IMG/VR virus record: IMGVR_UViG_3300028835_000996
Coordinates: 1-34,706 of that record
Strand: one strand, 5' to 3'
DNA length: 34,706 bases
Source of the DNA: a virus
Below the pieces are notes generated by a model. It was given only the letters and a program-made list of their open reading frames with translations, searched no databases and was not told the DNA's origin. Of this stretch, positions 1 through 34,706 are shown in pieces (position 1 is the first letter of the stretch; each line of letters starts with the position of its first letter). Made by a program: the position numbers and the translations under genes.

Positions 1-869
1 TCGTTCCCGGCCCAATCTATCGCAGAGATAGCAAAATACGCCTCCGTGCCCATCTCCATCTCGTAGAGCCAGGTGCTATCAGAGAAGCGGCCTATCTCCG
101 TAGAGCCACCACCGCTGATATCGCCAGCACGGTAGCCGATGAACTCCTTGAATCCAACGGCAAGGTGTGCGGTGTCCGTGCCTAGATCTACTTGTAGAAG
201 GACGCTACCTATCTGACTAGCTGTACTGAAGCCGCCAGGCGTGGGTGGTGCAGTCGAGTCTGTCAGGAAAACAGACAGGTCGCCGGTATATCCGGCATAG
301 CTCACGGCTCGCACTGCAAAGTAGGTGTCGGTGGTGATAGAGTAGGGGATGGTGACAGAAGTGGCATCACTGGAGGCCCGCTGCACAGGAGAGGAACCGG
401 CAGCAGTGCTATCGCTACAGATCTCGTAGTAGGCTGCTCCTGGCACAGAGTCCCAGGAGCAATAGCAGCCGTCGCTGTGAGCGACGAGGGCAAAGTTGTC
501 CGGCACCTCGGGCAAGATGGTCGTGCTGGCAAAGATGTCACCAGGCCGGGCAGAAGGCGGCAGGGTAGCAATGATGACGATCTTGGAGCCGTAGACGCCC
601 ATCTTGCAGCGCCGACCGGCAACACGGTGCTCGTTGGCAATCTGATCGGTGAACATGATGTTGGTGATCAGCTTAGAGCTGCCGTGATGACGCACGGCAG
701 CCACGGTCCGGTCAGGAGCTACGGAGTCTATGGTCCCATCGTTGTAGCCCCGCTCAATAAGATCCTTGGTTCGAGAGTCAATTACTTCTGGTAAGGTCGG
801 TTGTGCCATCGTGCTCCCCGTTGTAGCAAACACCGTGAGGAGCAAGAGCACACATATTTTCTTTCGCAT
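1..869 (-). CDS. Secreted or virion protein with fibronectin-III-like segments, 3' end outside window
   Basis: The frame is open from an ATG at 867-869 to the left edge, giving 289 residues with no stop. The start has an AGGAGAG ribosome binding site about 6 nt upstream. Residues 1-23 look like a signal peptide: MRKK, then a hydrophobic stretch, ending near STMAQ. Two later segments have the look of fibronectin-III or similar beta-sandwich repeats. One covers roughly residues 135-195 and ends in TYFAVRAVSYAG; the next starts after the STAPPTPGG linker and ends in AYFAISAIDWAGN. Such modules in phages usually decorate the virion or tail fibres or help surface binding. The gene follows the tail hub gene but has its own promoter, so it may be expressed separately from the tail operon. 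Exact function is not known. The reading frame is certain; the fold assignment is moderate. Confidence 0.75.
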   Translation of the reverse strand, partial: MRKKICVLLLLTVFATTGSTMAQPTLPEVIDSRTKDLIERGYNDGTIDSVAPDRTVAAVRHHGSSKLITNIMFTDQIANEHRVAGRRCKMGVYGSKIVIIATLPPSARPGDIFASTTILPEVPDNFALVAHSDGCYCSWDSVPGAAYYEICSDSTAAGSSPVQRASSDATSVTIPYSITTDTYFAVRAVSYAGYTGDLSVFLTDSTAPPTPGGFSTASQIGSVLLQVDLGTDTAHLAVGFKEFIGYRAGDISGGGSTEIGRFSDSTWLYEMEMGTEAYFAISAIDWAGN

Positions 870-896
870 GGCACTCTCCTTTCAGTGTCTACCAAC

Positions 897-925
897 ATTA
901 TACCACCTTTTACGCTGAATTCCAA
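897..925 (-). promoter_or_regulatory. Sigma-70 promoter for the left-edge secreted gene
   Basis: On the minus strand the -10 hexamer is a perfect TATAAT (897-902). The -35 is TTGGAA (920-925), with a 17-bp spacer. The predicted transcript starts near 890 and reaches the AGGAGAG site and ATG at 869. Two palindromes lie just upstream, suggesting that this promoter is regulated. Confidence 0.75.
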
Positions 926-927
926 CT

Positions 928-949
928 CATGAAACATTACAGTTTCATG
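928..949. promoter_or_regulatory. Palindrome next to the -35 box, possible operator
   Basis: A perfect 8-bp inverted repeat, CATGAAAC and GTTTCATG, is separated by 6 nt. It begins 2 bp upstream of the -35 box of the promoter at 897-925. This is where an activator or repressor dimer could bind. The protein that would bind is unknown. Confidence 0.45.
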
Positions 950-956
950 TCAAAAG

Positions 957-974
957 TGTGACAATTTTGTCACA
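957..974. promoter_or_regulatory. Second palindrome, overlapping the tail-hub stop codon
   Basis: TGTGACAA and TTGTCACA form a perfect 8-bp inverted repeat with a 2-nt centre. The two-base loop and lack of a long T tract make an intrinsic terminator unlikely, so an operator half-site pair is more plausible. It overlaps the TGA (970-972) of the tail hub gene. Confidence 0.4.
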
Positions 975-3900
975 AAACCGTATATCTCCTGGTGCCCATC
1001 TGTCCCTCTACGGCCACCTGCTCCCCGATTTCGATGGTCAGTGTGATGTCGTCAATCACGTACTGATCATTGATGCTCTGCTGAGCGGCTACGATGGTGC
1101 AGACGTCCTCTGGCTCCTGACGCAAGTCGGGCCGCACGTCAAAGTTGCACTGCTCCGATAGCTCCAGGGCCTTCCGCACGTGATGGCGCGCCTCGTCGTA
1201 CATGGCCGATCTGATGAAGATGTCCGGACAATGGATGTCCTCGTAGGCTGTGTAGCCGTCGTCTAGCTCGGATTCACGCCAATACTCGGCCCATCCCTCT
1301 GCGCCGTGCACCCGGCAGTGGGTGAGCCCCCTCTGTCGCACCCGATGATTGAGCCAGACACGATCCTCATAGGTGATCCCTCCGGTCAGACCGTCGCGGC
1401 TGCCGAAGTAGCCCATCACTGGCCTGCCGACATAATCCATAAAAAGTTGGATATGCCTCTGCCCCAGCATCCCGTTGAGCGTGCTCAACATATCCTTGCC
1501 GGTATCGAACGTCATGAACTCCGGCACTTCCTTCATGCCCGGGATCCTGAAGTCATCAAACTCTACCGTACAGTTGTAACAGCACAGTCCCACGTAACCA
1601 GCGGTGAAGACGGGGCTGGCATCGTAGAACACGGCCAGCAGTTGCCTCTCCAGCCACAGGGCTATCCAATTGTCGTGGGAAAATAGCGTGTAGTGGCACC
1701 ACGCGCCGGCCGGGATCCCGCAGGCGATGAGGCAGTCGTCTATGGTGGTCACGCTGGACTCATTCTTGTGAAGGGTGGCCCGGGCCGTGCCCTGCGCCCC
1801 CTGGGTGACCACCAGGCTCATGTAGTTGTCCTCGTCAAGAGCACGGACGATCACCCCGCCCTTCTCGCCAGAGCCGAGCTTCATATCCCACTCGACCACC
1901 GGATTGGTCATGGTCTCGGTGCAGAGCAACTCCGCCCAGGCTGAGGCTCCGGCTGTGCCCTCCAGCACCCCTCCCGTAGCCTGCCACGTCCCGTCTGCCG
2001 TAGCCGTCTTCCAGTCGTCGGTGCTGAGAGCAGCGGCAAAGTCGTCGCTGATCTGATCCTCAAAGCGGCTGAAGTCGTGGACGTCGCCGTAGGCGAAGCA
2101 ATACTTGGCGAGCTCCTCCACGGTCTTGTCGTAATCTCCACCCGCAAAGCGGAGGTTGTGAAAGTAGACCAGGCTGCGCTCAGACTCCGACGCTTCGTTA
2201 GTGCCGTGCCCGAAGAAGCCCATATACCCCGGCTCCTGCACGTCGTCGTTTGGGTACTCGGCCGAGGGGTTGAACTCGTAGGTGAAAGCGTGCGTCCAGG
2301 TGGTGGCCGCCTCCAGCTTGTACTGGCAGACGATGCGGCCGTAATACACCAGGACACGCAGGCTCCTCTTGCTGTTATTCTGCCAACCGAGGGCTCCGGT
2401 CTGCATCCCGGTCAGCACCCAGTCGAAGGTGGTGCCGGTGCTGCCGTCGTGAGAGGCCCGGCCCAGGGCCAGCTTGTCGGTCTGGTTGTCATAATAGAAC
2501 ATCATAAAGCGATGCTTGTCGTAGCCTCTCACCACCAGCCCCGCCTTCATGGGATCGCTGCCACAGCCGTAGTCGTTGCCGCCGCCTTTATGTACGGCAA
2601 AATCGGCTTCTATCATACCGTTCAGGGTAGGGGTGTGAGTAACGAACGCCACGCCGTAGCCACGCCCGGCTGCGAACTGGTTGGCATCGTAGATGGTCAC
2701 CACGCAAATCGTGGTTCCCCAGACCGTGGTGGCGCCCTGCTTCCAGGTGCCCCCCACCGAGCGGACGTAGCTGTAGTCGCTCAGGTCGTCGGCTATGCGC
2801 TCCTGCGGCAGATAATCCACATTATCCATCGCCTTGGCCATCGTCAACTGGTAGAGATCGTCGGCGCAGGTGATCATGCGCTCGTCCGAGGGAGGGTCCT
2901 CGCTAACCCAGTGGTCGTCGGGTGAGGCCAACCGCCCCTGCCAGATCTGCTCATAAGTAGGCGTCCCGGAGACCACCGCGCCAAGCTCGATGAAAACACG
3001 GCTGAGAGGCTTGACGATGGTAGACGCATTGAGGTTGCTGGCCTCCGCGATGCTCAACGTGGCCCGTCCAAGAGTGCGCCGGGCAGAGACCTGACAGGCT
3101 GCCTTGTAGCACTCGTCCAGGGTGGCGCGCACCGAGGAGTTGGTCATGCCCACCTTCGACGTGGCCGGGGCGCGGTATACGTCCTGGTAGGTGGGCATGT
3201 AGACGTAGTTGTCTACGTGTAAAAGGGGACCGGTGCCGCTCTCCTGGTAGTTGTCGGTGACGTAGCGCATTTCGCTCCAGTGGTGGCCGTCGCCGGAGCG
3301 TGAGTAGGCCACGAAGCGAAAGCGGGGTACAGACTGGGCCGTCTCTGTCTGGGAGAGATCGGTAGGCTCATCCTCATGCCGGAAGGTGATGTGAGCCTTG
3401 CCGTCAACGAGGGAGGCCCGCACGAAGAGGTCGAAGAACCAATTATCATCCTCGTAGTCGGCCAGACTGATGGTGCCTGCGTCCCACCAGATACCATCGT
3501 CGCCCCAGGCTGCGCCCTCCTGGAAGAAGAAGGTGAACACACCTTGCTGCTTGGGTATGCCGGTGTTACCTTGACGTAAGGCTCCAAGCGCAATGAGGAC
3601 TTTGCCGTCTAGCTCGACACAGCCCATGCCTCCCCACACATTCCAGCCCCAGTCACCCCCGCGTGAGTCCTTCCCCCAAAACCACCAGGAGTGCAGCGGC
3701 CACACCTTGTACGCCCAGCCGCCGCTGTTGTAGGCACGGAATAGGCTCTCGGAGTTGGAGCCTACCACGCCACGAACTCCGAAGAAACACTCATCTAGTC
3801 TACAGGCTGCCACGGTGCGCTGAGTGCTGCCTATAGCGGCGTAGATCTGCGCTGGTGCACCCCACACAGGGGAGCCAGCAAGTACGTCGGCGCACTCGGT

Positions 3901-4293
3901 CACGTTCAGATCGCCAGCGTCGTCAAAGTGGAAGATCTGGGCCTTGCCAGTGTCGGCCACGGCCACGGCCACGCCGCAGTCGTTCGGCCCTTTGATGTTC
4001 GCCTCGGTGATGCCGGTCGAGGTCCAGCTTTCCCAGTTGGCGGCAGTCAGTACCTCGGTGTTGTCCAGCAATTGGTACTGGAGATCACTGCCAGTAGCTC
4101 TGGCTCTAAGCACGTAGGTCGTCCCGGACTTGGTGAATGTCTTCGCATCGTGCGCCCACCAATTATCCGGGTCGTTGGCCGACCCAGAATAGAGAGAAAA
4201 TGGCATGAGGTCATTCTCTACAGTGATGCGAGCGCAGGGCGTCATGTCCTGCTGGTATGCAGTTATGATTCCAGCGTCAACGTCGGTTCTCAT
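970..4293 (-). CDS. Tail hub or receptor-binding protein with beta-propeller-like and lectin-like insertions
   Basis: This 1107-residue protein is the last large tail gene. Residues 1-30 and the segments around 370-500 and 930-1107 look like parts of a baseplate or tail-hub ring. The C-terminus has the usual pattern of hub proteins, with a Q-Y-V-I-D-D-I-T-L-T-I-E strand pattern. Inserted are an Asp/Trp-rich N-terminal region (about 45-370) with an imperfect Asp-box (SGDGHHW), as in sialidase-type propellers, and two jelly-roll or LamG-like domains (about 540-720 and 760-920) resembling those in glycan-binding proteins. The likely role is host-surface glycan recognition at the tail tip. The ATG overlaps the upstream stop as ATGA. 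The hub call rests on position and pattern, not a database match. A separate fibre protein is the main alternative. Confidence 0.6.
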   Translation of the reverse strand: MRTDVDAGIITAYQQDMTPCARITVENDLMPFSLYSGSANDPDNWWAHDAKTFTKSGTTYVLRARATGSDLQYQLLDNTEVLTAANWESWTSTGITEANIKGPNDCGVAVAVADTGKAQIFHFDDAGDLNVTECADVLAGSPVWGAPAQIYAAIGSTQRTVAACRLDECFFGVRGVVGSNSESLFRAYNSGGWAYKVWPLHSWWFWGKDSRGGDWGWNVWGGMGCVELDGKVLIALGALRQGNTGIPKQQGVFTFFFQEGAAWGDDGIWWDAGTISLADYEDDNWFFDLFVRASLVDGKAHITFRHEDEPTDLSQTETAQSVPRFRFVAYSRSGDGHHWSEMRYVTDNYQESGTGPLLHVDNYVYMPTYQDVYRAPATSKVGMTNSSVRATLDECYKAACQVSARRTLGRATLSIAEASNLNASTIVKPLSRVFIELGAVVSGTPTYEQIWQGRLASPDDHWVSEDPPSDERMITCADDLYQLTMAKAMDNVDYLPQERIADDLSDYSYVRSVGGTWKQGATTVWGTTICVVTIYDANQFAAGRGYGVAFVTHTPTLNGMIEADFAVHKGGGNDYGCGSDPMKAGLVVRGYDKHRFMMFYYDNQTDKLALGRASHDGSTGTTFDWVLTGMQTGALGWQNNSKRSLRVLVYYGRIVCQYKLEAATTWTHAFTYEFNPSAEYPNDDVQEPGYMGFFGHGTNEASESERSLVYFHNLRFAGGDYDKTVEELAKYCFAYGDVHDFSRFEDQISDDFAAALSTDDWKTATADGTWQATGGVLEGTAGASAWAELLCTETMTNPVVEWDMKLGSGEKGGVIVRALDEDNYMSLVVTQGAQGTARATLHKNESSVTTIDDCLIACGIPAGAWCHYTLFSHDNWIALWLERQLLAVFYDASPVFTAGYVGLCCYNCTVEFDDFRIPGMKEVPEFMTFDTGKDMLSTLNGMLGQRHIQLFMDYVGRPVMGYFGSRDGLTGGITYEDRVWLNHRVRQRGLTHCRVHGAEGWAEYWRESELDDGYTAYEDIHCPDIFIRSAMYDEARHHVRKALELSEQCNFDVRPDLRQEPEDVCTIVAAQQSINDQYVIDDITLTIEIGEQVAVEGQMGTRRYTVL

Positions 4294-4517
4294 TTCATAA
4301 AGCTGCCGTTGGCCGCTGAGATTGCGGCCAACACTGTGCTCAGGGCTGCCTGGATACGGGCGTGTGTTGATACCCGTTCCTCCAGACGTACAATGCGGTC
4401 GTGGTCTATCCGCTGCCGGCCGTTCATCTCATGGATCATCGTTTTCATCTCGGCCATGTCGTCTGCAATGCCGTCCAGTTTGAGATCGAGTGTTTCCAAG
4501 GTAATAGTGTCCGCCAT
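4290..4517 (-). CDS. Small coiled-coil tail-region protein
   Basis: This 75-residue protein has an acidic heptad-patterned N-terminal part (about residues 8-52, LDLKLDGIADDMAEMKTMI and similar) and a mildly hydrophobic C-terminus (ALSTVLAAISAA). The layout recalls small XhlA-like or coiled-coil proteins near phage tail or lysis genes, but the C-terminal stretch is weak for a membrane helix. The gene starts 2 nt after the preceding stop and ends in an ATGA overlap with the tail hub gene, so it is translated as part of the tail operon. Function unknown. Confidence 0.65.
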   Translation of the reverse strand: MADTITLETLDLKLDGIADDMAEMKTMIHEMNGRQRIDHDRIVRLEERVSTHARIQAALSTVLAAISAANGSFMK

Positions 4518-4519
4518 TC

Positions 4520-4897
4520 CTAGCTCCTGCGCTCTCTTATTTGTACATCTATGAGGTACTCGGCATCAGCACCATCCAGGTTGGCGTGTTGCTTAGGCTT
4601 TTCTACCAGAGGAACCTCGAAGTAGATGTTGTAGTTGTTCCCGTGCGGATCAGTGAAAGCCACATAGTTAGCAGCCTCGGCCGTCTCCAGGTCCTCCAGA
4701 TCCCCCCAGGTGGCGTCGCCCGCCCAGGGCACTTTCAGTCGGTATCGCCACCGCTTGACGGGATTGGCGGCTTGCTGTGAGAAATCCTTGCCGGTCAGCC
4801 CGCGCCGGATGCGCCGGGGCGTGGTTGCCTCTGGCTCGTAGCCGAGAGCGGAAATCTTGTATCGCTTGCTGTTGAGTGAAATAAAAGCGTTTGCCAT
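4520..4897 (-). CDS. Minor tail protein, distal-tail position
   Basis: This 125-residue protein sits directly between the tape-measure gene and the hub genes, where siphophages keep distal or minor tail proteins. The sequence suggests alternating beta strands, with TDPHGNNYNIYFEV and EYLIDVQIRER near the C-terminus and a basic stretch (TPRRIRRGLTGKDFS) near residues 26-40. An AAGGTG site precedes the ATG at 4895-4897. No family is recognised with certainty. Its start codon overlaps the -35 box of a plus-strand promoter that fires away from it. Confidence 0.6.
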   Translation of the reverse strand: MANAFISLNSKRYKISALGYEPEATTPRRIRRGLTGKDFSQQAANPVKRWRYRLKVPWAGDATWGDLEDLETAEAANYVAFTDPHGNNYNIYFEVPLVEKPKQHANLDGADAEYLIDVQIRERRS

Positions 4898-4919
4898 CGC
4901 ACCTTGTGTGTGATATAAT
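4891..4919 (+). promoter_or_regulatory. Strong plus-strand sigma-70 promoter
   Basis: The -35 is TTGCCA (4891-4896), one base from TTGACA. The spacer is 17 bp and the -10 is a perfect TATAAT (4914-4919). It points opposite to every other gene in the window. A transcript starting near 4926 would carry AGGAG at 4931-4935 and the ATG at 4943. Confidence 0.8.
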
Positions 4920-4942
4920 CTAACGTAGAAAGGAGAACCGCC

Positions 4943-5053
4943 ATGAAAGAACTTCAGAACTGCTGGGCCACGCTCTGTGTAGTAGGCCCCATGACCCTGC
5001 TGGTCGTGGCCCTCATAATCGGCTCGTTACTCGATAGACCATCTAGTGAGTGA
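4943..5053 (+). CDS. Tiny single-pass membrane protein on the opposite strand (moron-like)
   Basis: A 36-residue open frame starts at ATG 4943 and ends at TGA 5051-5053. AGGAG lies 7 nt before the start, and a near-consensus promoter (4891-4919) ends 23 nt upstream. The product begins MKELQNCWA, then has about 20 hydrophobic residues (roughly 9-31, including LLVVALIIGSLL) and a short polar tail (DRPSSE), so it is probably a single-pass membrane peptide. It overlaps the tape-measure stop by 11 nt in convergent orientation. An own promoter, opposite orientation and position between two late tail genes are typical of morons, expressed from a prophage or early in infection. Superinfection exclusion or a toxin-like role are possible but unproven. 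Confidence 0.65.
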   Translation: MKELQNCWATLCVVGPMTLLVVALIIGSLLDRPSSE

Positions 5054-8000
5054 GCAATAGCGCCCTACCCAGGTGGCGGCTAATGGCGGATTCCAACAGC
5101 CCCACCAAACCGCCCGTGTCCTCGCCGCCGAGGTAGTCATCCATCTTTTTGAGCTTCTCATCTGCGGACTTGAGGAATTCGTCTGCAAACATGAGAATCT
5201 TCTGAGCCTGGGCGACTCGGAGCTGTTGCTCGCGGGTGATTTCCTTCTGCTGGTCCATGAGCTCATCTACGAGTTTGTTGTATGCCTCTTGCTCGGTAAG
5301 GGCTTCCCCCTGCCACTCGCGCTGCCTCTCCCAATTCGTGCGGGTGAGAGCAATCCGCTCATCTTCCAGTTGCTTCTGTTCCTGGTAATATTCCACCGTC
5401 GCCTTCAAGCGATCTGCCTGCAGCTTGGCGTCCTCGTCGTGGTGGCGCTGCTGCATGTCGAAGCGCTCCCTTTGGAGCTTGATAAGCTCTTCGTTGCGCC
5501 CCTTCTGAATGTCAAAGTCCTCTTCGCCCCAGCCGCGTTGCTCTTCCATGCGCCCCCGTTGGATGTCGAAGCCCTCTCCCTTCCACTCGGTCTGGATGTT
5601 GAATCTCTTCAATTGCCGCTCGGCCTCGATGCGCTGCCGGCCGGTAGAGAAGCGGATACCACGCTGTAGGTCCTCACGCCGCCAGCCAGAGGTAACGTCG
5701 AACTGTTGCTCTGTACGCGCCAGGTCCTCGAAGCGCCAATCCCACTGGATGTCTCTGCGTTCGTCCTGTCTGGCCACGTCCTCGGCCTGCCAGCCCACCC
5801 GGGCCTCGAAGATTTGGCGGCCCAGGCCAAACGATTCTTGCCACTGGCGCTGGCTTTGCTCGAAGCCTGCCTGTTGGAAGGCAAAGCCCTGTTCCTGACG
5901 TCCTCGCTGGAGGCTTCGCATCTGGTCTTCGAGATACCAGATGCCACCGGGCGCTGGAGCTTCTGCAGTCCCACCGGGACCCAGTGTATATTCCCCCGCC
6001 CATCTGAATTGCTCCTGTTGTCGGGTAAGGCCAACGTCCCGCTGGGCTCGCTGCGCTTCTGTCATCTGATCCTGGAGGCCCCAAAGCTCTTCAGTACCCC
6101 ATCTAAGGCCGGAGGGAGCTACCGTCTCAGGTATGCCTAGCGCCTTGCCGTAGCGAGTGCGGGCTATCTGAGACCATAGCATTTGGTTGCCGCCGAGGAG
6201 TTGCCCAAGCCGTCTCCGGGTCGGCCCCATCTCAGGCGCTCCCAATCGCTCCAAAAAGCCGCCAGTCTCAAAAGCCTCTGGCTCAAACTGGATGCCAAGC
6301 ATCTCCTGGGCTTGACGCGCCAATGGAGCGACCTGCTGCAATTGAAACAGATACTGCTGGCGCTCCCTTTCGCCCATCTGCGGAATAGGTACCTGACCCA
6401 TTCCTGCCTCTTCTGCAAAGACGCCCCCGATCCTAGCCTGCTCGCTCACCCCCTGGGGAAGCAAAGCGTAGCGACTGATAGCCTCGGCCATGCCAGCAGT
6501 AGGCCCATAGCCGAACTGACCCGCCACTTGTTGAAACGGCTGAAAGGCCGCGCCTGGCTGGACGCCGAGCATCTGCGCCCGTTGACCGGCCTGCACCATA
6601 AGCTGCTGGTTAAATTGGCCCGTGACCTGCTGGCCTGTCATGGCCATATACGCAGCGGTGAGCCCGCCAACCTGGGCAGGCTCCATGCCAGGCAGTTGGG
6701 GAGCCATCACCTGCTGGTTGAAATACTGCATGGCAGCCATACGGCCCTCGGGGTCTACGAGTTGGCCGAGGTCACCTCGCTGAATCTGCTGGCCATAGGC
6801 AATGTCTTCTGCTCTCTGGCCTGGCTGTCCCTGGCCAAGAAACCAAGGGAGTGCCCGCTGAGTCAGTATGCCCATGCCCCCACGCCAGTTTTCCTGTAAC
6901 CACCCGGGGAACTGTCCGGCTCGCTCTATGAGGCCCATGCCCTGCGCTTGCCTTTGCCATTGCGCCTGGGCTAGACCAATGGCTTCTCGGTCCCTGGCAG
7001 CGCCACCCAGATAGCCCGCCGCGCCTACGGCGGCCGTGCCCAGGCCAGCCGCCCATCCAACAGGTCCACCAAACAGATAAGCGGCTCCTAGACCCACACC
7101 CATAGCAGGAGCACCAATAGCTAGGCCAGCCGCCAGCGGCTGATTCTGGCCGCCAAACTTTCCCGTCAGGCCACCCCATGCTTGCCAACCGGCCTCACCT
7201 ACCCCTCCCCGAAATTGGGCCATCTGAGCCCTGGATTGAAGTATGTCAATAGGAGCTCCAGTTATGCCGGTGGGAAGACCAGCCCCATACATGGCCTGCT
7301 GTGCCTGAAGCTGCTGGCCCGCATATTCTCCTACAGCCTGCTGCACGGGCGAGATGAACATAGAGCGCATACGGTTGAGGTACATCATGCCCCAACCGCC
7401 GACCGCTTTCTTGACGCCTGCGCCCAGACCTCCCCAAGCGCGTTGGGCAAGTCCGACAATGCCGCCAGGAGCTGGCGGTCCTCCTCTAGCAATACCCATC
7501 TGGCCTAGCCGCATTTCCATCTCGCGCTCCTGGAGACGACCCGCCGTCACTCCAGCCTCCAGAGGAGCCAGACCCTCCCGCACGCGGCTGACCTGCTCAC
7601 CATACTCCTGGGAGCCTGACAGCGCGGCCAGCTTAGCAGCCTGGCGACCCCATTCCTCTACCATCGGTCGCATAGTCTTGAAGCCCTTGATGGCTACCCT
7701 GATTTCCTGGGCCTCATCTTTTCTAAGTTCCCGTCCCTCATCTACTACTTTTTGGAGCTTCGTGAAGGCACCGGCCAGTCCGAGCGTGGCCGCCTGGACA
7801 CCGCCGCCGTGCCGTCCCATCTGAGACTCTACTGCTCCAAGCTGGCCGACGTGCCACTGACTGGCGAATCTCTCTTCGGTCCAGCGAGACCTTGAGGCCT
7901 CACCATATGGCCCGCGCGAAATGTGCTCGTGCTCTCTAAGGCCGCCCTGATACTCGGCAGTCCGACGGCCACCAGATGGTTCTTCAACTGGTAGACCGCC

Positions 8001-11000
8001 AGAAGGGAAGTTAAGTGGAGGTGGAGCCCTTCTCCTGCCGCCACCTCCAGGGGGCACACCCCCGGTCGGAGGCGCTGCCCCGCCAGCAGCTATGGCCGCT
8101 CGCAATCCAGAATCATCTATGACCGGCATATCCGCTGCCCGCCACTGACGAGGAGCCATGCCGGGACCGTAGGGAGATACAGCAGTAGGGGGAGCTTGCG
8201 CTACCTCCTCTGGCATCGTGGTGGGTGCTGGCGCTTGCGTTGGAAGAGCTGCGAGTTCCTCACTCGCTCCCAGGCCGAGCGAGACCCCCGCTCTCTCAAG
8301 AACAGCCTGCTGCTCTGTGGTGAGAGCTTCGGAGATACCCGTCAGGGCTTGCTCGAATTGCTTTGGGGTTGCGCTCAGCAAGCCCTCTACACCTGGCACG
8401 TCTCTGTATCCGCGACGGCCAAAAAGCTGAAGCACTTTGCGCTTTGCCTGCCCCAATGCCGCCATTGCTCGCGCAGCGGCAGGCTGCTCTGCCAGTTCGG
8501 GCATATAGGTAGTACGGAGCTTTCCCTGGTAGTCCACATACGTGGTCTCGCCCGTCCGCTGCTTGGATTTCAGCCGAGCCATCGTGGATTGGATGGCCGG
8601 CCCACCAGCTCGCATACCAGCCAGCACGTTGCCTTCGCCCATCATCTTCAAAATTCCGGCTGGCTGCGCTCCTTCCTGCATCATGGTCTGCACTCGCTTG
8701 TGGTATTGCTGGCCACCGATCAGGAAGGCTCGCGCCTGCTCCGGTATCTCGGTCGCTCCCATCAGTGCCCCGGTCAGATGGGTCCCAATTTCGCCCCATC
8801 CACCGAGCTTCATTAGCTCGGGTCCCCACACTCCCTTCTCGCTGCGGGAGTACGGGGAGAAGACTTTGGCAAAGCCGTAGCCCCGGCCCTTGGGGGTCAT
8901 ACTGAGGCTTTCTTGCATCTCCAGGTAAGTCCTCATGCCAGGGCTGAGAGATAGTTGGTCGATAGTGCGCTGGTAGGGTCCGGCAAAGGTCTGGCGATAG
9001 GCAGACTGGGCCTCTGGCGTACCCATCATGTGGGGTAGCAGCTCGCGCCCAAGACGGTTATAGGTGCGGCCCATCATTTCTTTGGCCTCCAGGCCGCGCT
9101 GTACAGATTGAGCAAGCTGGCGCTGGCTGACTACCTGGCCTCCCTGCTCGCCGTACCAGTCCATTACGTCCTGGACGTTGCCAAACTTTTGTACCTCCTC
9201 CATCCAGGCGCGGGCCTCGTTCCATTTGGCAGTGGAGCCGAAGATTTGCTGCAATGGGCTGCCTGCGGGTGTTTCTTCTGGTGCGTGCAACATCAAATCC
9301 TCGGAGATACCCCTGATTCGGCCCAGGCCACGAGCAACGCCAGTGGTGAGCCTCTCCAGTATAGGCTTGCCTTCTGACCACTGCACCGCCCGCTGGAGCA
9401 TTCGAATCATACGGTCGGCATCCGTGTCTCCACGCTGCTCAAACGAGGTCCAGATACTGGTCATGACGCCAGCGCCGAGGCCCTCCACGTCCATGCCTCG
9501 CTTGGAGGCCATCTCTTCGGTGAACAGCCGGACGCCTGGCCGGCCAATCTGGCCCATCGGATCGGAGACGGGTCTCCGCCATCCCATGCCTTCGAGGCCC
9601 TTGAAAGGGCCTCCTTCCCTAAGCCCGGCCGCCAACTCTTGAAAGTCTTCTGGAGTGCGAGCGCCAGAAGCCCTTTCCAAAGCCAGATTTCCCCAGATCT
9701 CCTCTCCCGCAGCAAGTCCGGTATGGCCCAAAATAGGCCCCTCCCATGCTGATGTGGGGTGAGTGCCGATAACTTCGCGTTGCACCCCGGGACGGGAGAG
9801 CAGCCTCTTGCCTGCTAACCACGTCTGGCGCACGGCACCGCGCAGCCCCTCGGCTTCCACAGGTGTGCCGAACGGGTCTTGAGACATCGCGCCTGCTTCC
9901 ATCAAGCGCCGGAAGGCCGACATGAGCGGCTGCACCGTCTCTCCCATCGGTCCTGGCGCTCCTGCAAGCCGGGTTATCTGCTCGGCCCCGGGCAGCATAA
10001 GTTCGCGCTTGCCGAAAGGAACCCTGATAGGCCCTGGTGCGATCTCTCCGGCAGCCTGGGTCAGGAAGCGACCGGGCACCCTGCCGCTCTCACCCGTCCA
10101 CGAGCCTTTTAGCTCCTCTTGCCAGAGTTCGCGCCCGCGTGCCATGATGCTGCCCCAGTCCATCTCCCCCAGCCGCTGCCCGGTCACGGCCCCTCTTCGT
10201 GTCCAGGCCTGTGCCCGGAAGAGTGCAGCAAATGGCTCTCGCCTCTCTGCGCCCTCTTGCCACAGACGCTGCTCCTGTTCTGGGTGGGTCCTGCGGAGGA
10301 AAGATAGCTCCTCCGCACCGACGAAGGGATCACCTCGGAACTCACGGCGGTAGCTGGTGAGGAAGGGAGCCTCAAGTACAGGCTGCTCCTGTAGGATGCG
10401 GAAGCGACCCTCGCCACCAGGGATCATCTGGGGCCTAAAGCCCGCAGGCATCTGTTTCCAATACGGCCCGGTTTTCTCTGCCCATTCCCCTCCCTTAAAT
10501 TTTCCCAGAGCTTGCTCATGGACAGTCAGGGGAACGGTCCTCATTCCTGTATGCTCTTTTATAAACTCCTGCCCTGCTCGCATAAGGAAGGGATCATGTT
10601 CTCTAGCCTCGCCGCCCCACTCTATTCCGCCTGCTGGTAGTTCGTAGCCGGTTTTGGCAGCATAGGCGCGTGTCCACTCCTCCCCATATTGTGTTCCTAG
10701 TAGGCCAGCGTATTGCTGCCGGACGTCTTTCGCCCAGGGCAAAAGCTGTAGCGTTCCTGGCTCAATCATTTTCTCTGGATCGTAGCCAGTTCCCACAAAT
10801 GCCTTTACGCCGTGCATCTTTACAGAAGCGGTGCCGCCTCTGGGATCTTCCGACTGCCACATCTGAAATTTGTACGCTTGGGTAACTTCGGGTCGGGTCG
10901 GGCTACTATACGGGACGATTTCGGGGGGGGCTGTAAGCTCTAGCCGTTGCCAGTCGCCTACGCGCTGGGCGATGAGCCCCTGCGTGGTACGGCCTAGCTC

Positions 11001-11591
11001 AAGCTGGCCGCCTCTGGTAGCAAAGACGCCAGGGCGGGAGAGAGCGGTCACCTGGGAGCCGGGTGTGATGGGGACTTGACGAATAACGGGTTGCCCAATA
11101 GGGCCGATGCTGGAGATGGCGCCCTGCCCGGCAGGAAGGCCGTGCATGAACGCAGTGGGGATATCTGCGCCTACGGTGGGCTCGCCCCCAGCAGGACGTA
11201 GCCAGGAGGTGCGTTTAGGCCAGTAGGAGGGGAGATTGATTTCTTGCGCAGCGAGGCGGGTGCGCTTGAGGACTTTTTCTGGGCCTGTGCCTACTCGCCA
11301 GCCCCCACCCGGCTCCTGAACGTAGCCGGTGATGGCCCCCATTGTAGCCAAGGGAGTAGGGGCCTGGCCTGGTTCCCGTGCATAGAGTTCCTCTGAGCCC
11401 GGCAGTCCGCCCCATTCTTGAGCCCGCTTGTATTCGAGCCCAGCAGCCTCTGGCCCACGCATCTGGTGGGCCAGAGAAACCTTTTGATACCAGGACATGG
11501 TCTCGCGCCAGGCGTGCGGGATTTCGCCCCGGCGCTCCATGCCCTCCAGAATTATGTTGACGGTTTCGCGAGGCATTAGGGTGAGAGGCAT
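5043..11591 (-). CDS. Giant tape-measure-type protein with a possible two-barrel RNA polymerase-like N-terminal half
   Basis: This 2182-residue protein lies directly after the tail chaperone pair, the standard tape-measure position. Residues about 1216-2182 fit a tape measure: helical and Gln-rich, with a hydrophobic Gly/Ala-rich segment (about 1486-1530) and a C-terminal charged repeat (about 1890-2110) using units like WQAEDVARQDERRDIQ. Residues about 1116-1215 are a Pro/Gly-rich linker. Residues 1-1115 are atypical. They contain ASVKMHGVKAFVG (255-267), and WRRPVSDPMGQIGRPGVRLF (671-690) followed by RGDTDADRM (720-728). These resemble the beta-subunit Lys-containing barrel (KMAGRHGNKG) and the beta-prime RxP and NADFDGDQM barrel of RNA polymerases. 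The ATG follows the upstream stop after 1 nt (TAATATG). Tape-measure identity is well supported; polymerase identity is an inference from short motifs. Confidence 0.85.
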   Translation of the reverse strand: MPLTLMPRETVNIILEGMERRGEIPHAWRETMSWYQKVSLAHQMRGPEAAGLEYKRAQEWGGLPGSEELYAREPGQAPTPLATMGAITGYVQEPGGGWRVGTGPEKVLKRTRLAAQEINLPSYWPKRTSWLRPAGGEPTVGADIPTAFMHGLPAGQGAISSIGPIGQPVIRQVPITPGSQVTALSRPGVFATRGGQLELGRTTQGLIAQRVGDWQRLELTAPPEIVPYSSPTRPEVTQAYKFQMWQSEDPRGGTASVKMHGVKAFVGTGYDPEKMIEPGTLQLLPWAKDVRQQYAGLLGTQYGEEWTRAYAAKTGYELPAGGIEWGGEAREHDPFLMRAGQEFIKEHTGMRTVPLTVHEQALGKFKGGEWAEKTGPYWKQMPAGFRPQMIPGGEGRFRILQEQPVLEAPFLTSYRREFRGDPFVGAEELSFLRRTHPEQEQRLWQEGAERREPFAALFRAQAWTRRGAVTGQRLGEMDWGSIMARGRELWQEELKGSWTGESGRVPGRFLTQAAGEIAPGPIRVPFGKRELMLPGAEQITRLAGAPGPMGETVQPLMSAFRRLMEAGAMSQDPFGTPVEAEGLRGAVRQTWLAGKRLLSRPGVQREVIGTHPTSAWEGPILGHTGLAAGEEIWGNLALERASGARTPEDFQELAAGLREGGPFKGLEGMGWRRPVSDPMGQIGRPGVRLFTEEMASKRGMDVEGLGAGVMTSIWTSFEQRGDTDADRMIRMLQRAVQWSEGKPILERLTTGVARGLGRIRGISEDLMLHAPEETPAGSPLQQIFGSTAKWNEARAWMEEVQKFGNVQDVMDWYGEQGGQVVSQRQLAQSVQRGLEAKEMMGRTYNRLGRELLPHMMGTPEAQSAYRQTFAGPYQRTIDQLSLSPGMRTYLEMQESLSMTPKGRGYGFAKVFSPYSRSEKGVWGPELMKLGGWGEIGTHLTGALMGATEIPEQARAFLIGGQQYHKRVQTMMQEGAQPAGILKMMGEGNVLAGMRAGGPAIQSTMARLKSKQRTGETTYVDYQGKLRTTYMPELAEQPAAARAMAALGQAKRKVLQLFGRRGYRDVPGVEGLLSATPKQFEQALTGISEALTTEQQAVLERAGVSLGLGASEELAALPTQAPAPTTMPEEVAQAPPTAVSPYGPGMAPRQWRAADMPVIDDSGLRAAIAAGGAAPPTGGVPPGGGGRRRAPPPLNFPSGGLPVEEPSGGRRTAEYQGGLREHEHISRGPYGEASRSRWTEERFASQWHVGQLGAVESQMGRHGGGVQAATLGLAGAFTKLQKVVDEGRELRKDEAQEIRVAIKGFKTMRPMVEEWGRQAAKLAALSGSQEYGEQVSRVREGLAPLEAGVTAGRLQEREMEMRLGQMGIARGGPPAPGGIVGLAQRAWGGLGAGVKKAVGGWGMMYLNRMRSMFISPVQQAVGEYAGQQLQAQQAMYGAGLPTGITGAPIDILQSRAQMAQFRGGVGEAGWQAWGGLTGKFGGQNQPLAAGLAIGAPAMGVGLGAAYLFGGPVGWAAGLGTAAVGAAGYLGGAARDREAIGLAQAQWQRQAQGMGLIERAGQFPGWLQENWRGGMGILTQRALPWFLGQGQPGQRAEDIAYGQQIQRGDLGQLVDPEGRMAAMQYFNQQVMAPQLPGMEPAQVGGLTAAYMAMTGQQVTGQFNQQLMVQAGQRAQMLGVQPGAAFQPFQQVAGQFGYGPTAGMAEAISRYALLPQGVSEQARIGGVFAEEAGMGQVPIPQMGERERQQYLFQLQQVAPLARQAQEMLGIQFEPEAFETGGFLERLGAPEMGPTRRRLGQLLGGNQMLWSQIARTRYGKALGIPETVAPSGLRWGTEELWGLQDQMTEAQRAQRDVGLTRQQEQFRWAGEYTLGPGGTAEAPAPGGIWYLEDQMRSLQRGRQEQGFAFQQAGFEQSQRQWQESFGLGRQIFEARVGWQAEDVARQDERRDIQWDWRFEDLARTEQQFDVTSGWRREDLQRGIRFSTGRQRIEAERQLKRFNIQTEWKGEGFDIQRGRMEEQRGWGEEDFDIQKGRNEELIKLQRERFDMQQRHHDEDAKLQADRLKATVEYYQEQKQLEDERIALTRTNWERQREWQGEALTEQEAYNKLVDELMDQQKEITREQQLRVAQAQKILMFADEFLKSADEKLKKMDDYLGGEDTGGLVGLLESAISRHLGRALLLTH
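10948..10975. repeat. 28-bp exact repeat, copy 1 (inside the tape-measure gene)
   Basis: The same 28 bases occur in the same orientation at 33706-33733 within a GT2 glycosyltransferase gene, and in the same reading frame. Both copies encode IAQRVGDW. A 28-base match is not expected by chance in 35 kb. The peptide suits the start of a GT2 domain, so the copy here looks like the acquired one. Confidence 0.85.
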
Positions 11592-11592
11592 A

Positions 11593-11955
11593 TTAGCCCT
11601 CTATCGTCTTACTGCGAGTCATCCCAGGCGGCGGCCAGCCAGGGCTAGGCGGTCCTTGTCTACGTATAGAATCAGTAGAGTCGTCTGGCGGCAGAGAAGG
11701 TACCTCTGCTCCACGCGCACTTTCTACGGCGTCGCGGACGGTAGCCAGTACGCGCATCAAGTAAGCAGGCTGATCCAGCCAGCCGCCAGCCACAGGCAGA
11801 GGCTGGCCGAGGCTATTCCACTCTAAGAAGAGCGATAGAAATCTGGGGGCAGATGGGTACTCCGGCTCCTGGAGAGAGATAGCTGCGTCTCGTTCAGCCT
11901 CTTTGCAACAGACAAAGTAGTTGAGGATCTCTTCTGCCAGGGCCTTTAGGCTTCC
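11593..11955 (-). CDS. Tail assembly chaperone, frameshift extension (lambda T-like)
   Basis: This 120-codon open frame has no start codon near its beginning. It opens just after a TGA in its own frame (at 11959-11964) and overlaps the end of the upstream chaperone gene in the -1 frame. It runs to a TAA one base before the tape-measure ATG. The product begins GSLKALAEEILNYF and includes a Trp/Pro-containing middle and a Pro-rich C-terminus. By position and lack of a start it should be made only as a fusion to the upstream protein by -1 frameshifting at 11952-11958, giving about 263 residues from the 12383 start. Such fusions link tape measure and tail tube during tail assembly. An independent start at GTG 11791-11793 would give only 66 residues. 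Confidence 0.75.
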   Translation of the reverse strand, partial: GSLKALAEEILNYFVCCKEAERDAAISLQEPEYPSAPRFLSLFLEWNSLGQPLPVAGGWLDQPAYLMRVLATVRDAVESARGAEVPSLPPDDSTDSIRRQGPPSPGWPPPGMTRSKTIEG

Positions 11956-12383
11956 CCCACATCAACGTTAGCCCTCGGGTTCCACTGCGGATTGGCCTCA
12001 AGAACAGCCTCATGGATTTCCTGTGCCCATTCGAAGGGCAAAGAATTCCAAGCAGTCAGGAAGTTGTCCTTGGGCCGCCTGGCTCGGATGTCTATATTCG
12101 GGAATACCGGCTTGCCATCTTCATCCCCGATGTTGCATTCCAACAGGGTCAGCCAAACTTCCTCGGCCATGATCTGGGCCTGGCTGATCTCATTGTATTG
12201 CCTTACTCTGCCCTGGGCCTTATCGTCCCACTCCAGGGAGGTCTTAGCCCATAGCAGCGAACGTTGAGCATTATCCCCTGTCGTGGCCTGCTTGACACGT
12301 ACAAAGGTGTCGCCGGTTGGGTCAGCCTTGAGCAGCTTGATGGTCTGCTCCAGAGTCGTAGGGTCGGGTAGGTTCAGTGCCAT
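11946..12383 (-). CDS. Tail assembly chaperone (lambda G-like)
   Basis: The 145-residue protein begins MALNLPDPTTLEQTIKLLK. It is predicted mostly helical and ends NPRANVDVGEA. The ATG at 12381-12383 has AAGGAAGAG about 8 nt upstream. An earlier ATG at 12447-12449 would add 22 residues (MGHVIHVPDWDAR and onward) and overlap the upstream gene, but has a poor ribosome binding site. The position between tail tube and tape measure, with a frameshift into the next frame, is the hallmark of the lambda G/GT pair. The protein is expected to coat the tape measure during tail tube polymerisation and not remain in the virion. Confidence 0.75.
   Translation of the reverse strand: MALNLPDPTTLEQTIKLLKADPTGDTFVRVKQATTGDNAQRSLLWAKTSLEWDDKAQGRVRQYNEISQAQIMAEEVWLTLLECNIGDEDGKPVFPNIDIRARRPKDNFLTAWNSLPFEWAQEIHEAVLEANPQWNPRANVDVGEA
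11952..11958 (-). other. Programmed -1 ribosomal frameshift site
   Basis: On the minus strand the heptamer reads G GGG GAA with zero-frame codons GGG and GAA. A P-site glycine tRNA can slip one base back onto another GGG. The only stretch open in both frames lies between the -1 frame TGA and the zero-frame TAA at 11946-11948, and the G run falls within it. Tail chaperone genes of siphophages commonly use this arrangement. Confidence 0.7.
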
Positions 12384-12423
12384 TTTGTACTCTTCCTTTC
12401 TCTGTTGTAGTCTTGCGTCCCAG

Positions 12424-12687
12424 TCAGGGACGTGAATAACATGGCCCATCGCTATCTACCCACTGTACTTTAGTATACCCTCCGTGGCCGTGGATTCTCT
12501 CGATCACGGCCACGGAGTCGTAGATCGCAATGGACGTGTAGCTTGTCAACCAGGTGAGCACGCAGTGGCCAGAGGAGAGTTGCACTCCCTCAGCCACTAT
12601 GCCCGTACCGCTAACGCCAGTTTCGTCTTTGTGGCGCAGCAGCACGAACCGCCTGAGATTAGCTTTCCCACTGGTAGGCGACGTCAT
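12424..12687 (-). CDS. Small conserved-looking protein of unknown function in the tail operon
   Basis: This 87-residue protein begins MTSPTSGKANLRRFVLLRH if the ATG at 12685-12687 is used. An upstream ATG at 12709-12711 would add 8 residues. Neither has a clear ribosome binding site, and the gene overlaps the tail tube gene, so translational coupling is likely. The core pattern is TGIVAEGVQLSSGHCVLTWL, then SIAIYDSVAVIERIHGHGG and TKVQWVD. It resembles a small family seen in phages and bacteria that carries an IYDS...IHGHGG motif, with no known function; I am recalling this pattern, not matching it. A perfect 13-bp hairpin lies within its coding sequence. Confidence 0.6.
   Translation of the reverse strand: MTSPTSGKANLRRFVLLRHKDETGVSGTGIVAEGVQLSSGHCVLTWLTSYTSIAIYDSVAVIERIHGHGGYTKVQWVDSDGPCYSRP
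12480..12517. repeat. Perfect 13-bp inverted repeat inside a coding region
   Basis: Arms at 12480-12492 (CTCCGTGGCCGTG on plus) and 12505-12517 are perfectly complementary, with a 12-nt loop. In mRNA this is a GC-rich hairpin near the 3' end of the small gene, about 100 nt upstream of the chaperone start. It has no T tract, so it is not an intrinsic terminator. It could affect mRNA processing or the tail tube to chaperone ratio. Confidence 0.6.
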
Positions 12688-13852
12688 CGTGACACATACG
12701 GACTTCAGCATAGTCGCCGCTGGTAGGCTCCAGGACGGTGCCGATCATGGGGATGGCCAACATGCCGCCACCAGCCAGGCGTGGGCTGCCCTCCGACTGC
12801 CAGTTGACGGATGGGGCATGGACGTAGAACTGGTACGGCTGCGATGTGGTAGGAATGCTGGCTGCGCTCTCCAGGAGCAACTCGAAAGCGCTCTTGTAGA
12901 CGAGAGGCGACCATTCGATGCTGGCCCCGGTCCCAGCGTTCGCCTTAATTTGGCGGTAGAGCACGTCATCTTGCCACTTGTACATCCAGCGGATGCTCAA
13001 GCGGCGTTGTAGAACGGCGAAGTCATCGGGATGGTAATCACCGATGATCATCTCCTGCTGGGGCATGGTGGTAGCATTTGCGAAATCGAGCATTATCCCT
13101 AAGGCGGGGTACTCTGTCCCAACGCCAGTGCCGAATGGAGCGACGGTGCCCTCGTCGTGTAGCTTGAAGTGGCCTTGGGTGCTGATCGGCAGGCTATCGA
13201 AGGCATCGAAGTCGTTCCAGTTATCGAAGCTGGAATCCGCCATGATGCCCTTGCGCCCAATAAAAGCGGGCGTGGCCACCATGACACCGCTCTGAGGAAT
13301 GGCGATCCGCAGAGATGCCAGGCGGCAGTCTACGCCGATTTCCTCTATGTCCTCGCCGGCTGCCGCGCCAGGGAGATACTTCCTGACGGCCAGCCAGGGC
13401 AGAGATACAGAGTTGAGCGCTGTATCTGCACGGAACCGGAACTGGTGACTGGCCACACTGGCCACAGCGTTGCCTTCTACGTCCACCGCGCCCATGTCAG
13501 ACGCAAAGCCGGTCAGCGCGTACAGCAACAACGCGAAAGCATCCTCTAGGCGGACCTGGAGAGTCCCGCCGCCGCCGAAGAACTCACTGGCTTTGTAGGC
13601 ACCAGTGGGATAGGGGGTTCCGCCGACCTCAGCATCGGAGACCCTGGTGTCATCCACGATGCCTGCATCCACGTTCAATGCCTTGTGGCGGTACCAGGGC
13701 TCGGTGGCGTTATCCGATCCGCCTGGCTTGTACTTGTCCCACTCGGTGCTGATCCCAGCTTTGTCGCCACATTTCATGCTGATAGAGCAAACATCACTGA
13801 ATTGCAATCCCCAGCCAAAGATGCCGGTCATTGCGGTTACTGTCGAACTCAT
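12659..13852 (-). CDS. Major tail tube protein
   Basis: This 397-residue protein begins MSSTVTAMTGIFGWGLQF. The ATG at 13850-13852 forms an ATGA overlap with the upstream GT4 gene and has GGAGGTG 8 nt upstream. An in-frame start 33 nt earlier lacks this support. The pattern of beta strands with Gly/Thr/Asp-rich loops and the place just before the tail chaperones fit a siphophage tail tube protein. It is larger than the usual 150-250 residues, so it may carry an extra surface domain, possibly near residues 190-300. The call rests on gene order and length pattern, not a recognised motif. A capsid decoration protein is less likely. Confidence 0.65.
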   Translation of the reverse strand: MSSTVTAMTGIFGWGLQFSDVCSISMKCGDKAGISTEWDKYKPGGSDNATEPWYRHKALNVDAGIVDDTRVSDAEVGGTPYPTGAYKASEFFGGGGTLQVRLEDAFALLLYALTGFASDMGAVDVEGNAVASVASHQFRFRADTALNSVSLPWLAVRKYLPGAAAGEDIEEIGVDCRLASLRIAIPQSGVMVATPAFIGRKGIMADSSFDNWNDFDAFDSLPISTQGHFKLHDEGTVAPFGTGVGTEYPALGIMLDFANATTMPQQEMIIGDYHPDDFAVLQRRLSIRWMYKWQDDVLYRQIKANAGTGASIEWSPLVYKSAFELLLESAASIPTTSQPYQFYVHAPSVNWQSEGSPRLAGGGMLAIPMIGTVLEPTSGDYAEVRMCHDDVAYQWES

Positions 13853-14874
13853 AGTTGATACACCTCCTCGTACACCCGCCACCACTTTTTGGCCAGTGTA
13901 CGAATGTTTCTATGTTTTTGAACCCACCTCCTTCCCACCTGGGCCAGCTTGTGGCGCAGGCGCTCGTCTTCTACGAGTAGAAGGATTTTATCGTACCAGT
14001 CTCCTGACGCCAGAAGACCGTTGGACCTGTTGTTGACAACTCGCCTGTAGACAGGCATGTCCTGGGCAATGACGGCCGCGCCGGCTGCCATCCACTCCAG
14101 GGCCTTGACCGCCGACTTTGCCAGATTGAACTCGTCATCCGGCACGAGCGGGCACAGGCCGATGTCCACCCGGCCCAACGCCTTGGCGTAGTCGGGGTAC
14201 GGCCGTGGGCTGACAAACTCCATGTTGGGCAGGTCCTCCAGGTAATAGGGAGTGTAGCCCACCATGAGAAACCTCACATCGTCACGCTCTGCCAGCCGGA
14301 ATAGGGCATCTGTAACCAGCCTGTAGTCCTCGAAGTGAGTGCCGGTCCCGGCCAGGCCGATGGTGATCCTCTCATCGGTTTGCCGCTCTACCTTATCCCA
14401 AATGTCAAAGTTCAGCGCGTTGGGTAACACGTAGACATGCTTGTTGTGCTGCCTGAGCACCTTGGCCAGGTAGGGTGTGCTGGTAGTTAGGGCATCGCAC
14501 GCCTGTGCCACCGGGATGGCGTTCCCCTCCGTGGCCTTGCGGTGCTCATTGGTGTAATCGTCATCTGACTCATAAATAACGATCTTACCAGCTTGCTGCA
14601 AGACTTCAATGAATCTCAGGATACGCGTGTCATATTCTACCGACGCCGCCCGACACAACACAAACACGTCATACTGCGCCGGGTCCATGTGGCCCTCTGT
14701 CACCAGCTTTCTGGCAATCGGGTATGGAACGTACCCAACGGGGTAGCCTCGATCTCTGAGCACGTCGAAGGCGCTGACGATGCGGTAGTAGTCTACCGCG
14801 TTCTCCACCACTTTTGGCAAAAGCGCCAAAACATTAGGGCTTCGACGTGCCGATTTCGATCCAGATTCTCGCAT
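13849..14874 (-). CDS. GT4-type glycosyltransferase inside the structural operon
   Basis: The protein is 341 residues from the ATG at 14872-14874. Residues 12-25 (VLALLPKVVENAVD, then YYRI) match the N-terminal strand and loop of group 1 glycosyltransferases. The C-terminal half holds the GT-B nucleotide-sugar region, with IGLAGTGTHFEDY, a PDYAKALGRVDIGLCPL stretch and KSAVKALEWMAAGAAVIA, the usual acidic donor-binding helix. It probably moves a sugar from a nucleotide sugar to a glycan or protein. It lies between connector and tail tube genes, overlaps the former by 41 nt and the latter by ATGA, and so is co-expressed with virion proteins. The start is uncertain because no good ribosome binding site is seen; a TTG start near residue 14 is possible. 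Confidence 0.75.
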   Translation of the reverse strand: MRESGSKSARRSPNVLALLPKVVENAVDYYRIVSAFDVLRDRGYPVGYVPYPIARKLVTEGHMDPAQYDVFVLCRAASVEYDTRILRFIEVLQQAGKIVIYESDDDYTNEHRKATEGNAIPVAQACDALTTSTPYLAKVLRQHNKHVYVLPNALNFDIWDKVERQTDERITIGLAGTGTHFEDYRLVTDALFRLAERDDVRFLMVGYTPYYLEDLPNMEFVSPRPYPDYAKALGRVDIGLCPLVPDDEFNLAKSAVKALEWMAAGAAVIAQDMPVYRRVVNNRSNGLLASGDWYDKILLLVEDERLRHKLAQVGRRWVQKHRNIRTLAKKWWRVYEEVYQL

Positions 14875-15394
14875 TCCATATCCAATCTTTGGGCGGGCCT
14901 CCCCGCTCCAAGCATCGAGAGCGCCGCACGTACACACCCCATGCCTGCTCGCCAAACTCATCAGCCTGAGCAGCCAGGGCAGAAGTGCTCTGCTTGATAG
15001 CCGCCTCCGCGCGGCCCAGTACCAGGTGGGCTGCATCCCGCGCCTGATTGCGGTTGAGCTTCTTGGCCTTCCAGAACATCTGGAGCTCGACTGTGAATCG
15101 TCTCCACCATTGCTCCCCACCACCGACCTCGTACATGCCCATCACCTGGGCCATTCCGCCCGTCAGGAACTTGGTCAGGTCCTGGGTGATGATGGTATGT
15201 TCCCACTTTTCGGGCGCTTCTGGGTCGTTGCCGTGGACCAACGCCTGGACCACGTTCTTGGTGGGATCTTCCTGGAGGCGGCCACCACGTACCAGTACGG
15301 CGCGGGTGGGATCGTCCTCGGACACGTTGGTCTGGCAATAGGTCACCAGTTCAGTGACCAGCGTATCACACAGGATAGAGACGATGTGCGCCAT
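14834..15394 (-). CDS. Tail terminator or neck protein
   Basis: This 186-residue protein begins MAHIVSILCDTLVTELVTY. Its ATG overlaps the upstream stop (TAATG) and GGTAGGGG precedes it. The pattern, with an N-terminal helix, a central FTVELQMFWKAKK strand-helix, a helix with RAEAAIKQSTSALAAQ, and a C-terminal WIWNARIWIEIG strand, resembles tail terminator or gpU-like neck proteins that cap the tail tube. Its place between the connector and the tail tube agrees. Head-closure function is an alternative. Confidence 0.45.
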   Translation of the reverse strand: MAHIVSILCDTLVTELVTYCQTNVSEDDPTRAVLVRGGRLQEDPTKNVVQALVHGNDPEAPEKWEHTIITQDLTKFLTGGMAQVMGMYEVGGGEQWWRRFTVELQMFWKAKKLNRNQARDAAHLVLGRAEAAIKQSTSALAAQADEFGEQAWGVYVRRSRCLERGGPPKDWIWNARIWIEIGTSKP

Positions 15395-16065
15395 TAGCCC
15401 CTACCTTCATAGTAGATCTGGATGTCGTCAACACCGACGTGGTCACTGATGACCTGCTTGTATTGCTCAAGCAGGTACTTGACCACCGGACTCAGCGGCT
15501 CATCGGTCGGCTTACCGCTGTCTTCCTTTCTGTTCCACTGCCGGATTTTGGCGTTGCCTACACTTTTACGCAGCAGGGCCATAGCACTGGCGTAGTACGT
15601 CAGCGCCTGCCGTGCCCATCGGGGAACGACGATGGTGTCATCGTCCCCCGATGGGGTAGGCCAGTAGGCAAGGTAGTAAAGCGTGAACTTTACCTTGGCC
15701 GTCTGGCCAAGGTAAAGCTTGTCATCCGTCACCCAGTAGCCTACCGGGAGGCTATCCTCATCTACTTCTGTAGACGGGAACTGGTAACCGGGCCGACGCG
15801 GGATCTGCTCCAGGAATTTCCAGTAATAGTCGGTGCGCTTCCATTGCACCAGATCTACGCGGAAAAAGTCCTCTGGCAGATCAAAGCTCTTCGTACCGCT
15901 GGCCAGGGTCATCTGGCGTTTGCGCGGATACCACAGCGTAAAGTCGTCCAGAGCCCAGGTGCAGTACAGCAGCAACTCCGGATTGGTAAAGTCGGCAATG
16001 TCTACGTCGTCCAGAAATGGCCGGATGTGGCCATCCCGAAAGGCCGACCAGGTGATGGATGCCAT
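15394..16065 (-). CDS. Head-tail connector (adaptor) protein
   Basis: This 223-residue protein starts 2 nt after the capsid stop. The N-terminal half has the pattern typical of phage adaptor proteins that bind under the portal: FTNPELLLYCTWALDDFTLWYP, a strand with FDLPEDFFRVDLVQW, and a helical C-terminal part with QALTYYASAMALLRK. The order capsid, connector, tail terminator fits. The DNA-packaging adaptor role (gp6 or gp15 type) is inferred from order and pattern. Confidence 0.6.
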   Translation of the reverse strand: MASITWSAFRDGHIRPFLDDVDIADFTNPELLLYCTWALDDFTLWYPRKRQMTLASGTKSFDLPEDFFRVDLVQWKRTDYYWKFLEQIPRRPGYQFPSTEVDEDSLPVGYWVTDDKLYLGQTAKVKFTLYYLAYWPTPSGDDDTIVVPRWARQALTYYASAMALLRKSVGNAKIRQWNRKEDSGKPTDEPLSPVVKYLLEQYKQVISDHVGVDDIQIYYEGRG

Positions 16066-16067
16066 CT

Positions 16068-17426
16068 CTACAGTACCTTGTTGCCCTTCACGCGAGTGCT
16101 GCCCCTGCTATACACGACCTCGTACAGCTCGGGCCGGAACCTCTGATACTTCAGGTATCCGTCCCATGAGAACCTGTGCATGGCCTCGATGTCGTCTACG
16201 ACCGGAGGCGTGTGGACTTCGGGGGGCTGCGCAACGCCGCTGACGACTCCGTTGGGACCACCCAGGAAGATCGAGGCGTGGATGTGCTTGCCTTTGGTGA
16301 TGTAGGCGAACAGATTGGTTCCCAGGTCAGTGGTGTAGTCGTCCAGGATCGGCTTGTCGAAGGCCAGGCGGTTGTTGCCAACATCTACGTTGACCACACG
16401 GCGCTGGATCGTTTTCTGAACACCTGCGGTGGTCGAGAAGCTATCCGGCGCGTCGGCGACACCGTGCGCACTGGTGCGCATGGTGTGGATAGTCACGATG
16501 TCGTTTATGGCGAACTCGCCTGCGCTGAAGGCGCTGCACTGGATGTAGTTGGTCGCCCCCGATTGGCCAGGGGTATAGACTTCATCCACCGTGGTGTAGG
16601 CCCCGTCGCCTGCATTGATGGCAGTAGTGACCGTGACCTGCTTGCTCTGCGTGCCGTTGTTCCACAGCGTCAAGCGTGAGTCCTGCAGGTATCGCGCACC
16701 ATAGCACCGGCCGACCTCATAGGGTAGAGCGAGGGTATTGACGGTGTATTCCTGGCGAGCTACCCAATCGCTGCCAGCAGCAGCCCGGATGTCGAAAATG
16801 GCGCCGGGGGTGGTCAGGCTGACTATATCGCCGGTCGGCCCGGTCGGGTTCACCGCCAGGGGCGCATCGCGGTAGGACAAACCGAGCCAGATCTGCTCGG
16901 CCAGGCCGATCTTGAAGATATCGGCATCGGCCAGCTTGCTGAAGTCGTCGTTGGACGCATCACCTGCATACAGGCTGAAAGGGCCGTTGAGGAAGGCGTT
17001 TCTGGCAAGCATATCCAGGGTGTCAACCATCTGAGGAGCTAGGAGCCCCTTCACAATGGCCAACAGCCCCGTCATACCGGACCGCTTCCAGTAGGTGATA
17101 TACTCGTCAAATTTATGCAGGGCCACTTTGCCTGCATAATGACTGAGCGTGATGGCGATCTTGGCGCTGTCCGTGTGCAAGGCGGGCAGCCACAAGTCAC
17201 GCAAGCCAACTGAATCCACCGTGGGCTCCAGATCGTACAGGAGCGTGAAATACATGACATCTGTGTCTTGCGCCCTCAGATCTACCTTTTTTGGAACAAA
17301 GTTCCGAAAAAGTGACCTCCTTCGGTACACATCCAACAGAGTTGGCTGGTACCAGGGTCGGGTTTTCGTGAGGATAGTCCCCCAGGGACTATCCCCGTAA
17401 TAGGTGTCGAAACCGCTTGTAGCCAT
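16068..17426 (-). CDS. Major capsid protein, N4-gp56-like
   Basis: This 452-residue protein begins MATSGFDTYYGDSPWGTIL, with GGAGGT upstream of the ATG at 17424-17426. The N-terminal part (about residues 20-115) has the layout of N4-gp56 family capsid proteins: an extended arm, then RNFVPKKVDLRAQDTDVMYF, an E-loop region, and ITLSHYAGKVALHKFDEYI. Strand-rich segments at 215-330 fit the A domain or an insertion. The scaffold-like gene lies 13 nt upstream and the connector 2 nt downstream. The HK97 fold is inferred from family resemblance. No protease gene is visible nearby, so processing is probably absent. Confidence 0.75.
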   Translation of the reverse strand: MATSGFDTYYGDSPWGTILTKTRPWYQPTLLDVYRRRSLFRNFVPKKVDLRAQDTDVMYFTLLYDLEPTVDSVGLRDLWLPALHTDSAKIAITLSHYAGKVALHKFDEYITYWKRSGMTGLLAIVKGLLAPQMVDTLDMLARNAFLNGPFSLYAGDASNDDFSKLADADIFKIGLAEQIWLGLSYRDAPLAVNPTGPTGDIVSLTTPGAIFDIRAAAGSDWVARQEYTVNTLALPYEVGRCYGARYLQDSRLTLWNNGTQSKQVTVTTAINAGDGAYTTVDEVYTPGQSGATNYIQCSAFSAGEFAINDIVTIHTMRTSAHGVADAPDSFSTTAGVQKTIQRRVVNVDVGNNRLAFDKPILDDYTTDLGTNLFAYITKGKHIHASIFLGGPNGVVSGVAQPPEVHTPPVVDDIEAMHRFSWDGYLKYQRFRPELYEVVYSRGSTRVKGNKVL

Positions 17427-17439
17427 TGGATTACCTCCA

Positions 17440-18243
17440 CTAAGTAGTTACTGGTGGGGGTCTCCAAAGTCCGTGCTCATCCTTTGAGCCCTGCTTCTCC
17501 GCAGCCGCTACATACGTAGCCATGAGGCCATCGTAGGCGTCGGTGCCCGTCGCCTCTACCACCTTCTTGTAGAGCTCCTCCAGGGTAGGCTCCCCTGGTC
17601 GAGGTGGAGAGGTCGGCGGTATGGCACCGGCCCGCGTGGTGGCTACTTGCTGCTGGACGTAGCTGTCCATGACCCCGGCAAAGGACGTGATGGCCTCGGT
17701 GATAGCGCCATCAAGGGTCTTCCTCTGATCATCGGTCATGGCGTCAAACTGGACGTCCAGCAATTCGTCAGGCACGCTGACCGTCAAAAACTGCTCGAAC
17801 TGGAGAAGCTGAGGGGCTTGCTCGCGGAGAAGGGCCGTCTTGCGCTCAAGTAGCTTATAGTCGCCAAGCTCGGTCTGGGCTGCGGTAAGCAAGTTATCTC
17901 TCTCGCCAAGTTGTGTCTTGGAAGCGTCGAGCTCTGCTTGCGCCGTCCCGATCTGGCCTTGCAACTCTGTCAGTTGAGCGGTAAGAGTGTCCTTCTCTGT
18001 CAGGAGCGTTTTGTGGCGCTCCTGGAGTTGTTGATGGACAGGTTGGAGCCCCTTGAATTTCTTCTCGTAGTCGGGGGCGGGCGGTTCCGCAGCGGCTGGC
18101 GGTGGTGCAGGTGGCGGTGGTACAGGTGGAGTGCCTGCGGGGGGTGCAGGTGGCGGTGGTACAGGTGGAGTGCCAGTCTGTCCCCCGGTAGGCGGTGGTG
18201 TGCCAGGCGGTTGAGGAGGATCTGCTCCCGTTGGTTTAGCCAT
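17440..18243 (-). CDS. Capsid scaffold-like protein with Pro-rich N-terminus
   Basis: This 267-residue protein has AAGGAG upstream of its ATG. Residues 1-57 are almost entirely Pro, Gly, Thr and Ala and include two copies of GTPPVPPPPAPP. Residues about 58-140 are a long charged coiled coil (QERHKTLLTEKDTLTAQLTE and similar). Residues 140-200 are helical, and the C-terminus is Pro-rich. A coiled-coil protein directly before the capsid gene is typical of scaffolds that guide procapsid assembly. The Pro-rich tail is unusual and could bind a partner or reflect repeat expansion. Confidence 0.65.
   Translation of the reverse strand: MAKPTGADPPQPPGTPPPTGGQTGTPPVPPPPAPPAGTPPVPPPPAPPPAAAEPPAPDYEKKFKGLQPVHQQLQERHKTLLTEKDTLTAQLTELQGQIGTAQAELDASKTQLGERDNLLTAAQTELGDYKLLERKTALLREQAPQLLQFEQFLTVSVPDELLDVQFDAMTDDQRKTLDGAITEAITSFAGVMDSYVQQQVATTRAGAIPPTSPPRPGEPTLEELYKKVVEATGTDAYDGLMATYVAAAEKQGSKDEHGLWRPPPVTT
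18104..18174. repeat. Tandem 39-bp repeat in the scaffold-like gene
   Basis: Two exact 32-base copies at 18104-18135 and 18143-18174 have a 39-base period, equal to 13 codons. They encode the repeated Pro-rich motif at the protein N-terminus. Confidence 0.85.
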
Positions 18244-18258
18244 TGTTTACGTCTCCTT

Positions 18259-18768
18259 CTATGATGTGTCCTCTGCCTCGACCGACTGTGTGTGAACTGG
18301 CCCGTCGAAAAGCGGAGGATGGCTGTTGAACTCGTTCCAGACAGCTTCCTCGATCAAGCTTTCGATTGCTTTCAGGTCTAAGTCGAGACCGTATTTAGAA
18401 AGCCATAGTCGAGCCTGTTCGAGGACGTACTGTTTCTTTTCCTCGCCTTTGCCATCTCTGTAGATCTGCTCGGCGGCAGATACCAGACCGTAGATGATCT
18501 GGCGAACCGTCGCGAATTGAGAGTATGTGAGGTTCTGCCGGAGCCGGGCGATGATCTCGACCAGGTAGAGGCGGACGTAGTAAGCAATAGCGGCGGCCAG
18601 GGCCGTGAACACGATCTCCAGGATGATCTGGAGGCCCGGCGAAATGGCCTTCAGGATGTCCTTTAAGTCGATCTGGCCTCCCGTGTCCGCATACGCCTGG
18701 ACAACAAAGGAGAGAAGCAGGGTGACGACGATGGTCAGGATGACCAATACTCTGAGTGACCGTTTCAT
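18259..18768 (-). CDS. Holin, LL-H family
   Basis: This 169-residue protein has a very good ribosome binding site (AGGAGGT, 7 nt). Residues 1-28 form a signal-peptide-like or membrane segment ending QAYADTG, and a second hydrophobic segment covers about 45-70 (LQIILEIVFTALAAAIAYYV). The C-terminal part matches the LL-H holin pattern: an AAEQIYRDGKGEEKKQYVLE helix, then ARLWLSKYGLDLDLKAIESL and IEEAVWNEFN. Holins of this family form pores for lysis. Finding it between portal/basic protein and scaffold, away from any endolysin, is odd. A head-region membrane-associated function is an alternative. Confidence 0.7.
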   Translation of the reverse strand: MKRSLRVLVILTIVVTLLLSFVVQAYADTGGQIDLKDILKAISPGLQIILEIVFTALAAAIAYYVRLYLVEIIARLRQNLTYSQFATVRQIIYGLVSAAEQIYRDGKGEEKKQYVLEQARLWLSKYGLDLDLKAIESLIEEAVWNEFNSHPPLFDGPVHTQSVEAEDTS

Positions 18769-18848
18769 TTTGTTACCTCCTATGGCTTATTTTAGCCTAG
18801 AGTACCACCAACACGTTTTGATGGCCTCTAGACGACCAATCTTTTGAC

Positions 18849-18904
18849 GGCGATATGTCATGTATCGCCAGAGCAAGGATAGAAACCCTGCCTCTTCAAG
18901 AGGC
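18849..18904. other. Intergenic hairpins between the small basic gene and the holin gene
   Basis: The 140-bp gap at 18769-18908 holds two inverted repeats. GGCGATA and TATCGCC (18849-18869) form a 7-bp stem with a 7-nt loop. GCCTC and GAGGC (18890-18904) are followed on the plus strand by five T. Neither is followed by a T tract on the transcribed minus strand, so termination of the operon here is weak at best. A possible -10 (TAAAAT) lies upstream of the holin ribosome binding site, but no convincing -35 is seen. Confidence 0.35.
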
Positions 18905-18908
18905 TTTT

Positions 18909-19199
18909 TCATTTGCTCTTCATTCCGGTTTTGCGCTGTCTGTCGGCTGCATGAGCTCGCTTGATGGCGGCTTTACAGGGGCCGCAGTTATTGGTATTGG
19001 CCCAACGTGAGGCTTTGGCCAGCACAGCCGCAGCCGATACACCCTTGCCGTGATGACGGAGCCTGACGGCTGCAAGACAACTCTTCTGGTCGAAGATGGG
19101 GAACTTGCCTTTCTTGCCCCCGCCCTTCATGCCTGATTTCTTGCGTGCTTTGGCCGTCACAGTGCCTTTGCCAGTTCTCATTCCGGCAGATTTAGCCAT
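18909..19199 (-). CDS. Small basic protein between portal and holin
   Basis: This 96-residue protein is chosen from the ATG at 19197-19199. It begins MAKSAGMRTGKGTVTAKARK and is strongly Lys/Arg-rich, with QKSCLAAVRLRHHGKG near residues 43-58 and NTNNCGPCKAAIKRAH near 70-85. The Cys, His-His and Cys-x-x-Cys positions could bind a metal ion. An upstream in-frame start would give 135 residues but overlaps the portal gene. A nucleic-acid-binding or head-internal role is suggested by charge and place only. Confidence 0.6.
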   Translation of the reverse strand: MAKSAGMRTGKGTVTAKARKKSGMKGGGKKGKFPIFDQKSCLAAVRLRHHGKGVSAAAVLAKASRWANTNNCGPCKAAIKRAHAADRQRKTGMKSK

Positions 19200-19204
19200 A
19201 TTAT

Positions 19205-20755
19205 CTACTCTACAAGTCCTTCGGCCTCGGGAGTCTCCACATCGGTCCTGGCTCCTTCCTCCAGGCCGGTCTCCTCTGCTGCTATTGCACCAAGGCTGGC
19301 AAGATACTCCTGCCACTCCTTGATCTTTTCTATTTCGGCCTGGATGTCGTCAATGTCTCCCAGATTTTGAATGGCAGTCTCAGGTGCTCTCAACTTGGCC
19401 TGAACCAAGAGAACGCACTCGCTGACCAGTTGCTCTCGGTCACGTGGGATGATGGGAGCCCACTTCGTGGTGAGCTCGTAATCCAACCACTTTTCTTCGA
19501 CCCCGCCACCCTTGACCAGCCCGATGATCATGGCCTTGCGATTCATGCTCGCAAAGGAGGCCGACCACATACCCCTGGTATCTCTCACGAAAGAGGTGAG
19601 AGACCACATTCGGAAGGCCAGGGTCAGCGCCGATCTCTGGGAGCCTTCGTCAACTCCATATGCCACCGGTGGCGTATGGGAAACCTGCCGAAAATCCTCC
19701 TTGAGCCCGCTCAAAAACTCGCTAGTGCCGATAGGCAGGCCGGGGTGGGGCACGAAATCAACAGTAGGCTCCGGTTGATTTGGAGCATTGCGCCCCAGGT
19801 TCTTGATAGAGAACCTGGAGAGCTTGACCTCCTTGACGTTGGGAGGGAGGTTCTTGGCATACCGTTGGGGATGAACACCATCGTTGATGGCATCCCCCAC
19901 GTCGGCGTCCCTGGCGTTGTACTCGTCTTGCAAACCCATCAGTTGCTTGATGATGGATGTCCCGTAGAATTGGCCGGTGCGATCTACAGGAAAATACTCG
20001 AAGGGGATGATGCCTTTTCCTGTGCGTGGATCTATAAATGGGTTAGGACCGCCATACGGCGTGCCGTCCGGCGCGCGGGCCGGCTGGTCGCCAATGGTGA
20101 TCTCGAACGTGGTCTCCGTCCACCGCTCTTTGTAAAGTACGCTTTCTCCGGCCGAGGCGCTGGGCCGGTAGCCATATTTCAGTTGCGCCTCGCGGGTCGA
20201 GATGGTATAGCCAACCTCGACCTCCAAGAGATGGTGGTAATCCGTCGAGTCCCAGACCGGAAAGAAGTAGTCCGGGAGGATCACCTCCATTCTGACTTTG
20301 TTGCGCTTCTCAGGATCGTAGGCCAGTTTGAAGACACAGCCCCCGCAAACGTAGGCAATCCTGGCTTGCTCGGGCAGGAGGCCCATCGCGCTATTCTCGG
20401 CCCACACGTCGGTCAGCCAATCGTCAATGGCCTCTGCCACGCGGTCGCTTTTGCGTTGCGGCTTGGCGTGGAAATCCACTACGCTCGATTCGCCGTATTC
20501 TCCGAGGAGGGCGAAGGCATGTTTTTGGATCGCCAGCTTCGCCAGGTTGATCTGGAGCGGGAATTTCTTCAGCGGATCGCCGCTCTCGGTGGTGCCGGAC
20601 TCGCAATTCTCGTCCAGGATATCGCCCTCGTAATACTGCCAATACAGGGAGTACTCCGCGGTCTTTTGGGACCACAGAGAATTAGGGTAATACTCCGGCT
20701 CTCCTGGAGTCCGTTGTGGGATGTCCGCAACCTCGGATGCTTTGAGTTTCGCCAT
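19205..20755 (-). CDS. Portal protein
   Basis: This 516-residue protein has the layout of SPP1 gp6-like portals: an N-terminal helical region with LQINLAKLAIQKHAFALLGE, a clip/wing with strands (GGCVFKLAYDPEKRNKVRME), and a stem and crown with YGTSIIKQLMGLQDEYNARD, SGLKEDFRQVSHTPPVAYG and SQRSALTLAFRMWSL. It forms the dodecameric DNA gate of the capsid. The ATG at 20753-20755 has only a weak ribosome binding site (TAGG) and lies 18 nt downstream, on the transcript, of an intrinsic terminator, suggesting regulated read-through. Confidence 0.8.
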   Translation of the reverse strand: MAKLKASEVADIPQRTPGEPEYYPNSLWSQKTAEYSLYWQYYEGDILDENCESGTTESGDPLKKFPLQINLAKLAIQKHAFALLGEYGESSVVDFHAKPQRKSDRVAEAIDDWLTDVWAENSAMGLLPEQARIAYVCGGCVFKLAYDPEKRNKVRMEVILPDYFFPVWDSTDYHHLLEVEVGYTISTREAQLKYGYRPSASAGESVLYKERWTETTFEITIGDQPARAPDGTPYGGPNPFIDPRTGKGIIPFEYFPVDRTGQFYGTSIIKQLMGLQDEYNARDADVGDAINDGVHPQRYAKNLPPNVKEVKLSRFSIKNLGRNAPNQPEPTVDFVPHPGLPIGTSEFLSGLKEDFRQVSHTPPVAYGVDEGSQRSALTLAFRMWSLTSFVRDTRGMWSASFASMNRKAMIIGLVKGGGVEEKWLDYELTTKWAPIIPRDREQLVSECVLLVQAKLRAPETAIQNLGDIDDIQAEIEKIKEWQEYLASLGAIAAEETGLEEGARTDVETPEAEGLVE

Positions 20756-20765
20756 TTTTGCCTAC

Positions 20766-20803
20766 AAAAAAGCAAAGCCCCGGTGAATGATCACCGGGGC
20801 TTT
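20766..20803 (-). terminator. Intrinsic terminator or attenuator just before the portal gene
   Basis: Perfect 13-bp arms (20774-20786 and 20791-20803), with the GC-rich core GCCCCGG, surround a 4-nt loop. On the minus strand they are followed by GC and then six T (20771 to 20766). The start codon of the portal gene is only 10 nt past the T run. The plus strand lacks a T tract after the stem, so direction is clear. Confidence 0.8.
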
Positions 20804-20884
20804 CGCTCAGGAGGGAAGGAAAGAGATGGAAGCGCGGGTGTGCGCGATAATGGCTTGGGCAGCGCTAGGCGGGCCAGGCCAGGT

Positions 20885-20998
20885 CTATTTCTTCTTTTTC
20901 AAAAAAGGGAACTCGGCCTCAAACAGGCCGATTGCCTGTTTGAAGATGCGATACAGGATTCGAATGAGTTTGATTGTGAGCGTAACGTCTTCATCCAT
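20885..20998 (-). CDS. Possible 37-codon leader ORF
   Basis: The ORF begins MDEDVTLTIKLIRILYRIFK and ends FPFLKKKK. Its ATG lies directly after the -10 box of the promoter at 20999-21027, so a transcript from that promoter would start within or just past the ATG. It has no ribosome binding site. It could be a leader peptide, or be translated from longer transcripts coming from the terminase gene. Low confidence. Confidence 0.25.
   Translation of the reverse strand: MDEDVTLTIKLIRILYRIFKQAIGLFEAEFPFLKKKK
20901..20942 (-). promoter_or_regulatory. Mutually exclusive leader hairpins
   Basis: On the minus strand a 9-bp stem (CAAACAGGC with GCCTGTTTG, 20920-20942) overlaps a 6-bp stem (CGGCCT with AGGCCG, 20914-20930). 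The second is followed after 7 nt by six T (20906-20901). Only one can form at a time, like an antiterminator and terminator pair. Inference from sequence only. Confidence 0.35.
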
Positions 20999-21027
20999 AT
21001 TTTAGCACAAATGTTCTTGGGTGTCAA
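20999..21027 (-). promoter_or_regulatory. Strong sigma-70 promoter for the structural operon
   Basis: The -35 is a perfect TTGACA (21022-21027), the spacer is 17 bp, and the -10 is TAAAAT (20999-21004). It begins 22 bp past the terminase stop codon on the minus strand and drives a leader of about 240 nt to the portal gene. Confidence 0.8.
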
Positions 21028-21049
21028 GTACCCTGTCTACAGTGTAGAA

Positions 21050-22570
21050 TTACCTGTTTCTCCCCATACGCTCTGGCTCCCTGGCGTTCCTGGATTGAGA
21101 GAGAGATATTTCGTCTTCCTCATCCAGGTTGGCAGTGTCCCAGAGCTTGCGGCGCAGCCAGCCGGCCGTCATCATAAGGACCGACGTGATGTCCTGCCGG
21201 ATGCGGGTATCCGGCAGCTTGTAGTGGGTGAGTTGGTGCGTGATCCCTTTGATACGGGGAAAACGGAACATGATCTTGCCTAGCATGATCTTGAGGTGAT
21301 TAATCATGAGCCTTTTCTCTCCCTGGAGATTCATCCCCTCTGCCAGCAGGCCCTCGGTTGTAAAGGCCAACTCGTCAAAAGCCTTCTGCATACCCGTGCT
21401 GTCGAAGGCGCATTGGCCGTGTGCCTTGTACAGTTGCACGAGGCGCTGAAACTCATCCAGGAATGGCCCGTAGAGGCCGCCGCCGAAGACCCAGCGGAAG
21501 CAACGCAGGTACGCAGGCTGGGCCGGAAAGCCAGTCACGTCCCAGACCATGATCACCGGCGAGTTTCGGTGGGGCGGATCGTTCTGGCCCGGGTCGCCGA
21601 TGACGATGTACTGGCGGCCTTTCTCCGCTGGCATCTCCCACCAGACACACCCACACTTGGGTGCTTCTTGATAGACGAAGCCCTTGCGCTTTTCCCGGAT
21701 GGCCCTCTCCATGATCTCATTGAGAGCCGAGTCAACACACGGCTCAATCATGGTCCAGGGAAAGTGCTCGCCCTTGCCAACCGGTCTTTTGCCCTCAAGC
21801 CACTGCTGGATGAGTTCTGGAGTACCACCAGCCCGGCGCTCCAGGTTTTTCAGGTCTCTCTCTGACAAGTAGATGTTGTCTCGATACGAAATCGTCAGAG
21901 ACAGATAATCTTCCGGGAACGCCTCGGCTTGATCATATCTATCCCAAAGCTCTGGGCTGTCGCCAGCGTTGGCCAAGACCGTCAGGCGGCCCAATCGGGG
22001 CTCTCCATTTGGCCGACGTCCCCGCAATCGGGAGCCAAGGTTGCGAATGGTCTCATCCAGGTCATCCACATCTTCTCCCTGGTCGAGGATAACCTGGTCA
22101 CCCTCCCACGTTTTGATACGTGCTGCCTGCTCATCCGCGCTCATGAACTCCATAGTGGAGCCATTGTGGAAGGTTATTTTGGGATAGGGCCGGTATACGG
22201 TCTTTTTGACAAACCGCTCGGCCCTGCTCCCCGGCAGTCGATCCACGATGTATTCATACATCTGGAGCGACTGCCAGCCTACAGGTGCAGCTTCCAGAAA
22301 CTTAAAGAGAGGCGTCGTGGCGCAGAAAGCAAAGCCCGATATGGCTAATCCCGCCGTTTTCCCCGAGCCAAAACCACCGACAATTGTTTGCTCTGGCTCA
22401 GAGCCGTGATGCACCCTGAGCGCCCAAGGCAGAAATTGCCATCCCTTGATGACAGTGCTGTCATCAAGTTGGCTTACACAGTTCTGGAAATAAAACGCCG
22501 TAAAGACGCTGCCATTTTGAGCGGCCTGCTCGAAAATGGCTAGGTCGCCCTCGGTCAGTCGGTAGGCCAT
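21050..22570 (-). CDS. terL: Terminase large subunit
   Basis: This 506-residue protein has the two domains of a DNA-packaging motor. The ATPase part shows Walker A GGFGSGKT (65-72), a Walker B-like VILDQGED (160-167) and a coupling motif LTVLANAG (196-203). The nuclease part shows VIGDPGQ (Asp326), CAFDSTG (Asp390) and RQDITSVLMM (Asp460), fitting the RNase H-like acidic triad. It cuts and packages concatemeric DNA through the portal. In Walker B the usual Asp-Glu pair is Asp-Gln, with Glu166 two residues further. No ribosome binding site is visible before the ATG. No small terminase subunit gene was identified. Confidence 0.9.
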   Translation of the reverse strand: MAYRLTEGDLAIFEQAAQNGSVFTAFYFQNCVSQLDDSTVIKGWQFLPWALRVHHGSEPEQTIVGGFGSGKTAGLAISGFAFCATTPLFKFLEAAPVGWQSLQMYEYIVDRLPGSRAERFVKKTVYRPYPKITFHNGSTMEFMSADEQAARIKTWEGDQVILDQGEDVDDLDETIRNLGSRLRGRRPNGEPRLGRLTVLANAGDSPELWDRYDQAEAFPEDYLSLTISYRDNIYLSERDLKNLERRAGGTPELIQQWLEGKRPVGKGEHFPWTMIEPCVDSALNEIMERAIREKRKGFVYQEAPKCGCVWWEMPAEKGRQYIVIGDPGQNDPPHRNSPVIMVWDVTGFPAQPAYLRCFRWVFGGGLYGPFLDEFQRLVQLYKAHGQCAFDSTGMQKAFDELAFTTEGLLAEGMNLQGEKRLMINHLKIMLGKIMFRFPRIKGITHQLTHYKLPDTRIRQDITSVLMMTAGWLRRKLWDTANLDEEDEISLSQSRNAREPERMGRNR

Positions 22571-22590
22571 CTAGAAAGTTGGACATTCAG

Positions 22591-24225
22591 CTATATTTGA
22601 TCGGCAGCCTGTCGAGCATCATCCGCAAGCTGCTCGATCTGAGCGTCTACCGACTGGTAGATTTCCTTGAGCCTGGCAAGATGCTGTTCAATCTCAGCGA
22701 TCAGCGTCAGCGCCTCGCCGGGTTCTCCTGGCTCAACAGGCTCATCCCCGTTTTCCCCCTCAACCATCAGCATAAATTTCTGGTCAAGGTGGTCATGGTT
22801 CGTCCCGGCCAGCATCCCCAGCCTCTCGCAGATGTCGCTAGGGATGTCAGGATCCCGCACCCACACGGCGTGAGGCCCACCTTCTCCCTCGCCGTGGAAG
22901 GCCCCAGGCCCCATCCCAGGGCCAACATCTCCATTCACGTTGGTGGGGCCGTGGACGAAGTTGGTGTTCCAGTCGTTTTTGTTGGCAGTGCTTTCCTCTG
23001 GTGCACCTTCCCAATAGAAAGCTACATCCACGTTGGCTCTAGGGCTGCCGTCCTCGTTCAGCACCTGGGTAACGAGCGACGTGGTGCCCGTTTTCTCCCA
23101 CAACTCGACCAGGCGGTATACCTTCTGGCCGGGGGCAACTTTGGCCCGTCTGAAAGCGACGCCGTACTTGGCTTCGGCATAGGCCAGGTCTCTCTCTTTG
23201 TATTCTAAGTCAACTACTCTGATGTCCATTTCTTCGTTACCTCCATTCGGTTCTGGTGGCTGCGGCCCTGGCGGGGGCTCCGGCTCTGGTGGTGGAGGGG
23301 AAGGAGATACCACCGCCCAGACTCGGAAGCGTTCGATGTGGGGCGAGTTGACGATGGGGGCGAGATCAAAGCTTGCCCACCAGGGCATCCCGCAGCCAAA
23401 TATTAGAATCCCGGTTAAGCCAAGCTCTGCCATAGCAGGCTTGGCGACGGTCTCGTAGTACCAATTCAGGCCCTGGTCTTCGAGGAACATCTCTATGGCG
23501 GTCTCAAAGTCGGGGTGAGCCTCTTGCCAGCCCCGGTGATCCCCTGGGATGCGGGCAGCGGAATCAACCCCAAGCTCAGTGATTGCACAAGGCACATTGG
23601 GAAAGTGCTCGCGGATGGCGGGCATGGCCCATAGAATCTTGCCACAGCGGTAGAAGCCGCCTGACTCCTCGTACTCCCTAGAAATGTAGGGCCAGTCGTA
23701 CTCGTGGGAGGAGATAGGGCTATCTCTATCCTCCTCGGCGGCTTTCAGGGCGCGGGGGAAGGCTTTGACGATCTCCATACCCCGGAGATCACCGCCACCC
23801 CATTGCCCGGTATTGAGGTTTCCCCAATACACCCCAATGCCAAGCTCGCTCCGAGCGAGGTAGATAACGCGGGCTATATAGCGGTCGGCGGCCTCAATGC
23901 GCTCCGGGGGATCAGCAGGGAGGATGTACTCATTGTTGCAGGTCATGTGGCTGACGATACCTGCACTGATGAGGTGTCCCACCCGGCCCCGGATGTGAGC
24001 GATGGTATCCGCTGCCTGCTCCTCCGGCCTCTCAGCCCAGGGGCGATTTGGGTGATGCCGCCAGATGTAGTCGGCGTCGGGGTTCACCTCGTAGAGCCTG
24101 CGCCAGAAATCTTCTTTGACGACTTCGATGCCCATGACCGTCGTTGGCTTTAGTAGACGATTATAGGTGATCGCCACCTCTTCATCGCTCTGGAATTGGA
24201 TGCCGTAGATGCAAGGGATAGTCAT
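22591..24225 (-). CDS. Glycoside hydrolase with clan GH-A-like barrel and C-terminal modules
   Basis: The 544-residue protein starts at ATG 24223-24225 (ATGA overlap with the upstream gene, AAGGAG 8 nt before). Residues about 1-305 look like a TIM barrel with clan GH-A landmarks: CNNEY (Asn98-Glu99, acid/base) after the fourth strand and ITELGVD (Glu217, nucleophile) at the seventh, with SHEYDWPY between. A Pro/Glu linker (306-330) leads to a beta-rich module (about 335-490: GQKVYRLVELWE, VDVAFYWEG) and a C-terminal coiled coil (505-544). There is no signal peptide. It may degrade a host surface or wall glycan, as a virion enzyme or endolysin; substrate unknown. Confidence 0.65.
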   Translation of the reverse strand: MTIPCIYGIQFQSDEEVAITYNRLLKPTTVMGIEVVKEDFWRRLYEVNPDADYIWRHHPNRPWAERPEEQAADTIAHIRGRVGHLISAGIVSHMTCNNEYILPADPPERIEAADRYIARVIYLARSELGIGVYWGNLNTGQWGGGDLRGMEIVKAFPRALKAAEEDRDSPISSHEYDWPYISREYEESGGFYRCGKILWAMPAIREHFPNVPCAITELGVDSAARIPGDHRGWQEAHPDFETAIEMFLEDQGLNWYYETVAKPAMAELGLTGILIFGCGMPWWASFDLAPIVNSPHIERFRVWAVVSPSPPPPEPEPPPGPQPPEPNGGNEEMDIRVVDLEYKERDLAYAEAKYGVAFRRAKVAPGQKVYRLVELWEKTGTTSLVTQVLNEDGSPRANVDVAFYWEGAPEESTANKNDWNTNFVHGPTNVNGDVGPGMGPGAFHGEGEGGPHAVWVRDPDIPSDICERLGMLAGTNHDHLDQKFMLMVEGENGDEPVEPGEPGEALTLIAEIEQHLARLKEIYQSVDAQIEQLADDARQAADQI

Positions 24226-24794
24226 CCTGACCACTCCTTGCATATGATGGGCAGAAACTGGGGAAACACACCAGCCTTGACGAATCGTCCCACCTCACTG
24301 ATTCCCATGAGGTCAGGGGTCTGGGTCGGGTCAGCGGGGAAATAACCAGGCTTGTGGATTTCCTCACCCTCCCAGGTGGTGACCCATTCAAATAAGCAGG
24401 TCTCAATGTACTCGCCAGGGTCCAGATCCCCCAGCGTGGATTTCCTGACCTGCGTAGGCCAGACGATATAGGCTAGGCACGGCTCGCCTGGCACACAGAC
24501 GGGTTCTACGATTTGGCCGTCTACAATCTCTTGATAGGTATCCCATCGCTGAAGTCTGCAGGTGAATCTCGGTCTCCAGGCCGTCACAGGCAAGCAGGGG
24601 GGAGGCACAAATATGTCCTCCCCCTCAGCGTCAAGGGGGATCTCCAAGATGGTCACGTGCTCCTCTACAATCGCTTGTGCAGTGATCATCTCAGGTTGAG
24701 TGGGTTGACATAAGACGGTGGCGAGAAACCCGTAGACCAACAGGGCAGACAACATGCCGGCTGTGACCAATTGCAACATTGGTTTGTCATTCAT
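24222..24794 (-). CDS. Membrane-anchored or secreted protein of unknown function
   Basis: This 190-residue protein has an excellent ribosome binding site (AGGAGGAG). Residues 9-28 are hydrophobic (VTAGMLSALLVYGFLATVL) and precede a polar region. Cysteines at about 29, 67, 79, 99, 105, 133 and 185 may form disulfides outside the cytoplasm. The gene runs into the glycoside hydrolase (ATGA) and follows the LuxR-type gene by 12 nt. A lysis accessory such as a spanin, or a surface protein, is possible. No family is recognised. Confidence 0.65.
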   Translation of the reverse strand: MNDKPMLQLVTAGMLSALLVYGFLATVLCQPTQPEMITAQAIVEEHVTILEIPLDAEGEDIFVPPPCLPVTAWRPRFTCRLQRWDTYQEIVDGQIVEPVCVPGEPCLAYIVWPTQVRKSTLGDLDPGEYIETCLFEWVTTWEGEEIHKPGYFPADPTQTPDLMGISEVGRFVKAGVFPQFLPIICKEWSG

Positions 24795-24806
24795 CGTGTT
24801 CTCCTC

Positions 24807-25034
24807 CTACGATAGCAACTTAGCTTGTATTGCCTCTCTGATCCTGAGGTTGGCCTTGAGTGGGAAGACCTTCCCACATACGTTGACGATATGCGTCTGT
24901 ACCAAGGCCAGGCTAATGCGCAACTTCTGTGCGGCCTCCTCATTGGTGTATCCTTTCGAGAGGAGGCGCAACACTCTGCGCTCTATTGGTGTAAGTGGTA
25001 CAAGTACCATTTTGCATGTCGCCATCGCCCTCAT
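24807..25034 (-). CDS. LuxR/GerE-type helix-turn-helix regulator, DNA-binding domain only
   Basis: This 75-residue protein is nearly all HTH: LTPIERRVLRLLSKGYTNEE (14-33), AAQKLRISLALVQTHIVNVC (34-53) and a last helix (LRIREAIQAKLLS). The LT-x-x-E-x-x-VL-x-L-x-x-G pattern and a V-x-x-H recognition helix are hallmarks of the family. There is no receiver or autoinducer domain. It probably binds DNA as a dimer. A perfect 34-bp palindrome at 25073-25106 lies 39 nt upstream and is a natural candidate site. Start choice is uncertain: ATG codons at 25034, 25025 and 25010 are all possible, with weak ribosome binding sites. Confidence 0.75.
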   Translation of the reverse strand: MRAMATCKMVLVPLTPIERRVLRLLSKGYTNEEAAQKLRISLALVQTHIVNVCGKVFPLKANLRIREAIQAKLLS

Positions 25035-25072
25035 CCCGGTGGGGCAGGGGGGCTGTTCTACTGTAGATCAGC

Positions 25073-25106
25073 CATGCTTTGCACAAGTGTTGTTGTGCAA
25101 AGCATG
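25073..25106. promoter_or_regulatory. Perfect 14-bp inverted repeat upstream of the LuxR-type gene
   Basis: CATGCTTTGCACAA (25073-25086) and TTGTGCAAAGCATG (25093-25106) are exactly complementary, separated by 6 nt. No T tract follows on either strand, so an intrinsic terminator is unlikely. The length and place suggest an operator for the LuxR-type protein, or a structured RNA. Confidence 0.6.
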
Positions 25107-25156
25107 ATTTGGCCCTCCAGGTGGCCACCAACTCGACATAACTCCTGGTGGGCAAA

Positions 25157-25282
25157 TCAGGCCGTCTGCCGTCTCGAAATGAGACAAAGTGGCGTCCAGC
25201 GCCAGCCGCGCCACCAGATCCGCTCCAGGATGAAGAATCTGCCGGCAGAGCGGCTCCAGCGGCCAAGTGCAAGGATGATCAT
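25157..25282 (-). CDS. Doubtful 41-codon ORF in a mostly non-coding gap
   Basis: The stretch 25035-25286 has no clear gene. The best ORF starts 4 nt after the preceding stop with a G run as ribosome binding site, and encodes MIILALGRWSRSAGRFFILE, then a Trp/Arg-rich tail. No family resemblance. It may be chance. The rest of the gap holds the palindrome at 25073-25106. Confidence 0.2.
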   Translation of the reverse strand: MIILALGRWSRSAGRFFILERIWWRGWRWTPLCLISRRQTA

Positions 25283-25286
25283 CCCC

Positions 25287-25568
25287 CTACTCCCAACTCA
25301 CAGTGGTGAAGTCCTGCTCCAGCGGGAACGTCGTAGAGCCATAGGCCGAGTCAAAGCCCATCGGGGGCCTGGGCTCCTGAGCCCCCTCCCCCGGATGAAG
25401 GAAATCATAGGCTTCCTTCAGAGCCTTGCCGCAAGCAGTGTACTCTCCGCCACGCTGCACCAACTCACTGATGACCTTGCGAAGCTGGTCAGGCGGGACC
25501 GCCCGTAGAGGCTCCAGGATCGCCCCTAGAACATCTGTGCTATCCCCTTCTGCGCTTATGTCAACCAT
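25287..25568 (-). CDS. Small acidic hypothetical protein
   Basis: This 93-residue protein starts at ATG 25566-25568, overlapping the upstream stop by one base (TGATG); a TTG one codon earlier is also possible. It has one helical region (LRAVPPDQLRKVISELVQRG) and a Pro/Gly-rich C-terminal third. Coupled translation with the preceding gene supports it as real. Function unknown. Confidence 0.55.
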   Translation of the reverse strand: MVDISAEGDSTDVLGAILEPLRAVPPDQLRKVISELVQRGGEYTACGKALKEAYDFLHPGEGAQEPRPPMGFDSAYGSTTFPLEQDFTTVSWE

Positions 25569-25789
25569 CAAGCAAGGGCGTCGCGTGCAATCGCGTGGGC
25601 ATTGGAAGCAGGTGTCAAGTAATCAGGTCCTGGGACACCGAGTTCGAGCATGATCCTATCCAACGCGCTACGGTACTTTTTCAGGAGACGCACTGCTGTT
25701 GTGCCTGCGCCCTCATCACGACTTGGCTCTCCAGGAATGTCCGCCATGATGTAATCTGCGAGGACTTTCGTTTGTTCTTTTGCTGACAT
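25568..25789 (-). CDS. Small hypothetical protein
   Basis: This 73-residue protein has an AGGAGG site about 9 nt before ATG. It begins MSAKEQTKVLADYIMADIPG and continues with a helix VRLLKKYRSALDRIMLELG. It is translationally coupled to the following gene. No family is recognised. Confidence 0.6.
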   Translation of the reverse strand: MSAKEQTKVLADYIMADIPGEPSRDEGAGTTAVRLLKKYRSALDRIMLELGVPGPDYLTPASNAHAIARDALA

Positions 25790-25813
25790 CGTTGCCTCCT
25801 CCTAATCCTTATC

Positions 25814-26287
25814 TTACCTCTGTTGTAGTTCCAATTGCTCCTCAATCCACTGCTGTGTGTCTGGGTGCAACTTTATCTTGTCCTTGTGCTTCTGATACCA
25901 AGTCGCTACCTCACTGATTCCCTCATGGTGGGGGTCACCTTTCTTCTTGGCCTTGCCGGCCCCTATCCAGTCAGCCAGCATCTCCCTGCGGTAGCGATCT
26001 GGCATCGGGAAAATCCCGCTGCCTATACACCAACGCTCCCAATGGTGCGCGTTGTGGTCAAAGTGATGCTGCAGCGCCCTCTCAAAGAGAAGAACAACCC
26101 ATTGAGGGCGTTCGTCCTTCTTCCACCCCGAGTAGAAACTGAGGATATAAGGACGCCATTCAGCCTTAGAGAACTTGCTCAAGTCATGAACGACGCCGAG
26201 CCAGAGGATGCCTAGCTTGCGGCACTCGATTAATACAAACCATTTGTGACGTAAAACGTAGCGTAAATATCGAAGGCAAGCTCTCAT
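25814..26287 (-). CDS. DUF5662-like protein
   Basis: The protein is 157 residues from ATG 26285-26287, with AAGGAA upstream; a longer frame to 26365 overlaps the glycosyltransferase gene. Conserved-looking blocks are LRYVLRHKWFVLIECRKLGI, WLGVVHDLSKFSKAEW, HHFDHNAHHWERW and REMLADWIGAG, ending KDKIKLHPDTQQWIEE. These fit the DUF5662 family found in phages. The His/Asp-rich motifs (HDLSKF, HHFDHNAHHW) look like a metal-binding, HD-type centre, so a hydrolase is plausible, but function is not established. It follows the glycan genes by 13 nt. Confidence 0.75.
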   Translation of the reverse strand: MRACLRYLRYVLRHKWFVLIECRKLGILWLGVVHDLSKFSKAEWRPYILSFYSGWKKDERPQWVVLLFERALQHHFDHNAHHWERWCIGSGIFPMPDRYRREMLADWIGAGKAKKKGDPHHEGISEVATWYQKHKDKIKLHPDTQQWIEEQLELQQR

Positions 26288-26300
26288 CCCAATTTCCTTT

Positions 26301-27086
26301 CTACGTTGTAGAACTGCTCCCAAAGTTGTAGAACTGCTTCCAATCTCGGGGGAGCTCCACGCCATAAGTCAGGCGCATCTTCTCTTCCATGTATCTACGG
26401 ATGGTCGGCTGATTGGCGTTTGCGCTGTCTACCATCGAGCCGGTCTTGTGGCGACGATACAAAAACCAATACTTGTAGTGGCCCATGTGGACGGCGGCTT
26501 TCGGATCACCGCCCCTCACCCCTAGCAGGGCCTCCATGTTGAACAGGTAATCTTCCCAGCCGCCAAGTTTCTTCATGTGAGCATCGTAGCCATGCTCGTT
26601 GCGGGCCTTGACCTGCTCCCACGCCTCTCTGCGCCACATGGAGGCGCAGACGATGTAATTCATACGGGCCAGGGTAGCTGGGTCGTAGTCCGGCTGTGCC
26701 CAGGTGCGGGTCTCGAACCCAAACAGTTGAGCATCTGGATACGCCACCCACGCCGCTGGATTCTCGGCCAGGGCCTGTAGCCCTAGCGCGACGTAGCCAG
26801 GCGCTACCATGTCGTCGTCGTCGAGGCACACGACTACTTCGATGCCGTCAAGGACGATGTAGCCGGTGTTGCGGGCCTCCGATAGACCGCGATTCTCAGG
26901 CTGCCGGACGTACTCAATCCCACTGATGTGATCGCAGATGTCTGCAATCAACCTTCCGTTGGGCGCATGATCGTCTATCACCACAATCCGGTCTGGTGGC
27001 CTGGTCTGGTTTACCAGGCTTTCCAAGCACTCCGGTAGATATTCTACGTGGCTGTAGCAGGGAACGACTACGCCGACTGAGAACAT
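26301..27086 (-). CDS. GT2 family glycosyltransferase
   Basis: This 261-residue GT-A fold enzyme begins MFSVGVVVPCYSHVEYLPEC, with AAGGAG about 9 nt upstream. It has RIVVIDDHAPNG (donor uracil/ribose strand), PENRGLSEARNTG, and VVCLDDDDMV carrying the DxD metal motif (about residues 88-93). GGWEDYLFNMEALL (about 190) has the position of the catalytic base and acceptor loop. It likely transfers a sugar from a nucleotide sugar. It overlaps the epimerase gene by 19 nt. The very 3' end has a 20-bp duplication that changed the last residues. Confidence 0.85.
   Translation of the reverse strand: MFSVGVVVPCYSHVEYLPECLESLVNQTRPPDRIVVIDDHAPNGRLIADICDHISGIEYVRQPENRGLSEARNTGYIVLDGIEVVVCLDDDDMVAPGYVALGLQALAENPAAWVAYPDAQLFGFETRTWAQPDYDPATLARMNYIVCASMWRREAWEQVKARNEHGYDAHMKKLGGWEDYLFNMEALLGVRGGDPKAAVHMGHYKYWFLYRRHKTGSMVDSANANQPTIRRYMEEKMRLTYGVELPRDWKQFYNFGSSSTT
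26305..26344. repeat. Short tandem duplication at the 3' end of a GT2 gene
   Basis: Two 20-bp copies (26305-26324 and 26325-26344) share GTTGTAGAACTGCT and differ at a few of the last bases. The second copy is read in another frame in the protein (FYN versus SSSTT), suggesting slippage that extended the C-terminus. Confidence 0.6.
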
Positions 27087-28030
27087 TCTACTTGCTCCTT
27101 AACCCACTTGTAGGTAGCTGCCAGGCCCGCCTCCAGGGAAGTCTGAGGCTCATAGTGCAACACCTCACGCATCCGCGTGAGATCGGTGCCTCTGTACCGC
27201 TCCCCGGTAGAGCCATGAGCGGAAACCTTCTCGATTTCCACTCCGGCGATGCGGGCAATCTTGTCCGCAAGTTCGTTTATGGTGATTAGGCGGTCAGACC
27301 CAATGTTGAGCGGCTGGTGGTAGTCTGAGCGCATCAGGCGATGTATCATTTCAACGGCATCGTCTATGTAGCAGAAAGTTCGCGTTTGACCCCCATCCCC
27401 CCAGATTTCCACCCGGGGATCGCCAGTCAGCTCAGCGATTGCTATCTTTCTGCAGAGCGCTGGAATTACCTTCTCTCGGCCACCGTCCCATGCACACCAG
27501 GGACCGTAGATTGTATGGAGGCGGCCTATTCTGACATTCTCTCGAAGCTCAAGAGGAAGCATGATCTCAGCAAAGAGTTTCTCCCATCCGTAGGCATGTT
27601 CGGGATCGGCCGGGAAAGCGTCTTCCTCTCTCAGTGACGCGGTCTCTGGATTGGTCTTTAGCTGTTTTGGGTATACACAGACCGATGAGGGGAAGAAATA
27701 CCTGCGAATCTTATTCTCACTGGCAGCCCAGGCTGTCACCAGGTTGATCATGGCATTGTTCCAGAATACCGTTGCCGGGTACGCTGAAATGTGGCCTACT
27801 CCACCGTGATCGGCGGCCAGGGCATAGATCTCTTCCATATCCCGGGTAGCACTCAGGGCATGGTACTCGACCCTCATGTCACACGTCCAGCTTGCCTCAT
27901 CAGCCACGCTTTTGCGCAGTGGAGACCTAACGTCTACCGCTCGGACCCAGTAGCCACGCTCCTTTAAGTAGCGTACCAGGTGGTCGCCAATGAACCCTGC
28001 GCCACCAGTTACTAAGACCCTAGTGCCCAT
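27068..28030 (-). CDS. NAD-dependent sugar epimerase, GDP-mannose 3,5-epimerase-like
   Basis: This 320-residue short-chain dehydrogenase/reductase has the Rossmann motif GGAGFIG (9-15), a serine pair FFPSS (112-116), and catalytic Tyr147/Lys151 in AYGWEKL. Blocks such as FPADPEHAYGWEK, IYGPWCAWDGGREK, IWGDGGQTRTF and QPLNIGSD closely follow the GDP-mannose 3,5-epimerase pattern. The reaction would convert GDP-mannose to GDP-L-galactose or an epimer; related UDP-sugar epimerases cannot be excluded. GGGAGG precedes the ATG. It supplies activated sugar for the neighbouring transferases. Confidence 0.8.
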   Translation of the reverse strand: MGTRVLVTGGAGFIGDHLVRYLKERGYWVRAVDVRSPLRKSVADEASWTCDMRVEYHALSATRDMEEIYALAADHGGVGHISAYPATVFWNNAMINLVTAWAASENKIRRYFFPSSVCVYPKQLKTNPETASLREEDAFPADPEHAYGWEKLFAEIMLPLELRENVRIGRLHTIYGPWCAWDGGREKVIPALCRKIAIAELTGDPRVEIWGDGGQTRTFCYIDDAVEMIHRLMRSDYHQPLNIGSDRLITINELADKIARIAGVEIEKVSAHGSTGERYRGTDLTRMREVLHYEPQTSLEAGLAATYKWVKEQVECSQSA

Positions 28031-28917
28031 GTGAAAACCTCCCGTAAGCGGTTTGCGAAAGTGTGCTCTTTGATAGTTCGCCTATGGCCTGCAAGGGCGA
28101 TGGCCTCTCGCTCCTCATCGTGGTCAAGGAAATACTCAGCTTTCTCAATCATCTCTTCGATGGAAGAAAAGCTGACGTACTCGATTCCTGACTCCAGGTG
28201 GCCACTCAGGTAGTTTGGCTTCTCGGCCAGCAGAAGCCCTCCACAAGCTGCCACCTCGAAATCGCGCAGCTTGGCTTGCGGCACACCGGCCATATCTTTG
28301 CTAAAGGACACGCCGATTTTGGCTCGCCCCAACAGGCGTATGTACTCATTCCAGGTCACCGGGCCACCTGGGAAATTCCAGCCGCGCACGATGGCTCTAT
28401 CGCCAAAGTTCTCCTGGAGAGCCGCTATGTGGTCTCTCCGGTAGGCAGAGTTCTGGCCGATCCATACGATGTCCAAATCCTTCTGATGACCTGGAACGTG
28501 GAAATCCGGGTTGCAGGCCCAGGTCGAGAGCAGGAACGGCTTGCCTGCGGCAGTGGCCATCGCTGCCGTCTTCTCATCCGTTCCTACTACATGGCTGTAC
28601 TTCTGTATCTCTTGCCGAACGTAATCGGCTCGATAGCTATCGCAAATCCAGCCCACGGTGGGGCAGTCCAGGCTGCCCATCGTGCCTGGCTGCCACTCGT
28701 CCCTGACCGGGGCAGTAAAGACCACATCCGGCTTGAACCGCCTCACTGTGTCCAGAAACATCCGGTTGAGCGTCCGATTGTCAATGCCTGGCCTATCCAT
28801 CTGGAAGAGTCGGGCATTACCCAGCTCCTGGCAGGCCGGCCAGAAGGTGTGATACTCCAGGCTCCTCATGGATTTGTCGTAGTACATATCTACGAAGATA
28901 GCGCAGAGGATTCTCAT
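28012..28917 (-). CDS. CgeB-like GT-B glycosyltransferase
   Basis: The protein is 301 residues from ATG 28915-28917, which overlaps the upstream stop (TAATG) and has AGGAG before it. The N-terminal half has FKPDVVFTAPVRDEW and TVGWICDSY. The C-terminal half has DIVWIGQNSAYRRDHI, KIGVSFSKDMAGVPQAKLRD, FEVAACGGLLLAEK and a final helix with HRRTIKEHTFANRL. This fits group-1 (CgeB or spore-maturation type) transferases. A sugar acceptor cannot be named. It belongs to the glycan operon. Confidence 0.75.
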   Translation of the reverse strand: MRILCAIFVDMYYDKSMRSLEYHTFWPACQELGNARLFQMDRPGIDNRTLNRMFLDTVRRFKPDVVFTAPVRDEWQPGTMGSLDCPTVGWICDSYRADYVRQEIQKYSHVVGTDEKTAAMATAAGKPFLLSTWACNPDFHVPGHQKDLDIVWIGQNSAYRRDHIAALQENFGDRAIVRGWNFPGGPVTWNEYIRLLGRAKIGVSFSKDMAGVPQAKLRDFEVAACGGLLLAEKPNYLSGHLESGIEYVSFSSIEEMIEKAEYFLDHDEEREAIALAGHRRTIKEHTFANRLREVFTWALGS

Positions 28918-30257
28918 TAGGCTCTCCTTTTTAGAGCCGCCTGTTTGCAAGCCTCACTGCAAGCCTCAGACTCGGCTACATCCCGCCACCATCGGCTGTC
29001 CTTGTGATCCTCCCATCCCAGAAGAGGCTCATCAATGTAGCCTACCTCCCCCTGCTCAGTCCCCCTGAGCATCATATCCCAGTCGGGGCAGAGTTCAAAT
29101 TCAGGCAAAATCTTCCTGGCCACCTCAGTGCGCCAGGCCGCCAGCATGGTGCCTGGCGGCTGGGCTATAGAGTTCTCATGGGTGATTGGGGCCTTTCTGA
29201 TCACCGTGCCTGTCGGCTTCATGTCCACGTACTGAGCGAAGGCACAGTGGACGCCGACCTGGCCCGGGTGGCCGTCCAGGTAGTTGATCATCTGCCTGAC
29301 GTAATCGGGCAGAGGGAAATTATCGGCGTCGATGACGGCGCAGTAAGCCGTCTCGACCACCTTGAGCCCTTTGGCAATCGTATCGCAGGTGCCCCTGTTC
29401 TTGCGGGACAGCTTGACGGTGATGTTCTCGTACCGTTGCCAATCTCTGAGAGTGCTCTGCAGTGGCTTCTCTGAGGCGTCATCTACGATGATCAACTGCC
29501 AGTTAGGACAGGTCTGGTGGTACATAGCTTCGATCAAGCGAGGGAGGTACTGGGGGTAGTTATGAGAAGGCACGACGAGGGTAAGTTCGTTAGTGCGCTT
29601 ACCGCTGGCTCTCTCTCTAAGAGCACTATGGAAAACCGGATTGCCTCTGGTGCGGACAACCGAATCGGGGTACATATAGTAGTCCCCCACCGGCGTCTCG
29701 CCGCCCCGTTCTACGTGTAGATTGGCGTAGAACGCCCGGAGCTGCCAGTCCCAGTCCCAGTAGACCCGACACCGCTCATCGTAGAGGCCGATCTTGTCAA
29801 AGGCTTCCTTCCTGATGACGGTCCCCAAATTGGGAGCACAGTCCCCGGCGACGAGCGGCGCTTCCTGCCAGGGGAACGTCTCCATCGTGGGCCCGTCCGG
29901 CACGTTGATGGGGAAATAGATCATGTCGGCCTGGCTGCGCTCCATTGCCTGCACCTTCAATTCCAGGTTATTGGGGTAAGCCACGTCGTCATCGTCCAGA
30001 AACGTAATCAAATCTGCGCTGGCCAACGCTATGCCAGCGTTAGCGGTCCGTGGTTGATCCTGGTGCTCTCTTTCGATTTCCCGAATCGTTGCGCCAGGTG
30101 GGACGTCCCCGTAATCAACGGCAATCGGCTCCCCACCGTCGTTGACGATGATCAATTCCCAATTTTGGAGTGTTTGAGCAAGGATCGAGGATACGGCACG
30201 CTGTAGGCGCTGTGGGCGGTTGTAGGTACACATGATGACCGAGATTTTACTTAGCAT
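28917..30257 (-). CDS. Two-domain GT2 glycosyltransferase
   Basis: The protein is 446 residues from ATG 30255-30257, with AGGAGG 7 nt upstream; an earlier in-frame start overlapping the methyltransferase gene is rejected. Two GT-A domains lie in tandem. Domain 1 (about 1-215) has KISVIMCTYNRPQRLQRAV, WELIIVNDGG, and DLITFLDDDDV. Domain 2 (about 220-446) has LTLVVPSHNYPQYLPRLIEA, WQLIIVDDASEK, SRKNRGTCDTIAKG and YCAVIDADN (DxD-like). Tandem domains occur in enzymes that build repeating or alternating glycans, as in hyaluronan or chondroitin synthases. The first domain resembles the 26301-27086 transferase. Confidence 0.85.
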   Translation of the reverse strand: MLSKISVIMCTYNRPQRLQRAVSSILAQTLQNWELIIVNDGGEPIAVDYGDVPPGATIREIEREHQDQPRTANAGIALASADLITFLDDDDVAYPNNLELKVQAMERSQADMIYFPINVPDGPTMETFPWQEAPLVAGDCAPNLGTVIRKEAFDKIGLYDERCRVYWDWDWQLRAFYANLHVERGGETPVGDYYMYPDSVVRTRGNPVFHSALRERASGKRTNELTLVVPSHNYPQYLPRLIEAMYHQTCPNWQLIIVDDASEKPLQSTLRDWQRYENITVKLSRKNRGTCDTIAKGLKVVETAYCAVIDADNFPLPDYVRQMINYLDGHPGQVGVHCAFAQYVDMKPTGTVIRKAPITHENSIAQPPGTMLAAWRTEVARKILPEFELCPDWDMMLRGTEQGEVGYIDEPLLGWEDHKDSRWWRDVAESEACSEACKQAALKRRA

Positions 30258-30885
30258 CCTTAGCCTCCTTTTTGATTCTGACGACCCCCAGGAGGAAACT
30301 CCTGTGCTCCTCGACCACCTCCTCAAGGGGAAGGATACGCGCATCGAGGCGGCGCTGGCAGTACCAGTCAACCACTCGATCCGGCGCTATCAGATCCGTG
30401 AATGACTCGTCGTATAGCCCAAAGGCGCGATGAAACTGCTTACCAGCTACGGTGGCCAATTCCTTCCAGGGAGTGGAAAAGATTAGCAGCTTCGACTTGC
30501 GCTGCAGGTGTGCAAACGCAGCCTGCCAGTCTACGATGTGCTCGATTGTCTCCAAGCTGGTAATCGCATCGGCGGCGGGCGCTTCCATGATGTCCAAGCA
30601 AATGTACTTAATGCCAAATCCTGTGGTATACAACGCTTGACAGTGGGCTATGGCTGCCTCATCGTGGTCCAGACCGATGACCTCTTTGTCGGGGTGGTTT
30701 CGCTTCAGGATCTCTGTCCCATATCCCAGACCGCAAGCTGCGTCTAAGATGGACTTGATCTTGTATATGGCCTGGAACTCACCAATCTTGTCCGCGGTGA
30801 AGAAATACCGCGCAATGTGTAAAAGACACTCTGTCCTGTGGCCGTAGGCCAGAGCATCCATTCTTTCTTGGTTAGTCCACACCAT
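30247..30885 (-). CDS. Class I SAM-dependent methyltransferase
   Basis: This 212-residue protein contains ILDAACGLGYGTEILKR (motif I), VIGLDHDEAAIAHCQ (acidic end of strand 2), and ITSLETIEHIVDWQAAF (motif IV region). GAGGGG precedes the ATG. It overlaps the preceding gene by 14 nt. It probably methylates a sugar or other small acceptor in the glycan pathway; the substrate is not evident. The fold assignment is strong. Confidence 0.8.
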   Translation of the reverse strand: MVWTNQERMDALAYGHRTECLLHIARYFFTADKIGEFQAIYKIKSILDAACGLGYGTEILKRNHPDKEVIGLDHDEAAIAHCQALYTTGFGIKYICLDIMEAPAADAITSLETIEHIVDWQAAFAHLQRKSKLLIFSTPWKELATVAGKQFHRAFGLYDESFTDLIAPDRVVDWYCQRRLDARILPLEEVVEEHRSFLLGVVRIKKEAKDAK

Positions 30886-31858
30886 GCTTCCCCTCGCAGA
30901 TCAGGACTGGCAAGCTATCCCCCACCACCTTTATTTTTTTCCAAACTGGAGAGAGAACAGCCTTCGTAAACTCGACCGTGGCGGCTACTAACGATTCGTG
31001 ACTGGGATTACACTGGATCACCAGCGCCTCCTTCGCGGCCTCGGTAGCCATTACCAGGAACCTAGTAGGACTGGCCATGTGGTAGTGTGCCCGAAGCGCG
31101 AGCACGACGTCCCACTCCTGCCGAGGCTGCCACAGGCTCAAGTCTACTGCGTCAAACCCAATCTTGCCATGATAGCCGCAGAGCCAGGCCGTGTCTCTGG
31201 CCTGAGCCACAACATCCTGTACCAGTCCAGGATTGGTAGTCTGTATAATCTTCAGATCTCGGTCAATGCCGGTCACAGACGCTGCGTCGGCATCTACAGC
31301 CCGGTGGCAATAGAAACCCGGGCCACAGCCCAGGTCTACGACGGATCTCCCTTTTATTTGTAGATGGGACGCAATGATGTCCCAGACCTCATAGCACTCC
31401 TGCCGAGCTCCCGGCCGGGGCTCGTAGTCAGGGGGGAAGGCCACGTCGATCCAGCCATCGCCCACCTTGAACGCCTGGGACCACCAGCGATAAAAACTCT
31501 GGATTTCGTTCTCGACCTCAATGGCCTTGAGACCCAGAGCAGCACAGAAAGCAACTCGGCGTTGCCCATCCACAATGAGGCGACCTGCCAGGGTTGGCCA
31601 GGCGGCAAATTCGCGAGGGACAAAACCATGTTCCTTTATGATTTCCACCAGCGAGACCGTCCACAGAACGTTGCTCAGCATCAAGCACTGAGCCCGGTAA
31701 TCCCGGGCCATGCCCCGATCCAGATACTCCAGGATGGGCATGGGGCTCTGTTGCACGACCGCCTGGTAATAGGGGCTTTCCTGGATGGGCACTACCACCC
31801 TCTCCCCGCCCTGCATGAGAACGCTGAGAGCCCCGACCGGATTGATAAATACCTTCAT
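30872..31858 (-). CDS. ParB-like domain fused to a SAM methyltransferase
   Basis: The protein is 328 residues from ATG 31856-31858, in an ATGA overlap with the preceding gene; a TTG seven codons earlier is possible. Residues 1-120 resemble a ParB-like nuclease-fold domain: VVVPIQESPYYQAV near 23-36 and LIVDGQRRVAFCAALGLK at 94-111, the DG-x-R-R-x-A signature. Residues about 165-320 are a class I methyltransferase with SVVDLGCGPGFYCHRA and VTGIDRDLKII. ParB-like domains with this motif in sugar gene clusters may bind nucleotides. The fusion suggests substrate selection or ATP/CTP-dependent control of methyl transfer; unproven. Confidence 0.7.
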   Translation of the reverse strand: MKVFINPVGALSVLMQGGERVVVPIQESPYYQAVVQQSPMPILEYLDRGMARDYRAQCLMLSNVLWTVSLVEIIKEHGFVPREFAAWPTLAGRLIVDGQRRVAFCAALGLKAIEVENEIQSFYRWWSQAFKVGDGWIDVAFPPDYEPRPGARQECYEVWDIIASHLQIKGRSVVDLGCGPGFYCHRAVDADAASVTGIDRDLKIIQTTNPGLVQDVVAQARDTAWLCGYHGKIGFDAVDLSLWQPRQEWDVVLALRAHYHMASPTRFLVMATEAAKEALVIQCNPSHESLVAATVEFTKAVLSPVWKKIKVVGDSLPVLICEGKHGVD

Positions 31859-32487
31859 CTCCTTGTTGCCCTCACACAAAAGTAGAATTGCTTTTTAGTT
31901 ATTGCCGTTGGAGCATGGAACTCCACGACAAACCCTGCATCCCAAATCACGTCAACCAACTCCTGCGGGCCGATAGCTGAGATATGGCACGAGCTATCGA
32001 GTTCCACACCGCATCGCACATCGACCCCAATCAAGAGCAGCCCGCCGCGCCTGGTGAGCCGGGCAAATTCACCGATCATGGCTTTCCAGTCATCGGTGTG
32101 GTCGAGGACATTGACGCACCAGATGACATCGAAAGGCCCATCCTGCACATCGTAGACCTCGCAACACCGATATTCGGTATTGCCGACCTGCCCCTGGCGG
32201 GCAAAGGTGGGGACGGCCTCACAGAAGGCGTCTAAGAGCGGATCTACCGCAACGACCTCCAGATTCTCCCTTCCTTCGTGCATACTGACGGCAGAGCTCC
32301 CTACATCGAGGAGCCTGCCCTCAATACCATCAAGATCAAACTGCGAGAGGCGTTCCTGCCCCCTTTGCAGTTGCCCGGCCACAAACTGCTCACGATCCTG
32401 GGGAATCATGCCCAGATACGACTTCCAGAACTTTAGCTCAGCTTCCTGGGCCAAGTCCCAGGCACTACCATGTCGCGTAGATGTCAT
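31855..32487 (-). CDS. Class I SAM-dependent methyltransferase
   Basis: This 210-residue protein has RLLDVGSSAVSMHEG (motif I, slightly divergent), LEVVAVDPLLDAF, FDVIWCVNVLDHTDDW and LTRRGGLLLIGVD, the pattern of Methyltransf_11-type enzymes. Its start lies 23 nt inside the preceding gene and GGGGGAAAG precedes it. A glycan-pathway methyl transfer is inferred from neighbours. Confidence 0.8.
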   Translation of the reverse strand: MTSTRHGSAWDLAQEAELKFWKSYLGMIPQDREQFVAGQLQRGQERLSQFDLDGIEGRLLDVGSSAVSMHEGRENLEVVAVDPLLDAFCEAVPTFARQGQVGNTEYRCCEVYDVQDGPFDVIWCVNVLDHTDDWKAMIGEFARLTRRGGLLLIGVDVRCGVELDSSCHISAIGPQELVDVIWDAGFVVEFHAPTAITKKQFYFCVRATRR

Positions 32488-33112
32488 ACCAGCTTTCCCC
32501 CGTCGAGAGCAGCAAGCGAACGGTCTTTATATCTGCCCAGGCCCCGATTGCCTCTGGAAGCGGACCGGCGATATCCGGCCGGTCCAGGTTGTTGCCGTTG
32601 GCATTAAACGGAGCCTGGTCTATGAGTGCAAATCGCCTGTAGTCCAGGTCATAGAGCATCTGGAGCCAATCGGCTTCAGCAGCCTCGACAGAGATGTATT
32701 GAGGCCTGGCGGCAAATTTGGACAGAGCTTCCAGGCAGAGGTAGTCCGAGCCCTCTATGTCAACTTTGAGATAGTAAGGCACGCCATACTCCTCCAGAAT
32801 CTCCTCGAAGCGTCTTCCCTGGACCGTGATCTCGTCGCCCCCATCTCCACGCGTTCCCATACGTTTGAGAATAGAGCTCCAACCATCCTTCGCCCGGTTG
32901 ACCCAGAAAGCGACCGGGCCGTTCTCAGGAGCTATGGCCACATTGAGAATGATGAGGCGGCCCGCCTCAATCTCTGAGGCGAAACGCTCTCTACAGAAGC
33001 TGTAGAGCTTGGAATTTGCTTCCACTGCCAGCACTGCGTATCCAGCGGTGAGATACTTGGCAATGTTCTCGCCGGTATTTGCGCCAATGTCATAAATTAA
33101 ATGCTGGATCAA
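32465..33112 (-). CDS. FkbM family methyltransferase
   Basis: This 215-residue protein starts at TTG 33110-33112 with AGGAG five bases upstream. It shows LIYDIGANTGENIAKYL (SAM binding), VLAVEANSKLYSFC, LNVAIAPENGPVAFWV and PYYLKVDIEGSDYLCLEAL, the FkbM hallmark. FkbM enzymes O-methylate sugars or polyketides and are common in phage and capsule glycan clusters. It overlaps its neighbours by about 23 nt each side. Substrate unknown. Confidence 0.85.
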   Translation of the reverse strand: MIQHLIYDIGANTGENIAKYLTAGYAVLAVEANSKLYSFCRERFASEIEAGRLIILNVAIAPENGPVAFWVNRAKDGWSSILKRMGTRGDGGDEITVQGRRFEEILEEYGVPYYLKVDIEGSDYLCLEALSKFAARPQYISVEAAEADWLQMLYDLDYRRFALIDQAPFNANGNNLDRPDIAGPLPEAIGAWADIKTVRLLLSTGESWYDIYATW

Positions 33113-33797
33113 GACCTCTCCTCTTGCAAGCCTCTACCCTGGCTCGTTTGACACTTTCCGCCTGCGCCTCAACATCTTCGCAGCTCCTATTGCGGCTGTA
33201 GTCGGCTCGATACTTGAGGAGCACTCTGGGCACATTGCCGATCCGGTAGTGCTCGGTCGCTCGGAGGAGAAAGTCAACGTCCTCCGCGTACTCGTAGGCC
33301 GGATCGTACTGGAACTGCTCGTAGATTCGGCGCTTGAAGAAGTAGGTGGGATGCGCGACCGTTGTGCGCAGAAACAGGAAATCCCGCACTTCTTCGGGCT
33401 GCTCCGAAAACTCCATCAGGCGGTCCTCGTCTCCAAAGAACTGAATCCAGGAGCCGCAGCCATCGTAGTTGTGATACTGAAGATAAGCCAGTTGCCTCTC
33501 GAACCGAGTAGGCAGCGAGATATCGTCGGCGTCCATCCTAGCAATAAAGTCACCCATACAAAAGTCGAGGCCGGTGTTGAGTGCCTCGACTACGCCCCGA
33601 TTTTCTGGGAACGTGACGACGGTCATTGTACTACCCAGGTATCTCTGGACGTTCCTGAGGTATGCCGCCGTGCCATCCGTAGAGCCATCATCCACGATGA
33701 CCAGGTGCCAGTCGCCTACGCGCTGGGCGATGATGCTCTCTACCGCCTCGGGCAAATACGGCATAGCGTTGTAGGTGGGCAATAGGACGCTGATCAT
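33090..33797 (-). CDS. GT2 family glycosyltransferase
   Basis: This 235-residue GT-A enzyme begins MISVLLPTYNAMPYLPEAVE and has WHLVIVDDGSTDGTAAYL, PENRGVVEALNTGLD and IARMDADDISLPTR with the DxD motif. A late acidic segment, YEYAEDVDFLLR, may hold the catalytic base. The ATG overlaps the upstream stop (ATGA). It contains copy 2 of the 28-bp repeat (33706-33733), where IIAQRVGDW is native to the GT2 fold. The protein is likely cytoplasmic and acts on the same glycan as its neighbours. Confidence 0.88.
   Translation of the reverse strand: MISVLLPTYNAMPYLPEAVESIIAQRVGDWHLVIVDDGSTDGTAAYLRNVQRYLGSTMTVVTFPENRGVVEALNTGLDFCMGDFIARMDADDISLPTRFERQLAYLQYHNYDGCGSWIQFFGDEDRLMEFSEQPEEVRDFLFLRTTVAHPTYFFKRRIYEQFQYDPAYEYAEDVDFLLRATEHYRIGNVPRVLLKYRADYSRNRSCEDVEAQAESVKRARVEACKRRGLDPAFNL
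33706..33733. repeat. 28-bp exact repeat, copy 2 (inside a GT2 gene)
   Basis: Identical to 10948-10975 in orientation and frame, encoding IAQRVGDW. The context (S-I-I-A-Q-x-x-x-D-W-x-L-V-I-V-D-D) is standard for GT2 enzymes, so this is likely the donor copy. Confidence 0.85.
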
Positions 33798-33988
33798 CTA
33801 CCAGCCTTTAACTTGTCAAATTGGATGAGTGCGTACTCCACGCAGGTCCCCATGTTCTCAGGCTCCTCTAAGGCCGTCTGGAGCGCCATTCTAATGCGAT
33901 TTAGTCGAAAATTGCGCTGTTTTTCCCGATTCAGGAGCCACAGAGCGGCTCCCAGGGCGATCATGGCCCATACAGCCTGTTTCTTCAC
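33794..33988 (-). CDS. Small single-pass membrane protein
   Basis: This 64-residue protein starts at GTG 33986-33988 in a GTGA overlap. Residues 4-19 are hydrophobic (QAVWAMIALGAALWLL) and are followed by a basic stretch (NREKQRNFRLNRIRM), so the N-terminus probably spans or inserts into the membrane with the rest in the cytoplasm. Function unknown. Confidence 0.6.
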   Translation of the reverse strand: MKKQAVWAMIALGAALWLLNREKQRNFRLNRIRMALQTALEEPENMGTCVEYALIQFDKLKAGR

Positions 33989-34179
33989 TTGCCAGTCTCC
34001 TCTATCCAGTCATCGTTGCGACCAAGTGTTCTTGCAATGACGACATGAAGATCAAAGCTCATCAGAGCTCTTTCAACAAGCCTCTGAATTATAGGATTCG
34101 TTGCGGATTCTGTACCAAAGAGAATCCGCGCCACAATAAAAGTTACCTCATCGAGCAATTGCTGGCTTTTTGTTGGCAT
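33985..34179 (-). CDS. Small hypothetical protein
   Basis: The protein is 64 residues from ATG 34177-34179, chosen because GGAGG lies 7 nt upstream; a frame reaching 34239 would overlap the zinc-ribbon gene more deeply. It begins MPTKSQQLLDEVTFIVARIL and is largely helical and acidic. It overlaps its neighbours. Function unknown. Confidence 0.6.
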   Translation of the reverse strand: MPTKSQQLLDEVTFIVARILFGTESATNPIIQRLVERALMSFDLHVVIARTLGRNDDWIEETGK

Positions 34180-34426
34180 TGCTTGCCTCCAGTGCTCGCT
34201 CGCCGTCCCGAATTGATTTCGGGATGGGCGAGCCATCATTCCGCCGCCAGGGATCTACGGTTCCCCGGGTCCAGCCTATTCCATGGAAATGGACGCCTCC
34301 GAGGGAGAACTTGCGCGGGGCCAGCTTGTGGCACTTAGGACATGGCGCTTTCCTTGGCGCTTTCCCCATCCTGTATCTACTTGTTGTAAAATGCCCATGA
34401 GTTGGGCAATTGTACTCGTAGATCAC
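34148..34426 (-). CDS. FmdB-like zinc-ribbon protein
   Basis: This 92-residue protein starts at GTG 34424-34426, overlapping the upstream stop (GTGA). It begins MIYEYNCPTHGHFTTSRYRM and has a second knuckle CPKCHKLAPRKFS at about 33-45, giving the Cys-x-x-His and Cys-x-x-Cys arrangement of FmdB-type zinc ribbons. Such small proteins occur widely in phages near structural or regulatory genes. Exact role unknown. Confidence 0.75.
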   Translation of the reverse strand: MIYEYNCPTHGHFTTSRYRMGKAPRKAPCPKCHKLAPRKFSLGGVHFHGIGWTRGTVDPWRRNDGSPIPKSIRDGERALEASNANKKPAIAR

Positions 34427-34706
34427 GACGGCTTCATCTCCCCTGGAGGAACGCGGAACCCAGGCGGGGCAGTCTGTATCTTGCTCTCCTCGGCCTTTTC
34501 CATCATCACCCTCTCTCTGTTGGCCATCATTATATCGGATATGACCCGCAGGTGCGCGGCCGCAACTGCAATCTGGTCAAGCGCAACGACCCCTATGAAT
34601 CCGATCTGGTGGAACGCCATGCCCGGGCCAGCAAACTCGATAACGATAGCACTCTGGGGGGGCTGGGCCTCATCAGGCTGGGGGGGCTGGGCCTCATCAG
34701 GGGGAG
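34423..34706 (-). CDS. Phage protein with Pro-rich octapeptide repeats, 5' end outside window
   Basis: The frame is open from the right edge to TGA at 34423-34425. Reading from the edge it starts with PDEAQPPQ repeated twice, then SAIVIEFAGPGMAFHQIGFI and a helical region with AVAAAHLRVISDIMMANRE, and ends PPGFRVPPGEMKPS. An internal ATG at 34618-34620 lacks a ribosome binding site, so the gene probably begins outside the window. At least 93 residues are present. Function unknown. Confidence 0.55.
   Translation of the reverse strand, partial: PPDEAQPPQPDEAQPPQSAIVIEFAGPGMAFHQIGFIGVVALDQIAVAAAHLRVISDIMMANRERVMMEKAEESKIQTAPPGFRVPPGEMKPS
34654..34701. repeat. Tandem 24-bp repeat at the right edge
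   Basis: Two exact 24-bp units (34654-34677 and 34678-34701), each with seven G in a row, encode the octapeptide repeat PDEAQPPQ on the minus strand. More units may lie beyond the edge. Confidence 0.8.

Follow-up and report, generated by a model that had tools for sequence, protein, structure and literature searches.

A sigma-70-type promoter match and a strong terminator hairpin between terminase and portal genes: a possible gate on the structural operon of a virus

In phage lambda, Q lets RNA polymerase past a terminator located upstream of the late genes (PMC4825925), and the qut site lies within pR′ (PMC6266700). In SPP1, stem-loop terminators are found between late gene clusters that have no further recognisable late promoters, with an unidentified early factor being needed, and moron ORFs 3–5 occupy the terminase–portal junction (PMC6316719). 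Terminators are also positioned immediately upstream of the first genes in AlpA-controlled Pseudomonas operons (PMC7969949). In addition, four putative terminators are annotated within the structural gene region of HK97 (NC_002167), each followed after 5–13 nt by a start codon, and the terminase–portal junction of D3 contains a 54-codon ORF.

The locus compared with these systems is the 294-nt gap between the terminase and portal genes of an uncultivated phage, in a 34.7-kb virus record which was analysed over its whole length (34,706 nt, hereafter ‘the window’) and whose recognisable genes are all on the minus strand, in one direction. From upstream to downstream, the features are:

21050–22570, minus strand: terminase large subunit gene (TerL-like; phrog_2, E 2e-11), the upstream neighbour
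21036–21048, no strand assigned: dyad TCTACACTGTAGA, a possible operator, just upstream of the −35 (from sequence)
20999–21027, minus strand: predicted sigma-70-type promoter TTGACA-17-TAAAAT with extended −10 (consensus match; start at about 20992 from spacing)
20885–20998, minus strand: 37-codon ORF MDEDVTLTIKLIRILYRIFKQAIGLFEAEFPFLKKKK with coding-like codon use, its ATG directly past the −10 and with no Shine-Dalgarno sequence
20919–20943, minus strand: 10-bp leader hairpin TCAAACAGGC-AATCG-GCCTGTTTGA (from a sequence scan)
20766–20803, minus strand: predicted intrinsic terminator, a 13-bp GC-rich hairpin (20803–20774) followed by T6 (20771–20766; from sequence, folding and simulation)
19205–20755, minus strand: SPP1-type portal gene (PF05133, 65.6 bits; phrog_64), the first structural gene past the terminator

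Past the portal gene, the order is small ORFs, a holin-like gene, a putative scaffold gene, an N4-gp56-like capsid gene and an SU10-type adaptor gene. The ATG of a 41-codon ORF (18787–18912) overlaps the stop (ATGA) of a small basic protein gene (18909–19199), which suggests that its translation is coupled to that of the preceding gene. Elsewhere in the virion gene region, a 2182-residue protein (5043–11591) matches none in PHROG, Pfam or NCBIfam. A series of glycosyltransferase, epimerase and methyltransferase genes spans 26301–33797, and these, together with a glycosyltransferase gene within the structural region (13849–15123), possibly form a glycan modification set. No close relatives of TerL, the portal, the capsid, the adaptor, the 2182-residue protein, the glycosyltransferase or a 95-residue protein were found among viral contigs, genomes and phages; the nearest reached were lactococcal-type portals, at ~25% identity.

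The initial annotation placed a strong promoter right after the terminase gene, and a match was indeed present there on the minus strand, beginning 22 nt past the terminase stop and composed of TTGACA (21027–21022), a 17-nt spacer and TAAAAT (21004–20999), with TG one base upstream of the −10. It agrees with 11 of the 12 bases of the sigma-70 consensus, which may not be that of the host. Based on first-order Markov simulation (dinucleotide content) of the window, 11/12 promoters are expected at 0.14 per window and those with TG at 0.023 (both strands); the match is thus far better than chance. No second extended −10 promoter at 11/12 was found on the coding strand of the window, and the sole other one is on the plus strand (4891–4919), largely inside another gap. 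The predicted promoter may be active in the host. Separately, the gap before a tail-fibre-like gene (870–969) contains two long dyads (TGTGACAAAATTGTCACA, CATGAAACTGTAATGTTTCATG) plus TTGGAA-17-TATAAT with an extended −10, and looks like a controlled promoter.

The second element of that annotation, a 13-bp GC-rich hairpin plus T6 ahead of the portal gene, was likewise recovered, and it is the top terminator-like site of the window on either strand. Its arms (20803–20791 and 20786–20774) form 13 of 13 perfect pairs around a 4-nt loop, with GC preceding the T6, and the hairpin alone folds at −24.7 kcal mol−1. In simulated sequence, perfect stems of at least 12 bp arose at 0.03 per strand, while a 10-bp stem plus T5 was seen in 0 of 30 simulated windows. 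The simple terminator rules used missed lambda tR′, the positive control, thus failed scans elsewhere mean little. It is a predicted terminator that may work in the host. The measured spacing to the portal ATG (at 20755; Shine-Dalgarno weak, TAGG) was 18 nt from the hairpin end, exactly as first described, and 10 nt from the end of the T-run; as also argued there, only these 18 nt separate hairpin from ATG, with no space for a further promoter. With both elements functional in the host, read-through would be necessary, since no promoter fits in between.

The preferred explanation, given roughly even chances of being correct, is that the terminator gates entry to the structural operon, in an arrangement like that of the late promoter region of lambda. 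Under such a gate, host RNA polymerase would start near 20992 and make an RNA of ~227 nt that mostly ends at 20766, while portal, capsid and tail genes would be made by polymerases passing the terminator, having either begun at the 20992 promoter or arrived through the terminase gene. Passage would be raised in infection by an antitermination factor, or would be plain leak behind a strong promoter. The earlier expectation that expression depends on read-through or antitermination thus stands for the crossing of the terminator by portal transcripts, provided that host RNA polymerase makes them, whereas a dedicated antiterminator is not supported so far; simple leakiness or read-through from upstream is a possible source of portal expression.

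An antiterminator gene search had been proposed along with the promoter and the hairpin, and it recognised no known type: scans of the proteins tested against PHROG, Pfam and NCBIfam revealed no Q- or N-type antiterminator, in a record that may be an incomplete fragment and has many unassigned proteins. The gene directly upstream of the promoter is TerL and not Q-like. RNA-only attenuation was rejected, as the leader has no strong competitor of the terminator: the best leader fold that avoids the terminator is −56.5 kcal mol−1, versus −77.4 kcal mol−1 with it, thus no obvious RNA-only antiterminator competes.

The predicted terminated leader (from ~20992 to 20766, ~227 nt) was part of the first description, yet that description omitted the 37-codon ORF and its strong coding signature. 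Under a codon model built from 22 of the window's genes, this ORF scored 0.218 per codon, exceeding all 1514 stop-free wrong-frame stretches of equal length as well as 91% of stretches from true genes. Among ATG ORFs of 30–50 codons, the remaining 86 scored far below it (next best, 0.082), and none of ~5400 stop-free dinucleotide shuffles matched its score. The homologue search found no known relative. Two further ORFs were rejected as genes on codon score, which was poor for a plus-strand 59-codon ORF (20826–21005) and very poor for a 31-codon ORF starting from the ATG at 20994.

The ATG of the 37-codon ORF starts one base past the −10 hexamer and falls at about −6 to −4 relative to the predicted start of transcription, thus RNA of that promoter cannot encode it. 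Either the ORF depends on transcripts arriving from terminase, or the element is not a genuine promoter. Both elements were kept because each exceeds chance, and translation of the ORF from transcripts entering via the terminase gene is more likely than a false promoter. This need for upstream transcripts suggests that structural mRNA does not have to originate mainly from this promoter. The label of structural operon promoter, as originally given, is so far not supported in the sense of the main structural promoter, as opposed to the promoter of a small inserted unit.

The position of this ATG also bears on whether the hairpin does no more than end the terminase operon, with the promoter match being fortuitous or inactive and the structural genes served by a phage-encoded polymerase or another terminator-blind factor. 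A coding-looking ORF whose start falls within the promoter region argues against the promoter, and the promoter rules of the host may differ; however, a promoter match of this quality seldom arises by chance, it falls within the gap and is on the coding strand, and the window contains no recognised RNA polymerase gene. This explanation is judged improbable.

Alternatively, and as the main rival to the gate, promoter, 37-codon ORF and terminator may together represent a moron-type insert between terminase and portal genes, with the structural genes served mainly from further upstream; the terminator would then close the insert and be tolerated through leak or late antitermination. The gap has a lower GC content than the phage (49%, and 41% in its promoter and ORF half, versus 57.7% for the window), and among distant portal relatives whose junction is readable (~25% portal identity) the terminase–portal distance is 0–14 nt and the insert is absent; the gap thus looks like a moron-type insert, although absence in relatives of only ~25% identity is weak evidence. 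The coding appearance of the ORF and the small ORFs at the same junction in SPP1 (ORFs 3–5, PMC6316719) and D3 (54 codons) point the same way. However, the promoter cannot drive the insert's own gene, whose ATG is upstream of the predicted start, and an alternative upstream −35/−10 (TAGACA-16-GAACAT) matches at 8/12 only. Such an insert is a possible but rather doubtful explanation, and it shares one prediction with the terminator gate: structural transcripts read through the terminator.

Within the leader, the 10-bp hairpin overlaps a 7-bp hairpin (20931–20913), the two being mutually exclusive, and the hexamer CACAAT, near +15 to +20, agrees with a −10-like pause element at 4 of 6 positions, a level that chance gives easily. 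A discrete RNA is delimited by the promoter and the terminator, and there are phage small RNAs, such as IsrK (PMC4825925), that arise from termination beside read-through transcripts, so that the ~227-nt RNA might itself be the product, with a function in trans or in packaging and a separate source of transcripts for the portal genes. Yet the leader minus the terminator shows folding little better than that of shuffles (z −1.8), an Rfam search returned no match, and the coding signature favours a protein, leaving a small RNA quite unlikely. One specific version, an anti-Shine-Dalgarno RNA acting through the CCUCC tract of the leader, was rejected, with 14 strong pairings to phage gene starts versus 15.2 for shuffled tracts.

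The dyad just upstream of the −35 is one of nine TCTAC-N(0–8)-GTAGA sites in the window, versus ~1 expected from half-site counts:

187, 13970, 15761, 21036, 22646, 25057, 26300, 29710 and 32990: TCTAC-N(0–8)-GTAGA sites

This motif was spotted by inspection and afterwards ranked against all 5-mers. Six of the sites are wholly within the 22 tested genes, for which synonymous shuffles gave a mean of 0.2 and a maximum of 2. The excess is found in the convergent orientation only and is absent in 12 control loci. Since the spacing varies, a simple operator does not fit. The window also harbours a stand-alone LuxR/GerE-type helix-turn-helix (HTH) gene (24807–25034; PF00196, 34.9 bits). Upstream of it (25057–25106) are two dyads, TCTACAGTAGA and a perfect 14-bp one, CATGCTTTGCACAA/TTGTGCAAAGCATG, and the gene is possibly autoregulated. 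A new form of antitermination, in which a regulator such as this HTH protein would bind the TCTAC…GTAGA dyad ahead of the 20992 promoter and let polymerase pass the terminator by a route unlike Q or N, is conceivable but highly improbable.

The terminator-gated entry can be set against the known systems. It resembles lambda pR′–6S RNA–tR′ in having a strong sigma-70-type promoter, a short terminated RNA and then late genes, the 6S RNA of lambda being ~200 nt; of the features of the Q-type arrangement, a sigma-70-type promoter ahead of late genes and a terminator ~227 nt downstream were recognised here from sequence. In contrast to lambda, no Q gene is seen and no qut site was identified, the promoter follows TerL instead of Q, and the genes behind the terminator are portal and capsid genes rather than lysis genes first.

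With HK97, the locus shares GC-rich hairpins, mostly with T-runs, closely before structural start codons, yet those hairpins are weaker (−12.6 to −17.1 versus −24.7 kcal mol−1 here), and HK97 has no promoter annotated beside them and no such hairpin between TerL and portal. SPP1 is alike in its portal family, in having small moron ORFs at the TerL–portal junction and in terminators between genes that have no recognisable late promoter nearby; its ORFs 3–5, however, are larger, have mostly good Shine-Dalgarno sites and sit in the operon with no promoter of their own. The AlpA operons of Pseudomonas aeruginosa have a promoter and then an intrinsic terminator directly before the first gene, which is overcome by an antiterminator that loads at the promoter, but they are host operons, and no AlpA-like protein was recognised here.

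If active, the locus would be a case of a phage lineage without close known relatives that gates its virion genes by transcription termination, like lambda, and would offer a compact promoter–terminator cassette for seeking a new antiterminator; otherwise, it is a further example of the known late-operon design. While the mechanism is putative, every part of the design has precedents in lambda, HK97, SPP1 and D3.
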